Program-made: the position numbers and the translations under genes
Source of the DNA: Bacteroidaceae bacterium
GTDB lineage: Bacteria; Bacteroidota; Bacteroidia; Bacteroidales; Bacteroidaceae
Length of the DNA: 64,000 nt
Assembly: GCA_024398615.1 (NCBI GenBank)
Contig: JAKSIU010000009.1
Coordinates: 1-64,000 of the forward strand
Direction: 5' to 3'
In this document: positions 1 to 64,000 of the stretch, in pieces
Layout of the letters: every line of letters begins with the position of its first letter
How positions within the stretch are numbered: the first letter of the stretch is position 1
Notes under the pieces: model-generated
Told to the model about the DNA's origin: nothing
The model's database searches: none
Seen by the model: only the letters and a program-made list of their open reading frames with translations

Positions 1-231
1 ACAACCCATATGATAGGGATGGAATCGGGTCCCAAGCATGGTTTTCCTCCCTATCATGCATGAAGAAATGCGATATTCCGCCGTACACCCCATATGATAG
101 GGATGGAATCGGGTCCCAAGCATGGTTTTCTTCCCTATCATGCACGCAGATATGCGCTATACCGCCATACAACCTATATGATAGGGATGGAATCGGGTCC
201 CAAGCATGGTTTTCCTCCCTATCGTCCATAG
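1..231. repeat. Tandem array of three 84-bp hairpin units (may continue left of the window)
   Basis: Three head-to-tail copies with an exact 84-bp period (ATGATAGGG begins near 10, 94 and 178). Each unit carries an inverted repeat, ATGATAGGGA-T-GGAA on the left and TTCC-TCCCTATCAT on the right, enclosing about 20 nt; the right arm of the third copy is altered (CCCTATCGTCC). The stem is almost unchanged between copies, while the ~35-nt linker (around 60-90 and 144-172) has several substitutions. Because 84 is a multiple of three, the + strand is open across the array as a 28-residue repeating peptide, but conservation tracks the hairpin rather than the peptide. Function unknown. Confidence 0.85.
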
Positions 232-244
232 GAAAGTGTTGCAA

Positions 245-421
245 TCAGAGCGCTTGATCCTTACTGTATTCACAGCCATACACTGGTTTTCGGTTAAATA
301 GGAATCTATTGCCCCATACTGTTTCGGGAGAGCCACTATAGTTCTTCCAGCTTTCAAACGGCAGGAATCTTTCAGTTCTTTCAATTTCAGTCAGGCAGAA
401 ATCAACACCCTTTCCGGACAT
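245..421 (-). CDS. Small ORF (58 aa), doubtful
   Basis: An ATG at 421 opens a 58-codon frame ending in TGA at 247-245. The peptide is rich in aromatic residues (FLPFESWKNY, VWGNRFLF) and looks somewhat protein-like, but no family is recognised and there is no clear promoter. It lies between the 84-bp hairpin array and the 188-bp inverted repeat. It could be a decayed fragment of a mobile-element gene or a chance ORF; a second minus-strand frame overlaps it. Apart from this ORF nothing supportable is seen in 232-446. Confidence 0.15.
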   Translation of the reverse strand: MSGKGVDFCLTEIERTERFLPFESWKNYSGSPETVWGNRFLFNRKPVYGCEYSKDQAL

Positions 422-446
422 TGCTCAAGACTGGCCCCCGCGACAT

Positions 447-634
447 TTTTGCATGTTGGATGAGGGGCTGTGCGGACTTTCCGTGGAATGGCCGGTAAGC
501 GACAAGGCCTTTCAGGCGTGAAGAAACGCGGCTGTCTGAGCGGCAAAGCCGCGAGTTCCGCGTTTCAGCCTGAAAGGCCGCAGGAGCAGGCCATGGAGCG
601 GCAGTCCGCACAGCTCCTCATCCAACATGCAAAA
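447..634. repeat. 188-bp long imperfect inverted repeat (fold-back element)
   Basis: The outer arms are nearly perfect over about 30 bp: TTTTGCATGTTGGATGAGG at 447-465 is matched by the reverse complement of the right end at 616-634, and the match continues through GGCTGTGCGGAC with one mismatch. An inner pair GGCCTTTCAGGC (508-519) / GCCTGAAAGGCC (568-579) and GAAACGCGG / CCGCGTTTC follows, closing on a small central hairpin. There is no T-run, so it is not a simple terminator. A MITE-like element or a structured RNA are both possible. No target-site duplication is obvious. Confidence 0.75.
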
Positions 635-701
635 CCTGTACTCAATATTGTAGTTAACTGGTAAATAGTTCCCTTCTGTTTTTCGACTGAGTCACAAAGA
701 A

Positions 702-745
702 AGCCGGCCCCATAGGAATGCCATGGGACCGGCTGACCTTTTTTA
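702..745 (-). terminator. Rho-independent-type hairpin, probably bidirectional
   Basis: AGCCGGCCCCATAGG and CCATGGGACCGGCT form a long stem around a short loop (702-734). On the minus strand the stem is followed by TTTCTTTG, so it would end transcription of the polyferredoxin gene whose stop lies at 754; on the plus strand it is followed by a run of six T (739-744). A function in either direction is plausible. Confidence 0.75.
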
Positions 746-753
746 TCGGTACA

Positions 754-2271
754 TCAGAAGCCGAAGTCCAGATCTTCAGTCTGAATGTTCTGGTCCTGCT
801 CTGGAAGGCGTGCTTCAAGATGGACCGGATTGCCTTCAATGTGAACGGCGTGGGCCGGACAGATGAACTCGCATCCGCCGCATCCTACGCACATGTCCGG
901 AGTGGTTTCAGGAATGGTAAGACCTCCCTGGAACGGAACCATGTGAATGGCCTGTACGGGACAGTGCTCGGCGCATGCACCGCAACTGGTGTGCTGGATA
1001 TTGACAATGCACTTGTTTACGTCGAATACCACGCGGCCAGGCTGTGTCTGGTGCTTCTTTTCAACTGTAAGAGGCTTGATGGCCCCGTTCGGGCAGACTT
1101 CACTGCAGATGGTGCAGTCGTAGTTGCAGTAGCCCTGATCGAACTTCATGACCGGCTGCATTATGCCGCCGATACCATATTCCATTCCTGCCGGTTTGAG
1201 TACGTGTGACGGACATTTGCTTACGCACAGATGGCATGCCGTGCAGTGCTGGAGCAGGTTCTTGTGACTCTGTGATCCTGGAGGTGACATTGGCACACGT
1301 TCTTCCTTCCTGCCGGTAACTTTGGCCTGAAGAGCCTGTGGTGCCAGGGCTGCCAGAACGAGTGTGGATTTCAGGAACTGACGCTTTGACTCATCGACTG
1401 TCCCGTCATCTGCATGGGCCTCAGCCGTGTTGACTGTGGCAGGAGCGGCAGTGGCCTTTCTTGGAAGCCCGTATGTCAGTGCCTTCTGCTTGCAGGTATC
1501 CAGACAGTCAAAACAGCCGACACAGCGCGAATAGTCTATGCTCTGGTTCTTGGAGTCGATGCAGAATGCCTTGCACTTGCGCCCGCAGGCCTGGCAATGG
1601 TTGCACTTGTCCTTGTCAATACGTACGCGCATGAGCGCAAAGCGTGAGAAAAATCCCAACACTGTGCCGACCGGGCAGATGGTGTTGCACCAAGTACGTC
1701 CGTGGTGATACGATATGTGGCCGATAATGAGCAGTGTCAAGACTGCCACTGTCAGTGATGTAACTGACTTGAGAGAAAGCACTACTTTGAAGAAACGGTA
1801 GCTTCCGGTCTTTTCTGAAATCCATGCGAACAGATTGTTTCCCAGGATGTAAAGTGGCTTGAGCAGTTCATCGGCCATGCGTCCGTATGCGCTGTATGGC
1901 TCAACCAGACCAACCAGGAAAGTGAATCCCAGCAGCCATGCCAGAATCAGGGCAGCCAGTACCCCGTAACGCAGCCATTTGTTTTCCTCCTTGTATCCGT
2001 ATTTCTTTTTCTTGTCAAATTTCTTTGACAGCCAGTTGAAGAAATCCTGAAAGATTCCAAGCGGGCAGACTACTGAGCAGTATACACGTCCGAACAGCAG
2101 TGTTGCGGCAATAAGGCATACCAGTGTTACAATGCTGAGTGACAACAGGGCCGGACCGAACTGTATCTTCTGGAGCAGAGGGTTTTCCAGAACGCCCCCA
2201 AGGTCAATGAATCCGAATGTGAGTATTCCGATGACCGCGATGGCCAGCGCAACTCTGATTTTCTTAAGCAT
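754..2271 (-). CDS. Membrane-anchored polyferredoxin, NapH-like plus NapG/MauM-like fusion
   Basis: A 505-aa iron-sulfur electron carrier. Residues 1-210 are a NapH-type membrane module with several hydrophobic segments and two CxxxCP motifs (C65/C69 and C195/C199). Residues 220-262 hold a two-cluster ferredoxin (C223, C226, C229, C233; C250, C253, C256, C260). An internal hydrophobic stretch preceded by SKRQFLK (295-301) resembles a Tat signal with KR instead of RR; after it come four more cysteine clusters (343-353, 382-393, 421-437, 461-471). The order suggests a NapH-like protein fused to a Tat-exported NapG/MauM-like ferredoxin. Five bases separate it from the upstream DUF362 gene, so the two are probably co-transcribed and work in one redox relay. 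The substrate is unknown. Confidence 0.85.
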   Translation of the reverse strand: MLKKIRVALAIAVIGILTFGFIDLGGVLENPLLQKIQFGPALLSLSIVTLVCLIAATLLFGRVYCSVVCPLGIFQDFFNWLSKKFDKKKKYGYKEENKWLRYGVLAALILAWLLGFTFLVGLVEPYSAYGRMADELLKPLYILGNNLFAWISEKTGSYRFFKVVLSLKSVTSLTVAVLTLLIIGHISYHHGRTWCNTICPVGTVLGFFSRFALMRVRIDKDKCNHCQACGRKCKAFCIDSKNQSIDYSRCVGCFDCLDTCKQKALTYGLPRKATAAPATVNTAEAHADDGTVDESKRQFLKSTLVLAALAPQALQAKVTGRKEERVPMSPPGSQSHKNLLQHCTACHLCVSKCPSHVLKPAGMEYGIGGIMQPVMKFDQGYCNYDCTICSEVCPNGAIKPLTVEKKHQTQPGRVVFDVNKCIVNIQHTSCGACAEHCPVQAIHMVPFQGGLTIPETTPDMCVGCGGCEFICPAHAVHIEGNPVHLEARLPEQDQNIQTEDLDFGF

Positions 2272-2276
2272 ACCGT

Positions 2277-3227
2277 TTAAAGCTTGATGCGCTTTACATC
2301 CATCTTGTCAAGATCCATGCTGCCAAGGCCAAGTGCCTGTGCATCAGGAATGTGCTCGATGTCATCGAACTTGATGTTCTTGTTGATCTGGGTGAAGAAC
2401 TTGCCGGCTGCGGTGTCAACGGCAACGATGTCGGTCGATGCGAACAGGGCCTTGGTCAGCACTACATCGGCGGCGCTGCGTCCCTGAGGACCGTTGGTTG
2501 CGAGTGTGCGGTAGGCGTCAACAATGTGCAGGGCGGCAGGCTTGTAAGTGCAGATGTCGGCAATGCACTGGTGCAGTCCGCCAAAATGTATGGCGCGGCG
2601 ATCCCAGACTATTCCCATATGGTTCTTCATTGCGGCAGTCATCAGAGCGCCGCCGTGGTTCTTGAGAATGGGCACGTTGATCCATACATCGCAGTCGACA
2701 ATTGCCTTGTGGACCTGGGCTTTCTTGAGTGATTTGCCCTTGGGAACTTCAACGCTTACATATTCTGACATCTGGTCAGCAGGCACCATGGTACCTCCGG
2801 CCTTCTTGACTGCGTCTTCAATTCCGCTGTGGGGATAGCAGTTGGACTGACGGTCGCATGTGTGGTCAAATACCTTGACTTCCGATGCTCCTGCACGAAG
2901 GCACAGGCGTACCAGTTCGGCTACGATCTCCGGATTGGTGTTGCCGGCAAGTTCCGGTGTGCGGTCCCAACCGATGTTCGGCTTGATGACGACCTTGTTG
3001 CCTTTCTTGACAAAGCGTTCAATTCCGCCGAGTTCCTTCAGGGCTGCCTGAAGCATGGGAACCGGTTCGCCGTTCATGATTGCGGCAAGATCGGCATACT
3101 TGGAAGCTGCAGGTGAAGTGCTGTCCGATGGCAGTGTCGATGCCATTACATCCATAACTCCGTTGCTTTTCACTGTAAGCATTGCGCCTGCGGCAGCAAG
3201 TGTCTTTAAGAAGTCTCTTCTATCCAT
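2277..3227 (-). CDS. DUF362 family protein with Tat signal
   Basis: A 316-aa protein starting with MDRRDFLKTLAAAGAML, a twin-arginine export signal (RRDFLK). The rest matches the DUF362 family as remembered (KPNIGWDRTPE near 84, a VFDHTCDR region, the NVPILKNHGG segment, then an MKNHMG motif). Members often accompany or are fused to 4Fe-4S domains, and here the gene directly precedes a polyferredoxin in the same operon, so a periplasmic redox role is inferred. The biochemical reaction is not known. The start is well supported by the Tat motif immediately after the ATG. Confidence 0.85.
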   Translation of the reverse strand: MDRRDFLKTLAAAGAMLTVKSNGVMDVMASTLPSDSTSPAASKYADLAAIMNGEPVPMLQAALKELGGIERFVKKGNKVVIKPNIGWDRTPELAGNTNPEIVAELVRLCLRAGASEVKVFDHTCDRQSNCYPHSGIEDAVKKAGGTMVPADQMSEYVSVEVPKGKSLKKAQVHKAIVDCDVWINVPILKNHGGALMTAAMKNHMGIVWDRRAIHFGGLHQCIADICTYKPAALHIVDAYRTLATNGPQGRSAADVVLTKALFASTDIVAVDTAAGKFFTQINKNIKFDDIEHIPDAQALGLGSMDLDKMDVKRIKL

Positions 3228-3301
3228 ATGATTGAGTTTTATCGTTTTCTGTCGCTAAAGTATGAAAATTCTGTTGTTTAGACTAAAAATGAGCCAAAAG
3301 G

Positions 3302-3332
3302 TTTGAATGAGAGCTCTTATTTTGTAATTTCG
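3302..3332 (+). promoter_or_regulatory. Bacteroidota-type promoter for purH
   Basis: TTTG at 3302-3305 and TAATTTCG at 3325-3332 with a 19-bp spacer fit the -33/-7 consensus (TTTG, TAnnTTTG) with one mismatch. Transcription would start about 30 nt before the purH ATG and could continue through the mre cluster. Confidence 0.6.
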
Positions 3333-3368
3333 CGGGCATTAATAATATAATAACTATACTTATACATA

Positions 3369-4895
3369 ATGTCTCAGTCTAAAAGAATCAAATCGGCTCT
3401 GGTTTCTGTCTTCCACAAGGATGGACTTGACGAAATCATAACGAAACTTCATCAGGAAGGTGTGAAACTCATTTCAACTGGTGGTACCCAGAAGTTCATT
3501 GAATCACTTGGCGTTCCCTGTCAGGCAGTTGAAGATCTTACCGGTTATCCGTCAATTCTCGGCGGCCGTGTCAAGACTCTTCATCCGAAGGTTTTCGGTG
3601 GCATTCTGGGCCGCAGGGAGAACGATGGCGATATACAGCAGATGGCTCAGTATGAGATTCCTGAAATAGACCTGGTGATCGTTGACCTGTATCCGTTCGA
3701 GCAGACAGTCGCAAGCGGAGCCCAGCCTCAGGATATCATCGAGAAGATCGATATAGGCGGTATATCACTTATCCGCGCAGGAGCAAAGAATTTTGCCGAT
3801 ACGATCATCGTTGCCAGCAAGGACCAGTACAAGCCTCTGCTTGACATTCTGAATGAACGCGGTGCCGAGTCTACACTTGAGGAGCGCCGTTGGTTCGCCA
3901 AGGAGGCATTCGCGGTTTCATCGTACTATGACAGCTGCATCTACAATTGGTTCGCTCTTGGTCAGGACGATGATCACTATCGTCTGGCCCTTGACGGTCA
4001 TAAGGAGATGCGTTATGGTGAGAATCCTCATCAGAAGGGCGTGTTCTACGGCAAGCTTGACTCCATGTTCGACCAGCTTCACGGTAAGGAGATTTCATAC
4101 AACAACCTTTTGGACATCAACGCAGCCGTTGATCTGATTGACGAATTCCAGGATACGACTTTTGCAATCCTCAAGCACAATAACGCCTGTGGCGTGGCAA
4201 CACGTCCCACTCTCTGCCAGGCATGGAAGGATGCTCTGGCCGGTGACCCTGTATCGGCCTTTGGAGGTGTGCTGGTAACCAACCGTCCGGTCGATGCCGA
4301 GACCGCTCAGGAAATCAACAACATTTTCTTTGAGGTTATCATAGCTCCTGCATACGATCAGGCTGCACTGGATATCCTGTTCCAGAAGAAGAACCGCATT
4401 GTTCTGGTGCGTAAGCCGCTGGCTATGCCGGACATGACGGTCCGCACCGCTCTGAACGGAGTGCTGGTTCAGGAGAAGGATCTGAAGCAGGAGACTCCCG
4501 ATGAACTGAAGCTTGTCACTTCACGTAAGCCCAGTGAGCAGGAGATCGAGGATATGCTGTTTGCCAACAAGATTGTCAAGAACAGCAAGAGCAATTCTAT
4601 AGTGTTTGCCCGTAACGGTCAGCTGCTTGCCAGCGGTGTGGGTCAGACTTCAAGAGTCGATGCACTGAAGCAGGCCGTGGATAAGGCACACAGCTTCGGG
4701 TTCTCACTGGAGGGCGCAGCTATGGCAAGTGACGCATTCTTCCCATTCAGCGACTGCGTTGAACTGGCTTGCCAGGCCGGAGTCAAGAACGTTATTCATC
4801 CGGGCGGATCGGTCCGTGACCAGGAGTCAGTCGATTTCTGCGAGCAGCACGACATGACTATGGTGATGACCGGTTTCCGTCATTTCAAACATTGA
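3369..4895 (+). CDS. purH: Bifunctional AICAR formyltransferase / IMP cyclohydrolase
   Basis: A 508-aa enzyme catalysing the last two steps of de novo IMP synthesis: formylation of AICAR with 10-formyl-THF, then ring closure. The N-terminal MGS-like cyclohydrolase domain (about 1-130) shows STGGT at 36-40 and KTLHPK at 69-74; the transformylase part contains RYGENPHQ (about 214-221) and KHNNACG. The length is normal for the family. The ATG at 3369 begins a typical N-terminus (KRIKSALVSVFHKDGL). mreB starts only 26 nt after the stop, so purH probably heads the transcript that includes the elongation genes. Confidence 0.97.
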   Translation: MSQSKRIKSALVSVFHKDGLDEIITKLHQEGVKLISTGGTQKFIESLGVPCQAVEDLTGYPSILGGRVKTLHPKVFGGILGRRENDGDIQQMAQYEIPEIDLVIVDLYPFEQTVASGAQPQDIIEKIDIGGISLIRAGAKNFADTIIVASKDQYKPLLDILNERGAESTLEERRWFAKEAFAVSSYYDSCIYNWFALGQDDDHYRLALDGHKEMRYGENPHQKGVFYGKLDSMFDQLHGKEISYNNLLDINAAVDLIDEFQDTTFAILKHNNACGVATRPTLCQAWKDALAGDPVSAFGGVLVTNRPVDAETAQEINNIFFEVIIAPAYDQAALDILFQKKNRIVLVRKPLAMPDMTVRTALNGVLVQEKDLKQETPDELKLVTSRKPSEQEIEDMLFANKIVKNSKSNSIVFARNGQLLASGVGQTSRVDALKQAVDKAHSFGFSLEGAAMASDAFFPFSDCVELACQAGVKNVIHPGGSVRDQESVDFCEQHDMTMVMTGFRHFKH

Positions 4896-4921
4896 TGTAA
4901 ACACAGTTAAATCCTCAGACA

Positions 4922-5944
4922 ATGGGACTTTTTTCATTGACACAGGAACTGGCAATGGACCTTGGCACAGCCAATACCATTATTCTCCATAATGATAAGA
5001 TTGTCATCAATGAGCCGTCAATCGTTGCTTTGAACAATCGTAGCGACAAGATGGTTGCAGTGGGGAACCAGGCCAAACTCATGTATGAGAAGACCAATAA
5101 GGATCTTCGTGTAGTCCGTCCCCTCAGAAATGGTGTGATTGCAGACTTCGCTGCCTGTGAGGCAATGATGCGTGGTCTGATAGGCATGGTGGATACGGGA
5201 CGTCATCTCTTTTCTCCGTCACTTAAAATGGTTATCGGTGTTCCTTCCGGTTGTACTGAAGTCGAGCTTCGTGCCGTGCGTGACTCTGCCGAACATGCCG
5301 GTGGACGTGAAGTGTATATGCTCTTTGAGCCGATGGCAGCAGCTATAGGTATCGGTATCGATGTCCTGGCTCCGGAAGGCAATATGATTGTCGACATAGG
5401 TGGCGGTACGACTGAGATCGCCGTCATCTCACTTGGCGGTCTTGTATCGAATACTTCGGTGAAGGTTGCCGGTGACGATTTCACTGCCGATATCCAGGAA
5501 TATATGGGACGTCAGCATAATGTGAAAGTCAGCGAACGTATGGCTGAACGTATCAAGATCAATGTCGGTGCTGCTTTGACAGAACTTGCTGATAATGCTC
5601 CTGAAGATTACATTGTGAATGGTCCTAACAAGATTACGGCTCTTCCTATGTCAATTCCGGTCTGCTATCAGGAAATTGCACACTGTCTGGACCGTTCAAT
5701 CGGCAGAATTGAAACGGCTGTCCTGAACACCTTGGAGAATACTCCTCCTGAACTTTATGCGGATATCCTTAAGAATGGAATTTATCTGTCAGGAGGTGGA
5801 GCACAGCTGCGCGGTATCAGCGAACGTCTGTCTGAAAAGATTGGAATCGAATTCCATGTGGCAGCCGAACCTCTGCTCAGCGTTGCAAGGGGAACAGGTA
5901 TTGCCCTGAAGAATGTTGACCGCTTCCCGTTCCTGATGAGATAA
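4922..5944 (+). CDS. mreB: Rod shape-determining protein MreB
   Basis: A 340-aa bacterial actin homologue that polymerises under the inner membrane and positions the cell-elongation machinery. It shows the actin-fold phosphate loops DLGTANTII (from residue 14) and DIGGGTTEIAVISLGG (about 157), plus SGGGAQLRG near the C-terminus. The length is normal. It is the first of five cell-shape genes (mreB, mreC, mreD, mrdA, rodA) in one strand with short gaps or overlaps. Confidence 0.97.
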   Translation: MGLFSLTQELAMDLGTANTIILHNDKIVINEPSIVALNNRSDKMVAVGNQAKLMYEKTNKDLRVVRPLRNGVIADFAACEAMMRGLIGMVDTGRHLFSPSLKMVIGVPSGCTEVELRAVRDSAEHAGGREVYMLFEPMAAAIGIGIDVLAPEGNMIVDIGGGTTEIAVISLGGLVSNTSVKVAGDDFTADIQEYMGRQHNVKVSERMAERIKINVGAALTELADNAPEDYIVNGPNKITALPMSIPVCYQEIAHCLDRSIGRIETAVLNTLENTPPELYADILKNGIYLSGGGAQLRGISERLSEKIGIEFHVAAEPLLSVARGTGIALKNVDRFPFLMR

Positions 5945-5962
5945 TCATATTATCCGCGGAAC

Positions 5963-6781
5963 ATGCGCTCTCTTCTGGATTTCCTGGTAAGACATGGCAG
6001 CGCCTTCCTTTTCATTCTATTGGAAGGCCTGTCTCTCTTTATGCTGTTTGGAATGAATGACCGTCAGAATTCGGCGTTCATGACTTCGGCCGGGAATCTG
6101 TCCGGAGGCATCCTGTCTGTCAGTTCCGGAATAAGTGACTATTTCGGACTCAAAGCCGAGAATACGGAATTGGCAACGGAGAATGCAATGTTGCGCGATT
6201 ATGTTGAAGTGCTTCTTGCCGATACGGTTTCCGAATTCCGCAATCAGGCATCGGCTTACGGGATAAATGTCCTTGCACGTGTAATTGACAATTCCATTCG
6301 GAAAGACGATAATTACATTACGATTGACCGTGGAACGGTTGATGGTCTGGAGAAGGGCATGGGTGTATATAATGCGCGTGGCGTCATTGGTGTCGTGATG
6401 CTTGCCGGAAACCGCAATTCAATTGTCCTTCCTATTCTGAACAGCAAATCGAGCATAAGCTGCAAGATCAAGGGAACAGACCATTTCGGTTTCCTCGAGT
6501 GGCATGGCGGCAGTCCTTATGATGCCAAACTTAAGGATATTCCATATCAGAGTGAAGTCGTGAAAGGAGATACCGTGGTAACGAGCGGTTTTTCGCAGTC
6601 ATTTCCCGAGAGCTCATTGGTGGGAATAGTGAACAGGGTGGAACGCCGGCAGAATGATCATACACTTGACATCGATGTAAGACTGGCTACCGATATGACT
6701 GATCTTGGCTGGGTGTATGTACATACTCAGACCGATGATCCGGAAATTGAAGAACTGAACCGTCTTGTTGAAGGCAATTGA
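5963..6781 (+). CDS. mreC: Rod shape-determining protein MreC
   Basis: A 272-aa periplasmic scaffold of the elongasome linking MreB/MreD to PBP2. There is one N-terminal membrane segment (about 11-31), then a coiled-coil stretch (FGLKAENTELATENAMLRDY, 67-86) and the beta-rich domain with DRGTVDGLEKGMGV and the conserved VTSGFSQSFPE motif. It follows mreB by 18 nt and precedes mreD. Confidence 0.93.
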   Translation: MRSLLDFLVRHGSAFLFILLEGLSLFMLFGMNDRQNSAFMTSAGNLSGGILSVSSGISDYFGLKAENTELATENAMLRDYVEVLLADTVSEFRNQASAYGINVLARVIDNSIRKDDNYITIDRGTVDGLEKGMGVYNARGVIGVVMLAGNRNSIVLPILNSKSSISCKIKGTDHFGFLEWHGGSPYDAKLKDIPYQSEVVKGDTVVTSGFSQSFPESSLVGIVNRVERRQNDHTLDIDVRLATDMTDLGWVYVHTQTDDPEIEELNRLVEGN

Positions 6782-6791
6782 GACTGAGAAT

Positions 6792-7325
6792 ATGAAAACG
6801 CTTGCATTTTTCCGTCATCTGCTGGCTATGCTGTTTTTTGCAGCGTTGCAGGTCATGGTGTGCAACCGCATCAGTCTTTTCGGTTATGCAACTCCTTTCA
6901 TTTATGTCTGGATGATTCTGCGTTTCGATTCATTCATGTCAAAGGGCAGTGTATTGCTATGGTCCTTTCTCCTGGGCCTTTCCGTTGATATATTTACGGC
7001 AACACCGGGCCTGAATGCGGCAGCCGCCACTCTGGCAGGAATGCTGCAACCTTCCTTCCTTGAAATATCTGTAAGAATCGACAAGCATGATGTGGTCAGA
7101 CCATCATGTGCTTCCATGGGCAACAGCCATTTTGCACTGTATGCCTTTCTGCTTCTTTTCATTCACAGTCTGGCATTATTCATCCTGAAGGACATTCCGA
7201 TTGATAACTGGGGAACGGTCATTCTCAGTGCCGTTGGAAGCTCTCTGTTGAGCTTTGCCATTATTTTTTGTCTTGACCTGTCATTCTCCAGAAATAAGGA
7301 CAGACGCTATACCAGCGGATTATGA
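6792..7325 (+). CDS. mreD: Rod shape-determining protein MreD
   Basis: A 177-aa polytopic inner-membrane protein of the elongation complex, with about five hydrophobic helices and the VWMILRF segment common in Bacteroidales members. The ATG at 6792 (MKTLAFFRHLLAM) is preferred to an in-frame TTG at 6765 that would overlap mreC. Its stop overlaps the ATG of mrdA by four bases, indicating translational coupling. Sequence conservation in MreD is low, so the call leans partly on position and topology. Confidence 0.88.
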   Translation: MKTLAFFRHLLAMLFFAALQVMVCNRISLFGYATPFIYVWMILRFDSFMSKGSVLLWSFLLGLSVDIFTATPGLNAAAATLAGMLQPSFLEISVRIDKHDVVRPSCASMGNSHFALYAFLLLFIHSLALFILKDIPIDNWGTVILSAVGSSLLSFAIIFCLDLSFSRNKDRRYTSGL

Positions 7326-9166
7326 ACATCCACAAGTACGATAACCGCAAGTATCTGATTGGAGCCATGGCAGTGCTTGTGGCTGTTGTCTATCTTGTCC
7401 GCCTGTTCTCCATCCAGCTTCTGGACCATGGCTATAAGGATGCAGCAGACAGCAATGCCCTTTATCACAAGACCATCTATCCTATGCGTGGTGCTTTGAT
7501 GGACAGGAATGGCAAGCTGATAGTCAGCAATCAGCCATCGTATGACATCATCGTGACCATGAGATCGGTCCATGATCTGGATACGCTGGCTTTCTGTCAG
7601 TCGTTAGGCATTACCAAGGAGACTTTTGACAGCCGTATGGCCGATGTCAAGAACCTTCGCCGTAATCCGGGCTATTCGTCATGGACCCGTCAGGTTTTCA
7701 TGTCGCAGCTTTCCGCGGCCGATGTATCGGACCTGAAACAGAATCTATATATGTTTGACGGTTTCGAGATAGATAACCGTACTATCAGACGATATGAGTA
7801 TGCAGCCGGAGCACACATGCTCGGTGACCTGGGTGAGGTATCGAAGGCCGATATAGAGCAGGACCCGTATTATTCCAAAGGCGATTTCATAGGGAAGCAG
7901 GGAGTTGAGAAATACTACGAAAAGGAACTCAGGGGTAGCAAGGGAGTCGAGGTGCTTCTGCGTGATGCCCATGGCCGCATTCAGGGCCATTACAATGATG
8001 GCGAACTGGATGTCGAGGCAGTAGCCGGTAAGGATCTGAAACTGAGTGTAGACATTGATCTTCAGATGCTTGGTGAAAAACTCATGCAGAACAAGATAGG
8101 AAGTATTGTCGCCATAGAACCTGCAACGGGTGAAATATTGTGTATGGTTTCATCACCTACCTATGATCCTTCGCTCCTGACCGGTCGTCATCGTGGAGAG
8201 AATTATACCGAACTGGCAGCACGTAGCGACAAGCCTCTTCTGAACCGTCCTATACAGGGCACATATCCTCCGGGATCCACTTTCAAGACATCGCAGGCCC
8301 TGACCTTCCTCCAGGAGGGAATCATTGATCAGAATACGATGTTTCCGTGCACAAACGGATTTGTCTTTGGACGTCTGAAAGTTGGTTGTCACAGTCACTC
8401 TTCGCCTCTGCCACTGTTACCGGCTATTGCAACATCATGCAACGGCTATTTCTGTTGGGGGTATTACAGGATGATAGGTGCATCAAAATACGGATCTCCG
8501 CAGGCAGCTCTGACAGTCTGGAAGGATTATATGGTCGATATGGGCTTCGGCTACGCTCTTGGCGTGGACCTGCCCGGCGAAGCTCGTGGAATGATTCCCA
8601 ATGCCGATTACTATGACCGTCATTACCGCCGCTCCTGGAATGGCCTGACCACAATAAGCAATGCCATCGGTCAGGGTGAGGTTACGCTTACACCGCTCCA
8701 GATTGCAAATCTGGGCGCTACAATAGCCAACCGCGGTTTCTATATCAAGCCGCATGTCCTGCGGAATGTGGATGATCAGCATCCTGACAGCATATATCTT
8801 GAAAAACATTATGTCGGTGTTGACCGCAAGAACTATGAGATAGTGGTGAACGGTATGCGTCAGGCGGTTCTGGAAGGAACCTGCCGTGTTGCCAACAATC
8901 CGGATTATATGGTTTGCGGAAAGACCGGAACGGCCGAAAACCGTGGCAAGGACCATTCCGTATTCATGGGATTCGCTCCGATGGACAATCCCAGGATTGC
9001 CATTTCGGTGTATGTCGAGAACGGTGGATTCGGAGCATCGTATGGTGTTCCTATTGGAGCTCTGATGATGGAGCAATATATTAAAGGTGGTCTCAGTGAG
9101 GAAAGCATGGCTGCCGCCGATGAAATGTCTCAAAGAAAGATTGATTATGGGAAAGAGAGGCGTTGA
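7322..9166 (+). CDS. mrdA: Penicillin-binding protein 2 (elongation transpeptidase)
   Basis: A 614-aa class B PBP that cross-links lateral-wall peptidoglycan. One N-terminal membrane helix (about 12-31) is followed by the PBP dimerisation domain (PMRGALMDRNGKLIVSNQPS, 54-73) and the transpeptidase domain with STFK at 319-322 (catalytic Ser319), SCN at 372-374 and KTG at 534-536. All three active-site motifs are intact. It overlaps mreD by 4 nt and rodA by 20 nt; the RodA partner gene downstream supports the assignment to PBP2 rather than the division enzyme PBP3. Confidence 0.96.
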   Translation: MNIHKYDNRKYLIGAMAVLVAVVYLVRLFSIQLLDHGYKDAADSNALYHKTIYPMRGALMDRNGKLIVSNQPSYDIIVTMRSVHDLDTLAFCQSLGITKETFDSRMADVKNLRRNPGYSSWTRQVFMSQLSAADVSDLKQNLYMFDGFEIDNRTIRRYEYAAGAHMLGDLGEVSKADIEQDPYYSKGDFIGKQGVEKYYEKELRGSKGVEVLLRDAHGRIQGHYNDGELDVEAVAGKDLKLSVDIDLQMLGEKLMQNKIGSIVAIEPATGEILCMVSSPTYDPSLLTGRHRGENYTELAARSDKPLLNRPIQGTYPPGSTFKTSQALTFLQEGIIDQNTMFPCTNGFVFGRLKVGCHSHSSPLPLLPAIATSCNGYFCWGYYRMIGASKYGSPQAALTVWKDYMVDMGFGYALGVDLPGEARGMIPNADYYDRHYRRSWNGLTTISNAIGQGEVTLTPLQIANLGATIANRGFYIKPHVLRNVDDQHPDSIYLEKHYVGVDRKNYEIVVNGMRQAVLEGTCRVANNPDYMVCGKTGTAENRGKDHSVFMGFAPMDNPRIAISVYVENGGFGASYGVPIGALMMEQYIKGGLSEESMAAADEMSQRKIDYGKERR

Positions 9167-10604
9167 CATTCTTGGACGTATTGACTGGCTGACCATCATT
9201 CTTGTGCTGATTTTAATGGTATGCGGCTGGTTCAGCATAGTGGGATCCAGTTCCGATGTGTTCGGTCCCAGTCTGTTCTCATTCGATACCCGTCCGGGAA
9301 AGCAGCTGGTGTGGATTGGTTGTGCCATTGTTCTTGGAATTGTCGTCATTTCGATAACACGTGATTTCTTCAGTTCATACGCATACATTATCTGGGGACT
9401 GATGATGGTTCTCCTGTTGGCCACGATATTCCTGGCTCAGGAGCATAAGGGGTCGCGCTCCTGGCTTGACATAGGTCCCGTGAGCCTTCAGCCGGCAGAG
9501 TTCGCCAAGTTTGCTACAGCACTGGCGCTTGCCAAATATGTTGACCGATATTCCTTCAATCCGCAGGATATGAACGATTTGGCTAAAGCGTTCGGAATAT
9601 TCCTGCTTCCGATGGTCCTGATCGTGGCTCAGAATGAGACGGGATCGGCTTTGGTATATGTGGTGTTCATACTTGTCCTTTACCGTGAAGGGCTTACAGG
9701 TACAATCCTGTTTCTGGGGGCATTGGCAATAGTGTTCTTCATTGTAGCCATAAAGTACGGACAGGTTCCGTTCGGAATCCAGAATTTCAGCGTGGGTACG
9801 TTTGTGGTCCTTCTGATTATCCAGCTGCTCATACCTGTAATGGCATGGTTCGTGAAACGTGATTCGCGATTCTGCATCTGGCAGGCTGTCCTCCAGATAG
9901 TGCCTCTTGTAATGGGACTGCTTGTGGCTACACTCTCGATTCCGTTTAAAGTTACGGTGCTTCAGACTGTACTTATTGTGACTTCATGTGTATGGATGAT
10001 TTTCAAGGGCCTCAAGGATATGACTCACAGATATTTCCTTGTGTCTGCCGTCGGTGTCCTGTCAATTGTCTATCTGTTTTCTGTAGATTATGCTTTTGAG
10101 AATATCCTGCAGGATCATCAGCGTACCAGAATCAATGTCATCCTGGGACTTGAGGATGATCCGTTAAAGGCCGGATACAATGTGAACCAGTCAATGATTG
10201 CAATAGGTTCGGGAGGCTTTGCCGGCAAGGGTTTCATGAAGGGTACCCAGACCAAACTCAAGTATGTCCCGGAACAGGATACAGACTTCATTTTCTGTAC
10301 TGTCGGTGAGGAGCAGGGTTTCCTGGGATCGGCTTTCGTACTTCTGCTGTATATCTCTCTGGTGTTGCGTCTTCTTGTTCTGGCAGAGCGGCAGCCTACG
10401 GTTTTCGGTCGTGTCTACGGCTACAGCGTACTGTGCATACTCCTGTTCCATGTCTTTGTCAATATAGGCATGGTGTTGGGTATACTTCCGGTCATAGGCA
10501 TACCGCTTCCCTTCTTCAGCTATGGCGGATCGTCCCTTTGGGGATTCACCATACTGCTCTCGATCTTCCTTAGAATAGACTGCGAACGTCTGGCGGATTA
10601 CTGA
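9147..10604 (+). CDS. rodA: RodA peptidoglycan glycosyltransferase (SEDS family)
   Basis: A 485-aa SEDS-family polymerase that makes the glycan strands cross-linked by PBP2. There are about ten hydrophobic helices, with SRSWLDIGPVSLQPAEFAK and the C-terminal GIPLPFFSYGGSSLWGF motif typical of RodA/FtsW. The ATG at 9147 (MGKRGVDILGRIDWL) is chosen because an upstream ATG at 9087 would place 20 atypical residues inside mrdA. The protein is longer than the E. coli enzyme because of extra loop or helix sequence between about residues 200 and 310, as is common in Bacteroidota. Its 3' end overlaps convergent ricT by 7 nt. Confidence 0.95.
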   Translation: MGKRGVDILGRIDWLTIILVLILMVCGWFSIVGSSSDVFGPSLFSFDTRPGKQLVWIGCAIVLGIVVISITRDFFSSYAYIIWGLMMVLLLATIFLAQEHKGSRSWLDIGPVSLQPAEFAKFATALALAKYVDRYSFNPQDMNDLAKAFGIFLLPMVLIVAQNETGSALVYVVFILVLYREGLTGTILFLGALAIVFFIVAIKYGQVPFGIQNFSVGTFVVLLIIQLLIPVMAWFVKRDSRFCIWQAVLQIVPLVMGLLVATLSIPFKVTVLQTVLIVTSCVWMIFKGLKDMTHRYFLVSAVGVLSIVYLFSVDYAFENILQDHQRTRINVILGLEDDPLKAGYNVNQSMIAIGSGGFAGKGFMKGTQTKLKYVPEQDTDFIFCTVGEEQGFLGSAFVLLLYISLVLRLLVLAERQPTVFGRVYGYSVLCILLFHVFVNIGMVLGILPVIGIPLPFFSYGGSSLWGFTILLSIFLRIDCERLADY

Positions 10605-11905
10605 TTGTCGGGCTTGGAGTCCGATGCCTGGCGTGCCTGTCCGCCCTGTCCCTGGTTACGCCCGCGCCCATGCGAGTGATGGTGCTGCTGGTTCCTCTTT
10701 TCCTGCTGGTTCCTCTTTTCCTGCTGGCCGGACTGTTGCTGACCGGACTGTTGAGACTGTTCCTGTTCGGCCGGTTTTGGGGCATCTGCTTCCGGATTGC
10801 CATCAGCCGGACGCTGCGGTTTCTTTTTCTTCTTTTTCTTCTTCTTGTCGAAGCGTGACAGGTCACCTTCATCAAGAATGTCGGCTGCCACTCTGGAATC
10901 AGTGCGGACCTGGGTCTCGTCAAGACTGAGCGGCTTCTGACCGTCGCGGTTCATGCGGATTATCTCCATTGCCCTGTCGGCGCTGATGGTTTCGACGTTG
11001 GCGGCAAAGACCTTGTCGGTGGAATATGACAGCATGCCGGCCAGAATATCGGCCTTGAAGAAATAATATGTGGCGTCTTTGGTTTCCAGCGGAATGTCAC
11101 GTGAGGGGAAACGTTTCTGCGATTCCATATAGCAATCGACTTCGTAGTTCAGACAGCATTTGAGCTTTGCGCACTGTCCGGCCAGTTTCTGGGGATTCAT
11201 GCTCAGGTCCTGGAAACGGGCGGCTCCGGTTGAGACCGATACGAAACTGGTCATCCAGGTGGCGCAGCACAGTTCCCTTCCGCAGGGACCAATACCGCCT
11301 ATGCGGCCTGCTTCCTGACGGGCTCCGATCTGCTTCATCTCAATGCGTACGCGGAACGCTTCGGCCAGTACCTTGATGAGCTGGCGGAAATCTACACGTC
11401 CGTCGGCAATGTAATAGAATATGGCCTTTGCGCCGTCACCCTGATATTCCACATCACCGATTTTCATTTCAAGTCCCAGATCCTTGGCAATCTGACGCGA
11501 ACGTATCATGGTGTCGTGCTCCAGGGCTTTGGCCTGCTCGTACTTTTCCATGTCGACTTCGCGGGCCTTGCGGTATACGCGTCGGATTTCGGCATCGGGT
11601 CGGAGATTGGCTTTCTTCATCTGGAGTGCCACAAGACGACCGGTCATGGTTACTGTGCCTATGTCGTGTCCCGGGTTGGATTCAACGGCAACTATGTCAC
11701 CCTTTTCCAAAGGGATATTGTTGGAATTCAGGTAGAATCCCTTACGGGTATTCTTGAACTGCACCTCGACAAAGCCACCTTCGTCCTGATTGCCGGGAAC
11801 TCCGGCAAGATAGTCAAAGGAGTGAAGCTGGCCCATGCTGCGTCCGCAGCCTTTGCAGCTGATGCTGTCGTTTCCGTTTCCAAGTATGAATTTATCTTCA
11901 GCCAT
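10598..11905 (-). CDS. ricT: RicT/YaaT-like PSP1-domain protein with low-complexity tail
   Basis: A 435-aa protein of the PSP1 C-terminal-domain family. Known RicT works with RicA and RicF as an iron-sulfur regulatory complex in Bacillus; the Bacteroidota role is not defined. Conserved cysteine motifs are CKGCG near 18-21, CGRELCCATWM (about 208) and CAKLKCCLNYEVDC (about 240). From about 354 the protein becomes a poly-lysine stretch followed by Q, G, H and R-rich sequence encoded by short direct repeats, as expected for a disordered tail. It ends the rsmI-hflX-fum-holB-ricT run, 7 nt after holB. Confidence 0.88.
   Translation of the reverse strand: MAEDKFILGNGNDSISCKGCGRSMGQLHSFDYLAGVPGNQDEGGFVEVQFKNTRKGFYLNSNNIPLEKGDIVAVESNPGHDIGTVTMTGRLVALQMKKANLRPDAEIRRVYRKAREVDMEKYEQAKALEHDTMIRSRQIAKDLGLEMKIGDVEYQGDGAKAIFYYIADGRVDFRQLIKVLAEAFRVRIEMKQIGARQEAGRIGGIGPCGRELCCATWMTSFVSVSTGAARFQDLSMNPQKLAGQCAKLKCCLNYEVDCYMESQKRFPSRDIPLETKDATYYFFKADILAGMLSYSTDKVFAANVETISADRAMEIIRMNRDGQKPLSLDETQVRTDSRVAADILDEGDLSRFDKKKKKKKKKPQRPADGNPEADAPKPAEQEQSQQSGQQQSGQQEKRNQQEKRNQQHHHSHGRGRNQGQGGQARQASDSKPDNQ
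10690..10761. repeat. Short in-frame tandem repeats in the ricT tail
   Basis: Two 18-bp copies (TTCCTCTTTTCCTGCTGG) lie side by side at about 10691-10726, followed by two 15-bp copies starting with CCGGACTGTTG. On the coding strand they encode QQEKRN twice and QQSGQ twice in the disordered C-terminal tail of RicT. Unit lengths are multiples of three, consistent with slippage that keeps the frame. Confidence 0.8.
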
Positions 11906-11912
11906 ATATGTT

Positions 11913-13046
11913 CTATTGTTTCATTAGCATGATGGTCTTCAGGGCAAGGTCAAAGAAAACCATCTTTGAATTGACGTTCTGTTCAATGTCCCTCTGAGCC
12001 GACTGGAGTTCTTCCACAAGTCCGAAAATGTTATTCTCATTGACGAAAGGAGAGAACTTGTTGGAGAATGTCTGTTCGCGTTCGGTCATGTAGTTGAGTT
12101 CCGGCAGGTGGAAATTCTGAATGAAATTTTCCCTGACCATGCGCTGGCAATACTCCAGAAAACGTTTCTGCCATTCGCGGGGACGGGTGGCCATGGCATC
12201 GGACCAGAGTTTCAGATCCTTCAGCCTGCGTGCGTAAGCGAAACGCATCAGCTGCATGAAGAAATCCAGGAATTCCTCACTTTCCTGTCCTATCCTGAGT
12301 GAAGCCATGGCTTTGAGCCAGCTTCCGGCGCTTAGGTGCGCTATGCGTCTGGCATCGTCTGCCTGAAGTCCGATGCCCGGTCCCATGAGACGTTGTGATA
12401 TCTCTGCTTCCGGAATCGGCGGGAAGTCAATGCGCTGGCATCGGCTTATAATGGTTTCAAGCAGCTGCCCTGGATTGTCGCTCACCAGTATGAAAATGGT
12501 TCCGGCAGGAGGCTCCTCCAATAGCTTGAGCAGTGAATTGGCACATTCCAGATTCATTTTCTCCGGATGCCAGATTATCATTATCTTGAATCCGTCCTCA
12601 ACGGATTTCAGTGACAGAGCCTGTGAAATTGATGTGCTCTCACTGACAAAGATGTGTGCCTGCTTGTTGTCTCCACCAAGCGCTGAGAGCCATTCCTCAT
12701 ATCCGAAGTACCGCTTTTCTATCAGGCATTCACGCCATGGTACAAGCTCGTCGGTTGAAACGGTTGACTCCTCGCCGGACTTCTTCTTGTTGATGACAGG
12801 ATAGACGTAATGCAGGTCGGGATGCACCTGCTTGTCAATCTTGACACAGGTAGGACATTGGCCGCAACTGTCACCGTCATGGTGCTGGCGGCACAGCAGA
12901 TAACGTGAAAACGCCACGGCTGTCTGCAGCTTGCCTGTGCCCTCAGGACCTGCGAACAGGAGGGCGTGGGGCACAGCACCGCCGTCGGCCATAGCCCGCA
13001 GCCTGTCCTTTATCCTTTCCTGTCCTACTATGTCCCTGAAATACAT
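11913..13046 (-). CDS. holB: DNA polymerase III subunit delta-prime
   Basis: A 377-aa AAA+ clamp-loader subunit. The N-terminus matches the family (FRDIVGQERIKDRL). A P-loop-like GPEGTGK is at 33-39 and a four-cysteine zinc site is at C52, C61, C64 and C67. LLKLLEEPP and the SRC arginine-finger motif (ISRCQRIDF) follow. The C-terminal part is divergent, as usual in Bacteroidota. It lies 3 nt after the fumarase stop and 7 nt before ricT, an operon position often seen for holB and ricT together. Confidence 0.92.
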   Translation of the reverse strand: MYFRDIVGQERIKDRLRAMADGGAVPHALLFAGPEGTGKLQTAVAFSRYLLCRQHHDGDSCGQCPTCVKIDKQVHPDLHYVYPVINKKKSGEESTVSTDELVPWRECLIEKRYFGYEEWLSALGGDNKQAHIFVSESTSISQALSLKSVEDGFKIMIIWHPEKMNLECANSLLKLLEEPPAGTIFILVSDNPGQLLETIISRCQRIDFPPIPEAEISQRLMGPGIGLQADDARRIAHLSAGSWLKAMASLRIGQESEEFLDFFMQLMRFAYARRLKDLKLWSDAMATRPREWQKRFLEYCQRMVRENFIQNFHLPELNYMTEREQTFSNKFSPFVNENNIFGLVEELQSAQRDIEQNVNSKMVFFDLALKTIMLMKQ

Positions 13047-13049
13047 CTT

Positions 13050-14687
13050 TTATCTGATTGTGCAGCCTTCGCAGGGCTTCAATTGCTTGAAGAAGTCATT
13101 TCCCTTATCATCGACAAGGATGAATGCGGGGAAGTCCTCAACTTCAATTTTCCAGATGGCTTCCATGCCCAGTTCCGGATATTCGACGCATTCTATCGAT
13201 TTGATGTTGTTCTGGGCAAGAATTGCGGCGGGACCGCCAATCGAACCCAGATAGAAGCCGCCGTGCTTCTTGCAGGCATCGGTGACTGCCTGTGAGCGGT
13301 TGCCCTTGGCCAGCATGATCATTGAACCGCCGTTATCCTGGAACTCGTCAACGTACGGGTCCATGCGTCCTGCTGTGGTCGGGCCCATTGAACCGCATGC
13401 CATGCCGCAAGGTGTCTTGGCGGGGCCAGCGTAGTAAATGGGATGTTCCTTAAGGTACTGGGGCATGCCTTCTCCGGCATCCAGACGGGCCTTGATCTTT
13501 GCGTGTGCTATGTCACGGCCTACAATGATGGTGCCGTTCAGTGACAGACGTGTGCTGACGGGGTACTGTGACAGCTGCTTGCAGACCTCGCTCATGGGAC
13601 GGTTCAGATCGACCTTCACGGCATCGCCTTCGCCGGCCTGACGCAGTTCCTCTGGAATAAGTTCGTATGGTTTGTCATCCATCTTCTCGATCCAGATACC
13701 GTCCTTGTTAATTTTGGCCTTGATGTTGCGGTCGGCACTGCAGCTTACGCCAAGTCCTATGGGGCAGCTTGCGCCGTGGCGCGGCAGACGTATTACGCGT
13801 ACGTCATGAGCCAGATACTTGCCACCGAACTGTGCTCCAAGACCAATCTTGTATGCTTCCTGCAGAAGCTGCTTCTCAAGCTCGACATCGCGGAATGCGC
13901 GGCCTGTCTCATCGCCTGTGGTTGGCAGTGAGTCATAATAGTGGGTCGATGCCAGCTTCACGGTAAGCAGGTTCTTTTCAGCGCTGGTGCCGCCGATCAC
14001 GAATGCAATGTGGTAAGGTGGACATGCGGCAGTACCCAGACTCTTCATCTTTTCAACCAGGAAAGGAATAAGTGTGCCCGGGTTCTGGATGCGGGCCTTG
14101 GTCTCCTGATAAAGGTATGACTTGTTGGCTGAGCCGCCGCCCTTGGTAACCATGAGGAAACGGTATTCCATGCCTTCGCAGGCTTCAAGGTCTATCTGTG
14201 CGGGCAGGTTGCACTTGGTGTTCACTTCATTGTACATGTCCAGAGGAGCGTTCTGTGAATAGCGCAGATTCTCCTCGGTATATGTTTTGTATACGCCTTT
14301 GGCCAGCGCTTCTTCATCGCAGAAACCGGTCCATACCTGCTGGCCCTTCTCTCCGTGGATGATAGCTGTACCTGTATCCTGACACAGAGGAAGCTTGCCC
14401 TTTGCTGCAACCTCGGCATTGCGCAGGAAAGTCAGGGCTACGTACTTGTCATTCTCGCTGGCTTCGGGATCGCTGAGTATCTTGGCTACCTGCAGGTTGT
14501 GTGAACGGCGCAGCAGGAAACTCACGTCACGGAAAGCGGCGTTGGCCATCATGGTCAGTGCCTCGGGCTGAACCTTCAGTATGGGTTTGCCTTCAAACTC
14601 GCTTACGCTGACATAGTCCTTTGTAAGCAGATAATATTCAGTCTCGTCCTTACCGAGCTGAAACATTGGAGCGTACTTGAATTCCAT
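13050..14687 (-). CDS. fumA: Class I fumarate hydratase (4Fe-4S)
   Basis: A 545-aa iron-sulfur fumarase interconverting fumarate and malate in the TCA/reductive branch. The length matches the FumA/FumB type. [10 protein letters not shown] (about 99-108), [16 protein letters not shown] (about 213-228) and [19 protein letters not shown] (about 424-442) supply the cluster cysteines and the substrate site. FumA and FumB types cannot be told apart by reading, so the symbol is nominal. The gene sits between hflX and holB with 13- and 3-nt gaps and is probably co-transcribed with them. Confidence 0.95.
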
Positions 14688-14700
14688 AATTCTTATTGTT

Positions 14701-15963
14701 TTAATTTTCAGTTTCCATATCGGGGTAGAGGAAATCGTTGTAGGGGTATTTCTGCACGTGCAGCTGTTTTACCCTTTCGTACAGCGTCTTTCTCATTTCT
14801 TCCAGTCCTGTTCTCTTCAAGGCCGATACGAACAGACATTCGCCGTTCAGCTTGGCCATCCATGTGCGCTGGAGTTCTTCCATCGTGATGTTCTCACGGG
14901 TCATCGGTGTCAGGTCATCGGCCTCCTTTTCAATCCAGGTGTAGGCATCGGTCTTGTTGAAGAGCACTATCATGGGCTTGTCGCCGGCACCCAGGTCGGC
15001 CAGAGTCTTGTCAACTGTCTTCATCTGGTCCTCGAAATCGGGGTGCGAGATGTCAACGACGTGGACAAGGAGATCGGCCTCACGGACTTCGTCAAGGGTC
15101 GATTTGAACGATTCAATCAGGTCAGTGGGCAGCTTGCGGATGAATCCTACAGTATCAGACAGAAGGAACGGCAGATTGCCTACAACTACCTTGCGCACCG
15201 TGGTGTCAAGTGTCGCGAAAAGCTTGTTCTCGGCAAACACGTCGCTCTTGGCCAGCAGGTTCATCAGAGTCGACTTGCCCACGTTGGTGTAGCCGACCAG
15301 TGCAACGCGGATAAGACGGCCGCGGTTCTGACGCATGGTCGATTTCTGGCGGTCAATGTCGGCGAGCTGCTGCTTGAGCCAGCTTATGCGCTGGGTAATG
15401 ATACGGCGGTCCATTTCGAGCTGGGTCTCACCGGGGCCTCGAAGTCCGACAGTACCTTTACCGCCTCCGGCACCGCTACCGCCACCCTGACGTTCCAGAT
15501 GCGTCCACATGCGCTGAAGACGTGGAAGCAGGTAACGGTACTGTGCCAGCTCGACCTGGGTCTTGGCGTGGGCTGTCTGGGCACGCATGGCAAAGATATC
15601 CAGAATGAGCGATGTGCGGTCAAGCACCTTGACACCCAGGGCCTGCTCAATTGCTGAAATCTGTTTGGCCGTGAGCTCGTCATCGAATATTGCCATTCCC
15701 ACAGGATTCTCCATGTCGTCCATGCGGTCAATGTAGTCGCGCATCTCCTCAAGTTTGCCCTTACCTACGTACGTGGCGCTCAATGCCTGAGGTATCTTCT
15801 GGGTGAAGCGGCGCATTACACTCACACCGGCTGTCTGGGCCAGAAACTCCAGCTCGTCAAGATATTCCGTTGTCCTGCGCTCATCCTGATTCTGGGTGAT
15901 GATACCTACCAGAATGGCTGTCTCGACCTTATTTTCGTGTATTACCTGAAATTCTTCCTTCAT
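14701..15963 (-). CDS. hflX: Ribosome-associated GTPase HflX
   Basis: A 420-aa GTPase that binds 50S subunits and can split stalled ribosomes. The N-terminal HflX domain carries DEL(S/T)-like and [10 protein letters not shown]-like elements ([17 protein letters not shown]) and the glycine-rich linker before [12 protein letters not shown]. The G domain has [19 protein letters not shown] and NKTD. Its ATG overlaps the rsmI stop (ATGA). Length and motif order are normal. Confidence 0.96.
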
Positions 15964-16664
15964 TCCTCTTCACTTTCCTTTCGGTTCTTTCCGGGGGCTC
16001 CTCCAAGAACAATCACAATCTCGCCCTTGGGCTCGTTCTCCTGAAAATGTTCCAGCACTTCCTGCAGGGTTCCGCGTACGCACTGTTCATGCAGCTTCGA
16101 TATCTCACGGCAGACTGCTACCGGGCGTTCCGGACCGTATGCTTCAACGAACTGCTGCAGGGCCTTGACCAGGCGGTATGGCGATTCGTAGAAGATTATG
16201 GTCCGTGGTTCGTCCTTCAGCGCGTTTATCCTGGTCTGGCGTCCCTTCTTCTGAGGCAGAAAGCCTTCGAACAGGAAACGGTCACATGGCAGTCCCGAAT
16301 CAATCAGAGCCGGGACGAATGCCGTCGGGCCGGGCAGGCACTCGACTTCAATTCCCTGCGCCACACACTCGCGGACCAGCATGAATCCCGGGTCCGATAT
16401 GCCCGGTGTGCCGGCATCGCTGATCAGGGCTACCGACTGGCCGGCTTCAATTCTCTTTGCCATTCCGGCCGATGTCTCGTGCTCGTTGAACTTGTGGTGT
16501 GACAGCAACGGTTTCCTTATCTCATAATGGTTCAGCAGCACGGAACTGGTTCTTGTGTCTTCGCACAGAATCAGGTCCACTTCCTTAAGAATACGCAGGG
16601 CTCTCAAGGTGATGTCCTCAAGATTCCCAACCGGCGTGGGTATGAGATAAAGTCTGCCTGCCAT
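15960..16664 (-). CDS. rsmI: 16S rRNA (cytidine-1402-2'-O)-methyltransferase
   Basis: A 234-aa SAM-dependent methyltransferase of the tetrapyrrole-methylase fold that modifies C1402 of 16S rRNA. It opens with GRLYLIPTPVGNLEDITLRA and contains CEDTRTSSVLL, SDAGTPGISDPG and FEGFLPQKKGRQ, all hallmarks of RsmI. The start at 16664 is chosen because the family begins here; the 63-residue upstream extension of the frame runs through the promoter region. It is the first gene of the minus-strand housekeeping operon. Confidence 0.95.
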   Translation of the reverse strand: MAGRLYLIPTPVGNLEDITLRALRILKEVDLILCEDTRTSSVLLNHYEIRKPLLSHHKFNEHETSAGMAKRIEAGQSVALISDAGTPGISDPGFMLVRECVAQGIEVECLPGPTAFVPALIDSGLPCDRFLFEGFLPQKKGRQTRINALKDEPRTIIFYESPYRLVKALQQFVEAYGPERPVAVCREISKLHEQCVRGTLQEVLEHFQENEPKGEIVIVLGGAPGKNRKESEEE

Positions 16665-16694
16665 TGTATTCGCGCGTACTTCTATTACAAATTG

Positions 16695-16743
16695 CAAAAG
16701 TAAGCATTTTCTGCTGAATGCGGCCATATTTTTTGTAAGTTTG
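16695..16743. promoter_or_regulatory. Divergent -7-like promoter elements between rsmI and the DUF6057 gene
   Basis: On the minus strand TACTTTTG (16702 to 16695) matches TAnnTTTG and lies about 31 nt before the rsmI ATG. On the plus strand TAAGTTTG (16736-16743) lies about 25 nt before the ATG at 16768. Neither has a convincing -33 TTTG, so only the -7 boxes are claimed. Confidence 0.4.
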
Positions 16744-16767
16744 CCACGCAAAGACAAGACAATTGAC

Positions 16768-18513
16768 ATGAAGAAAGACAGCAGATTACTGGCCTGGCTC
16801 CTGCCGCCGGTTTGTTTCGCAGCGTTCCTGCTCATTCTGCTCGCCTGTTCCAATTATTGTATAGGTTTCAAGGAACAGGCCGGCATATTCTTTTTCGGCC
16901 CGGACTGCCTGACCAGGTATATGACAGAACCGGCTGTGCTGGCATCTGTGCTGGGTGATTTACTTACGCGGTTCTTCTTTATGTCGGAGTGGACTGGCGT
17001 GGCCATCAGTATGGTCATGATTGTCCTGTTGTGGCTGGGCATTGACCGTTTCATGCACAGCATCGGTGCCAGTGTGAACTCACGTTTCCTGGCCATTGTT
17101 CCGGCTGCTCTCGAATGCGCTTTCGTCACATATCCCAATTACCCTCTGTCGGCCACCATAAGTCTTGTCTTGGGAGTATGGGCTGCTGTGGCTGTAGCTG
17201 CAGCCCGTAATCGGAATCTGATTTGGAAAATCGCCTGCATTGCGGGAGTGCCTGTACTTTATGTTATTGTGGGTGCTTCAGGGGCACTGGCTTTCGGATT
17301 CCTCATTTTGTCGCTGACATATGAGAAACAGCTGTTCAGAATTATTGCAGTAGCTGAAATCGTTCTGCTGCCGATCCTTGGCGGATGGCTGTACAACATG
17401 TCGGGAAAGGCCGCTTTGGTATATCCGGTCCCGGTCGGATACATAACTCCAAACATAGCCCTGGTAGCATTGTTGCCTTTGCTGATATGCATTCTGGCTT
17501 TCATTGCAAAAAGCAGGCAGTTCAAATGGTGGCTCGCATTTCCTGTCGCTGTCCTGTCTGTGGGACTGGTCTGGATCTCAAAGGCCGATGACGACCTTGA
17601 ATACAGCATTGAGATAGGCACACACGCCTATTACGGCGAATGGGAAAAGGTCCGTGAAATGGGGCGGGAGAACCATGGAAGCCGATATGGACTTTTCTTC
17701 TACAACCTGTCATTCGCGCGTGACGGTCAGCTTCCTGACAATCTTCTTTCCATCCGTCAGCATTACCTTGCCGACGGCCTGTTCCTTTCGGCAAGCAAGG
17801 GAGAAAACTATCTGTCTTCATTCTACATGCCGATGGCTCTGATTGAGATTGGCGATTTCGCCCAGGCCAATGACTGCGCCCTGCTCGGCCAGACAGCCAT
17901 GCCGGGAGGATACAGCAGCCGTATGATGGTGACACTGACTGAAATAGCCATTGCTTCCGGCCAATATGATGTAGCATTGAAATATCTTGACATACTTTCC
18001 CGTACGCCGGGATACATGCGTTGGGCATCGGCTCTGAAGGGCAAAGTGCTGGAAGGCGACATACCGGAAAAATATCTGAACTGGCGCAGCCGTTCATCGC
18101 AGGAGAACGATGTGCTTTTCGCTCAGGGCGACATCCGTTCTTCACTGAAAATCATAACCGATGCCACTCCGTTGAACAAGATATCGGCCGACTACTTGCT
18201 CTGTTCGCTGCTTCTTGAAAAGCGGGTCAATACTTTCGTGTCACTGTATGAACGTTGGTATCTGGGAATTCTGGACCGTTTCGTTGAAGTACCCGAAATT
18301 TACGAGCAGGCCCTTCTGGTCAATGTCAATTCAAACGAGAGTCTGGAAGAATGCGTGGAGCGCTATTCCATTTCCGAGAAGACATACAACCGTTATATGG
18401 AATTCCTTGAAGCGCAGATTGCGGCTCAGGGCAATCTGTCGCGACTGAAGAATTTTACCGATACCTACTGGTATTACATCATGACTACAAACTTTGTCCA
18501 GAACGAACAATAA
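16768..18513 (+). CDS. DUF6057-like polytopic membrane protein
   Basis: A 581-aa protein with an N-terminal half of roughly nine or ten hydrophobic helices (about 7-280) and a soluble C-terminal half resembling helical TPR-like repeats (about 285-575). It is recalled as the Bacteroidales family DUF6057, whose function is unknown. The ATG at 16768 (MKKDSRLLAWLLPP) is preferred over a TTG at 16741. The next gene begins 2 nt after its stop, so it is co-transcribed with the CxxCH beta-propeller lipoprotein; the pair may form one envelope assembly. Confidence 0.7.
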   Translation: MKKDSRLLAWLLPPVCFAAFLLILLACSNYCIGFKEQAGIFFFGPDCLTRYMTEPAVLASVLGDLLTRFFFMSEWTGVAISMVMIVLLWLGIDRFMHSIGASVNSRFLAIVPAALECAFVTYPNYPLSATISLVLGVWAAVAVAAARNRNLIWKIACIAGVPVLYVIVGASGALAFGFLILSLTYEKQLFRIIAVAEIVLLPILGGWLYNMSGKAALVYPVPVGYITPNIALVALLPLLICILAFIAKSRQFKWWLAFPVAVLSVGLVWISKADDDLEYSIEIGTHAYYGEWEKVREMGRENHGSRYGLFFYNLSFARDGQLPDNLLSIRQHYLADGLFLSASKGENYLSSFYMPMALIEIGDFAQANDCALLGQTAMPGGYSSRMMVTLTEIAIASGQYDVALKYLDILSRTPGYMRWASALKGKVLEGDIPEKYLNWRSRSSQENDVLFAQGDIRSSLKIITDATPLNKISADYLLCSLLLEKRVNTFVSLYERWYLGILDRFVEVPEIYEQALLVNVNSNESLEECVERYSISEKTYNRYMEFLEAQIAAQGNLSRLKNFTDTYWYYIMTTNFVQNEQ

Positions 18514-18515
18514 TA

Positions 18516-19943
18516 ATGAAACGCCATATTTTTCTTATTCCGGCCATACTCATTCTGGCCGCATGTTCAGATAATGCTGCCGATGGGCCCATGTCGCTCA
18601 CACCGGATTACAGCGACATAACCATTCCATGCAATATCGCGCCGTTGAATTTCAGGGTCAATGGTGCTTCGGACTTCACGGTAAGCGTGGAGGGCAGTAA
18701 CGGCAGTTATGAGTTCAAGGGACGTCGTGGACTGGTCAGTTTCGGGCTTGGCAAATGGCATTCCATGCTTGAGACCGAAAAAGGCAACACGCTGAATGTC
18801 TGTGTGAAGGCATCGGCCTCCGGTAAGGAACCTTTTGAAAGGAAGTTTACCTGGACGGTTTCGCCTGACAGCATAGACGCCTATCTGAGCTACCGTCTCA
18901 TAGAACCTGCGTATGAGGTCTGGAATGAGATTCAGATTGAAGAACGCTGTCTGGAGGATTTCTCGACCCGTCTGCTGGCCGACAATGCAAGTATAGACCA
19001 GAGCTGCATGAACTGCCATGTGACAAACGGAAACGGTACGTCATTCATGCATATCCGAGGCAGCCGTGGCGGTACCGTCCTGAACCGGAACGGTCAGGTA
19101 AGCAAGATAAGTACTGCAACGGACAGAACTGGCGGTGGCGTCTATGGTGACATTTCGCCTGACGGACGCTACGGGGTATTCACTACTGCCGACATCACAT
19201 TCGCCATTCACAGCCGGACAGACATGCGTATGGAGGTCTATGACAAGCGCAGTGATCTTGTGGTAATTGATTTTGACAATCTGACTGCTGCGGACAGTCC
19301 TGCGACAAGCGGCAGCGAATATCAGGAGACATTTCCCTGCTTTTCAGCTAACGGCCATATAATATATTTCTGCAGGGCACAGTCTTTCCAACAGCCTGAC
19401 AGTACAGCCAGTATGCATTATGACATTGCAGCCGTACAGTTTGATCCTGAAACCGGTAAGATGGGCGATACCGTGAAGACACTGATCCGCGGAGGCGAGA
19501 ATCTTTCATTCAGCCATCTCAAGGTCTCTCCTGACGGACGCTGGCTTATGGCTACTGTGGCCACCTACGGCACATTCCCGGTCTGGCATCCGGAAAGTGA
19601 ACTCTGGCTCATTGATCTTAAGGAGCATTCTGTAGACATAATGCCTGAGACGAATGCCTATGGAGCCGATACATATCACAGCTGGAGCCGTAACAGCCGT
19701 TGGGTGGTGTTCGCATCAAAGCGTGACGATATGGTCTATGGCCGTCCGTATATTGTCCATATTGACGGACAGGGACATGCAGGCAAGGCATTCGTGCTTC
19801 CGCAGCGCGATCCCGTCATGTATACCAGCACCATGAAGTCATTCAATATGCCTGAACTGTATCCTGCCCGTGAAGACTACGGAAGCCGCAGTATCTCCAG
19901 ACTGTATGACAGTTCTGACATCCGGCCGGTCATTTACCGTTGA
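18516..19943 (+). CDS. TolB/PD40-like beta-propeller lipoprotein with a CxxCH motif
   Basis: A 475-aa lipoprotein (lipobox LAAC with Cys17). A short Ig-like N-terminal domain is followed by CMNCH at 164-168, a class I heme c attachment motif, and then PD40-type propeller repeats (ISPDGRYGVFTTADI, VSPDGRWLMATVA, SRNSRWVVFASKRDD). A covalently bound heme is inferred from CxxCH only; no cytochrome maturation genes are in the window. It forms a two-gene unit with the membrane protein upstream. The 3' end overlaps the convergent thiE/thiD gene by 10 nt. Confidence 0.75.
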   Translation: MKRHIFLIPAILILAACSDNAADGPMSLTPDYSDITIPCNIAPLNFRVNGASDFTVSVEGSNGSYEFKGRRGLVSFGLGKWHSMLETEKGNTLNVCVKASASGKEPFERKFTWTVSPDSIDAYLSYRLIEPAYEVWNEIQIEERCLEDFSTRLLADNASIDQSCMNCHVTNGNGTSFMHIRGSRGGTVLNRNGQVSKISTATDRTGGGVYGDISPDGRYGVFTTADITFAIHSRTDMRMEVYDKRSDLVVIDFDNLTAADSPATSGSEYQETFPCFSANGHIIYFCRAQSFQQPDSTASMHYDIAAVQFDPETGKMGDTVKTLIRGGENLSFSHLKVSPDGRWLMATVATYGTFPVWHPESELWLIDLKEHSVDIMPETNAYGADTYHSWSRNSRWVVFASKRDDMVYGRPYIVHIDGQGHAGKAFVLPQRDPVMYTSTMKSFNMPELYPAREDYGSRSISRLYDSSDIRPVIYR

Positions 19944-21397
19944 GTGTTCCGGTGCAGCATGAAGAAATGATCCACCGGGCCGTGACCATGTCCCATGCGG
20001 TATCTTGCGCCTGCCTCTATTGCTGCCGAAATATACTGCTTCGCTGCCTGTGCCGCATCGTCCAGTCCCATTCCCTGTGCCAGATATGATGCGAAAGCCG
20101 ATGACATGGTGCATCCCGTACCATGTGTGTTCGGCGTATTGATGCGTCTTGACGGCATCTCAATGAAATGGTCCTCTTCAGCATTGTAGAAGCAGTCGAT
20201 AAGAGTGCTGTCGTCAAGATGTCCGGCTTTCATGAGTACGGAAACCGGTCGTCCGTCTCTGCTTGATATTCTCCTTGACAGCATACGTCCCACTCCCGCC
20301 AGTTCCTTCTGTGAATAGATCTGTGTACCGGCCAGAATGACGGCCTCGTCAATGTTCGGGGTGATGACTCTGGCCATAGGAGCCAGTACGTTCAGAAGCT
20401 GGTGGACGGCATCGTTTTCCAGAAGGCGGTCTCCCGATGTGGCGACCATGACCGGATCCAGGACTATGTTGCCGGTTGCACTGATTTCCTTGAGAGTTTC
20501 GGCAACAGCCTGGACCAGGGTGCCGTTGGCCAGCATGCCGATCTTTATGGCATCTGGCTCCAGGTCGCTGCATACGGCTCTGATCTGGGCGCGTACCGTT
20601 TCAACAGGTATGGGGAAGACATCCTGAACACCAAGCGTGTTCTGGACGGTGACAGCCGTGATGGCACTTGCTGCGTAACTGCCCGTGGCCTGGATGGCCT
20701 TGATGTCGGCTTGAATGCCTGCACCTCCACCGCTGTCACTGCCGGCTATTGTAAGGACTGTGGGCATTCTTCTTGAGGTAATCCGTTTCAGTGTGGTGGC
20801 GGCCTGAGAGGGGTCGGGGGCACATATTATGTCCGATACCACAGCAATGCCGGCGACTCCGCATTCCATTACGCCTGCTGCGGTGTGGCTGTTCATGCCG
20901 CCTATTGCAACAACCGGGTGGACGGAACGTTTCACGAACTCCCGGAGTCCGTCCAGTCCCCATGGACGGGCCGTGTCGGTCTTTGTCGGGGTGGCGAAGA
21001 CAGGCGATGCGGCAACGTAATTGACATCCATGCGGTTGGCCTGTTCCAACTGTTCGAAGTTCTCAATGGAAAGTCCTATGATGGCATCCTTTCCCAGCAT
21101 CTGTCGGCATTTCCAATATGGCATGTCACTCTGGCCTATGTGGACTCCATTGGCACCCACGGCCAGTGCCACTTCAACGTTGTCGTTGATTATGAGCGGT
21201 ATGCCTGACGGTCTGAGCAGTTCCATCATACGTCTGCCCAGTTCAATGAATCTGGGGGTGGGGCAGTCTTTTTCACGTAACTGCACCATGGTTACTCCAC
21301 CTTTGACGGCTTCGGCAACTATCTGTTCAAGATCACGGCCGGCAGCAAGACTGCGGTCGGTTACAAGATAAAGTTCAAGTGAACGGCTGTCTTTCAT
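19934..21397 (-). CDS. thiED: Fused thiamin-phosphate synthase / HMP-phosphate kinase (ThiE-ThiD)
   Basis: A 487-aa bifunctional enzyme. Residues about 1-205 are ThiE: QLREKDCPT, INDNVEVALAVGANGVHIGQ and the AIGGMNSHTAAGVMECG phosphate site, joining HMP-PP to thiazole phosphate. Residues about 213-487 are ThiD: TIAGSDSGGGAGIQADIKA, DPVMVATSGDRLL and the NTHGTGCTMSSAFA anion-hole segment, phosphorylating HMP and HMP-P. It follows thiM by 5 nt under the same riboswitch. With no thiC, thiG or thiH nearby, the operon fits salvage of thiazole and pyrimidine; biosynthetic genes may lie elsewhere. Confidence 0.94.
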   Translation of the reverse strand: MKDSRSLELYLVTDRSLAAGRDLEQIVAEAVKGGVTMVQLREKDCPTPRFIELGRRMMELLRPSGIPLIINDNVEVALAVGANGVHIGQSDMPYWKCRQMLGKDAIIGLSIENFEQLEQANRMDVNYVAASPVFATPTKTDTARPWGLDGLREFVKRSVHPVVAIGGMNSHTAAGVMECGVAGIAVVSDIICAPDPSQAATTLKRITSRRMPTVLTIAGSDSGGGAGIQADIKAIQATGSYAASAITAVTVQNTLGVQDVFPIPVETVRAQIRAVCSDLEPDAIKIGMLANGTLVQAVAETLKEISATGNIVLDPVMVATSGDRLLENDAVHQLLNVLAPMARVITPNIDEAVILAGTQIYSQKELAGVGRMLSRRISSRDGRPVSVLMKAGHLDDSTLIDCFYNAEEDHFIEMPSRRINTPNTHGTGCTMSSAFASYLAQGMGLDDAAQAAKQYISAAIEAGARYRMGHGHGPVDHFFMLHRNTQR

Positions 21398-21402
21398 GAC
21401 TT

Positions 21403-22194
21403 TCAGATTTTTGATAATTCATCAATGAAACGTATTGCAAAAGTCCCGGTACCCGGACAGTCATGAGCTGCAGCGCTGCCTGCACGTGCCATCAGTTCCA
21501 TGGCTTCGATGGCGGCAGTGAACGGGTCTCCCTGTACGGCCAGGAATGCTGCGGTAATAGCTGTTGCGGTGCAGCCCATTGCGGTGACTCTTGGCATCAG
21601 GGGACTTCCTCCTTCAATTGCGGTACTGTTCTCACCGTCAGTCACTATATCGGTAGCCCCGCTCATTGAGACAATGGCGCCCGTCACACGTGCCAGGAAG
21701 GCTGCGCTTTCCCTGGCCTGTGCAGTGTCAACGGCCGAATCCACACCGCGGATGGCGGCATCGGCCTTCACTGTGCTGCCGTCAAATCCCATCAGAGTTG
21801 CCAGGGCCATGATTTCGCCGGCATTGGCGCGAATGACTGTGGGGTGATAGTTCAATGCGAGGTCCGTTGATATGCGGTTCCTCAAGCCCGATGCTCCGGT
21901 TCCGACCGGGTCCAGGACCCATGGCTTTCCGGCCTGCAGGGCGGTTGCTGCCGCAATTCTGGCGGCCTTGACAAGCTGACTGTCCAGACAGCCCAGATTT
22001 ACGGCAAGACTTGAACTTCCGGACACTATGTCGGTCATTTCATCCGGACAGAATGACATGATGGGAGATGCGCCTATTGCCAGCAGGGCATTGGCGCTCA
22101 TGTTCATTGCAACAAAATTCGTGATGTTGTGTACGAGGGGCGCCTTACTCCTGATTCTGGCGCAATCCTCAAGAAAGAGTGATTTGTCTGACAT
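21403..22194 (-). CDS. thiM: Hydroxyethylthiazole kinase
   Basis: A 263-aa kinase that phosphorylates the thiamin thiazole for salvage. It shows PLVHNITNFVAMNMSANALL at 19-38, GASPIMSF, WVLDPVGTGASGLRN and the catalytic VTAMGCTATAITAAFLA motif near 208. The length is normal. The ATG at 22194 lies directly at the 3' edge of a TPP riboswitch, which places control of this gene and thiE/thiD under thiamin diphosphate. Confidence 0.95.
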   Translation of the reverse strand: MSDKSLFLEDCARIRSKAPLVHNITNFVAMNMSANALLAIGASPIMSFCPDEMTDIVSGSSSLAVNLGCLDSQLVKAARIAAATALQAGKPWVLDPVGTGASGLRNRISTDLALNYHPTVIRANAGEIMALATLMGFDGSTVKADAAIRGVDSAVDTAQARESAAFLARVTGAIVSMSGATDIVTDGENSTAIEGGSPLMPRVTAMGCTATAITAAFLAVQGDPFTAAIEAMELMARAGSAAAHDCPGTGTFAIRFIDELSKI

Positions 22195-22270
22195 TTCCTT
22201 ACGTCGGTATTAACCGCTTCAAGTTCAAAGGGTCTCTCTCAACCGGATTTTCCGGTACCCCTATGCATTC
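22191..22270 (-). promoter_or_regulatory. TPP (THI-box) riboswitch upstream of thiM
   Basis: Read on the minus strand, the leader contains GGGGTACC (22261-22254), then a variable hairpin, TGAGAGAGACCCTTTGAA and CGGTTAATACCGACGTAAGG, ordered exactly as in the THI element. GCAT at 22266-22263 can pair with ATGT at 22194-22191 to close a P1-type helix, which would take in the thiM start codon. The riboswitch probably acts on translation initiation, though this is inferred. Confidence 0.93.
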
Positions 22271-22275
22271 GCTTG

Positions 22276-22283
22276 CAAAGATA
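22276..22283 (-). promoter_or_regulatory. -7 promoter box for the thi operon
   Basis: TATCTTTG on the minus strand (22283 to 22276) is a perfect TAnnTTTG box placed so that transcription begins at the 5' edge of the riboswitch. No -33 TTTG is visible; the region upstream is transposase-remnant sequence, so the original -33 element may have been replaced. Confidence 0.55.
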
Positions 22284-22290
22284 CTGCTTT

Positions 22291-22843
22291 TTTGAGGGAA
22301 CTGTATATCTGTTGACTGCAATATTGAAATGCACCGAGGGCATGATTGACCCGGACTCCCTTACCGGATGGTATCTGAGGATGCTCACAAGCAACAGGAG
22401 ACAGCTGCTGTCGGTCTGCAAGCTCATCGTAGCTGACGCATACTTCTCAAAGGAAAGTTTCGTCACAGGTGTACAGAGGCTTGGCTTTGACCTTGTCAGC
22501 CGCTTCCGCGATGACGTGCGTCTGAGATATCTACAGAACACGTTTCCAGCTGGAGTTCGTCTTTCGTGATGCCAAGCAGTTCACTGGTCTCACGCACTGC
22601 CAGGCGAGAAACAGCAATGCACTGTCGTTTGCCTTCAACGCATCCCTCACTTCTGTCAACATTGCCAGGGCTTTTGCACGTCAGCAGGGGATGGACCTTT
22701 CGGTGGGTTCAACCAAAACGCTGCTGCACAACGCTGCAATGGTGGAGCGATTTATTTCCATGTCCGGAAAACATGCGGACATGAGATTTAATAACACTGA
22801 TTTCAAAGAACTTTTGTTCTACGGCGTCAGAGCCGCAGTATGA
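22291..22843 (+). pseudogene. Decayed DDE (IS4-like) transposase remnant
   Basis: Two reading frames carry parts of one transposase. The first (to about 22541) has LLSVCKLIVADAYFSKESFV and FDLVSRFRDDVRLRYL. From about 22543 a shifted frame continues with FQLEFVFRDAKQFTGLTHCQ, ALSFAFNASLTSVNIARAFA and a normal-looking C-terminus ending at TGA 22841-22843. The N-terminal catalytic region is missing, and the segment normally found between RLRYL and the FVFRDAKQ motif is absent, indicating an internal deletion with frameshift as well as 5' truncation. The left limit is approximate. No terminal inverted repeats were recognised. Confidence 0.8.
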
Positions 22844-22871
22844 TTTTTATAAAACTAACGAACTATTGAAA

Positions 22872-24452
22872 TTAGGAACTTATCAAAATCTGTCGGACTT
22901 CACTTCGTATTTGTCGAATCACATTTGAATTTACTTTTACCGGCTTGGCAAGTATGAACTTACCCATCTCCTGCATTTCTTCAATGCGGCCGCTTTCCTC
23001 GAACAGCTGGAACAGCCCATATAGGGGGAGGAATCTTACCGGACACATCCTTGATGCCAGCCTGTAATAATACTCTGCAGAGTCAGGCATGCCGCACTCT
23101 CTGGCATTGTCGGCAAGAAACAGTGCGGTGTCATAATCAGGCATAAGGTCAAAACTTTCGGCTGCCATTCGGGCGGCACTCCCACAGTCACCATTCTCTG
23201 ACAACACATAAGCGTAGTTGTATAGGAAATAGGGATCCTTTTTGAGTCTTGGATACAACTCAGAATAGCCTTCAAGTATCCTGGCTGAACTGCCGCCAGA
23301 TTCCCATTCCGCTGACAGCCTGCCCCACCGTATCTGCAAGTCTGTCCAGGATACTGTAAAGAACAAGCCGATGACCGATGTTGCAACTGCAGCTGACATT
23401 GACACGACCTTGAGCCTTCTGCCCATATTTTGCAGTATATCCTTGAATACCAGCAGCAGTGAGAAGACCGTAGCCAAGACCGTAAGCGGATAACGGAACG
23501 GATAGGAGAACATCGCCATGACTGCCGTGCCAGCCAGAACCATCATTCCCACAGATGACTCTCTGTCAGGCCTCCTGATGTAATGCCTTACGGTTATTGT
23601 GATTGTTGCCATAAGCACTGCAACGCCAGCCAGCCCGAAATTGACTGCCACAAGTACAAACTCATTCAGCGGATGGGTGACGTTGTCCGCCAGCATCGGC
23701 AGCACACTGCTTGTGCAGCGGTCCAGATAATCCGCCTGGTACAGCATATACTGGCTGCGGAATCCGTGCATTCCATGGCCAAGCAGCGGTGCATCCCTGA
23801 ACATGTTCCAGCATACTCCGAGTATGAGCCCCCTGCCGCTGTTGGAAGCTCTCTTGAGGAAGGAAAGATAGACTACTGCAGCAATTACCGGCAGGGAGAA
23901 CAACAGTGATGCTATCCATCTTCTCCTTGCATTATCCATATTGCGGAAAAGATACAGCAACATAACCGCTCCAATGGCAAGAATTCCTGTACGTGAACCG
24001 TTGGCAGCCATTATCATCAGCACAGCTACGGACACAAGCATGACAATGCAGTATTTCATCCGCTTGCTGCCAATGCCATCAACAAGGGCGAGCACAAACG
24101 GAAATGATACCGTGAGGGCTGCGCTGAGACCGGCAGGGTTGTCAAATCCGGCAAGTGCGCGAAAGCCGTTACCTGAACTTACCGGAACGATTCCAGTAAC
24201 CTGCAATACAGAGTGCACAAGCACTATTGCGAATGACAGTGCAAAAGATATGCAAATCCACACAAAGTCAGTCTGCAGGCTGTCTTTTGATACAGACAGA
24301 CCGCAGACCGACAATATGGGAACGGTGACACAGAAGGCAATTCCGGCACAAATCCACCTGCTAACTATCTGACCGTCACATATTACACCATTATACGGCA
24401 ATACCGCAAGTATGGCAGTGACGGTCAGCAGCAGCCCGAAAAAGTTACTCAT
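22872..24452 (-). CDS. O-antigen ligase / Wzy-like membrane protein with C-terminal TPR-like region
   Basis: A 526-aa protein with about ten to twelve hydrophobic helices in residues 1-380, including FDNPAGLSAALTVSFPFVLA, ANGSRTGILAIGA and GHGMHGFRSQYMLYQ, typical of the O-antigen ligase/polymerase family, followed by a soluble helical tail resembling TPR repeats (about 395-520). In this family the membrane domain transfers or polymerises lipid-linked glycans at the periplasmic face; the acceptor here is unknown. Start ATG 24452 overlaps the upstream lipoprotein stop (ATGAGTAA), indicating coupling; an upstream ATG at 24497 is less likely. Confidence 0.8.
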   Translation of the reverse strand: MSNFFGLLLTVTAILAVLPYNGVICDGQIVSRWICAGIAFCVTVPILSVCGLSVSKDSLQTDFVWICISFALSFAIVLVHSVLQVTGIVPVSSGNGFRALAGFDNPAGLSAALTVSFPFVLALVDGIGSKRMKYCIVMLVSVAVLMIMAANGSRTGILAIGAVMLLYLFRNMDNARRRWIASLLFSLPVIAAVVYLSFLKRASNSGRGLILGVCWNMFRDAPLLGHGMHGFRSQYMLYQADYLDRCTSSVLPMLADNVTHPLNEFVLVAVNFGLAGVAVLMATITITVRHYIRRPDRESSVGMMVLAGTAVMAMFSYPFRYPLTVLATVFSLLLVFKDILQNMGRRLKVVSMSAAVATSVIGLFFTVSWTDLQIRWGRLSAEWESGGSSARILEGYSELYPRLKKDPYFLYNYAYVLSENGDCGSAARMAAESFDLMPDYDTALFLADNARECGMPDSAEYYYRLASRMCPVRFLPLYGLFQLFEESGRIEEMQEMGKFILAKPVKVNSNVIRQIRSEVRQILISS

Positions 24453-25836
24453 CCGGCATTGTTGGATCCCAGACAGGCCAGATCTGTTCATATCCATATT
24501 TTGGGTCGGTCACAATTTTGATACATCCTGTGCCAGACTTGTAATAGTAAGTGTGACCGTCGGCGTCGCGATAAAACTCGCCAGAATAAGTGAATACATA
24601 TGCATTATCATTATCCGCTGCCGTTCCACACCATAAATGAGCACTATTGGGATGCATTTTCACCACGTTTCCGTTGGGACCTTTTATGATGCCCAAATAT
24701 GCACTACCATTATTACTGTCTTTCTCAATCTCCGACACATTGCAATTGGCTATCAGTTCTTCAACGTCAGCCTTGGATGGCATTCTCCATTTTCCGCCCA
24801 ACATGATATGCACGACATCATATTCCGTACCGCTTATTTCCGTTCCTATGTCCCTGCAGCTTGAGCTTGCCGCATCCCAATGCTCGTAATGAGTCCGTAT
24901 ATAATCTTCATCATATGCTTTACTTGTATGAAATCTGGCACTGGCTCCCCACTGGAAATAACTATATTGGAAAGAAACGCCATTATAATATTTTGGAAAA
25001 GGTTGCTCATCTCCAAGCATAATTGATGACCAACGGATTCCGCTGGGCAGCCCCAGGTCTACGGCCGTCTCATTGAAATCACGGGTGCTGAATGTGACCT
25101 CGGGTCCGTATGCATAAGCGTTCTGGCCTGAGGGCGTGGGGTAGCTGATGTAAATCCTGATATGCATCGTGGTTGCCGGATCCAGTTGCATAAGCCAGAA
25201 ACTCGGCGATTTCAGGTCTGCCCCCGCTTCGAATGGATATGCTGTGGAGTTGGTCATGTTGCAGTCTTCGGATTCGGAAAGCAGGAATCCAATCTCACAT
25301 ATCCCCGCATCAGTGTCATCTATGCTCTTGATGCTGCCTTTGGCAACGGCGTCAAAGTAGCGTATGTTTTCCATACTGACTTCTGATATCACCGGAGCGA
25401 ACGGCTTGGTGCGGAATGTCTGTACGGCACTGATTTCGCGTTTGGCACTGTCTCTGCCCTGCGAGAACAGGCAGAAACTGTACTCCGTATCCGGCTTGAG
25501 TCCCGTGACAGTGCCCGTATATGACAAGCCGGATATCTTGGCCCCGTCGAATACCAGGAATCCCGAATAGTCACCTGTTTCCTTCCAGGACTTGAATATG
25601 TTTCCGTCATCATCGGACTTCTCACGGTAAAGTACACCGTACCTGCCGAATACAAGGTCCGTTTTTTCTATGCCGTTGAAAACGCCCGATATGGTTGCAG
25701 TTAGTGCAGTCCAATCGGCACTATTAACGGTAATATTGTAAGACTCTTCCACAACAGGGTCTGTCGGCTTTTCGCCGCACGATGCTGCTGCCAGCAGTGT
25801 CCCGGCAAAACAGCAGGTAACGATGATTCTTTTCAT
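24445..25836 (-). CDS. Lipoprotein with Fn3-like and FISUMP-type domains
   Basis: A 463-aa lipoprotein (signal MKRIIVTCCFAGTLLAAASC). Residues about 33-250 resemble fibronectin-type repeats (GLKPDTEYSFCLFSQGRD). The C-terminal third (VDLGLPSGIRWSS, YFQWGASARF, GGKWRMPSKADVEELIANC) matches the Bacteroidales/Fibrobacter 'major paralogous' FISUMP-type domain, as remembered. Such proteins are surface or secreted, of unknown role. It is translationally coupled to the O-antigen-ligase-like gene and 19 nt after the next lipoprotein gene upstream. Confidence 0.75.
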   Translation of the reverse strand: MKRIIVTCCFAGTLLAAASCGEKPTDPVVEESYNITVNSADWTALTATISGVFNGIEKTDLVFGRYGVLYREKSDDDGNIFKSWKETGDYSGFLVFDGAKISGLSYTGTVTGLKPDTEYSFCLFSQGRDSAKREISAVQTFRTKPFAPVISEVSMENIRYFDAVAKGSIKSIDDTDAGICEIGFLLSESEDCNMTNSTAYPFEAGADLKSPSFWLMQLDPATTMHIRIYISYPTPSGQNAYAYGPEVTFSTRDFNETAVDLGLPSGIRWSSIMLGDEQPFPKYYNGVSFQYSYFQWGASARFHTSKAYDEDYIRTHYEHWDAASSSCRDIGTEISGTEYDVVHIMLGGKWRMPSKADVEELIANCNVSEIEKDSNNGSAYLGIIKGPNGNVVKMHPNSAHLWCGTAADNDNAYVFTYSGEFYRDADGHTYYYKSGTGCIKIVTDPKYGYEQIWPVWDPTMPDE

Positions 25837-25855
25837 AGAGCTTTATAGGTTTTCA

Positions 25856-26875
25856 TTAAAAATTCCACTCAGGATGATAGGAAGGCTCCGGTTCAAACAA
25901 ACCCAATCCCATCGTTGTGGGAATATTCACATACTCAATATCATAATAAGTGTAATCTATCGACGGATTGTTGGACGTGTGGGTTTCCCAAATTCCTTCA
26001 CATGCAACAGCTCTACCTGAATTTGTGCTAATATCATAGTAATAATTAAATGTATTATGACCGATGCCAACCCAGACATAGTAATATAAGCTGTTGTTCA
26101 AGGCATATGCGTCCGCTATTGGATAATAATACGGATTTTGGGGGTCATCATCAGGGAAAACAAAGTTATACTTAACAGTGGAGAAAACGGGATTGTAATA
26201 GTTTCCACCGCTGGATACTGATACATAGCAGATGCCTTTAACCCACAATTTGTATGTGTTACTTCCGACATATATTTCCATAGTATCCTTGAAAAATATC
26301 TTGGTCTCTGTGCCGGAACCGTTTTCGGCCCTGGTAAGTTTGGACTTTTTTGACGGAAGCTCTATCTGTGACCATGGTATGTTGGTCAAAATGTTGTCAT
26401 AAATAATCTGTCCATTTGACTTGTCAAAAGCAGCGACAGTCTGGAACTTTTTCTCACCCAATAACCATGAAAGTCTCACGAAGTCATAGTCTTTCTGGTT
26501 GTTGATGACATTGGATACCATACCTCTCAATACAAAAGCTGGCGTATGGATGGTATTTGTATCGTTCAGAACAAAATCCCTGTTTTTGAGCATGAAAAAG
26601 TTATACAGCTTCTCTATGCAAATAGGATAGTATGTTTCATCATTGAAGAAATCGGTACTGTCCACCCTTCCGTTCAGTTCTTCAGCCTGAAGGAACGTTA
26701 CGCCACTGTTCTCGAAAAGGAACCCCAAGTCATAGACAATGTCTCTAAGTTCATTTTCCCACTTTTCTGTCTTATTACCTTCGTCATACAGTTCATATTC
26801 ATTTGATGTACATGATGACTGGACCAAGACTAAAGCCACCATTAAAGGCAGCATGAATTTTCTTAATGCTCTCAT
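25856..26875 (-). CDS. Hypothetical lipoprotein (339 aa)
   Basis: The N-terminus MRALRKFMLPLMVALVLVQSSC is a lipoprotein signal. No family is recognised. The sequence is rich in aromatic residues, particularly Y and N in the C-terminal half (YNFVFPDDDPQNPYYYPIAD, NTFNYYYDI), suggesting a beta-rich extracellular domain. It sits in the same transcriptional direction as, and 43 nt after, the transglutaminase-like gene, and 19 nt before the FISUMP lipoprotein. Its base composition is more A/T-rich than neighbouring housekeeping genes, hinting at accessory origin. Confidence 0.65.
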   Translation of the reverse strand: MRALRKFMLPLMVALVLVQSSCTSNEYELYDEGNKTEKWENELRDIVYDLGFLFENSGVTFLQAEELNGRVDSTDFFNDETYYPICIEKLYNFFMLKNRDFVLNDTNTIHTPAFVLRGMVSNVINNQKDYDFVRLSWLLGEKKFQTVAAFDKSNGQIIYDNILTNIPWSQIELPSKKSKLTRAENGSGTETKIFFKDTMEIYVGSNTYKLWVKGICYVSVSSGGNYYNPVFSTVKYNFVFPDDDPQNPYYYPIADAYALNNSLYYYVWVGIGHNTFNYYYDISTNSGRAVACEGIWETHTSNNPSIDYTYYDIEYVNIPTTMGLGLFEPEPSYHPEWNF

Positions 26876-26918
26876 AACAATTGTATTATTGCGGTTAAAT
26901 GTTTAATCATTATTTCTG

Positions 26919-28871
26919 TTACCACCACACAACATTACCCTCATCGTCAATCAGGAACAGTCTCTCGTCCATGCCGCGGGTATGGTCGCTCACCCACATC
27001 AGGGAACCAGCCGGTATGTTGTCATAGTGAAGGGTGTTGCCATTTGCCGTCTGTATGCCGCACGATGTCCATCCGTTGTCCGCGTTCCAATAGCGCATCT
27101 CATACACATCACCCGGATGGATGTCGTTGTCGTCACTGCGGGGTACTATCCTTACGTATGCCACAGATTGAGGCGTGCCCATGTCCATGCCTATCCAGTT
27201 GCCGTCTGCCTGGCCGGTCTCGAAGTTACTGAGCCAGTCATCGTCAAAGGCACGGCTAATGGCTCCATTGTCACTAGTGCTGCTTATAGGCTCCCCCGTC
27301 ATCAGTATCGTATCGGCCGTGAAGAACGCCAGTTCCGCTATGCTGCCATAGCTGCCGTTAGGTGACATGTAGCGCCAGTAGCGGTAAGGCTGGTCTGCGG
27401 ATACCTGAATCTTGTCAGGTATGTTCAGGTTTTCTATGGTGTAGAGCGTCACGGCATCATTGAAGTCGGCATTATTGGAACATTGTATCTGACCGCCAAG
27501 CAGACGTTTGCGCATCTTGGCCACGTTGTTGGACTGGTAGTACTTGCGGCGTATGTCAACGCTACGGGTACGGGTGGTGTCACAGGTTATGTAATCAAGA
27601 CTGCCGTCTGTGTGCAGGATGAAAGGTTTGGATATGGGGCGCAGCTGTGTGCCGTCATAGCCAAGTGCTATGTAGAGTATGTTGCGTCCCATGCGGGTGA
27701 AGTGTGCATTGCCGTGACGGACGGTTCCATAGTCAACAACGCTCCAGTCCTCGTTCATGCCGGTGAAGGTGGCTATGTAGGCATACTTCTCGGCCAGCTT
27801 AACGTCCTTGAATACCGGTATCTCAAGGTCCGATGTGTTGAAGTAATCAGCCGTGACATCCTTCTGGCACATGCTGAACGGATGCTTGTAGGCGGACTTG
27901 CTCAGGTACTTCTGCCTTTCGCGGTTTATGGAGTATGTGTTGCGGTACACCTTGGGTATGCGCTTGTCTGTGAAGAAGGCTCCTCCCGGCACCGATGACA
28001 CGTCCCATTCCGATGTCAGCTCCTCACCGCGGTTGTTGAGCACGGTGTACCAGCTGTGGCCTGCGCGGAAGCGGCCCCAGTAGGGCGTCTCGTCAATGAC
28101 GCATGGTATTCCCACGCTGCGGTAGGTGAGTACGGCCAGCGTCACGTAGTCAAGGCAGTTGCCGAAGGTCTGGCGGTGCAGCAGGTCAGCGCTTAGCAGC
28201 GGGTAGCCCTTGCGGTTGAACAGGCCGTACGGCTTGATGCGCCAGTTGATCTCGTTGCGTACGGTGTGGACTGCGTTGAAGGTGGTCTCGTAGGTGTCAT
28301 CGTCATGGACCATGTTGTTGAGACCCCATGTGAAGAAGGTGAACAGCGTGTCGCGCCAGCTGTCCATCTCCTGCAGTTCCACTGCCTTGTACGGCAGTAG
28401 CCACTCGCAGAACTCATCAAAGGTCACGTGCTGTGCCCATGGGCGGTTCCTCCACTCGTCAAAGGCCTGGTCTATGCTGCGTATCAGAAAGTCGGACTTG
28501 ATTACCCTGATGTCACTGACAGTGCGGTCTTCAAGACCCGGGAACATGTAGTCGCTGACATAAAGAAGCGAGTCGCGCTGCTCCACAGGACTTAGACCCG
28601 ATGACAGGACCTTGCCGGCAATGGCATAGTAATCATGTATCTCATTGCCGCGGTATGACTTGTGGGCTGGCATGTTCTCAATGAGAAAGCGTGCGGCGGC
28701 AAGTTTCTCGGAATCAGCGTCAACGGTGGTGTAATGCTCCAGCACGGCTTCCAGTTCCGGCCGGTTGTCACCGGCATAGCGCAAGGCCTGTTCCAGCGGG
28801 GAACGGCTGCAACTGCAGACGAACAACAATATTAGAAAGTGCATGCATTTATGCACTTTGAATGACACCAT
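26919..28871 (-). CDS. Transglutaminase-like lipoprotein with discoidin-like C-terminus
   Basis: A 650-aa lipoprotein from ATG 28871 (an alternative ATG at 28844 also leaves a lipobox FVCSC). A transglutaminase-like core contains the putative catalytic Cys239 (QTFGNCLDYVTLAVL) and His272 (AGHSWYTVL) with a following acidic residue in SEWDVSS. Toward the C-terminus, DDDWLSNFETGQADGNWIG and VAYVRIVPRSDD resemble an F5/8 type C (discoidin) carbohydrate-binding domain. It is therefore likely a cell-surface protease or cross-linking enzyme acting on a glycan-associated substrate; activity is inferred. It begins 17 nt after the DUF3244 gene. Confidence 0.75.
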   Translation of the reverse strand: MVSFKVHKCMHFLILLFVCSCSRSPLEQALRYAGDNRPELEAVLEHYTTVDADSEKLAAARFLIENMPAHKSYRGNEIHDYYAIAGKVLSSGLSPVEQRDSLLYVSDYMFPGLEDRTVSDIRVIKSDFLIRSIDQAFDEWRNRPWAQHVTFDEFCEWLLPYKAVELQEMDSWRDTLFTFFTWGLNNMVHDDDTYETTFNAVHTVRNEINWRIKPYGLFNRKGYPLLSADLLHRQTFGNCLDYVTLAVLTYRSVGIPCVIDETPYWGRFRAGHSWYTVLNNRGEELTSEWDVSSVPGGAFFTDKRIPKVYRNTYSINRERQKYLSKSAYKHPFSMCQKDVTADYFNTSDLEIPVFKDVKLAEKYAYIATFTGMNEDWSVVDYGTVRHGNAHFTRMGRNILYIALGYDGTQLRPISKPFILHTDGSLDYITCDTTRTRSVDIRRKYYQSNNVAKMRKRLLGGQIQCSNNADFNDAVTLYTIENLNIPDKIQVSADQPYRYWRYMSPNGSYGSIAELAFFTADTILMTGEPISSTSDNGAISRAFDDDWLSNFETGQADGNWIGMDMGTPQSVAYVRIVPRSDDNDIHPGDVYEMRYWNADNGWTSCGIQTANGNTLHYDNIPAGSLMWVSDHTRGMDERLFLIDDEGNVVWW

Positions 28872-28888
28872 GACTAACTTAATATAAA

Positions 28889-29248
28889 TTAGTACTGAAA
28901 TGTCCCTGTCCACCAGCAGCCGTAGGCATACACCTCCAAACGATAAGTGCCGCTGGGGATATTGACTGGAAGGTCAAACTCGGTTGTGGCTCCGACAGGG
29001 AAGCGGCCGTAACAGATCTCGGTACTGGTTGATACGTCAGTGACTCTGTACTCTACACCGGTAATGACGGTGAGGTCAAGGGTGATGGTGCTGCCGTCTA
29101 TCGAGGCTGTCACTTCAGAAGTAACAGTTCGTTCGTGTTGATTCTTGTGCTCATTCGGATCTTCCTCTTTACGCAAATCAATATTGTCTGCAAAAACAGT
29201 TGCCCAACATAATATGAATGTCAGCAACAACGGTAGTCTTTTCTTCAT
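28889..29248 (-). CDS. Small exported DUF3244-like protein
   Basis: A 119-aa protein with a signal peptide (MKKRLPLLLTFILCWATVFA). The remainder is a single small beta-sandwich-like domain (ASIDGSTITLDLTVITGVEY, PVNIPSGTYRLEVYAYG) resembling the Bacteroidales DUF3244 family, of unknown function. The charged, Q/K-containing N-terminal stretch (RKEEDPNEHKNQHER) is exposed-looking. Being directly upstream of a transglutaminase-like gene makes it a candidate partner or substrate, which is speculative. Confidence 0.7.
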   Translation of the reverse strand: MKKRLPLLLTFILCWATVFADNIDLRKEEDPNEHKNQHERTVTSEVTASIDGSTITLDLTVITGVEYRVTDVSTSTEICYGRFPVGATTEFDLPVNIPSGTYRLEVYAYGCWWTGTFQY

Positions 29249-29311
29249 AATCGTTTGTGAAATATTTGTTCACGAAAGTATGAAGGTCAAAGAAGATAAT
29301 GAAATAAAGTG

Positions 29312-29332
29312 ATGGGACAAAAATGGGACAAA
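29312..29332. promoter_or_regulatory. Direct repeat ATGGGACAAA x2, possible operator
   Basis: ATGGGACAAA occurs at 29312-29321 and again at 29323-29332, a start-to-start distance of 11 bp, about one helical turn. It lies just downstream of the TPR gene stop and 64 nt before the DUF3244 start, upstream of a weak -7-like TACTTTCG on the minus strand (29273 to 29266). A regulator binding on one face of the helix is possible. Confidence 0.3.
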
Positions 29333-29342
29333 TGGCAAGCCC

Positions 29343-31004
29343 TTAATTATCAGTGCCTTGCGGAAGGAATAATCTGTAGAACCGGTTGCCGCATTTACCT
29401 TGGAGTCTGTATTTACGCTTGTGTATTCCCTCGGCTGTGACATTCGAATCCAGTGCCGCAATCAGGTCATTGCCGCAGTTCAGCGACTGCAATATAAGGG
29501 TCTTGACCTCATTGTGGTTGATATTCGGCACCTCTATGTATATGTCCTTTATGATGTCTGAATATGATTCTGACAGCTGCTGCAGTATGGCATCAGTATC
29601 AGCTGCAGTCAATGATCCTATGTCTGTCCTGACTGCCAGAAGACGTTTCCCTGCATCGGTATTGATGAAATGCAGGCGGCACTCTGAGAGTTTTTGCGTG
29701 TACAGTTGCAGCATTATGTTACGTACATCGGGATTGTCGGCCGACATGGCGCGGACTTTACTTCCCAGTTCGGCAATGCTTTTCCTGTGCAGTTCTTCTT
29801 CCTGACGCATCAGTTCCTCCTGCTTGTGGAGAAGCATTTCATGGAATGCCGCTTTCTGACAATACAGCCTTTTCTTTTTTGTCTCATACAGAATCAATAT
29901 TGTCAGCAGACATATCACCAGCAGGAATATCGATATTCCGCCATATACGGTTTGTCTGATCTCTGCGTCACGCTTATAGGACTCTATGCGCTGTCTCTGT
30001 ATTATCTCTGCCAGTTCTTTTGACTTGTCATACTCATAGATCGAATCACGCATTACATTGTATAATTCCATATACGTATTTGCTTGATCCGAATGGCCAA
30101 GAAGTATTGACAGTTCAACCAGTTTCCTGCAGTCAGAGCACTTGGTGAACATGTCATTGCTGGATTCAAGTGATTTGTTGAAATAGTAATATGCTGAATC
30201 ATATTCCTGCAAGGCGTAATATGAGTCAGCTTTGATGTTCAATGTGGCATTGGTTGGTCCGTATGCGCATTTGGCTATTTTTGAATCGCACAGTTCTATT
30301 GCCTTCAGGTAATTCTCTTTATCATAGAGCTGTATCTTGGCTAATTGCAGAAGTGCATCAGTACGGTAATACTCGGGCAGGAGCGAGTCCTGCAGGAGTG
30401 CTGAGATCATGCTGTCAGCACGGACAAAGTCCCCGGAATACAGGGCATTCAGGGCTAAATCATATGAAACACTGAAATACATCTTTCCATGTTCAGTACA
30501 GCTTGGATGTTTGAGACATTGTTGCAGTATTCTTTCGGCTTCATCGTGCATGTTCCTGTGCAGGTAGATACTTCCTGTGTTCTGCTGGCAAAGGGCGTAA
30601 TATCGTATTGTGGTGTCGGAGAACAGCGACATGGCCTTGAGATAGGCATCAAGAGCGTCAAGCTCGTTCCCGTTCAGGTCACTGACGCACCCCAGCGAGT
30701 ACCAGCTCATGGCGGCATGCCAGTCCTTGTGGCGGGTTCCGTACCAGTCGGTGGCTATGCGTATGAGGCTGTCGCTGGGTATGTCAACGTAGCACTTGTA
30801 GTCAGCCTGGGTCTTGAGCATGGCGTACCGGGCAAGATGCTGTCCCTTCAGGGTGGTAGCATCGATGCTGTCAAGGCTGGCCTAGGCTGCCGCCGGGTCA
30901 GAGTCCAGTATGGCCTCTATGCGGGACAGCGTGCGTATGGGGTGGTTCCTGCCGCATGATGTACAGACAAGTACCATTATCAGGATTCTTATTATCTGTT
31001 TCAT
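29343..31004 (-). pseudogene. TPR-TM lipoprotein regulator interrupted by in-frame TAG at codon 41
   Basis: From ATG 31004 the frame encodes a lipoprotein signal (MKQIIRILIMVLVCTSC), then stops at TAG (30884-30882) after DSDPAAA and resumes in the same frame with ASLDSIDATTLKGQHLARY, running to 29343. Without the stop it would be 553 aa: TPR repeats to about 330, one membrane helix (FLLVICLLTILILYE), a coiled coil rich in E/Q, and a C-terminal cytoplasmic domain ending in EGIHKRKYRLQGK, the architecture of Bacteroidales TPR-TM regulators. TAG is a normal stop elsewhere (birA). Either a real nonsense mutation or a base-call error; an internal start at 30821 would lack the signal. Confidence 0.8.
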
Positions 31005-31033
31005 ATAGTCAGGCGTAACCGTAACCCGTAACT

Positions 31034-31519
31034 TCACTTGATTGTGGCGATGAGTGCCTCGCTGGCGCTTAGAACGTCTTGGAATGTGGTTTCGAAGTCA
31101 TCCGTGTACCATGGGTCAGCCACATCGCGGTTCTTTCCGCAGAACGACATCATGAGTCTTGTCCTTTTGTGGACATCATCTTTCTGGGAGGCGGTCAGGC
31201 GGCTCCTGTCCAGAATCATGTCCAGCCACCTGAGATTGCTGCGGTCCATGCAGACAATCAGGTCAAACCGCAGGCAGTCATCGGCCTGGACCTGACGTGC
31301 GGTCCTGTCAGGGTCGAACCATACGCCATGCTGGCGCAGACACTGGCGGGCCGGCGGATAGATGCGGTTCCCGATTTCTTCGGTCGAAACGGCCATGGAT
31401 TCCACATGCACCATGTCGCTTATTCCCTTGGCTCTGGCCAGTGCCAGGAATATGAATTCGGCCATGGGACTGCGGCAGATGTTGCCGTGGCAGAGGAACA
31501 GTATGCTTGTCTTTTTCAC
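31034..31519 (-). CDS. Low-molecular-weight protein-tyrosine phosphatase
   Basis: A 161-aa cytoplasmic phosphatase. The P-loop CHGNICRS places the nucleophile at Cys10 and Arg16, and DPWY (135-138) supplies the general acid Asp135. Length and motif order are typical of the LMW-PTP family; whether it acts on a capsule tyrosine kinase or other proteins cannot be told here. The start overlaps the dsbD stop by four bases (ATGA), so it is translationally coupled to dsbD. Confidence 0.93.
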   Translation of the reverse strand: MKKTSILFLCHGNICRSPMAEFIFLALARAKGISDMVHVESMAVSTEEIGNRIYPPARQCLRQHGVWFDPDRTARQVQADDCLRFDLIVCMDRSNLRWLDMILDRSRLTASQKDDVHKRTRLMMSFCGKNRDVADPWYTDDFETTFQDVLSASEALIATIK

Positions 31520-33438
31520 TGTTTCAGGAAATCCATGAAGTGCGATACATCCTGGTCGAAGGTGTAGGGGCCTGCCAGCAAATCGCCGTCGGCATTGACA
31601 ATCACATAGAACGGCTGGGCGTTGGCTGCGAACTTATAGCGCTGCAGCAGACTCCACTTGTCGCCTACAGTGCGTATTTTCACGGTCTGGCCGTTTTCGG
31701 TTACCGTAGCCGGATGCTCCAGAGCCGTGCGGTCATCAACGTACAGGGAAACAAGGATGTAGTCGTTGCTGATCTTGGCCGATACATCCGGGTCGGTCCA
31801 TACGGCGGCCTCCATCTTGCGGCAGTTCACACAGCCGAAACCTGTGAAGTCCACCAGCACCGGCTTGCCGCTCTTCCTTGAGGCGGCAAGAGCTTCGGCG
31901 TAGTCGGTGTAATCGGCTTCCACTACTGCAGCCTCGCTCTTGAATATGCGGGTTGACATGGGCGGGCAGAATGCGCTGATGGCCTTGAGCTGAGCGCCCC
32001 AAAGGCCGGGAACCAGCCATGCCGCGAAGAGCAGGGAAATTATACCGACAACGATTGAGACCGGTCCCGGCTTGTCTGATTTGGATTTCTTTGATGATTT
32101 CTTCTTTCCGAATTTAATGATTCCAAGCAGGTACAGGCCAAGTATGACGGCCATGATGATCCACAGGATTATGAACAGCTCACGTGGCAGGATGCCCCAA
32201 CCGTAAGCCATGTCGGCTACTGACAGGAATTTCAGTGAGAATGCAAGTTCCACGAAACCAAGGGTGACCTTGACTTTCTGCATCCATCCTCCGGAACGGG
32301 GCAGGGACTCAAGCCAGCCGGGGAACATGGCGAACAGTGCGAACGGAATTGCCAGCGCCAGGGAGAAGCCGGTCATGCCGATGGTGGGGGCAAGGATGCT
32401 GCCGTTCTGGGCTGCATCGACCAACAGGAATCCAATGATAGGGCCTGTGCATGAGAACGATACAATGGCAAGTGTCAGAGCCATGAAGAACAGACCGGCG
32501 AAACCGGAATTGCGGGCCTTGCGGTCTGTGCCGGTGCTCCAGCCCGATGGCAGGGTGATTTCGAACAGACCGAAGAACGAGAATGCGAAGGCAGCCAGAA
32601 CCACGAAGAATATGATGTTGACTATTGCATTCGTAGCCAATGAGTTGAGGGCATTGGCACCGAAAATGAGCGTGACGGCCAGACCTATGCTTACATAAAC
32701 GGCCATGATGCAGAGTCCGTAGATTATGGCATCGCGCAGGGCCTTGCGTCGGTCGCTTGAACGCTTCATGAAGAAACTTACGGTCATGGGGATGATGGGC
32801 CAGACACATGGAGTGAGCAGCGCCAGCAGACCTCCCAGCATGCTTGTCAGGAATAGAGCCAGCAGACCGCGGTCCTGTTGCAGCGGTGTCTCGCTGTAGC
32901 TGACGGGTGCCCATTGCTCTGCATCGTATCCATCTAGAGAACTCAGATCCGTTACCCCAGGCGCAGCATTGCTTTCTGCGGTTTCAGCAGGACCGGCAGC
33001 GTTTGAACTGTGGGTGAATTCCAGGTGAGTGGGGGGCAGACAGTTTTCATCGTTGCAGGCTCCGTATGTGAGATTTCCTTCAATATACCACTGTGGAGAT
33101 TCCAGAACCACATCCTGAATGAAACGTACATGCTTTTCAAAATAACTTACTTCGGCTCCGAACATGGCATCCTGATGCTTCTGCTCGTCACCTTCAAACT
33201 TCAGGTCTCCTGCAAGCCTTACTCCGGAAATCGAGTCAAGCTGGATCTCGGCGCTTGTGGGGCCTCCCGTCTGGTTAGTGGAATAGACATGCCATCCGTT
33301 GGAAATATCTAGATCGAAACTCAGACGCATCGTATCGGCGGCAACGAGTTCCATGTTTTTCTTCGATGTTACAGGCTGCATGGCTCCGTCAAAGGGGCCT
33401 GCAAGCAGAAAAGAAAGTAAAATTGATAAAAATGCCAT
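31516..33438 (-). CDS. dsbD: Thiol:disulfide interchange protein DsbD
   Basis: A 640-aa membrane reductase that carries electrons from cytoplasmic thioredoxin to periplasmic thiols. The N-terminal immunoglobulin-like domain (about 20-130) is followed by the eight-helix beta domain with LLTPCVWPIIPM and VSFSCTGPIIGF supplying the paired cysteines, and a C-terminal thioredoxin domain with CVNC at 536-539. The start at 33438 (MAFLSILLSFLLAG) gives a signal peptide; the frame upstream overlaps the divergent esterase promoter and is not used. A TlpA-like periplasmic thioredoxin is encoded nearby on the other strand and could be a client. Confidence 0.94.
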   Translation of the reverse strand: MAFLSILLSFLLAGPFDGAMQPVTSKKNMELVAADTMRLSFDLDISNGWHVYSTNQTGGPTSAEIQLDSISGVRLAGDLKFEGDEQKHQDAMFGAEVSYFEKHVRFIQDVVLESPQWYIEGNLTYGACNDENCLPPTHLEFTHSSNAAGPAETAESNAAPGVTDLSSLDGYDAEQWAPVSYSETPLQQDRGLLALFLTSMLGGLLALLTPCVWPIIPMTVSFFMKRSSDRRKALRDAIIYGLCIMAVYVSIGLAVTLIFGANALNSLATNAIVNIIFFVVLAAFAFSFFGLFEITLPSGWSTGTDRKARNSGFAGLFFMALTLAIVSFSCTGPIIGFLLVDAAQNGSILAPTIGMTGFSLALAIPFALFAMFPGWLESLPRSGGWMQKVKVTLGFVELAFSLKFLSVADMAYGWGILPRELFIILWIIMAVILGLYLLGIIKFGKKKSSKKSKSDKPGPVSIVVGIISLLFAAWLVPGLWGAQLKAISAFCPPMSTRIFKSEAAVVEADYTDYAEALAASRKSGKPVLVDFTGFGCVNCRKMEAAVWTDPDVSAKISNDYILVSLYVDDRTALEHPATVTENGQTVKIRTVGDKWSLLQRYKFAANAQPFYVIVNADGDLLAGPYTFDQDVSHFMDFLKQ

Positions 33439-33498
33439 TTCTATAAAATTTGTCGCGAAGTTATACAAAAGCAATGACAGTTCCTTCTTAAAAAGTGA

Positions 33499-33506
33499 TA
33501 ACTTTG
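33499..33506 (+). promoter_or_regulatory. -7 box upstream of the esterase gene
   Basis: TAACTTTG is a perfect TAnnTTTG box 13 nt before the ATG at 33520, implying a very short leader. No clear -33 element is seen. Confidence 0.45.
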
Positions 33507-33519
33507 CGCATTCATCAGT

Positions 33520-34677
33520 ATGAAGGGAAAGGGAATAATCATGACACTTCTGGCATTTATGGCAATCATGCCATGCTGCGCCGGAAATACCGTAAGGCGG
33601 AAATCTCTCGATAAGGAACAGGCTGCAGCTGCCCGGGCCGATGTGATTGACCACTGGTACAGAGAGATTCGTTCAGCTACTGACTACATTGCCATGGACA
33701 GGAAAATCATTCACGGAGACCTTGAAATGCCCATTTCATGCATGGTGTTCGGACAGAAGCCCGATGACGGCTACAGCCTCTATATATCCCTTCATGGTGG
33801 AGGAAATGCACCAAAGGACCTGAATGACAGCCAATGGCAGAACCAGTGGCATCTTTACAGACCGGCAGAAGGCGTCTATATCTGCCCGCGTGCTCCGTAC
33901 GATGACTGGGACATGCATTTCAAACCCGGTCTGGACGAGTTCTACAAGGACATCATTCTTTTTGCATATTCCCATTTGGGCGTGAATCCTGACAAGGTCT
34001 ATATTATGGGGTACAGTGCCGGAGGTGACGGAGTGTGGCGTCTGGCACCGCGCATGGCCGATACATGGGCTGCCGCTTCAATGATGGCCGGACATCCCGG
34101 TGACGTGTCGCTTGTCAACTTGAGGAACACCCCTTTCATGGTCTGGTGCGGGGCTCTTGATTCGGCCTATGACCGCAACAGGCAATGTTCTGCCCGCATT
34201 GCGGAATTGGACTCCCTGCAGAATTCTGACCCGGAAGGATATATTCATGAAGGACATATCGTTGCAGGCAAGTCCCACTGGATGGATCAAGCCGATACGC
34301 TTGCCGTTGGCTGGATGGCGCAATACCGCCGTAATCCTTATCCTTCAAAGATAGTCTGGCGCCAGGAAGAGGTCCTGCACGACAATTTCTACTGGGTCAG
34401 CGTGCCGGATGACGAAATGGCGCGCGGCAAGGAGGTACGTCTCAGTGTAAGGGACAATGTGATAAGCATTGACCGATGCGACTATTCAAGACTGACGTTC
34501 GGTCTGAATGACAGCATTGTCAATCTGGACAAACCTGTCAAGGTGAAAATGAATGACAGGACCATAGCAAGAAAGAAACTGGTCCGCAGCATGGAAACAA
34601 TGGAAAAGACACTCCATGAGCGCCAGGATGCGCGTTATGCCTTTGACAGCGAACTGGAGGTAATAATAAAAAGATAA
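33520..34677 (+). CDS. Secreted alpha/beta-hydrolase (esterase / PHB-depolymerase-like)
   Basis: A 385-aa exported serine hydrolase. A signal peptide (to about residue 22) is followed by an alpha/beta-hydrolase fold with an HGGG oxyanion motif (92-95), the nucleophile elbow GYSAGG (Ser166), and likely Asp near 214 (GALDSAYD) and His near 256 (GKSHWMD). A C-terminal beta-rich extension follows. The substrate is unknown; polyester depolymerase-like and feruloyl-esterase-like folds look alike at this level. Its TAA stop overlaps the ATG of the TlpA-like lipoprotein (TAATG), so they are coupled. Confidence 0.82.
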   Translation: MKGKGIIMTLLAFMAIMPCCAGNTVRRKSLDKEQAAAARADVIDHWYREIRSATDYIAMDRKIIHGDLEMPISCMVFGQKPDDGYSLYISLHGGGNAPKDLNDSQWQNQWHLYRPAEGVYICPRAPYDDWDMHFKPGLDEFYKDIILFAYSHLGVNPDKVYIMGYSAGGDGVWRLAPRMADTWAAASMMAGHPGDVSLVNLRNTPFMVWCGALDSAYDRNRQCSARIAELDSLQNSDPEGYIHEGHIVAGKSHWMDQADTLAVGWMAQYRRNPYPSKIVWRQEEVLHDNFYWVSVPDDEMARGKEVRLSVRDNVISIDRCDYSRLTFGLNDSIVNLDKPVKVKMNDRTIARKKLVRSMETMEKTLHERQDARYAFDSELEVIIKR

Positions 34678-36083
34678 TGAACATTATTTATATGAAGAAA
34701 AACCTATTGGCGGTTGCCGGGTGCATTGTTCTGGGAATGACATCGTGCCAGCAGCTGGATCAGGAACAGAAAGAGCAGGTGACCGTAATGGTTTCCCTGT
34801 CGGAAGACAGTCAGACCGATGACTTGCAGTTGTTTGTATATCCACTTGGGATTGACTATGATGACGATTCACCAATGCAGGCTTTGCCGGATGGTTCATA
34901 CAGCCAGACCATGCCAACCGCTCCTCTGGGAATGTACAGCATGGTATGCGTAAAGGGAACGTCACAGTATTCCTTGCCGCTGTCCTTCATGGCCGTGCAG
35001 GATACGGTCTGCCTGTCTGTCAATCTTGAAGGCGAATGTCCATCGGCACAGATATTGTCCGGCTTCGGAGACAGACGCGCAAAAGCAATTGCAGATGCAG
35101 GTATGGATGCACTCAACAGTTTCAATGCGCTCTACTACAGTCTGAGCCGCAAGGTGTGGACCGATGCCCAGTCAATGGACGTTCAGGGGCTGAAGGACAT
35201 GATATCGGAATATGGAAATCTGGAAAATGAGATTGCCGGTAACCGTAAGGTGAGTGCCGATGTGAAGGAGTATGTCAAAGTATGGTCATATCTGCAGTCG
35301 TTTGAATCATGTACCGTATTCAATCGCATGAACGGGAGCAAGGTCAACATATTCGGTACGGATGATGCCATGCTTTGCCGGCCTGATGCCATTCTTGATT
35401 CTGAATATGCGCTTCTTCATCAGTCGGCTTTGAACACGGCATCGCAGGCAATTCCCAAGGGCACTCTGGATGAACGTCTCAAGTACATTTGCGACAACTA
35501 TTCAACCGCTGCCGTGCGTGAAGGACTTCAGCGCAATGTGCTCAATTCATTCATCAGGAATTTCAATTTCTCAAATGGTTACGAACAGGGGCTTGAGGTA
35601 CTGAATGCCGCCCAAAGCACTTACGGTATAGACCAGTCGTTCATTGATGCTTTCATGGAAAGGGTATCATCGACTCCCGGTGCGCCTTTCCCTGACATTG
35701 AGCTTGTAAATGCCGATGGAGAGCGCGTTTCAATTGACATGTTCCGCGGCAAGTACGTGTATGTGGACCTGTGGGCCTCATGGTGCATTCCATGCTGCAA
35801 GGAAGTTCCATATCTTCAGGCGCTTGAAAGGGAGATGAGTGGTTCCGATGTCGTGTTTGTCAGCATTTCTATCGATGAGTCGGAACAGGCATGGCGCGGA
35901 AAAATGTCCGAACTCGGCATGCATGGCAATCAGTGGTGGAACAGTGACGGCAAGTTATGCGACAAACTGAATGTGTCGGGAATACCGCATTTCCTGATTT
36001 ATGGCCCCGATGGGAAGCTTCATACATACAGCGCCCCGCGTCCATCGGCAGGAGATGCTCTGAAAAAGTTGTTCGTCAAATGA
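34677..36083 (+). CDS. TlpA-like thioredoxin-fold lipoprotein
   Basis: A 468-aa lipoprotein (MKKNLLAVAGCIVLGMTSC; start at 34677 overlapping the esterase stop, or at 34692). Residues about 30-320 have a DUF4369-like beta domain and a helical region; the C-terminal domain is a TlpA/ResA-like thioredoxin fold with WCIPC at 369-373 and the typical PGAPFPDIELVNADGE start near 334. Such proteins reduce or isomerise disulfides at the envelope, probably fed by DsbD encoded on the opposite strand. It links to the esterase by overlap and precedes the promoter of the next gene. Confidence 0.85.
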   Translation: MNIIYMKKNLLAVAGCIVLGMTSCQQLDQEQKEQVTVMVSLSEDSQTDDLQLFVYPLGIDYDDDSPMQALPDGSYSQTMPTAPLGMYSMVCVKGTSQYSLPLSFMAVQDTVCLSVNLEGECPSAQILSGFGDRRAKAIADAGMDALNSFNALYYSLSRKVWTDAQSMDVQGLKDMISEYGNLENEIAGNRKVSADVKEYVKVWSYLQSFESCTVFNRMNGSKVNIFGTDDAMLCRPDAILDSEYALLHQSALNTASQAIPKGTLDERLKYICDNYSTAAVREGLQRNVLNSFIRNFNFSNGYEQGLEVLNAAQSTYGIDQSFIDAFMERVSSTPGAPFPDIELVNADGERVSIDMFRGKYVYVDLWASWCIPCCKEVPYLQALEREMSGSDVVFVSISIDESEQAWRGKMSELGMHGNQWWNSDGKLCDKLNVSGIPHFLIYGPDGKLHTYSAPRPSAGDALKKLFVK

Positions 36084-36099
36084 TATTGTACTATTTTTG
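36069..36099 (+). promoter_or_regulatory. Promoter for the 795-aa repeat protein
   Basis: TTG at 36069-36071 and TATTTTTG at 36092-36099 with a 20-bp spacer match the Bacteroidota promoter pattern. It overlaps the last codons of the TlpA-like gene and lies about 44 nt before the ATG at 36143. Confidence 0.6.
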
Positions 36100-36142
36100 T
36101 GAGCAAATTGACATAACGTAAAACCTTTTAATAAATTCAAGA

Positions 36143-38530
36143 ATGAAGAAATTCTACTCATTTGTTACAATCATGGCGGCACTTGCACTTTCCATGCCAA
36201 CCAAGGCTGAGGTGCAGAGTGCTACCGAACTTTTCGGCATATGGACTTTTACAGCCGACATCCAGTACAACGATGACAGTTACAAGGACAAGATCCTTGA
36301 GGAATGCGAAGTGAAAATCTTCAAGGATGCGAGCGGTACCTTTGAAGCTGAGATTGACGGTCTCTGTGGTGTGGAGAACAGTTATCAGATGTCAACATTG
36401 AAGACACAGGATGGTGTCAAAGCCCTGAAGGTTACAAATCCCAATGGCGGCGGATATGATGCATGGGGTGCACTCGGACTGTGGATGGCCGATACTGAGG
36501 GCAACAACCCGTTCGGACCAACCAGATTAGGCTCGCTTTTCTACAAAATCAACGATGAGGGTACGGAAATCACAATTCCTGACTTCACATTCGTAAGCGT
36601 TTCAGACATAGTTAATGCAGAAAAAGGCACTATCGTTGCCGCTTTGACAAACGTCAAGCTCACTCTCAAGGAAAAGGAAAAGATTGAAATCAAGGACCTT
36701 TCAGGCTCATACGAATTCAATGCCACCACACTTCATGATTATGGTGTTGTGGAGAACTGGCCCACCGGTTTTGCTATGGAAGTGGTCAGCAAGAGTGATG
36801 ACAACACACAGTACGATGTCACCTGGACTTGGGAACAGTTCGGTTCAATAACAATGGACGGTGCATTTGACGGTAATATCTTGAATCTGTCCTATGATTC
36901 ACAGGTGGTAGCATACGACAGTATCTATCTGGCACCATCGACAGCCATTTCACTGTCAGGCAAAATAGGTTTCAATCTTGTAGGCGACAATCTGTCAATG
37001 TCAACAGGTTGCACATTTGCTGTGCCATTCTACAACGAGTCCAGCGAACTTGATTCTCTAAGCTATATCTTCTGGTATGGTGGCGGTGTAGCCAAGAAGG
37101 CCAAGGATGCTCCTGCATTTGACTATACAGGTACCTATCACGCTAAAGGAAACGTCAGCTGGAATCCCGGCATTGTCGAGAATGTCAATCTTGAAGGTGA
37201 CATCGTAATTGAATACAATGAGAAACGGGAGGCATACGTAGTCACAAAGTTCATGGATTACAGCAATCCATACACACTCAATTATGATCAGATGTATCTG
37301 GTTCCCGACGATGAAGATCCTATGAAGGCCACCATTACCAGCGCGTGCCTTGAATTCATCGGTGTGACTGAAGGTAATGACTATAAGTATCTTGCTACAC
37401 GTGACGGCAACCTTCAGGAGAACTCTGTCAAGGTTACTTTCGATGCAGACGGCAACATGACCATCGGCGAAATTTGCTATGCAACCACTACCATGAAGGG
37501 AACTGAGAACGATGCCCTTGCCGTATGGTTCAGTTCAATCAAGGCCGTTAAGGATGTACTTTCAGCTCAAGATTGGGTAGGCACTTTCAAAGTCAATGAC
37601 ATAGACTTCGCATATCTGGCTGCCAATCCCGGATTTACTGTCGGAGATTCCATCACCATCGCATATTACGAAAATTCCGATGATTATGTCGTGATGAGCT
37701 TATTGGGGAACGAAACCTATATTATGAACCAGGGCGCCATGAGGATTATTCCAGGTGAGAGCAATCCACATGTTGCCACATTGACATACGGAATTCTTAC
37801 TTTTGACGGTCCTACAATGCAGGAGACAAGCATTTATCCTGTCAATTTGGACAGAAAAGGTACAATTGAGATCACTTTGAATGATGATGGCACTGTAACA
37901 CTTGGAGATTTCTCAGTTGCCAAGGGCCCATGGAATGGTGTTCCTGCTAAAGTCGTTGCGACAACTGACTTCGCTGCTGCCCAGGCCATAATCTGGAATG
38001 GTTCCCATAAATTGAGCGAAATATCCTATGCATATATAGCCGATGGTGAGACAGTACCTGCAAATGATACGATTGTTATCAGTTTCTGGGCTGATTACGG
38101 ATTCTATACGGTTGACTCTCTGATGGGTTATGACACTTATACCTTCAATCAGGGAATGATGGAAATCGTTCCGGATGCCAATGATCTGCATAAGGCCACA
38201 ATGACTTATGGCATACTTGACTTTGACGGTCCCACAATGCAGGAGACAAGCATATACAACATCGACGAATCACGTCAGTCTGTCATAGAACTTACGATTG
38301 ATGACAATGGCGTAATCACTCTTGGTGACTTCACCATCGCAAAGGGAGCTTGGAACGGAGCAATTGAAAAGATCATAGCATCGACCAGAATTCCTTCGAA
38401 CGTTGAGCCGAAGACTGTTGAAGCTGACGGCAAGATGTACAACCTCAATGGCGTTGAGACCGACAAGGCCGAAGGCATCGTCATCATGAAGGTTGGCGGC
38501 AAGTCAGTCAAGGTTCTGATGAACAAGTAA
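36143..38530 (+). CDS. Large exported repeat protein with sorting-like C-terminus
   Basis: A 795-aa secreted protein (signal peptide about 1-22). No family is recognised. At least two homologous beta-rich units occur in the C-terminal half, about 475-600 and 613-740, with an identical core GPTMQETSIY exactly 140 residues apart; the N-terminal half may contain diverged copies (GTYHAKGNVSWNPG). The last 40 residues (DGKMYNLNGVETDKAEG, KSVKVLMNK) resemble type IX secretion sorting domains. It has its own promoter and is followed by a strong terminator, after which the SusC gene starts. Surface or secreted binding role is inferred. Confidence 0.75.
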   Translation: MKKFYSFVTIMAALALSMPTKAEVQSATELFGIWTFTADIQYNDDSYKDKILEECEVKIFKDASGTFEAEIDGLCGVENSYQMSTLKTQDGVKALKVTNPNGGGYDAWGALGLWMADTEGNNPFGPTRLGSLFYKINDEGTEITIPDFTFVSVSDIVNAEKGTIVAALTNVKLTLKEKEKIEIKDLSGSYEFNATTLHDYGVVENWPTGFAMEVVSKSDDNTQYDVTWTWEQFGSITMDGAFDGNILNLSYDSQVVAYDSIYLAPSTAISLSGKIGFNLVGDNLSMSTGCTFAVPFYNESSELDSLSYIFWYGGGVAKKAKDAPAFDYTGTYHAKGNVSWNPGIVENVNLEGDIVIEYNEKREAYVVTKFMDYSNPYTLNYDQMYLVPDDEDPMKATITSACLEFIGVTEGNDYKYLATRDGNLQENSVKVTFDADGNMTIGEICYATTTMKGTENDALAVWFSSIKAVKDVLSAQDWVGTFKVNDIDFAYLAANPGFTVGDSITIAYYENSDDYVVMSLLGNETYIMNQGAMRIIPGESNPHVATLTYGILTFDGPTMQETSIYPVNLDRKGTIEITLNDDGTVTLGDFSVAKGPWNGVPAKVVATTDFAAAQAIIWNGSHKLSEISYAYIADGETVPANDTIVISFWADYGFYTVDSLMGYDTYTFNQGMMEIVPDANDLHKATMTYGILDFDGPTMQETSIYNIDESRQSVIELTIDDNGVITLGDFTIAKGAWNGAIEKIIASTRIPSNVEPKTVEADGKMYNLNGVETDKAEGIVIMKVGGKSVKVLMNK
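37801..38258 (+). repeat. Internal duplication in the 795-aa gene (420-bp spacing)
   Basis: The stretch beginning TTTTGACGGTCCTACAATGC (37801) recurs at 38221 with one or two changes over 32 bp. The spacing of 420 bp equals 140 codons, marking a tandem domain duplication whose flanks are more diverged. Confidence 0.8.
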
Positions 38531-38548
38531 TCATTTAACAATCACCGG

Positions 38549-38584
38549 AAAGGAGTTAGGGGAACAGGCCCTTAACTCCTTTTT
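38549..38584 (+). terminator. Intrinsic terminator 12 nt before the SusC start codon
   Basis: AAGGAGTTAGGG (38550-38561) pairs with CCCTTAACTCCTT (38569-38581) around a short loop and runs into TTTTT. It is a clear Rho-independent terminator for the 795-aa gene. Only 11-12 nt separate its T-run from the SusC ATG, too little for a new promoter, so expression of the SusCD operon requires read-through, a promoter inside the upstream gene, or a role as attenuator. Confidence 0.85.
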
Positions 38585-38595
38585 CATAAAAACAG

Positions 38596-41500
38596 ATGAG
38601 AAAGAAACTTTTATTTGCGTTGCTTACGGTGCTGTTTCTGTCAGTCACGTTACAGACTCATGCTGCAGTCGATGGAGACAGGACTTTCACCGGTACCGTT
38701 ACTGACAGTCAGACAGGTGAGACTCTTATTGGAGTAACTGTGGCAGTATGGAAAGACGGAGAGCTGACCGGCGGGACTGTGACTGATCTGGACGGTAATT
38801 TTTCAATTGACATAGATATTGAAGGATATACCGTGCAGTTAAGCTATACCGGTTACAGGAATCTCACTTTGCAGCCGGGGGATATGAAGAAGGGAATGAC
38901 CGTGAGGCTGGAGCCCGATACCCAGGCACTGCAGGATGTGGTCATAACCGGTTTCTTCAACCGCAACAAGAACACTTTCTCAGGTTCTGTAACACAGATC
39001 AAGGGCGAAGAGCTTAAGATGGTTACCGGAACCAACATCATGACAGCCATTGCAGCCCTGACTCCGGGACTTGAGATTCAGGTCAACAGTTCCCAGGGTT
39101 CGAATCCGAATTACGTGCCTGAACTCATTATGCGAGGCATGTCATCATTCTCAAACGAAGGCCAGAGCGTGAATCAGCCAACCATCATTCTTGATGGAAC
39201 GGAAATAAGCATGACCCAGCTCTATGACTTGGACATGAACGAGATTGAGAGCATCAACGTTCTCAAGGATGCTTCGGCCACAGCGCTTTACGGCTCAAAG
39301 GCGGCCAACGGCGTGATTGTGATTACACGTAAGGCCATAGCCGCCAGTACAATCCATGTGGCATACAACTTTACGGGAAACCTTCAGGTTCCCAAACTTG
39401 ATGACTACCGGCTTCTGTCTCCTGCCCAGAAACTGGAATACGAACGTCTGGCAGGACTTTACGATGCGCATAAGGCCATCGATGCCAAGACCGGCCTGCC
39501 CCTGCAGTACCAGTACGATGAAATGTACAATCAGAGGTACAAGATGATACAGGCGGGACAGAACAGCGACTGGCTCTCCCAGCCGGCCCGTCTGGCATTC
39601 AGCAACGACCATTCACTTCGCATCTACGGCGGTGCGGCCGACATACGCTACGAACTGACAGGCCGTTTCTCCAACACCCATGGTGTCATGAAGGATGACC
39701 TTCGCCGACGTTATAACGTGGGCTTCAACCTTGACTATTTCATCAAGAACAACATAAAGATATCAAACCGCAGCACATACGCCGAGGTTTCCACAAAGGA
39801 TACTCCTTACGGCTCGTTCTCACAGTATGCGCGCATGAATCCCTATGATCCCATGTTCAATGAGGACGGCAGTGTCAATACGGACCTGTCATGGGATCTG
39901 GACAATCCACTGTATGAGGCAACGCTGGGCTCGTTCTCGGAATCGGACTCACGCAGTTTCTCCAACAGTACCGACATTCGCTGGGAACTTAATGAACAGT
40001 TCAGGATTACAGGACATTTCAACGTATCTACAGAGAAGAGCGGTTCAAGCGACTTCACGTCGCCCAAGTCACGCAGCTTCAAGAATGTGGCCGATCTGTC
40101 AAAGCGCGGTTCACTGCAGAGGGGCGTGACTACCGGCAACAGCTATAGCGGAAATGTTGTAGGATCATATAACAGATTCTATAAGGACGAATCGCTTGTC
40201 AGCGCATCGGCAGGGTGGGAGATAGACCATTCCAAGAGCCGCAGTGAGTATGTGAGCGCCATTGGATTCTACAATGACCTGCTGTCATTCATCGGCAATG
40301 CTGCCGGATATCCCACCACATCGGCCCCGGCCGGAACCCAGGGCGAATCGGCTGAGGTCAGCACCTTCCTTTCCGGCAACTATTCGTTCCGCAACCGTTA
40401 CTTTGTTGACGGCACATGGCGCCGCACCGGTTCGTCGCAGTTCGGTGAGAATAACCGCTGGGGTAACTTCTGGTCGGCCGGTATAGGCTGGAACATCATG
40501 AACGAGGGCTTCCTTGCAGATGTCCAGAGCAAGTTTGACGTGTTCAAGCTGCGTCTGTCAACCGGTTACACGGGCAAAGTCTCATTCTCGCCTTTCCAGG
40601 CAATGACCATGTATCAGTATTCGAACAATTATGAGTACAAGAACGGAATAGGCGCAGTCCCAATGACCATCGGCAATGTGGATCTGGCGTGGGAACGTAC
40701 CATGAACTATAACGCCGGCATTGACCTGTCCATGTTTGACCGCCGTTTGAATTTCGTGTTCGATGCCTACATACGCAATACCACAGACCTGCTTCTGAAC
40801 AAGTCGATGGCTCCTTCAACAGGTGTCACTCAGGCCATGGGCAATCTGGGCGAGCTTCAGAACAAGGGTATCGAGTTCCAGATTGACGGCTATATATTCC
40901 GTACCTCTGACTTCAACTGGAAGCTTGGTACTACCGGATATATGAACAGGAACAGGATCACAAAGATCAACCAGGCTCTCAAGGAGATGAATGAGCGTAA
41001 CCGTGAGATGGCCAGTGCCTATTCGTATCCGCTGCCGCAGTATGCCGAGGGCGAGAGCGTATCGGCCCTCAAGCTGGTGCGTTCGGCTGGAATCGATCCG
41101 GCTACCGGTCGCGAGGTCTATATAAAGCTGAATGGCGAAAAGACCTTTGATTATGATGCCACCGACAAGGTACTGATTGGCGACACGCAACCCGCATACA
41201 ATGGAACCGTCAATACATCGGTCTATTGGAAAGGCCTCTCGGTATATGCTCTGGTTGATCTGCGCATGGGCGGCTGGCTGTATAACACCACACGCTCCAC
41301 TAAGGTCGAGGGCTCGAATCCGAAATACAATGCTGACAGCCGCGTGTTCGATGATCGCTGGAAGCAGGAAGGCGATGTGGCTTTCTACAAGAACATAGCC
41401 GATTCATCCACGCCGCGTCAGACTGACCGTTTTGCCGAGAAGGAGAATACCATGAATCTGGGTACTCTCAACATCAGCTACGAGTTCCGTCGCGAGCTGT

Positions 41501-41640
41501 GTGACCGGCTGCACATGCGTTCGCTCCGATGCGGACTCAACTTTACAGACATGATCCGTCTGTCCAGTGTGAAGATAGAACGCGGCACTGACTACCTTTA
41601 TTCAAAGGGATGTGAAATCAACTTATCGGCAACCTTCTAA
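38596..41640 (+). CDS. SusC/RagA-type TonB-dependent outer-membrane transporter
   Basis: A 1014-aa TonB-dependent receptor. A signal peptide is followed by a carboxypeptidase-regulatory-like domain (about 30-115, TGTVTDSQTGETLIGVTVAV), the plug (ALQDVVITGFFNRNKNTFSG onward, with PTIILDGTEISM and ESINVLKDASATALYGSKAA), and a 22-strand-type barrel ending in an aromatic residue (NLSATF). Together with SusD it imports oligomeric nutrients. The neighbours contain no glycoside hydrolases; instead there is a peptidase and redoxin, so a peptide or glycopeptide substrate is inferred. susD begins 12 nt after its stop. Confidence 0.95.
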   Translation: MRKKLLFALLTVLFLSVTLQTHAAVDGDRTFTGTVTDSQTGETLIGVTVAVWKDGELTGGTVTDLDGNFSIDIDIEGYTVQLSYTGYRNLTLQPGDMKKGMTVRLEPDTQALQDVVITGFFNRNKNTFSGSVTQIKGEELKMVTGTNIMTAIAALTPGLEIQVNSSQGSNPNYVPELIMRGMSSFSNEGQSVNQPTIILDGTEISMTQLYDLDMNEIESINVLKDASATALYGSKAANGVIVITRKAIAASTIHVAYNFTGNLQVPKLDDYRLLSPAQKLEYERLAGLYDAHKAIDAKTGLPLQYQYDEMYNQRYKMIQAGQNSDWLSQPARLAFSNDHSLRIYGGAADIRYELTGRFSNTHGVMKDDLRRRYNVGFNLDYFIKNNIKISNRSTYAEVSTKDTPYGSFSQYARMNPYDPMFNEDGSVNTDLSWDLDNPLYEATLGSFSESDSRSFSNSTDIRWELNEQFRITGHFNVSTEKSGSSDFTSPKSRSFKNVADLSKRGSLQRGVTTGNSYSGNVVGSYNRFYKDESLVSASAGWEIDHSKSRSEYVSAIGFYNDLLSFIGNAAGYPTTSAPAGTQGESAEVSTFLSGNYSFRNRYFVDGTWRRTGSSQFGENNRWGNFWSAGIGWNIMNEGFLADVQSKFDVFKLRLSTGYTGKVSFSPFQAMTMYQYSNNYEYKNGIGAVPMTIGNVDLAWERTMNYNAGIDLSMFDRRLNFVFDAYIRNTTDLLLNKSMAPSTGVTQAMGNLGELQNKGIEFQIDGYIFRTSDFNWKLGTTGYMNRNRITKINQALKEMNERNREMASAYSYPLPQYAEGESVSALKLVRSAGIDPATGREVYIKLNGEKTFDYDATDKVLIGDTQPAYNGTVNTSVYWKGLSVYALVDLRMGGWLYNTTRSTKVEGSNPKYNADSRVFDDRWKQEGDVAFYKNIADSSTPRQTDRFAEKENTMNLGTLNISYEFRRELCDRLHMRSLRCGLNFTDMIRLSSVKIERGTDYLYSKGCEINLSATF

Positions 41641-41652
41641 ACAGTGACAATC

Positions 41653-43065
41653 ATGAAGACAAGACATATATTTGGAATGGTTGCAGCAGCAATGCTGGCA
41701 GTCTCATGCGAAAACTATCTTGATATTATTCCGGACGGACAGGTCAAGCGCGAGGAAATGCTTCAGACAACCGAAGGCATTGAGGATGCACTGTTCGGAG
41801 CATACGCCCAGATGCGCCAGCAGTCCCTTTACGGAATGGCGTTGAGCATTTACGGAGTTGAAGTCCTGGCCCAGGACATGGACAGCCAGTGGTCAGATTT
41901 CTCCAACAACATGGGAACCTACAACTGGGAATATTCCGAGGTCCGTGACTGGAGCGAGGGCGTATGGACAGAGATGTATCACAACATCTCGAACGTGAAT
42001 TCAGTCCTTGCTGCACCTATGGTAAGCAATGCAGGCGAATTCCCTTATACCATATATAAAGGCGAGGCTCTTGCAATGCGTGCGTTCATGCACTTTGATC
42101 TGGTCCGCCTGTTCGCACCTCAATACACTCTTGACAAGGCGGCCGGAGGTATACCTTACCAGACGGAATTCTCGCTGAATACTCCTGACTTTGAAAGTCT
42201 TGAAGCCAATTACTCTCATATCCTGGCAGACCTGCTTGAGGCTGAGACACTGCTGCTGGGCGAAGAGGAACATGCCGGTGAAACGCAGTTCATGCTGGAC
42301 CGTCAGACCCATTTGAACCTGCATGCCGTACGTGCGGAACTGGCCCGCGTGTATCTGACCATGGGCAACAGTGCCAAGGCCGCCGAATATGCGGAAAAGG
42401 TCATTGCCGAGAGTCCGTATTCACTTAAGGAAAAGACTGAAGTCATTAATGATGTGGCCGGAATACTTTCACGCAAGGAGTGCATATTCGGAGTCTATTA
42501 CGCCGATTTCTATTCCAATGTGAACACCCTGCTCCAACAGCAGCAGTCTTTCTATTCGCTGGATCCGCGTGATGATTTCATGGACCTGTACAATACCGAT
42601 GCCGACGGACTGGATTACCGCCAGACTGCATATTTCACTGCCGTTGAAACCGGTGGCGAACTGCATTACCGGCTGTCGAAGTTCACTGACATATACGAAC
42701 TCAACAACATGTCGGCCAACCGTCCGCAGGAACTCATTCCCGGCATCAACCTGATACGTATGCCTGAAATGTACTATATCATGGCAGAATGCCTTATGGA
42801 CAGCGACAACGCAAAGGCACTTGAATACTACAACACCGTCCGCCGTCATCGGGGGCTTGAACCTCTGGCATCGGACCGTGCATTGACATTGGACCTGCTG
42901 AATCAGGAACGTCTCAAGGAATATTTCGGAGAGGGACTCATGTTCTTCAACAGCAAACGTCTTAATCTTGCCTTGACATCGGCCGACGGAACGGTCGTCC
43001 ATCAGCCTTCAAACGCCATCTATGTGGCGCCCATTCCCGATGCCGAATACGCCAACCGCTATTAA
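41653..43065 (+). CDS. SusD/RagB-type nutrient-binding lipoprotein
   Basis: A 470-aa surface lipoprotein (start 41653, MKTRHIFGMVAAAMLAVSC; an in-frame ATG at 41644 is also possible). It shows the usual SusD opening ENYLDIIPDGQV, the ALAMRAFMHFDLVRLFA TPR segment near 135 and the C-terminal YNTVRRHRGLEPL and NQERLKEYFGEGLMFF motifs. It forms the lid over the SusC barrel. It is followed after 11 nt by a DUF4843 gene, the standard order in one class of Bacteroidales SusCD operons. Confidence 0.94.
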   Translation: MKTRHIFGMVAAAMLAVSCENYLDIIPDGQVKREEMLQTTEGIEDALFGAYAQMRQQSLYGMALSIYGVEVLAQDMDSQWSDFSNNMGTYNWEYSEVRDWSEGVWTEMYHNISNVNSVLAAPMVSNAGEFPYTIYKGEALAMRAFMHFDLVRLFAPQYTLDKAAGGIPYQTEFSLNTPDFESLEANYSHILADLLEAETLLLGEEEHAGETQFMLDRQTHLNLHAVRAELARVYLTMGNSAKAAEYAEKVIAESPYSLKEKTEVINDVAGILSRKECIFGVYYADFYSNVNTLLQQQQSFYSLDPRDDFMDLYNTDADGLDYRQTAYFTAVETGGELHYRLSKFTDIYELNNMSANRPQELIPGINLIRMPEMYYIMAECLMDSDNAKALEYYNTVRRHRGLEPLASDRALTLDLLNQERLKEYFGEGLMFFNSKRLNLALTSADGTVVHQPSNAIYVAPIPDAEYANRY

Positions 43066-43076
43066 TCATACACGAG

Positions 43077-43949
43077 ATGAAAAGAGCAACATATATTTCA
43101 GGAGCCGTTTTGGCTGCACTTCTGTCAGTATCGTGCAGTGAAACCGACTACATGACATACAACCCCGATGATAACGGAATCTATTTCAGCCGTGACACCC
43201 TGACATTCTCGTTTTCGGTCATGTCAACCGATTCCACGACCCACGTTCTCAATGTTCCGGTAATGATAATGGGAACGCTGAGCGACGTAGACCGTGAATT
43301 CAGTTTTCAGATTGAAAGGCAGATGCCGTCCGATTCCATTCAGAAGCTGATATATGTCCCGAAGGACAGCAGTTTCGTTTGGGCCGATAACGGAGTGCAG
43401 TATTCCATTCCGGATCACGTGACCATTCCCGCCGGCAGCATTCATGGCAACATACCTGTTACGGTAGTCCGTTCCAGACTGGAAGGAAACTATACGGACG
43501 GATATACACACTACCGTCTGGTGCTGCGTCTGGGGGAGAATGCCAACTTCACTCCCGTCCTGTCCGAAAAGGATCAGGTCCGGGTGATACAGTTCGATAA
43601 TGCAATCGAGCAGCCGGCATGGCTTGACTACAAGGGCGACAAGGTCTGGTATGAAAAGGAACTGGGCGTATGGCATCCGTACAAGATGATAAAAATGGTC
43701 GAGTATTATCATGCTCTCAGTGAAATACTGCCTGAATCGTATGTCAAGATGGTGGCGTTGTATGGAGAGAATCTGGAGAATGTCCCTTACGGAGACTTCC
43801 ATGTGTATAAGACCATTATGCGCAAATACATCTATTCTCCCATGTACGAGCACTTTAACGATCCGGCCAACAGGGATATGATTCTCTCCATGTATCCGGA
43901 TTTTCCGTTCGACTTCCCCGATCCGTTCGCACAGCAGAGCGTCGAATAA
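43077..43949 (+). CDS. DUF4843-family lipoprotein
   Basis: A 290-aa lipoprotein (lipobox LLSVSC). The N-terminal Ig-like portion (YFSRDTLTFSFSVM, VMIMGTLSDVDREFSFQI) and C-terminal helical part match the DUF4843 family as remembered, which accompanies SusCD pairs and is probably a surface-exposed accessory binding protein. It lies between susD and the PKD-like lipoprotein with 11- and 26-nt gaps. Confidence 0.85.
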   Translation: MKRATYISGAVLAALLSVSCSETDYMTYNPDDNGIYFSRDTLTFSFSVMSTDSTTHVLNVPVMIMGTLSDVDREFSFQIERQMPSDSIQKLIYVPKDSSFVWADNGVQYSIPDHVTIPAGSIHGNIPVTVVRSRLEGNYTDGYTHYRLVLRLGENANFTPVLSEKDQVRVIQFDNAIEQPAWLDYKGDKVWYEKELGVWHPYKMIKMVEYYHALSEILPESYVKMVALYGENLENVPYGDFHVYKTIMRKYIYSPMYEHFNDPANRDMILSMYPDFPFDFPDPFAQQSVE

Positions 43950-43975
43950 TTGTCTTCAACGAACATCGAAACGCT

Positions 43976-45535
43976 ATGAAAAGATATATATCAGCCAGAC
44001 AGACCGCAATCGTATGCCTTGCATCGGCCCTTGCATTCACGTCTTTCCTGAGCTCATGCATAAGTGATGACACGACCGATGCCACCCGTCCGCTGTCAGA
44101 AATCATCATTGATTCGACCAGCATCAGCAAGGTCTACAACATAAGCAAGAACGACGTGCTGCGCATCAGCCCCGTAATAAGTCAGACCAATACCCCAAAG
44201 GAGGTGTCATACACCTGGGAAATCAACCAGGAACCATTCTCGTTCGGGAAGGACCTGGAGTACCCTGCCAAGTATCTGGGCACATACCAGTGCCGTCTTA
44301 TTGTCAGCAACAGTGACGGCAAATCGTTCTTCCCGTTCACAGTGAACGTGAATTCCCCGTATGAGGAGGGCATTGCAGTCCTTAGTCAGGATGCCGATGG
44401 CCGCAGTATGATCTCGTTCATGCTCACTCCTACCGAAGAAGGTGCAGAAAGGCATTTCACCACGGACGACTGCTTTGCCGTGAACAATGAGGACACGCCT
44501 TTCGCATCGCACGCCATTGACATGGTGCAGTCAAGCGGTTCGCTCATCATCGCCTGCCAGGGAGCCGACGGATGGCAGACGGCATCGGACAAGGGACGTG
44601 GCAGTGATGTGCCTACCATATATTATCTTAACGAGAAGACTCTGGTAGCTGAAAACATACTTACCGTATCGGAATATGACGACTTCAAGCCTACAAGACT
44701 GATCATCCCCTCAGTAGGGGCTGAAGGTGTGGCTTATCCCATTCTTTGTGAAAACGGCAGCATATATGAGTTCTCCACTACCGAAGGTGCCATTTCAAAG
44801 CCGACCAAGCTGCAGTCCAAGTACGCCCAGACCTGCACCGTGCATGATGACGGCGGCATGGGTTGGGAGTTCGAACTCGTTTTCTGGGACAGGACGGTTG
44901 GCTGCCTGTGCGAAATTTACAGTGGATACGGACCGTACTACTGCGGCAAGACATATCATCTGCAGCGTGACGATGCTGTCAAGGAGAACTACTTTGGTGG
45001 AAATGACATAGTGAAGATAATACCAATTGACCTTACCGACAGCCAGAAACGTACCGAAAGCAGCGACCTGCTGGTACTTACCAAGAATGCGTTCATGACC
45101 CGCAAGGTCATAGTCGACAGCGGTTTCTGGGTACATGACTATGAGAATGGAGTGAATGTGCTTGCCGATAACGGTGGCTTTTCCGTTGCCTGCGTGGGTA
45201 CGGATATCATTACGGAAAATACACCGTGCGTAGCCAACAAAACGTACTATTCACTGCTTTTCGGCAAGGGCAACAGCCTTATGCGCTGGAACTATACCAC
45301 CCAGCAGACTCTTGACAAGGCCAGCGTCCTGCAGACTTTCGGTACTGACAAGGCCGTAATCACCGATTTGGTAATCAGCCGTGACCACAAGACCACATAC
45401 GTGGCATTCTACGAACCCGGGCAGACAGGTCTGAACGGCAGCGTATATGTTATTGACACCGATACAGGAGAAATCCTGGAACGCCATGATAACGTCTGCT
45501 ATCGTCCTGTCCGTATGATTTACAAGAAAAAATGA
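43976..45535 (+). CDS. PKD-like family lipoprotein of a SusCD operon
   Basis: A 519-aa lipoprotein (lipobox FLSSC near residue 24). An N-terminal PKD-like domain (SYTWEINQEPFSFG, YQCRLIVSNSDGKSFFPF) precedes a beta-propeller-like C-terminal region. Such proteins often follow DUF4843 and are thought to bind the imported ligand at the cell surface. Its TGA stop overlaps the ATG of the TldD-type gene (ATGA at 45532), so the two are translationally coupled. Confidence 0.8.
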   Translation: MKRYISARQTAIVCLASALAFTSFLSSCISDDTTDATRPLSEIIIDSTSISKVYNISKNDVLRISPVISQTNTPKEVSYTWEINQEPFSFGKDLEYPAKYLGTYQCRLIVSNSDGKSFFPFTVNVNSPYEEGIAVLSQDADGRSMISFMLTPTEEGAERHFTTDDCFAVNNEDTPFASHAIDMVQSSGSLIIACQGADGWQTASDKGRGSDVPTIYYLNEKTLVAENILTVSEYDDFKPTRLIIPSVGAEGVAYPILCENGSIYEFSTTEGAISKPTKLQSKYAQTCTVHDDGGMGWEFELVFWDRTVGCLCEIYSGYGPYYCGKTYHLQRDDAVKENYFGGNDIVKIIPIDLTDSQKRTESSDLLVLTKNAFMTRKVIVDSGFWVHDYENGVNVLADNGGFSVACVGTDIITENTPCVANKTYYSLLFGKGNSLMRWNYTTQQTLDKASVLQTFGTDKAVITDLVISRDHKTTYVAFYEPGQTGLNGSVYVIDTDTGEILERHDNVCYRPVRMIYKKK

Positions 45536-48500
45536 ATATGAAAAAGCTTTTCTTCCTTGATTTACTGCTTGTTCTGATACCGGCAGTCTCACAGGCTCAG
45601 ACGGTTTCAGCTCTGGCTGACGATCCCATGATAGGCGCCATGCGCGAAGAGCTGCATTACAATATGGAGCAGCTCAAGACCAAACCGGTGCCGGCATATT
45701 TCATGGCATTGAGATTGAACGACACCTACGGGGCTCAGGTAAGCAGCAATTTCGGCGTATCAATTACAGGCGAGGGGAGAAGCCGCATCATAACTCCTCA
45801 GATTCGCGTGGGCTCGCCAGAAATGGACAATTTCAAGTTCGAGAACCAGACCCGCAGCCGCAACAGTTACGGCAACATGAGCGGGGTGAACGTTCCATAT
45901 ACCGATAATGCCATTATGGCTGTGCGTCAGGGAATCTGGAGCGAAACAATGAAGCGCTACGATGTTGCGGTCACCAACTACAACAATGCGCTTTCACAGA
46001 TGAAGACCAATGCCGATAACGAGGACAAGGCCCCATGCTTCTCAGCCGCACCGGTTGAAGAATACTATGAACCGGAGCTCCCGGCATCGGCCTACAGCTT
46101 TGACCGAAGGATGTGGGAGGAGAAATTGGACCGTGTATCGGCTGTCTTCAAGGAGTGCAAGTATCTGGAACAGGGCATAGCAAGCCTGACGTACAGTGTG
46201 GAGCGCATCTATGTGGTTACATCCGATGGCTCGGCAGTGGTTCAGAACCGCGTGTCGGCCAGACTGATGCTCAACGGTGTCATTCGTGCGGCCGATGGTA
46301 TGAGCTGCCCTCTCTACAAGGACTGGTTCTCATATTCACTTGACAATTTTCCCGATGAAGAGACGCTTGTAGCTGAGGTCCGTGACCTGATAGAACGTCT
46401 TATGGCGCTTCGTGATGCACCGATTGCCGATCCGTACGCAGGACCGGCCCTGATGGCAGGCGGAGCCAGCGGTGTCTTCTTCCACGAGATTTTCGGACAT
46501 CGACTTGAGGCTCATCGTATGAAGAGCGGCGGTCAGACGTTCAAGAAACTGGTTGACAGCATGGTTCTTCCTGCAAGTTTCAACGTATACGACGATCCGA
46601 CAGCCGTGAGCTATGCCGGAACAGACCTGTATGGCAGCTACAAATATGATGACGAAGGAGTTCTGGCACAGCGTGTCCATTGCGTTGAAGACGGCGTTCT
46701 CAAGAATTTCCTTGTTGACCGCACTCCCATTGACGGTTTCCCCAGAAGTAACGGACATGGCCGTGCATCGGACGGTTACGACCCGGTTTCGCGCCAGTCA
46801 AACCTGATAATCGAAACCGAAAGTCCCTATACTGAAGAACAACTGCGCCAGATGCTCATTGATGCCGTCAAGGCCGATGGTAAGGAATACGGCTACTATT
46901 TCCGTACAGCCACAAGCGGACTTACCTATACGGGCGAAGGCGGTTCCATCAACTCGTTCGGCGTTGATCCGGTCGAGGTTTACCGGGTATTCACCGATGG
47001 TCGTCCGGACGAACTTGTCCGTGGCGTTACGCTGATAGGTACTCCTCTGGCCATGTTCTCCGGCATCGTTGCCGGAGGTGCCACGCCGACAGTATTCACC
47101 GGTGAATGCGGGGCAGAATCCGGCTGGGTTCCTGTAACGGCAATTTCGCCAACAATCTTCATATCAAAGGTTGAGACACAGCGTTCGGAAACAGGTTACC
47201 AGCTGCCTCAGGTGCTCGATAAACCCGATTGCATGAACATTACAGGCGAGGACGGAGAGATTATTTTCCGTGCCATGAATGACGAAATGCAGCGTACCAT
47301 GAACAGCCTGCAGGTTGAAGGTCAGGCATTGCCACATTATGCCGATTTCCGCATCAATTCGACAAGGATGCTGCGTATGAACGCCACCTTGGGAGGCCTG
47401 CTTGACAGCCATTACGTTCCCCAGGAACTGACAGGTTCGGTAGGAATACTGATAGGAGACAGCATGTGTGTGAGCGATATTCAGGATATCCAGATACAGA
47501 TGGGACACAGGGCCGAATACGACTGCATCAGACGGTCTCTATGGTATATTGACGACATTGTATACAAGAACGCCATCCGCAATTACAGCCAGAAGACCGG
47601 TCTGCTTCTGACCAATCCCAAACCGGAGAATGAGGCCGGAATTCCCGAAATCATTTCAATGTCGGGAGGTGAGTACATACAGCCTGCTGTCCAGAATACG
47701 GAAATAGACCGTGAAAAGATGGAGGATCTGGCAAAACGGTTGTCGGCTGTCTATCTGGATTATCCCAAGCTGTACAATACCAATATATACATAGGAATAG
47801 AATATACCGATGTCTATCGTCTCAATTCCGAGAATCTTAAAGTTCGTGTGCCGTACATAAACATGACACTGCAGACCAAGGCATCGGTAAGAAGTGCCGA
47901 GGGTTCAGAACTGAGCGAATATTACGACATGGCGTTTGACTGTACAGACTACGATGCCGCACAGCTTGAATCCGAGCTCCGTGAATTTGCCGAGACTATG
48001 CTCCTTAAGGGCTCAGCTGAAACGGTGAACGACTTTTATATAGGTCCTATTCTTCTTGAAAAGCAGGCTGTATCATATTCATTCAATTCGATAGTGAACG
48101 AATTCGGTTCCGCCAAAACCACCTGGGACATTAATTCCATAAGATACAATATCCAGAACACGACTCTGAACGGAGGCGTGCTGCTTGGCAAGCGTTTCCT
48201 TGACACCAAACTTGGAATCCACCTGTATTCCGATATGGAATCGTATGGTGGAATAAAGCTTGGAGGAAGCTATGAAGTCGATTTTGACGGTGTGAGACCA
48301 GAGCATGACTTTGTCCTTGTCGAAAAGGGCATGCTCAAGCGCCTCATGAGCGGCCGCTATCCCGGTGTGGGCTCAGAACGGCCTACTGGTCATTCCATGG
48401 TTTCGGCTTACTCCGTCAGGCCAGATGTCCGCATGAGCATAATGCATGTGACATACGATGGAAAGTCAAAGCCCATGTCCAAGATGAAGGGCCAGCTTAT

Positions 48501-48822
48501 TTCCGAGGCAAGAAAGGCCGGACTTGACCATACCTACTGTCTGCGGAATATCAGATACAACTGCTATCTTCTTACCCGTATTGATGTAAAGACCGGCAAG
48601 GAAACCGTAATCAATGTCAATACCCCGGAATTCGGCCGTCGTGAGCTGATGCATGTCATATCGGCATCGAAGGAAGAGGACATACAGAACTATCCGTATC
48701 CGACATCGGGCCTTCCCACAATGATTGCCCCAGAGGGCATGTTGCTTGAAAGCGTGGAAATGAACCTGACAAAGCCGGCCAAGGCCAGCGAGTTCCAGCT
48801 CACCAATCCGGCCTGGCGGTAA
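45532..48822 (+). CDS. Exported TldD-TldE-like fusion metallopeptidase
   Basis: A 1096-aa protein with a signal peptide (MKKLFFLDLLLVLIPAVSQA; start 45532 or 45538). The first half (about 25-560) is a TldD-type peptidase: HEIFGH at 318-323 is the HExxxH zinc site, TGECGAES (Cys526) the third ligand, and GVTLIGTPLAMFSGIVAGG the conserved core. The second half (about 580-1096) repeats the fold; at the place of the zinc motif it reads FIGPILLEKQAVSYSFNSIV with no histidine, as in the inactive TldE partner. Known TldD/TldE are cytosolic partners that process peptides; an exported single-chain version in a SusCD operon suggests peptide degradation in the periplasm. Assignment of the second half is by reading. 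Confidence 0.82.
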   Translation: MNMKKLFFLDLLLVLIPAVSQAQTVSALADDPMIGAMREELHYNMEQLKTKPVPAYFMALRLNDTYGAQVSSNFGVSITGEGRSRIITPQIRVGSPEMDNFKFENQTRSRNSYGNMSGVNVPYTDNAIMAVRQGIWSETMKRYDVAVTNYNNALSQMKTNADNEDKAPCFSAAPVEEYYEPELPASAYSFDRRMWEEKLDRVSAVFKECKYLEQGIASLTYSVERIYVVTSDGSAVVQNRVSARLMLNGVIRAADGMSCPLYKDWFSYSLDNFPDEETLVAEVRDLIERLMALRDAPIADPYAGPALMAGGASGVFFHEIFGHRLEAHRMKSGGQTFKKLVDSMVLPASFNVYDDPTAVSYAGTDLYGSYKYDDEGVLAQRVHCVEDGVLKNFLVDRTPIDGFPRSNGHGRASDGYDPVSRQSNLIIETESPYTEEQLRQMLIDAVKADGKEYGYYFRTATSGLTYTGEGGSINSFGVDPVEVYRVFTDGRPDELVRGVTLIGTPLAMFSGIVAGGATPTVFTGECGAESGWVPVTAISPTIFISKVETQRSETGYQLPQVLDKPDCMNITGEDGEIIFRAMNDEMQRTMNSLQVEGQALPHYADFRINSTRMLRMNATLGGLLDSHYVPQELTGSVGILIGDSMCVSDIQDIQIQMGHRAEYDCIRRSLWYIDDIVYKNAIRNYSQKTGLLLTNPKPENEAGIPEIISMSGGEYIQPAVQNTEIDREKMEDLAKRLSAVYLDYPKLYNTNIYIGIEYTDVYRLNSENLKVRVPYINMTLQTKASVRSAEGSELSEYYDMAFDCTDYDAAQLESELREFAETMLLKGSAETVNDFYIGPILLEKQAVSYSFNSIVNEFGSAKTTWDINSIRYNIQNTTLNGGVLLGKRFLDTKLGIHLYSDMESYGGIKLGGSYEVDFDGVRPEHDFVLVEKGMLKRLMSGRYPGVGSERPTGHSMVSAYSVRPDVRMSIMHVTYDGKSKPMSKMKGQLISEARKAGLDHTYCLRNIRYNCYLLTRIDVKTGKETVINVNTPEFGRRELMHVISASKEEDIQNYPYPTSGLPTMIAPEGMLLESVEMNLTKPAKASEFQLTNPAWR

Positions 48823-50061
48823 TTACTTCAGGTAGCCTATTTCCTTCGCCTTGTTCACCAGAACGATGAATGAACTTACATCGAACTTTGTCAGGAGTTT
48901 CTTGCGATACCATTTCACCGTTTCAGGACTGAGGCAGATACGGTTGGCAATCTCCTTGACTGAAAGGCCCTCGGCAACCAATTCCAGAATCTGCAGTTCT
49001 CTGTCATTCAGCTTGATGCCGGCTGTGTCAGTTGCCGGCGCAAGTTCTCCGATGGTCTCATTCAGAACCTCGTCCGTCTGTTTCTTCTGCTGACGTAGCT
49101 TGCGCATATGACAATAGATCAGGGCGCAGGCTATCAATAGAAGAATGGCCGCGATGGAAATGATGAGACCGCTCCTGGCCTGACGTTTCTGCAGGCGCAG
49201 TACCTGATTGGTATAATCCAGATTGTCCAGAAGGCCCTGCCATTCCTGATCGTCATGGGCGGAATAGTACTGGCCGGCCTCATCCAGCAGTCTGATGGCT
49301 TTCCGGAGATGTCTCTCGCTCATCTCCACTTTGCCAAGGCCCGCCTTGTTGCCGGCAATCCAAAGTGAGTCTTCCGCTTTGATGGCGTATTCCAGACCTA
49401 AGTCATAGTTTTCCTTGGCCTTCAGAATATCACCTTCTTCAAACCATGTCTCCGCCATGTTGTAATATAGGGAGGAGAGGGAATTGTTCCATCCGTGCCT
49501 TTCGAAAATCTCTCCGGCCTTAGCGTAGTATTCCATAGCCAGACCTATACTGTCCTGAATGCTGTACAGATTGCCTATGGTGCCGTACATACTGCTCAGA
49601 CCGTCGTCGATGTCGTACTGGGTCAGCCCGTCGGGGTGTTCCAGATCAACCTCGCCAACCTTCATGGTCCTGATGGTCTGGAGTGCGGTATTGTAGTAGA
49701 ATGTCGCACTGTCATATTGCTCCCTTGCCCAGAAATGCTGGCCTATGACTTTGGCTGAAGTCCAGACCATATCCTTCCATCCTTTCCTGACGCTGGTATT
49801 GAATACTTTTCTGCTGTAGTAGAGAGAACGTTCTCCGTTGATGTTAAGATATCCCATCATAAGATCGTGCCAATCATATACAAGGTGGAGAAGCTCTTCG
49901 TCACTGGCCTCAGCTATCCTGTCGGCGCTCCAGCCGGCAATGGCCATCTCCAGAGAGTCCACGTTATGGCCACGATGGTCCACGTAACTGCCGGCCTTGA
50001 CAGAAAGGGGAAACACTGCCAGTGACACAAATACGGCTATTGAGAATAATTGTATTTTCAT
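48823..50061 (-). CDS. TPR-TM-LuxR-type transcriptional regulator
   Basis: A 412-aa membrane regulator: signal peptide (about 1-23), TPR repeats (about 60-290), one membrane helix (297-317), a short coiled linker and a C-terminal LuxR-type HTH (351-412) with LNDRELQILELVAEGLSVKE and LSPETVKWYRKKLLTKF. The periplasmic TPR part probably senses a ligand or protein and signals to the HTH. It is encoded tail-to-tail with the TldD-type gene and could regulate that operon or the divergent LuxR/surface-protein genes. Confidence 0.88.
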   Translation of the reverse strand: MKIQLFSIAVFVSLAVFPLSVKAGSYVDHRGHNVDSLEMAIAGWSADRIAEASDEELLHLVYDWHDLMMGYLNINGERSLYYSRKVFNTSVRKGWKDMVWTSAKVIGQHFWAREQYDSATFYYNTALQTIRTMKVGEVDLEHPDGLTQYDIDDGLSSMYGTIGNLYSIQDSIGLAMEYYAKAGEIFERHGWNNSLSSLYYNMAETWFEEGDILKAKENYDLGLEYAIKAEDSLWIAGNKAGLGKVEMSERHLRKAIRLLDEAGQYYSAHDDQEWQGLLDNLDYTNQVLRLQKRQARSGLIISIAAILLLIACALIYCHMRKLRQQKKQTDEVLNETIGELAPATDTAGIKLNDRELQILELVAEGLSVKEIANRICLSPETVKWYRKKLLTKFDVSSFIVLVNKAKEIGYLK

Positions 50062-50077
50062 GCTGGTTATTTCGACA

Positions 50078-50085
50078 CAAAGTTA
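50078..50085 (-). promoter_or_regulatory. -7 promoter box for the TPR-LuxR regulator
   Basis: TAACTTTG on the minus strand (50085 to 50078) is a perfect TAnnTTTG 16 nt before the ATG at 50061. No -33 TTTG is seen at the expected distance. Confidence 0.5.
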
Positions 50086-50130
50086 GCATATATCCTGATT
50101 CTATCCTCTGTTTTTGTGAAGGCAGACTAT

Positions 50131-50184
50131 TTCAACCCCGTAGGGTGGTGTGGAAATGGATGCATTCAACCCCGTGGGGTGGTG
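50131..50184. repeat. 20-bp direct repeat with palindromic core, 34-bp spacing
   Basis: TTCAACCCCGTAGGGTGGTG at 50131-50150 recurs at 50165-50184 with a single mismatch (GTGGGG). Each copy has a small palindrome (ACCCC-GT-GGGGT in the second). They lie in the divergent region between two LuxR-type genes, 50-100 nt upstream of the small regulator, and could be binding sites for one of them. Nothing else is supportable in 50086-50231. Confidence 0.5.
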
Positions 50185-50231
50185 CTTATGATTATTTCAA
50201 TGAGGAAATTTGCAGAAAAATCATAAGTCTG

Positions 50232-50426
50232 ATGGAGAACTTGAAAGAAAAGGAAAAGATCATTGCCGGATATACCGCCAAAGGTATGACTGCCCGGCAG
50301 ATCGCTGATGCCATGTGTCTCAGCCCGGAAACCATAAAATGGTATCGGAAGAGAATGCTGAGTAAAGCCAACGCGACAAATATGGCAGAACTGATAGCTA
50401 TGCTTAAAGATGAGGGAGTATTATAA
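50232..50426 (+). CDS. Stand-alone LuxR-type HTH protein (64 aa)
   Basis: A 64-aa protein consisting only of an HTH: KEKIIAGYTAKGMTARQIAD then CLSPETIKWYRKRMLSKANA. It parallels the HTH of the neighbouring membrane regulator (CLSPETVKWYRKKLLTK), identical at most positions of the recognition helix. The ATG at 50232 is chosen; the frame is open further upstream to 50022, but that would cross the repeats and overlap the divergent gene. It is 20 nt upstream of the surface-protein gene and probably co-transcribed with it. Confidence 0.75.
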   Translation: MENLKEKEKIIAGYTAKGMTARQIADAMCLSPETIKWYRKRMLSKANATNMAELIAMLKDEGVL

Positions 50427-50446
50427 TTAAGTTTTAGTATAAAAGT

Positions 50447-52438
50447 ATGAGGTATTTTATTACACTGGCAGCCACAGCAATGATGGCATTCGCAACTTCA
50501 GCAAAAGCTGGAGTCGCTATAAATGAGACAAATTTTCCGGATGAGTATCTTCGCGAATATGTTTCCGGCATAGACTGGGACGGAAACGGCATCCTGGAAG
50601 GCGACGAATACGATTATCTCAGCTATGTCCAATGCTACAACGTGACCAACTTCAAGGGACTCGAACTTCTCCCTGTCACAGCCATCGGCTTCCAATTCTT
50701 TGGCGATGTTGGGGACGAACTGGCATACAAGGTGAAGTCGGCTGACTTCAGCAAGTTGTGTCCTAACCTGGAAACTCTCAACATTCTCAATGCTCTCGGT
50801 CTCGAAAGCCTCGACCTTTCGGGCAACAAGAAACTGATTAATGTGCGCCTTAACAATTGCCCCGCGCTGAAGGACGTCAAATGGTCCAGCTCAATCGAAC
50901 GTCTTTCTCTCGAAGACCTCCAACGCATTCCGGACCTCAACGGCAGCGATGTGCCCAGCCTGAAAACCCTTATTGTTGAAAGCTGGGGTGTTCAATCCTC
51001 CGTCGAGAATATCAATTTCACGGGTCACCAGAACATTGAGTCCTTCGATATTCATGGCTGCGACGACTACCGACAGAACATCAACACCTTCCATGTGGAA
51101 AACTGTCCCAACCTGATGAGCATTGATGTGAGGTATGCCACGGTTCAGGGTTTCACAATAAAGAACTTGCCCCAATTGGGAGGCTTCTCACTGAATCTGA
51201 CCACGGCCGAGAACGTCGATATACAGGAGTGCCCTGTGCTCGGCAGAGTGTTGTGCGAAGAGAATGAGCTCGGCACCCTGAACCTCAGCAACAATGCTGA
51301 GCTCTGGGATGTACAGTGCTACGACAACAAGCTCAGGAACTTCATTGTCGATAACTGCCCCAATCTCAATAGTGTGTACGCCTTCAACAACCAGTTGATG
51401 TGGCTGGATATGTCTGATGTGGTCGTCGGTGATTATTCAGATGGCTATTTCCGGGTTGACAACCAGAACCCAGCAGTTCAGGCCGTAAGGATTTCCCCCA
51501 CCGAGGTAGGTCTTCGTGTTCACGACCGTCTGGACGTAGGCCGTGTGCTGAACCTGAAGGCCAAGGGTCAGGCCATGGAACCGAAGGAAATCTTCGTGGA
51601 CGGCATCCGCTATTTCGTCATCTACAACAACGGCCCCGAAGTGGAAAGTCTGGTGGGTGCAAGCGGTACCGAATACGAGTATCAGACCAAATGGCCCTAT
51701 CCCTTCCATGCCGCCGATGAACTTTACGAAGGCGATTCCAAGGACGACAACCTGCCTGTCACCCTGAACGTTACCAGCTGGACCAAGCATCCCGCCTTCA
51801 TCAAGTTGAGCCAGAACACCGTGAAGGGCGTCTATGGAGAGCCCGCACTCCAGGCTCCTGTCGTAACCCGTTCCCAGGACTATGACGGCAAGCTCACCTG
51901 GAAATCCAGCAACGAGAATGTAGTGAAGGTAAATCCCGAAACAGGCGAACTGACCGTAGTGGGAGCCGGCACGGCCACCATCACCGTCAGCGGAGCAGAG
52001 ACCGACTACCGTCTGGCCCCTTCCAGCATCAGCTATAGCGTATTCATCGACAAGGCCACTCAGGCTTTTGCTTTTGAGAAAGCCGAGGTTGATGCGACTG
52101 ATGGTGTTGTACCTGAAAACAAACTCAACGTAGGAGTGTATGACGGTACTGTTGTATACACATCTTCCGATGAGGAGATTGCCATAGTTGATGCCGAAGG
52201 TAAGGTTGCCGTTAAACAGGACGGTACGGTGACCATCACTGCTACAGGTGCCGAGACCGGTAACTGTTACGAGGCCGTATCGGCACAGTATGTCATAAAC
52301 ATCACAGGCACAAGTTCCGTAACCGGCATAACCGTCAATACTTCTTCTGATGAAATCTACAATGTTGCCGGTCAGCGCATCCAGTCCGGCATCAATGGTC
52401 TCCAAATCATCAATGGCAGAAAAATCCTGAAAAAATGA
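50447..52438 (+). CDS. Surface protein: EF-hand-like, leucine-rich, Big_2-like domains
   Basis: A 663-aa exported protein (signal peptide about 1-21). Residues 43-54 (DWDGNGILEGDE) form a canonical calcium-binding EF-hand loop. Leucine-rich or irregular LRR-like repeats follow (about 70-330: CPNLETLNILNALGLESLDL). Two bacterial Ig-like (Big_2) segments occur (about 445-540 and 540-625: KSSNENVVKVNPETGELTVV, GTVTITATGAETG). The C-terminus (EIYNVAGQRIQSGINGLQII, KKILKK-like end) resembles type IX sorting domains. A surface adhesin or binding role is inferred. Confidence 0.82.
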   Translation: MRYFITLAATAMMAFATSAKAGVAINETNFPDEYLREYVSGIDWDGNGILEGDEYDYLSYVQCYNVTNFKGLELLPVTAIGFQFFGDVGDELAYKVKSADFSKLCPNLETLNILNALGLESLDLSGNKKLINVRLNNCPALKDVKWSSSIERLSLEDLQRIPDLNGSDVPSLKTLIVESWGVQSSVENINFTGHQNIESFDIHGCDDYRQNINTFHVENCPNLMSIDVRYATVQGFTIKNLPQLGGFSLNLTTAENVDIQECPVLGRVLCEENELGTLNLSNNAELWDVQCYDNKLRNFIVDNCPNLNSVYAFNNQLMWLDMSDVVVGDYSDGYFRVDNQNPAVQAVRISPTEVGLRVHDRLDVGRVLNLKAKGQAMEPKEIFVDGIRYFVIYNNGPEVESLVGASGTEYEYQTKWPYPFHAADELYEGDSKDDNLPVTLNVTSWTKHPAFIKLSQNTVKGVYGEPALQAPVVTRSQDYDGKLTWKSSNENVVKVNPETGELTVVGAGTATITVSGAETDYRLAPSSISYSVFIDKATQAFAFEKAEVDATDGVVPENKLNVGVYDGTVVYTSSDEEIAIVDAEGKVAVKQDGTVTITATGAETGNCYEAVSAQYVINITGTSSVTGITVNTSSDEIYNVAGQRIQSGINGLQIINGRKILKK

Positions 52439-52450
52439 TTTCCCCACTAA

Positions 52451-52543
52451 ATTTCGACTGAGCCGAAATGTCTATTAGGCCTACATTTACGACTCATGAC
52501 AAAGCAAGCGGCAGTGAATCCTGATGAATTCACTGCCGCTTTG
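52451..52543. terminator. Hairpins between the surface-protein gene and tRNA-Lys
   Basis: GCGGCAGTGAAT (52508-52519) pairs with ATTCACTGCCGC (52528-52539) in a strong stem flanked by AAAG and CTTTG. It sits just after the tRNA 3' end on the minus strand and 70 nt after the surface-protein stop on the plus strand, so it may serve both. A smaller hairpin (ATTTCG/CGAAAT, 52451-52469) precedes it. T-runs are short on both sides. Confidence 0.6.
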
Positions 52544-52546
52544 TTC

Positions 52547-52622
52547 TGGTGACCCGCTCGGGGTTCGAACCCGAGACCCCATCCTTAAAAGGGATGTGCT
52601 CTACCTGCTGAGCTAGCGGGTC
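52547..52622 (-). tRNA. tRNA-Lys (anticodon TTT), CCA encoded
   Basis: On the minus strand GACCCGC (52622-52616) pairs with GCGGGTC (52557-52551) as acceptor stem, followed by A and an encoded CCA (52550-52547). The D arm reads AGCTCAGCAGGTAGAGC; the anticodon stem-loop is CATCC-CTTTTAA-GGATG, giving anticodon TTT; the T arm is CTCGG-GTTCGAA-CCCGAG. The 76-nt cloverleaf is complete. Confidence 0.97.
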
Positions 52623-52647
52623 TACCTCTAGTGCCGTTAAGCGAGTG

Positions 52648-52679
52648 CAAAGTTAACCTGCTTGCTTTGAATAGGCAAA
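52648..52679 (-). promoter_or_regulatory. Promoter of tRNA-Lys
   Basis: On the minus strand TTTG (52679 to 52676), a 20-bp spacer and TAACTTTG (52655 to 52648) match the Bacteroidota consensus fully. The mature tRNA begins 26 nt further on. Confidence 0.75.
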
Positions 52680-52705
52680 CAAATGCAGGTTTTTTTTGAA
52701 TGGGA

Positions 52706-54232
52706 TTACTCCTGGGTACCTATTACAACTAGTCCCTGGCTCTGGCTGACGGTGCCTTTCACATTGAGGCATTTATCACGCTCTGTTGCTGATATGAATG
52801 TTTCGCCGCCGCTGACTGTAAGGTTACCTGCCGAATGGATGCCGGTCTTGGCCGCATTTACATAGAGCAATGATGATTTGCCAATCTCTATGCTGGAACC
52901 GGAAATTGCGCGGGCTTTTGCCGTGTCATCGGTCTCATCCAGATTCTGGGCGGTATTCCATGCGTAGATGGTTGACGCGGAAATGCTTATGCCGGAATCT
53001 GATTTCAGACACTTGCTGCCCAGGCCTCCTGACTTGAGCATGCTCACGGCTCCTGATGTGTGCAGAATCCTGCCGGTCACGTTGATGGCGTGTCCCCTTG
53101 TGCCTTCAGTCTCAATGCGCTGGAATCCTCCGCGGATGTCAAGGTATGCGGAATCAGGCTTCTCATAATTGACCTTGATGCCGTTGTCGCTGCTGTTTAC
53201 GAAGAGCTGTCCTGCGTAGATTTCGGCATGTCCCTGACGGACCTGGATGCCGTCACCCTTTGCATTGATGCTGATCTTGCCTCCGTACATCATGAACTTC
53301 TCCTTGGCGTTGATTCCGTCAAAGTCCGATGTCACGCTGATGCTGCCTGCACCGCTGCGTATTCTGATATAGTCATCACTGCATATTCCGTGGCCGCCAG
53401 CCGAAACGACTGACAGACTGCCGGTTCCGCTTATAATCAGTTGGCCTTCGCTGAAAAGCGCTGCCTTGCGGTCCTGGTCAGCAACAATGTCGTATGTCTT
53501 TCCGTCTTTCAGAGTGTTGCTTTTGCCTGCGGCAAGCTTCAGATAAACCGCTTTGCCCGACTGGATGTTGATGGCTGGTCCTTTCGGGTTGGTGATGCTT
53601 ATCCCATTCAGCTGTACGTGGCATTTCTTGCTGTCCTCGCCCAAATCGACAAGTGTGAAGGAACCGTTGTCGGTGCTGCCGCTCAGGTTGAACTGTATGT
53701 GTCCCTTTGCGCACTTCGCTGTCACGTGGGCTCCGTTCTTTGTTATTGTCACATTCTTGGGAAGACTTGCGGGAATGTTTGCCGAGTTTCCGGAAAAGGT
53801 AATTGAAATGGTTTTTTCAACGGTGTAGTTTTCCAGATAGTCATTGAAAAACTCGTCTCCGTCCTTGAAATCCTTATATGACGGTTCCTGGACCTCAGAA
53901 TACCCCGGGACGTTCTGTGATGCGAATGCCTTGGCAATCACTTCATCGGCAAATGGCATTGCCGCAATCTTTCCCGCATTCTTCACGAACAGGATGCTGT
54001 CCAGGGTCAATGTGGCGAAACTTGCCTTGCGGCCGTCGTTCAGCTCAAAGTCCAGCACTTTCGCTCCAGGCTGGAATGAGGCGCTGCCCAGATTTCCGGC
54101 AGCCACAAAGAACGGGGGTGTATGTTTCTGATAGAATACGGCGTCCTTGCTCTGGGCCGATGCAATGCCACCGGACAGGAACAGACCTGCAACTGCCATG
54201 AACGCAGCCGCTGTTGGCATACTACGTTTCAT
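52706..54232 (-). CDS. Exported carbohydrate-binding-like protein (DUF4353 / Cthe_2159 type)
   Basis: A 508-aa secreted protein (signal peptide MKRSMPTAAAFMAVAGLFLSGGIASA-type, first 26 residues). From about 135 it has repetitive beta-helix-like units with short glycine/serine turns (VVSAGGHGICSDDYIRIRSG, SDFDGINAKEKFMMYGG, KINAKGDGIQVRQG-type), as in the DUF4353 carbohydrate-binding family recalled from Cthe_2159. It is the last gene of the VTC operon; its ATG overlaps the stop of the small gene before it (TAATG). It may bind acidic glycan or calcium at the surface; not demonstrated. Confidence 0.8.
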   Translation of the reverse strand: MKRSMPTAAAFMAVAGLFLSGGIASAQSKDAVFYQKHTPPFFVAAGNLGSASFQPGAKVLDFELNDGRKASFATLTLDSILFVKNAGKIAAMPFADEVIAKAFASQNVPGYSEVQEPSYKDFKDGDEFFNDYLENYTVEKTISITFSGNSANIPASLPKNVTITKNGAHVTAKCAKGHIQFNLSGSTDNGSFTLVDLGEDSKKCHVQLNGISITNPKGPAINIQSGKAVYLKLAAGKSNTLKDGKTYDIVADQDRKAALFSEGQLIISGTGSLSVVSAGGHGICSDDYIRIRSGAGSISVTSDFDGINAKEKFMMYGGKISINAKGDGIQVRQGHAEIYAGQLFVNSSDNGIKVNYEKPDSAYLDIRGGFQRIETEGTRGHAINVTGRILHTSGAVSMLKSGGLGSKCLKSDSGISISASTIYAWNTAQNLDETDDTAKARAISGSSIEIGKSSLLYVNAAKTGIHSAGNLTVSGGETFISATERDKCLNVKGTVSQSQGLVVIGTQE

Positions 54233-54681
54233 TACAGTACAATTTTGACGGTTTTGCTGCCCAGTCTGAGCAGATATACTCCTTTAGCAAGTCCAGAGAG
54301 GTCAATATCCTGAGAGTCTGCGGTGATGGATTTCTCCAGAACAGCCTTTCCGCTCAGGTTGAAGATTGAAAGCGTCTCACCTTTTGAGTCGCGTACTACA
54401 GCTGCCAGATTCTGGACGGAATATTCCAGCTTCCCGTCAATGGCTTTGACTGGCGCAATCTGTGTGGCCTGTCCGAAACGCAGCTTACCTATGCTTGAAT
54501 TGGAGTATGACTGTGATTTGCCGTCATCAGCGGTAACGGTTATGCTGTCATCCGAAAACGACAGTTTGCTGAGGTTTCCAACCTCAACGCTCTGACCGTC
54601 CTTCTTGTCGATGGTCATGTCCTGGGCGACTATTGGACCGGATATTGCGAGTAAGAATATTGCGAGTAAAGTTCTCTTCAT
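54232..54681 (-). CDS. Small exported protein with type IX sorting-like C-terminus
   Basis: A 149-aa secreted protein (signal peptide MKRTLLAIFLLAISGPIVAQ). The N-terminal half (KKDGQSVEVGNLSKLSFSDD) is a short beta-rich segment frequent before Bacteroidales repeat proteins; the C-terminal 70 residues (TLSIFNLSGKAVLEKSI, GVYLLRLGSKTVKIVL) look like a type A sorting domain of the type IX system. It is almost nothing but a sorting domain, so it might be a carrier or cell-surface marker. It is coupled to the following carbohydrate-binding gene. Confidence 0.75.
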   Translation of the reverse strand: MKRTLLAIFLLAISGPIVAQDMTIDKKDGQSVEVGNLSKLSFSDDSITVTADDGKSQSYSNSSIGKLRFGQATQIAPVKAIDGKLEYSVQNLAAVVRDSKGETLSIFNLSGKAVLEKSITADSQDIDLSGLAKGVYLLRLGSKTVKIVL

Positions 54682-54723
54682 AGGCGTGAAATGTGTTGAA
54701 CCCTCAAAGATATCAAAAATAGA

Positions 54724-55578
54724 TCAGAAACTGTACTTGTATGACAAACTAATTGCACTGCCGGATGCCTCATCGTCCGATGCCTTGTCCTGCCAGATGT
54801 ATGCAGCCTCAAGTGACTGCTGTTTAGTGATTTTCCATTCGACTCCTCCAGTCAGACGCATCTTGTCAAGTGAGAGGCTGTCTGCGGCATTGTTGAAGAT
54901 GTCAATTCCGCAGAACGGATCCAGTTTGCAGCTTCTTATGTTGTAGCTCAGTTGGAATGAAGTCCTGAGCATGTGCTTGCGCTGAATGTCCTTTGTCTTT
55001 GTGTCGCTTGACTTGAGGCCGATGACAAAGTCCTGTGCATCGTCGTCCCACATGACACGGTATTTGTCGCGGTCAACCTGAATGCTGTCAGACCAGGTGA
55101 ACTGATAACGTTCCTTCAGCGAAACCGTGAACCTCCCAAGTTCCTTCTTTGCGGAAAGCTGTACTGAAAATCTGTGACGGTTACGCCAGTATGGATAGAT
55201 GTAGTTGTACTTCAAGCCGTTTTCCCTGTAGTATTCGGGGTCAAGGCCGTCGGCAATTCCGTCTTCCACATCGCCCTGATAGGTGGTTTCGGCCGGGGCA
55301 TACAGATTCGTGAACTTGTATGCTGCTCCAATGCGTCCCGAGAAGGACTTGTCCTGGCTGCGCCACAGCCTCTTGCTTACGTCTGCTGAAATGGAACGGC
55401 TGTCGGTCCTGCTTCCCTGCAGACGGTATTCCGCCTCGATTCCAAGGTCGAGTCCCTTGCCAAGACCCTTTTCGACACCTGCCGAAGTCCAGATGCCCAG
55501 TCCGTCGTTCTGGGCAGTTCCCGGCATCGGAATCTGTGCCAGCAATATCGCCAGCATTGCTGCGGTCAGCCTTTTCAT
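54724..55578 (-). CDS. DUF2490-family outer-membrane protein
   Basis: A 284-aa exported protein (signal peptide about 1-21) with alternating hydrophobic strands (LDLGIEAEYRLQG, KSFSGRIGAAYKF, HRFSVQLSAKKELG, TVSLKERYQFTW) and a C-terminal aromatic residue (SLSYKYSF), as expected for a small beta-barrel; it matches the DUF2490 family as remembered. It overlaps the DUF4956 stop by four bases, so it is coupled to the VTC/DUF4956 pair. Possible role: a channel or outer-membrane partner for polymer or phosphate. Confidence 0.8.
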   Translation of the reverse strand: MKRLTAAMLAILLAQIPMPGTAQNDGLGIWTSAGVEKGLGKGLDLGIEAEYRLQGSRTDSRSISADVSKRLWRSQDKSFSGRIGAAYKFTNLYAPAETTYQGDVEDGIADGLDPEYYRENGLKYNYIYPYWRNRHRFSVQLSAKKELGRFTVSLKERYQFTWSDSIQVDRDKYRVMWDDDAQDFVIGLKSSDTKTKDIQRKHMLRTSFQLSYNIRSCKLDPFCGIDIFNNAADSLSLDKMRLTGGVEWKITKQQSLEAAYIWQDKASDDEASGSAISLSYKYSF

Positions 55579-56330
55579 CTCATCTTGCCTGTTTTGGTCA
55601 CGCTGTCAATGGTACCGAACTCATCCATGATGGGCTCATAGTAAATCTTCACTATGGCTGAATCCTTGAGAAAATCGACATTCCCGACTTCAATGCGGAT
55701 TATGTTCAGTCCCAGACGCTTTTCAAGATCGGCCTTCAGTTCATCTTCCTTTCCGTGGGCGATGAGTTTCACATTATCATATTTGACAAGCTTGCTGGGC
55801 ACATGTTTCATCCATTTCGTGTTCTCGCAGATGGCAAGGGCTGCAATGAAGATCAGGTTCGTGCCAATGAGCTCGAAGTAGCTGATGCTTGTGGCAAGGC
55901 CGTTGATGGCTGCAACCGCAATGATGATGAACATGTACGTCATTTCGCGGATGGGCACCTGCTCGGTGCGGTATTTGATGATGCCGAAAATGGCGAACAG
56001 ACCCAGGGCGAATCCTATTTTGAGCTTGACTCCTCCCATAAGATAGATGAGCAGGAAAATACTCAATCCTATCAGGGAAAATGTGAAGTAATAGTCACGT
56101 CTCTTGGCCTTGGGATAATAGAATGCGTGGACTATGATTCCAACTGTGACAATGTTGATGAGCAGTCTCAGTGCCAGTTCCCATACACTGGACCATACGG
56201 GCCAGAATGGCGTGGTTCCCAGACTTGCCAGAATACCGTCAGTTTCTTCACCGAACAGTTCGGCTTCTTCCTGGGCCGATGCCACCAGCTGTCCTATTCC
56301 AGCGGACAGGGCTGTCAGATTAAGTGTCAT
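55575..56330 (-). CDS. DUF4956-family membrane protein
   Basis: A 251-aa protein with about four or five hydrophobic helices (roughly 45-180: LLINIVTVGIIVHAFYY, YYFTFSLIGLSIFLLIYLMGG, IGFALGLFAIFGIIKYRTEQ, YMFIIIAVAAINGLAT) and a soluble C-terminal domain (KADLEKRLGLNIIRIEVG). DUF4956 genes are commonly next to VTC-domain polyphosphate polymerases, as here, with 4-nt overlaps on both sides. It probably anchors or regulates the polymerase in the inner membrane; inferred from context. Confidence 0.85.
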   Translation of the reverse strand: MTLNLTALSAGIGQLVASAQEEAELFGEETDGILASLGTTPFWPVWSSVWELALRLLINIVTVGIIVHAFYYPKAKRRDYYFTFSLIGLSIFLLIYLMGGVKLKIGFALGLFAIFGIIKYRTEQVPIREMTYMFIIIAVAAINGLATSISYFELIGTNLIFIAALAICENTKWMKHVPSKLVKYDNVKLIAHGKEDELKADLEKRLGLNIIRIEVGNVDFLKDSAIVKIYYEPIMDEFGTIDSVTKTGKMR

Positions 56331-57091
56331 ATTGATGTGATTTTTTCGATTTTACGTAATTTGGTCTTGAAATTCCCGCATTTGATTCCCGGCGTTGTGA
56401 GTGCCATGCCTATGCAGTACTTGCTGAATCCGCTGGGATGTATGCGCAGTTCACGGAAAATATCCATGATGGGCGATGGAGTGTTGCCGTCACGTTTTAC
56501 CTCAAGGACCACCAGCCTGTCCATGTCGCGGTCAAGTCCGGATTCCATGTTGTGGAATCTGAGCATGCTGTCAATGGTCAGTCTTTCCGTACGTCCGCGG
56601 TTTACCAGTGTAATCCGTTTGAAATAATTGCGGATTTTTGGGGCAATTTCATCAAGTCCTATGCCGTACATTGAATATTGGGCCAGAAAATCAGCCGCCT
56701 GCGGGGTGTTCCACTGATTGCAGTCCTCTACCTGGAAGCGTTTCTTCTTGGTTCGTCCGTGGTTGTTCTTGGTCTTGACTTCAAAAAAATTCAGATTGCT
56801 GTCCACGTAACTGCGTATTCTCACCTTCTGCCTGTTCAGACGGCGGTTGTGGTGGTTCAGATACATTGTGAGCTGGTCATCGTCCAGATACAGAGTGCTG
56901 TAGTTTGCCATGCGGCTGCCGTCGGTTTCTTGAACAAGGTAGTCCTGTCTGACCATGTCAAGCAGCAGCTCAAGCTGGTCCTCATTGGCAAGATACTTGC
57001 TGTCTATCCGGTTCATGAGCCGGATAGATGTCATTTCCTCTAGCGTGATGGGTTCGAGCCTGTCAAGAAGCGGGCGGAAGTCTTTTGGCAT
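56327..57091 (-). CDS. VTC-domain polyphosphate polymerase-like protein
   Basis: A 254-aa cytoplasmic protein of the VTC catalytic-domain family (triphosphate tunnel fold). It has the substrate-binding start SIRLMNRIDSKYLANEDQLE (about 22-41), basic tunnel residues in YLNHHNRRLNRQKVRIRSYV, FFEVKTKNNHGRTKKKRF, and VLEVKRDGN near 208. The fold converts ATP to polyphosphate in yeast Vtc4; activity of the bacterial form is inferred from the conserved tunnel lysines/arginines and glutamates. It is the first gene of the five-gene operon and is coupled to DUF4956 (ATGA). Confidence 0.86.
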   Translation of the reverse strand: MPKDFRPLLDRLEPITLEEMTSIRLMNRIDSKYLANEDQLELLLDMVRQDYLVQETDGSRMANYSTLYLDDDQLTMYLNHHNRRLNRQKVRIRSYVDSNLNFFEVKTKNNHGRTKKKRFQVEDCNQWNTPQAADFLAQYSMYGIGLDEIAPKIRNYFKRITLVNRGRTERLTIDSMLRFHNMESGLDRDMDRLVVLEVKRDGNTPSPIMDIFRELRIHPSGFSKYCIGMALTTPGIKCGNFKTKLRKIEKITSI

Positions 57092-57121
57092 GAAATCTAC
57101 TTACAAATCGGACCTACTCTG

Positions 57122-57129
57122 CAAATGTA
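57122..57129 (-). promoter_or_regulatory. -7 promoter box for the VTC operon
   Basis: TACATTTG on the minus strand (57129 to 57122) matches TAnnTTTG and is 30 nt before the ATG at 57091. The -33 position has TTCG about 20 bp upstream, a partial match. On the plus strand, TATCTTCG at 57196-57203 is a weaker candidate for frr. Confidence 0.5.
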
Positions 57130-57230
57130 GTGGAAAAAAATTGCTCAAACGAATCAAAATACCATAAAGACAAGGAAATATTTTATGAAAATGTCTATCT
57201 TCGCAGAAAAGGAATCAATATCAAAACAAT

Positions 57231-57791
57231 ATGCTCGATGTAAAACAATGCCTGAATGATGCACAGGAAATGATGGAAATGGCCATAATGCATCTTGAAG
57301 ACGAATTCGCACATATCCGTGCCGGCAAGGCCAATGTGAAACTGCTGGACGATGTCCGCGTTGATTCATACGGTCAGAAAGTACCTCTGAACAATGTGGC
57401 AGCTCTGACTACCCCCGACGCACGCACAATTGCCATCCGTCCATGGGACAAGAACATGATCAAGCCCATTGAGAAGGCAATCATCGATTCTCCTCTGGGA
57501 ATCATGCCCAGCAACAACGGTGAGATTATCCGCATTGCCATTCCTCCATTGACCGAGGAACGCCGTCGCGATCTTGTCAAGCAGAGCGGCAAATCAAACG
57601 AAAACGGAAAGATTTCAATCCGCAACGCCCGTCGTGACGCATTGGACCAGCTCAAGAAGGCCATCAAGGACGGACTGCCCGAAGATGCTGAAAAGGATGC
57701 TGAAGACAAGCTGCAGAAACTGCACGACAAGTACATAAAGAAGGCCGATGAACTTTTCGCTGAAAAGGAAAAGGAAATCATGACCATCTGA
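57231..57791 (+). CDS. frr: Ribosome recycling factor
   Basis: A 186-aa factor that with EF-G dismantles post-termination ribosomes. Motifs HIRAGKANVKLLDDVRVDSYG (split near 25-45), PLNNVAALTTPDARTIAIRP, PPLTEERRRDLVKQ and the C-terminal coiled-coil helix are all present. Length is normal. rsgA starts 10 nt after the stop. Confidence 0.97.
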   Translation: MLDVKQCLNDAQEMMEMAIMHLEDEFAHIRAGKANVKLLDDVRVDSYGQKVPLNNVAALTTPDARTIAIRPWDKNMIKPIEKAIIDSPLGIMPSNNGEIIRIAIPPLTEERRRDLVKQSGKSNENGKISIRNARRDALDQLKKAIKDGLPEDAEKDAEDKLQKLHDKYIKKADELFAEKEKEIMTI

Positions 57792-57801
57792 TGATGTTCT
57801 G

Positions 57802-58734
57802 ATGTCCGGTCTTGTAATTAAAAGCACAGGAAGCAGTTATCTGGTCCGTACCCCTGACGGTGCAGTACATGAATGCCGCATCAAGGGTACGTTCCGTCTG
57901 AAGGGCATAAAGAGCACGAATCCGGTAGCCGTGGGTGACTGGGTCGAATTCAAGACCTCGCAGGACGGCATGCCGGCATATATCACTTCTATCGGGGAAC
58001 GCCGCAACTACATTGTCAGGCGTTCCTCGAATCTTTCCAAACAGTCACACATCCTTGCCTGCAATCTGGACCAGTGTCTCCTGCTTGTGACCGTTTCCCA
58101 TCCCGAGACCAGCACGGTATTCATTGACAGGTTCCTGGCATCGGCCTGGGCTTACCGCATTCCTGTCACTCTGGTAATAAACAAGCAGGATCTTCTCACA
58201 GAAAATGATCTTGAAACTGCTCGTGCGTGGACTGATATCTACAGCCGTATAGGCTACAGCTGCATCATGTGCGACAGCCTTCACGGTACAGGATTCGAAC
58301 AGATTGAATCACTGCTCAAGGACAAGGTGACCCTGCTGTCCGGCAACTCGGGGGTGGGTAAGAGCACCTTTGTGAACCGTCTTGTTCCTGACCTGCAGCA
58401 ACGTACCGCCGCCGTGTCCGAGAAGCATGATACGGGTATGCATACCACGACTTTCTCCGAGATGTTCGAACTGCCGGGAGGCGGCTGGATTATCGACAGC
58501 CCGGGAGTGAAGGGATTCGGTACCTTCGATATGGAAGTACATGAGGTAAGCCATTATTTCCCGGAAATCTTCGAGACCCAGTCCCGTTGCCGTTATCAGG
58601 ACTGCACCCATACCTGCGAGCCTGGCTGCGCTGTTCTGGAGGCAGTTGAAAGCGGCTCGATAAGCCCGTCACGTTACAACAGCTATCTGTCCATTCTTGA
58701 GGATATGGACGAGGGCAAGTACCGCAAACTTTGA
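57802..58734 (+). CDS. rsgA: Small-subunit-dependent GTPase RsgA
   Basis: A 310-aa circularly permuted GTPase that assists 30S maturation. An OB-fold (about 1-75) is followed by the permuted G motifs NKQD (127-130), GNSGVGKS (181-188), HDTGMHTTTF and DSPGVKGF, then the zinc-binding module with CRYQDCTHTCEPGCAV. All are intact. It is probably co-transcribed with frr. Confidence 0.96.
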   Translation: MSGLVIKSTGSSYLVRTPDGAVHECRIKGTFRLKGIKSTNPVAVGDWVEFKTSQDGMPAYITSIGERRNYIVRRSSNLSKQSHILACNLDQCLLLVTVSHPETSTVFIDRFLASAWAYRIPVTLVINKQDLLTENDLETARAWTDIYSRIGYSCIMCDSLHGTGFEQIESLLKDKVTLLSGNSGVGKSTFVNRLVPDLQQRTAAVSEKHDTGMHTTTFSEMFELPGGGWIIDSPGVKGFGTFDMEVHEVSHYFPEIFETQSRCRYQDCTHTCEPGCAVLEAVESGSISPSRYNSYLSILEDMDEGKYRKL

Positions 58735-58742
58735 ATCATTTT

Positions 58743-59210
58743 TTACCGTTTGGCCTTGAAGAATTCCTTCAGCAGGGATTCTGATTCATCGGCCATGATG
58801 CCTGAGTTGACCTGAGTCTTGGGGTGGAGTGCAGCGGGCGCGAACTGGGTGTAGCCGCGTTTGGGGTCCGATGCCCCATAGACCAGACGTCCCAACTGTG
58901 ACCAGCCGATGGCTCCGGCACACATGACGCATGGTTCCAGAGTCACGTACAGCGTGCATTGGTCAAGGTACTTCCCTCCCAGCCACGAAGCCGCAGCGGT
59001 AATGGCCTGCATTTCGGCATGGGCGGTGACATCGGTAAGGGTTTCGGTAAGGTTGTGGGCGCGGGCAATGACCTGTCCCTTGCACACGACGACGGCGCCC
59101 ACAGGAATCTCTCCGGCTTTGGCTGCGGCGAGGGCTTCGTCCATGGCCATTTTCATGAACCTGCTGTCCTGCTGCGCCAGGTCTTTGCTCTTCTGCTCCG
59201 TCTGCTCCAT
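58743..59210 (-). CDS. tadA: tRNA adenosine(34) deaminase / nucleoside deaminase
   Basis: A 155-aa zinc-dependent deaminase. HAEMQAI (catalytic His-Ala-Glu) and EPCVMCAGAI (PCxxC) provide the metal site; SDPKRGY and NSGIMADESESLLKEFF at the C-terminus fit the TadA type that makes inosine at the wobble position of tRNA-Arg. The start at 59210 is chosen over the ATG at 59288, which would overlap the next small gene. TadA and guanine-deaminase-like relatives are hard to tell apart by eye. Confidence 0.88.
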   Translation of the reverse strand: MEQTEQKSKDLAQQDSRFMKMAMDEALAAAKAGEIPVGAVVVCKGQVIARAHNLTETLTDVTAHAEMQAITAAASWLGGKYLDQCTLYVTLEPCVMCAGAIGWSQLGRLVYGASDPKRGYTQFAPAALHPKTQVNSGIMADESESLLKEFFKAKR

Positions 59211-59238
59211 TCTGTGAAGGATTTGGTAATGAGGTGGA

Positions 59239-59445
59239 TCAGCGGCGCATTTCCTGTTCGTCGAACAGGGTGGGGTAATCCTGGTCAAGATTTTTCAGAA
59301 TGAACGAAACCAGTGTTTCACGCATCCAGCGGCTACGGTTGCTGATGCGGTATTTCTTCAGGTAACGTTCAATCAGACTCTTTTCCTCAGGACTTACCAG
59401 GAACGAGCAGCGTTCGGTTCTTGTTATGGTTTCTTTTTTCTCCAT
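59239..59445 (-). CDS. Small basic helix-rich protein (68 aa)
   Basis: A 68-aa charged protein of unrecognised family (RTERCSFLVSPEEKSLIERY, SNRSRWMRETLVSFILKN). The pattern, a short strand then two helices, is reminiscent of ribbon-helix-helix DNA-binding proteins. It is 28 nt upstream of tadA on the same strand and divergent from yraN, an arrangement suggesting a real co-transcribed gene. Confidence 0.55.
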   Translation of the reverse strand: MEKKETITRTERCSFLVSPEEKSLIERYLKKYRISNRSRWMRETLVSFILKNLDQDYPTLFDEQEMRR

Positions 59446-59450
59446 AGTCG

Positions 59451-59481
59451 TTGTGCAGCACGAAGGTAATGATTATTTTTG
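59451..59481 (+). promoter_or_regulatory. Promoter giving a nearly leaderless yraN transcript
   Basis: TTG (59451-59453), a 20-bp spacer and TATTTTTG (59474-59481) match the Bacteroidota consensus. The box ends 8 nt before the ATG at 59490, so transcription would begin at or within a few bases of the start codon. Confidence 0.55.
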
Positions 59482-59489
59482 TCATACTC

Positions 59490-59855
59490 ATGGCAAAGCA
59501 CAACATTCTGGGGCTGAACGGTGAATCGCTGGCCGCCTCATATCTTCAGGAGAAGGGATATACCATACTTGACCGCAACTGGCGCAGCGGCCACAAGGAA
59601 CTTGATCTGGTAGCCAGAAAGGATTCCACGCTGGTTGTGGTCGAGGTGAAGACGCGCAGCAGCGACAACTTCGGAAGTCCTCAGGACGCGGTTGACGAAC
59701 GCAAGATACGCCGTCTGGTGATGGCTGCCGATGCTTACGTCCGCCTGAATGCCCTGGACCTTGAAGTCCGCTTTGACATAGTGACGGTGATTGATGATGA
59801 CGGACAGGTGAAAGTGGAGCATATTGAAGATGCTTTCTTTCCTCCAATTGGATAA
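59490..59855 (+). CDS. yraN: YraN/UPF0102 family putative endonuclease
   Basis: A 121-aa protein of the UPF0102 family with a restriction-endonuclease-like fold: GESLAASYLQEKGYTILDRN then HKELDLVARKDSTLVVVEVK, giving the E-xn-D-xn-ExK arrangement of nuclease residues. Start at 59490 (MAKHNILGLNGE) is the family start. It precedes birA by 6 nt and is likely co-transcribed. Cellular role not known. Confidence 0.92.
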   Translation: MAKHNILGLNGESLAASYLQEKGYTILDRNWRSGHKELDLVARKDSTLVVVEVKTRSSDNFGSPQDAVDERKIRRLVMAADAYVRLNALDLEVRFDIVTVIDDDGQVKVEHIEDAFFPPIG

Positions 59856-59861
59856 CGGCCG

Positions 59862-60626
59862 ATGAGAATAAAATGGCACAGGTCAGACTGCATACAGTCG
59901 ACCAATTCATATCTTGCGGGGCTTCAGGGCGGTGATCCTGACTATGACTATGAGGTCGCAGTGTCCGCATTTCAGACGGCAGGACGCGGTCAGCGCGGTA
60001 ACAGCTGGGAGTCACAGCCCGGCAAGAATCTGCTGTTCAGCATTCTGGCCCATCCTGCGGATATAGGGGCATCAGAACAGTTTTTCATTTCCCAGGCCAT
60101 CTCCCTGGCGGTAAGTGAAAGCGTGGCTCGTTTCCTGGGACCTGAATCCGGTGCTCACGTGCGTGTCAAATGGCCCAATGACATCTACTGGAAAGACAGC
60201 AAGATGGCAGGCATTCTGATAGAACATTCCATTGTGGGGCGTTCCATTGCCAATACCATTGTGGGCGTGGGACTTGACGTGAACCAGACTGTATTCGAGT
60301 CCGATGCCCCTAATCCCATATCAATGGCTATGGTTGCCGGACATGAATTTGACATGGAGCCAATCCTGCAGGAAATAATCCTGCGCTTTGCCGGTCTTAT
60401 GGGCCAGTGCTCTCCGGAAGAAAGGGAGACGGTCAACATAATGTATCATGAACGCATGTACAGGAACTCCGGCTTTCATCGCTTTGCCGACAGTGCAGGG
60501 GAATTCAAGGCGCGCATAATAAGAGTCGAGCCCAACGGCTGTCTGGTTCTGGAAACCGATGCCGGTGGGCTGCGTACTTATGAATTCAAACAGGTCCGTT
60601 TCCTGTTATCGTCAAGCGTGGACTAG
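59862..60626 (+). CDS. birA: Biotin--[acetyl-CoA-carboxylase] ligase
   Basis: A 254-aa ligase that biotinylates the carboxyl-carrier protein. GRGQRGNSWES, VRVKWPNDIYW and KMAGILIEHS cover the biotin/ATP sites, and NTIVGVGLDVNQ follows. The N-terminal HTH repressor domain of E. coli BirA is absent, so it is a mono-functional (group I) ligase. It ends with TAG and overlaps convergent pyrH by 15 nt. Confidence 0.95.
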   Translation: MRIKWHRSDCIQSTNSYLAGLQGGDPDYDYEVAVSAFQTAGRGQRGNSWESQPGKNLLFSILAHPADIGASEQFFISQAISLAVSESVARFLGPESGAHVRVKWPNDIYWKDSKMAGILIEHSIVGRSIANTIVGVGLDVNQTVFESDAPNPISMAMVAGHEFDMEPILQEIILRFAGLMGQCSPEERETVNIMYHERMYRNSGFHRFADSAGEFKARIIRVEPNGCLVLETDAGGLRTYEFKQVRFLLSSSVD

Positions 60627-61322
60627 GGTACCTATGGGTTCACCGTCAATCACTTTCTTGAGGTTGCCGGGAACATCCATGTTGAAGACATAGATGGGGA
60701 GACCGTTCTCCTTGCACATGGTGGTGGCGGTCAGGTCCATGACCTTGAGGTTTCGGTTATATATCTCGTCAAAGGTGATTTCCTGGAACTTGGTAGCTGT
60801 CGGATCCTTTTCGGGGTCGGCTGTATAGACACCGTCAACGCGTGTGCCCTTGAGCATGACATCGGCCTCTATCTCGATTCCACGGAGTGACGAGCCTGTG
60901 TCGGTGGTGAAGTAGGGACTGCCTGTGCCGCCTACCATGATGGCTACCTTGCCCTGCTGCATTGCTTCAATGGCTTTCCACTTGGTGTAGAATTCACCTA
61001 TGGGTTCCATGCGGATGGCGGTGAGTACTGTGTTGGGGCAGCCGGCTGCGCTCAGAGCCGAGCTCAGTCCCAGACCGTTGATGGTGGTGGCAAGCATGCC
61101 CATCTGGTCGCCCTTGACGCGGTCAAATCCCTTGCCTGCACCCTTGAGACCACGGAAAATGTTTCCACCTCCTATTACTATGCCAATCTCCACGCCCATG
61201 TCGTGGATTTCCTTGATCTGTTCCGCATACTGGGCAAGGCGATGCTCGTCAATGCCATAGTGCTGTTCTCCCATCAGGCTCTCGCCGCTAAGCTTGAGCA
61301 GTATTCTTTTGAATCTTGCCAT
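60612..61322 (-). CDS. pyrH: UMP kinase
   Basis: A 236-aa hexameric amino-acid-kinase-fold enzyme making UDP from UMP. It shows RILLKLSGESLMG, VIGGGNIFRGLKG, the DQMGMLATTINGL motif and GVYTADPEKDPTA. Length is typical. Confidence 0.97.
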   Translation of the reverse strand: MARFKRILLKLSGESLMGEQHYGIDEHRLAQYAEQIKEIHDMGVEIGIVIGGGNIFRGLKGAGKGFDRVKGDQMGMLATTINGLGLSSALSAAGCPNTVLTAIRMEPIGEFYTKWKAIEAMQQGKVAIMVGGTGSPYFTTDTGSSLRGIEIEADVMLKGTRVDGVYTADPEKDPTATKFQEITFDEIYNRNLKVMDLTATTMCKENGLPIYVFNMDVPGNLKKVIDGEPIGTLVHA

Positions 61323-61342
61323 TTTCAGAGTTGTTTGTTCCG

Positions 61343-61373
61343 CAAAGATAATGAATCACTTTATCTCTTCAAA
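61343..61373 (-). promoter_or_regulatory. Promoter for pyrH
   Basis: On the minus strand TTTG (61373 to 61370), a 19-bp spacer and TATCTTTG (61350 to 61343) match the Bacteroidota consensus exactly. It overlaps the last codons of the DUF4834 gene, giving pyrH its own transcript 20 nt before the ATG. Confidence 0.75.
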
Positions 61374-61604
61374 GTCAACGTATTCACCGTCATCTTTTGA
61401 AATTACTTTTCCCTTCTTTTTTTCTGTACCGGTGTCAGTTTGCGGTCTGTTGACTCTGGCCGATTCGCCGGTTCTGCCGGAATTCCTGCCATTTCTGCGG
61501 AATAGCCCGAAGAATGCATTCAACAGCGATACTACAATGTCACGGAAGAAGGTCAGCACTCCAATGACAATGCACAATAGGAATATGGAAATGATCAGCA
61601 GCAT
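61356..61604 (-). CDS. DUF4834-like small membrane protein
   Basis: An 82-aa protein with one N-terminal membrane helix (MLLIISIFLLCIVIGVLTFF) and a charged cytoplasmic tail ending in DDGEYVDFEEIK. It matches the Bacteroidales DUF4834 family as remembered; function unknown. It is 57 nt after pssA on the same strand and 33 nt before pyrH. Confidence 0.75.
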   Translation of the reverse strand: MLLIISIFLLCIVIGVLTFFRDIVVSLLNAFFGLFRRNGRNSGRTGESARVNRPQTDTGTEKKKGKVISKDDGEYVDFEEIK

Positions 61605-61661
61605 GTCTGTCGTTTTGAGTCAGTTCTCAAAAAAGGTAATGGCAAACTGTATGCCCGTCTT

Positions 61662-62384
61662 TCAGAACTGACCTTTTGTCAGCAGGGAAAGCAGAATATA
61701 CCAAAGCATGACAATTCCAAGTCCCTTGCGTGCGGGAACATCGCCCTCACACAGAATGCCCGATACTATGAGTATGGCTGCGGCAACTGCAAGGAAAATG
61801 AATCTGACCCGATTCTGACTCCAGCTCAGGTTCTTGAACTTGAATGAGAACATGGGAATGTCACTGGTCATGAGAAAGGCAAATATCACGGCAAGTGCAG
61901 CTATCACATAAGGCGCACCTGCAAAATCCTGCCAGAAGTCAAGCTGGAACAGACCGCACCAGAACAGGGCGTTGGCCGGTACAGCAAGACCCAGGAATGA
62001 GGTTGTCTGACGGTCGTCAATATTGAACTTGGCAAGTCTCAACGCGGCAAAAGCGGCCAGTATGAATGCGATGTACGGAAATATTGCAGCCATCCGGGCA
62101 CATGGATAGTCAAAACCCTGAAGAGTCCTCCAGCATAGTACTGCAGGGGACAGGCCGAAGGTAATCAGGTCTGCCAACGAGTCCAGTTCCTTGCCTAATG
62201 GTGAATATGCCTTGAAGAGACGTGCGGAAAATCCGTCACAGAAATCGAATGCCGCACCTGCAATGACCCATAGCAGAGTATGCCACGCATCACAGTTGAA
62301 TGCTGCAATGACAGCCATGCAACCTGACAGCAGATTGCAGCATGTCAGTGTATTCGGAATATGTTTTGTAATGCAGTTTGCCAT
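61662..62384 (-). CDS. pssA: CDP-diacylglycerol--serine O-phosphatidyltransferase
   Basis: A 240-aa integral membrane enzyme making phosphatidylserine. The CDP-alcohol phosphotransferase signature D-G-x2-A-R-x8-G-x3-D-x3-D is present as FCDGFSARLFKAYSPLGKEL followed by DSLAD. About seven hydrophobic helices follow. psd lies 2 nt upstream, so the two steps to phosphatidylethanolamine are encoded together. Confidence 0.95.
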   Translation of the reverse strand: MANCITKHIPNTLTCCNLLSGCMAVIAAFNCDAWHTLLWVIAGAAFDFCDGFSARLFKAYSPLGKELDSLADLITFGLSPAVLCWRTLQGFDYPCARMAAIFPYIAFILAAFAALRLAKFNIDDRQTTSFLGLAVPANALFWCGLFQLDFWQDFAGAPYVIAALAVIFAFLMTSDIPMFSFKFKNLSWSQNRVRFIFLAVAAAILIVSGILCEGDVPARKGLGIVMLWYILLSLLTKGQF

Positions 62385-62386
62385 TT

Positions 62387-63079
62387 TTATGCTTTTGAGG
62401 TGTCAGCAGGCAGTTTGGCCAGAATGGACACATCTCCACAGACTTTTTCACCTACTTTGACACACACAAGTGATCCGGTAGGCAGATAGACATCAACCCT
62501 GGATCCGAACTTGATGAAACCCATGTGACTGTTTATTCTGCTCTGATCACCAGGTTTGGAATATGTTACTACGCGACGGGCCAGTGCACCTGCAATCTGT
62601 CTCATCATGACAGGTGTTCCCTCGGGGGTCTCGATGACTACAAGCGAACGCTCGTTTTCCGTGCTTGCCTTGGGCTTGAAGGCCGCATGGAAATTGCCGT
62701 CCTGATGCCCTACCTTTGTGACGGTTCCGTTGACAGGATACCAGTTGGCGTGAACGCTGAATACGCTCATGAAGACCGATATCATGATGCGCCTGTCCCC
62801 GAAATGGTCCGGCTCATCGACTTCTTCAACGGTAACCACAGTGCCATCGGCAGGTGAAACAACCACGTTTTCAGTGTCTTCGCTGGGGAAAACACGCTGA
62901 GGGTCGCGGAAGAAATAGAAGAAGAAACAGAGCAGTCCCAGAGTGATGACAAGTGCGGGATAGGACCACCAGCCATAAAGTGGGCTGAAGAAAAGCACTC
63001 CGTTTATGCAGAGAAACAGAGCGGTGGCTATTGTCAGCGTAGCCTTTCCTTCGTGGTTCAATCCTGTTGGTTTTGACAT
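62387..63079 (-). CDS. psd: Phosphatidylserine decarboxylase
   Basis: A 230-aa precursor of the short, bacterial/archaeal-type Psd. Two hydrophobic N-terminal segments (about 12-55) are followed by SPADGTVV and the self-cleavage site in GFIKFGSRVDVYLP, where the GS bond yields the pyruvoyl subunit. Start 63079 (MSKPTGLNHEGKATL) is preferred; upstream residues of the frame cover the promoter. It makes phosphatidylethanolamine from the PssA product. Confidence 0.93.
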   Translation of the reverse strand: MSKPTGLNHEGKATLTIATALFLCINGVLFFSPLYGWWSYPALVITLGLLCFFFYFFRDPQRVFPSEDTENVVVSPADGTVVTVEEVDEPDHFGDRRIMISVFMSVFSVHANWYPVNGTVTKVGHQDGNFHAAFKPKASTENERSLVVIETPEGTPVMMRQIAGALARRVVTYSKPGDQSRINSHMGFIKFGSRVDVYLPTGSLVCVKVGEKVCGDVSILAKLPADTSKA

Positions 63080-63112
63080 ATTATCCGTTTGGTTACTGAC
63101 CGGAATGACGGA

Positions 63113-63120
63113 CAAAGATA
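63113..63120 (-). promoter_or_regulatory. -7 promoter box for the psd-pssA operon
   Basis: TATCTTTG on the minus strand (63120 to 63113) is a perfect TAnnTTTG box 33 nt before the psd ATG. A clear -33 TTTG is not seen. Confidence 0.55.
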
Positions 63121-63226
63121 CGAATTTTTTCATTGGTATGCTTTTTGCTTCATTATTTATTGGAGAACTGTTGAGTTTGAATGGCGGAAGCTTCCGCTTG
63201 TTGAAAACTTTTGTACACATGTACTG

Positions 63227-63257
63227 TTGCGTAAAAGAAATGTGAGGAGTAACTTTA
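63227..63257 (+). promoter_or_regulatory. Promoter for dnaE
   Basis: TTG at 63227-63229, a 20-bp spacer and TAACTTTA at 63250-63257 (one mismatch to TAnnTTTG) lie 27 nt before the dnaE ATG. Confidence 0.5.
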
Positions 63258-63284
63258 TCCGGATTTTGTCATTCATTCAAGCGT

Positions 63285-64000
63285 ATGCGGGATTTCGTAC
63301 ATCTTCATGTCCATACCCAGTATTCCCTGCTGGACGGCCAGACCAACATCAAGAAGCTGGTTGACAAGGCTGTTGCAGACGGCATGAAAGGTGTAGCCAT
63401 TACCGATCATGGCAACATGATGGGTATAAAGGAATTCAAGAACTACTGCGACAAGAAGAATGGCGATCTGGCTGAGAAGGGCCAGCATTTCAAGCCGATA
63501 ATAGGCTGTGAGGTCTATGTGGCTCCGCGTCAAAAGGAACAGAAGGAGAGCCGTCAGCTGGATGGCGCGAACTATCACCTTATACTTCTTGCCAAGAACG
63601 AGACCGGATATCACAATCTGGTAAAGATAGTGTCGCGTGCCTGGACAGACGGATTCTATTCCCATCCAAGAACAGACCGTTATGACATTGAGAAGTATCA
63701 TGAGGGACTCATATGCTGCTCGGCATGTCTGGGCGGAGAACTGCCCAGGGCCATTGCTGCCGGTGACATGGAACGTGTCCGTGAAACCATAGAGTGGTAC
63801 CGGAACCTGTTCGGCCAGGATTATTATCTTGAACTGCAGCGTCACAAGGCATCGGTCGAAAAGGCCAATCATGAGACATATCCGCTTCAGGTCACTGTCA
63901 ATGAGCAGCTGCTGGCGCTTGCAAAGGAATACGGAATAAAGACAATCTGCACCAATGACGTGCATTTCCTTGACGAGGAGAATGCCGATGCGCACGAGCT
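63285..64000 (+). CDS. dnaE: DNA polymerase III alpha subunit, N-terminal part (cut by the window edge)
   Basis: The ATG at 63285 opens a frame that runs off the right edge; about 238 residues are visible. They form the PHP domain: RDFVHLHVHTQYSLLDG, AITDHGNMMGIKEF, CEVYVAPR, LLAKNETGYHNLVKI, CCSACLGGELPRA and CTNDVHFLDEENADAHE, the standard start of DnaE, the replicative polymerase catalytic subunit. Divergent from psd. Confidence 0.96.
   Translation, partial: MRDFVHLHVHTQYSLLDGQTNIKKLVDKAVADGMKGVAITDHGNMMGIKEFKNYCDKKNGDLAEKGQHFKPIIGCEVYVAPRQKEQKESRQLDGANYHLILLAKNETGYHNLVKIVSRAWTDGFYSHPRTDRYDIEKYHEGLICCSACLGGELPRAIAAGDMERVRETIEWYRNLFGQDYYLELQRHKASVEKANHETYPLQVTVNEQLLALAKEYGIKTICTNDVHFLDEENADAHE

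Follow-up and report, generated by a model that had tools for sequence, protein, structure and literature searches.

TldD and TldE are known as a two-protein peptidase. The Escherichia coli pair (MEROPS M103; PDB 5nj5 to 5njf) is described as a heterodimer with a hollow interior, which cleaves peptides in the unfolded state and holds zinc or iron by two histidines and one cysteine, the metal ligands of TldD being His262, His267 and Cys454 (PMC5810440). An exported or fused TldD appears in none of the literature titles and abstract openings searched, which says little on print overall. To our knowledge, the cargo of many SusC/SusD (SusCD) pairs that stand without glycosidases is not known. RagAB and BT2261-64 are described as oligopeptide-binding SusCD systems (PMC7782687, PMC11817032).

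In the 64,000-nucleotide stretch of Bacteroidaceae DNA analysed here (the window), a sequence-only reading had placed an exported TldD-TldE fusion at the end of a SusCD operon and proposed a peptide-import system with a dedicated periplasmic peptidase. Its structural part holds for the most part; the TldE label does not.

The fused protein and its operon

The open reading frame at 45532..48822 (+ strand) runs for 1096 codons without a stop and encodes an exported-looking fused TldD-like peptidase with a zinc-less paralogue. It recurs as one frame in relatives, beyond what chance would give, and is a real, well conserved protein. The N-terminus, MNMKKLFFLDLLLVLIPAVSQAQ, is by eye cleavable-signal-like and carries no lipobox; together with the hydrophobic N-termini of fused relatives, it predicts a signal peptide at residues 1-23 (45532..45600, +), in agreement with the sequence-only reading. 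The active half (residues 24-553; 45601..47190, +) has a predicted TldD fold and contains the zinc motif HEIFGH (residues 318-323; 46483..46500, +) and Cys526 (47107..47109, +), the predicted third zinc ligand by alignment to E. coli TldD. Residues 194-545 align with that protein at E 3e-14 (phmmer against the PDB), with HEIFGH on HEAVGH and Cys526 on the TldD cysteine. H318, E319, H323 and C526 are invariant in 30/30 aligned fused homologues, window protein included, and the half described earlier as active thus has all its zinc ligands, in an HExxxH plus remote Cys site of the TldD/TldE (M103) class.

A linker at residues about 554-572 (47191..47247, +), assigned from the position of the signal peptide in the split second gene, coincides with a fall of pLDDT to 63 at residues 551-560 of the predicted model. 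The zinc-less half follows (residues 573-1096; 47248..48819, +), with the same fold as the active half. The segment EKQAVSYSFNSIV (residues 843-855; 48058..48096, +) occupies the expected place of the zinc helix and holds no HExxxH, so the replacement of the motif noted earlier stands. Both units adopt the TldD/TldE fold in the predicted models, and the whole-chain model (pTM 0.83) is compatible with a hollow pseudo-dimer for peptides.

By Pfam, PF19289 (PmbA_TldD_3rd) matches two stretches of the protein, the best at 305-548 (E 2e-32), and in the window's own genome, which is 82% complete, it matches this frame only, once per half (E 1e-27, and 1.3e-4, just under the curated cut-off). The N-terminal domain PF01523 gave no match at E ≤ 1 in the fused protein or at E ≤ 0.001 in its own genome, and was not found in any of the 37 genus genomes searched, many of them incomplete. 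Despite this, the fold alignment with TldD starts at residue 23. The fusion thus resembles E. coli TldD/TldE in its HExxxH and Cys site, in both folds and in combining an active with a zinc-less unit; it differs in being one chain with a signal-like N-terminus, in the missing PF01523 match and in its second half, which is a paralogue of the first.

The possible first gene of the operon (33520..34677, +; 385 aa) has a signal-like N-terminus, a GYSAGG serine-hydrolase-like motif by eye and no Pfam match at E ≤ 0.01. On its stop codon starts a 468 aa TlpA/thioredoxin-like lipoprotein (34677..36083, +; PF00578, PF08534; lipobox by eye). A DsbD-like gene (31516-33654, translation read by eye) is divergent from the operon and adjoins its TlpA-like gene. 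Next comes an exported-looking 795 aa protein without a Pfam match over cut-off (36143..38530, +), present upstream of SusC in most relatives; by eye, its C-terminus resembles a sorting tail for type IX secretion. The SusC-type TonB-dependent transporter (38596..41640, +; TIGR04056 E 8e-180), one of five SusC genes over cut-off in this genome, has 8aa4 and then RagA 6sli as its nearest PDB matches (phmmer). It is followed by a SusD-type lid lipoprotein (41644..43065, +; GTG start as listed; PF14322, PF07980), a DUF4843 lipoprotein (43077..43949, +; PF16132 E 6e-13) and a 519 aa PKD-like lipoprotein (43976..45535, +; PF16407 E 5e-6, below its cut-off). The fusion is the last gene, and its start at 45532 overlaps the end of the PKD gene at 45535 by four bases (atga), which bears out the earlier claim of coupling to the PKD-like lipoprotein and SusC/SusD in the window. 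A convergent TPR-LuxR regulator (48823..50061, -; PF00196) adjoins the operon end as a neighbour, membership not being implied. The promoter and terminator scan came out near chance (27 found, where shuffles averaged 21.7, and 14 against 13.2). We presume that the fusion is co-transcribed with the genes before it.

Like RagAB and BT2261-64, the operon has a SusC/SusD pair, here with lipoproteins (families by profile, lipoboxes by eye) whose location we presume to be the cell surface; BT2261-64 likewise has extra lipoproteins. A close kinship of the DUF4843 and PKD proteins to the solved BT2261-64 lipoproteins was considered, and phmmer showed none: in the PDB the PKD protein matches nothing but PKD domains of collagenases, none better than E 0.25, and the DUF4843 protein matches 'uncharacterized' 3p02 at E 0.005 and, driven by repeats, 6xi1. 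A profile search of the eight operon genes returned no glycosidase, glycoside hydrolase or lyase family, in line with the earlier description; the locus thus lacks the enzymes by which a polysaccharide utilisation locus is recognised.

Origin of the zinc-less half and spread of the fusion

The two halves align with each other at 24% over 303 residues (E 5e-15, single comparison). By fold alone the second half matches TldD and TldE equally, and to this extent the expected TldE fold was borne out; the phylogeny places it with the first half instead. In a 61-row tree the active units (A), zinc-less units (B), TldD and TldE form one group each, A+B being split from TldD+TldE at 100/100, and the alternative of B joining TldE fails the AU test (p-AU 2.3e-5). 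The 81-row tree, which adds 20 TldD/TldE proteins of six other genomes (L218 left out for its wrong frame), again unites A+B in a single clade (100/100, set against 32 other rows), and the split A+TldD versus B+TldE is rejected with a log-likelihood 163 lower (p-AU 6.3e-97), both AU tests having been run after a first tree was known. Rooting on TldE places A+B inside the TldD proteins, where it joins seven of the 17 at support 100. These trees have long inner branches, odd letter composition in a fair number of rows, one row (L201) cut at its first Met to 387 aa, and a sampling without archaeal or proteobacterial rows. The A+B clade and the AU tests rule out a TldE orthologue as the partner unit, and the name TldD-TldE fusion has to be given up for a fusion of paralogues. 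Since B falls with A, and its grouping with TldE fails, the most likely origin of the dead half is within the exported branch, separate from that of TldE.

A scan of genome contigs for relatives kept 80 loci of 363. The fusion occurs as one ORF in 14/80, and outside Bacteroidaceae two adjacent genes are the usual form. A pair rule retained 49/80 loci, the rest being fused, cut by contig ends, without an adjoining second gene (e.g., L067, with a 10 kb flank) or outside the length limits (e.g., L080). HExxxH is present in 49/49 first ORFs and 1/49 second ORFs, the single case (L056) being HEELVH at another place; at the motif site itself it is missing from all 71 second units aligned (30 fused second halves and the 41 of 49 second ORFs in the alignment). 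A signal-peptide rule, which is a crude hydrophobicity rule, is satisfied by 43/49 first and 43/49 second ORFs, and fused proteins have a linker of ~20-30 residues at the place of the second gene's signal peptide. The pairs therefore share with the fusion an active first unit, a zinc-less second one and signal-like N-termini. In seven of them (L060, L064, L072, L083, L091, L105 and L107) a related small membrane-type ORF (171-208 aa open frames, shared EYGGWGIR) lies between the active and the zinc-less gene. Record labels assign exported-looking pairs to other Bacteroidota, Ignavibacteriota, Acidobacteriota, Planctomycetota, Cyanobacteriota and others; the very similar pairs of L050 (Desulfobulbaceae label) and L070 (Ignavibacteriae label) point to a mis-binned contig or recent transfer.

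Several ordinary TldD proteins also start with a Tat-like RRxF (L025, L027, L028, L029, L197, L209, L215, L221 and L222; L199, L200 and L202 are the same genes as L025, L029 and L028), in some Bacteroidaceae and in Cyclobacteriaceae- and Acidobacteriia-labelled genomes. In several of the same genomes the TldE starts listed have no such motif; judging from the TldD starts, the ordinary TldD/E there may be exported too. Export is thus not peculiar to this locus, contrary to what the sequence-only reading had implied. We take U62 to be the old name of the TldD family. A table of Myxococcus xanthus outer-membrane-vesicle proteins lists a 'Peptidase U62' (PMC4158809), a hint that exported members exist.

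Among family genomes, 42/301 have a match at E ≤ 1e-10, 17 of them as near-full-length single ORFs (own included); one further match (L010, in genome G070) is cut by a contig end, and the remainder are partial, mostly to ordinary TldD. Within the genus 9/21 genomes of the family sample matched, and in the phylum 35/345 at E ≤ 1e-20, some with parts on separate contigs (e.g., G323, G460). A tree of the active part with 83 rows, built by a quick method with SH-aLRT support only, unites 28/30 fused rows in one clade (100), L128 and L043 being long branches without a settled place. A planctomycete-labelled record (L104:9857-13354) carries a separate fusion of both genes, on its own among split planctomycetes.

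Taken together, we think it fairly probable that a phylum-spanning exported TldD branch made its own dead partner by duplicating the active subunit, in an event separate from TldD/TldE, and that the subunits were later fused in Bacteroidaceae and the fusion recruited to a peptide-import SusCD operon in at least one lineage. On this view, a chamber peptidase with one active and one dead subunit would have arisen twice.

Neighbourhoods of the fusion and of the importer block

By BLAST with the window SusC, a SusC gene lies upstream of the fusion on the same strand in only 3/30 fused loci (the window, L120 and L042), a lower bound given the short flanks at some loci. L120 and its near-copy L042, the only other cases found of the fusion beside SusCD on the same strand, carry SusC, SusD, TlpA and another thioredoxin-like gene upstream, all preceded by FecR (Pfam labels from L120 only; the L042 SusC reads as two ORFs). 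Their SusCD/TlpA operon is unlike that of the window, yet also ends in the fusion. At L031 SusC is on the other strand, and among the two-gene pairs one SusC-like gene, a weak match, is near a pair (L062). Seven same-genus relatives (L113-L119, 61-68% identity) carry the fusion at other places. By Pfam, run on three of the seven, FtsK, LolA-like, pyridine-nucleotide-disulphide oxidoreductase, MTHFR and MetH-type genes precede it in L113 and an MFS transporter follows; a flavin reductase and a GH43/32-like gene follow it in L115; ABC-transporter and FtsX-type genes precede it in L117. BLAST clusters show L114 and L118 to be like L113 and L116 like L115, while L119 shares genes with L113 and L117.

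The importer block was followed through its PKD protein, which has matches in 41/251 family genomes, including 27 strong homologues by place (E ≤ 1e-130), window included. Twenty-six other PKD operons were examined, 19 with the upstream side labelled and 7 for the downstream side only. SusC, SusD and DUF4843 homologues are present in 19/19, the 795-aa-type gene upstream in 15/19 and a TlpA-like gene upstream in 12/19, some contigs ending early. The slot after PKD was readable in 24/26 (the L171 contig ends, and L177 has no intact PKD), and its next gene is a peptidase in 11/24: M16 in eight (L173-L176, L184, L192, L194, L195), M6 in two (L188, L193) and S41, then C1-like and M20, in one (L172). 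Pfam confirmed M16 in L173 and L184, M6 in L188 and the three L172 peptidases; the other labels come from BLAST to these. In the other 13/24 the next gene is TlpA (L182, L186), a GDSL lipase (L169, from the same-genus genome G070) or, in 10/24, a gene on the other strand or >200 bases away. At L178, alone among the relatives, an alpha-L-fucosidase gene lies 240 bases downstream of PKD. As M16 matches number 1-5 per genome (12 genomes searched), 8/24 is far above random placement, although the eight loci, drawn from two genera, are not independent of one another. The importer block of these operons is the same as in the window, where a TldD-like family takes the slot instead; a TldD-type gene is next to PKD in 0/24 readable related operons, and G070, whose PKD is 87% identical, has the fusion on another contig.

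A conserved SusCD partnership of the fusion is therefore ruled out by 3/30 loci and 0/24 PKD operons, the former (with L120 and L042 near-copies) being too small a number for a claim of enrichment, and the same counts leave the word "dedicated" unsupported. That this slot holds peptidases of other families in related operons points to a peptide cargo: going by these gene orders, the importer block probably takes up peptides as food, and the pattern supports a swapping of peptidases behind it. The earlier idea of a peptide-import system gains from these slots and loses from the missing fusion, and is better backed by the operon's relatives than by the fusion itself.

Proposed function and alternatives

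We propose that the protein is a hollow oligopeptidase of the TldD superfamily, made as a single chain and acting in the periplasm. Both the zinc half (24-553) and the zinc-less half (573-1096) would be secreted and fold as a built-in pseudo-heterodimer round a chamber, which unfolded peptides would enter to be cleaved at the HExxxH/Cys site through thermolysin-like chemistry of the kind put forward for E. coli TldD/E. The surface lipoproteins and SusD would catch peptides, SusC would import them, and the fused enzyme would trim them in the periplasm. That it serves SusC-SusD-DUF4843-PKD peptide import in this species is the reading we prefer, at somewhat better than even chances. Against it are the 0/24 related PKD operons with the fusion, the seven same-genus fusions beside unrelated genes and the 13/24 slots without a peptidase.

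Those relatives, and the unlike neighbourhoods of the fused genes generally, would suit a free-standing periplasmic oligopeptidase for envelope turnover that a rearrangement placed behind the SusCD operon and that is simply co-expressed with it, as would the exported-looking pairs in Acidobacteriota-, Cyanobacteriota- and Planctomycetota-labelled records, phyla not known to us for SusCD. The other-family peptidases in 11/24 slots, the four-base overlap with PKD and the unlike SusCD/TlpA operon of L120 (near-copy L042) that also ends in the fusion make this a possible but clearly less likely explanation. TldD/E act in RiPP maturation (PMC10885120), a reference title in the same paper names TldD/E-type N-deacetylases, and at L128:562-5682 LanC-like and glycosyltransferase-like genes stand directly before a divergent fused gene; trimming or deacylation of a specific modified peptide, as in microcin maturation or by such N-deacetylases, is nevertheless improbable here, since no modification enzyme was matched in the window operon, L128 is a very long branch and the small ORFs listed there include no convincing precursor. 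An inactive or binding-only protein, which the zinc-less half of the chain might suggest, is very unlikely with zinc ligands and catalytic Glu of the first half invariant in 30/30.

The slot after PKD, with four unrelated peptidase arrangements (fusion counted), provides a rule open to testing: peptides are what this importer block carries. With the fused form, the role of the dead half could be probed in an enzyme of one chain. If the exported branch did make its own dead subunit, the chamber design of TldD/TldE would have been reached twice.
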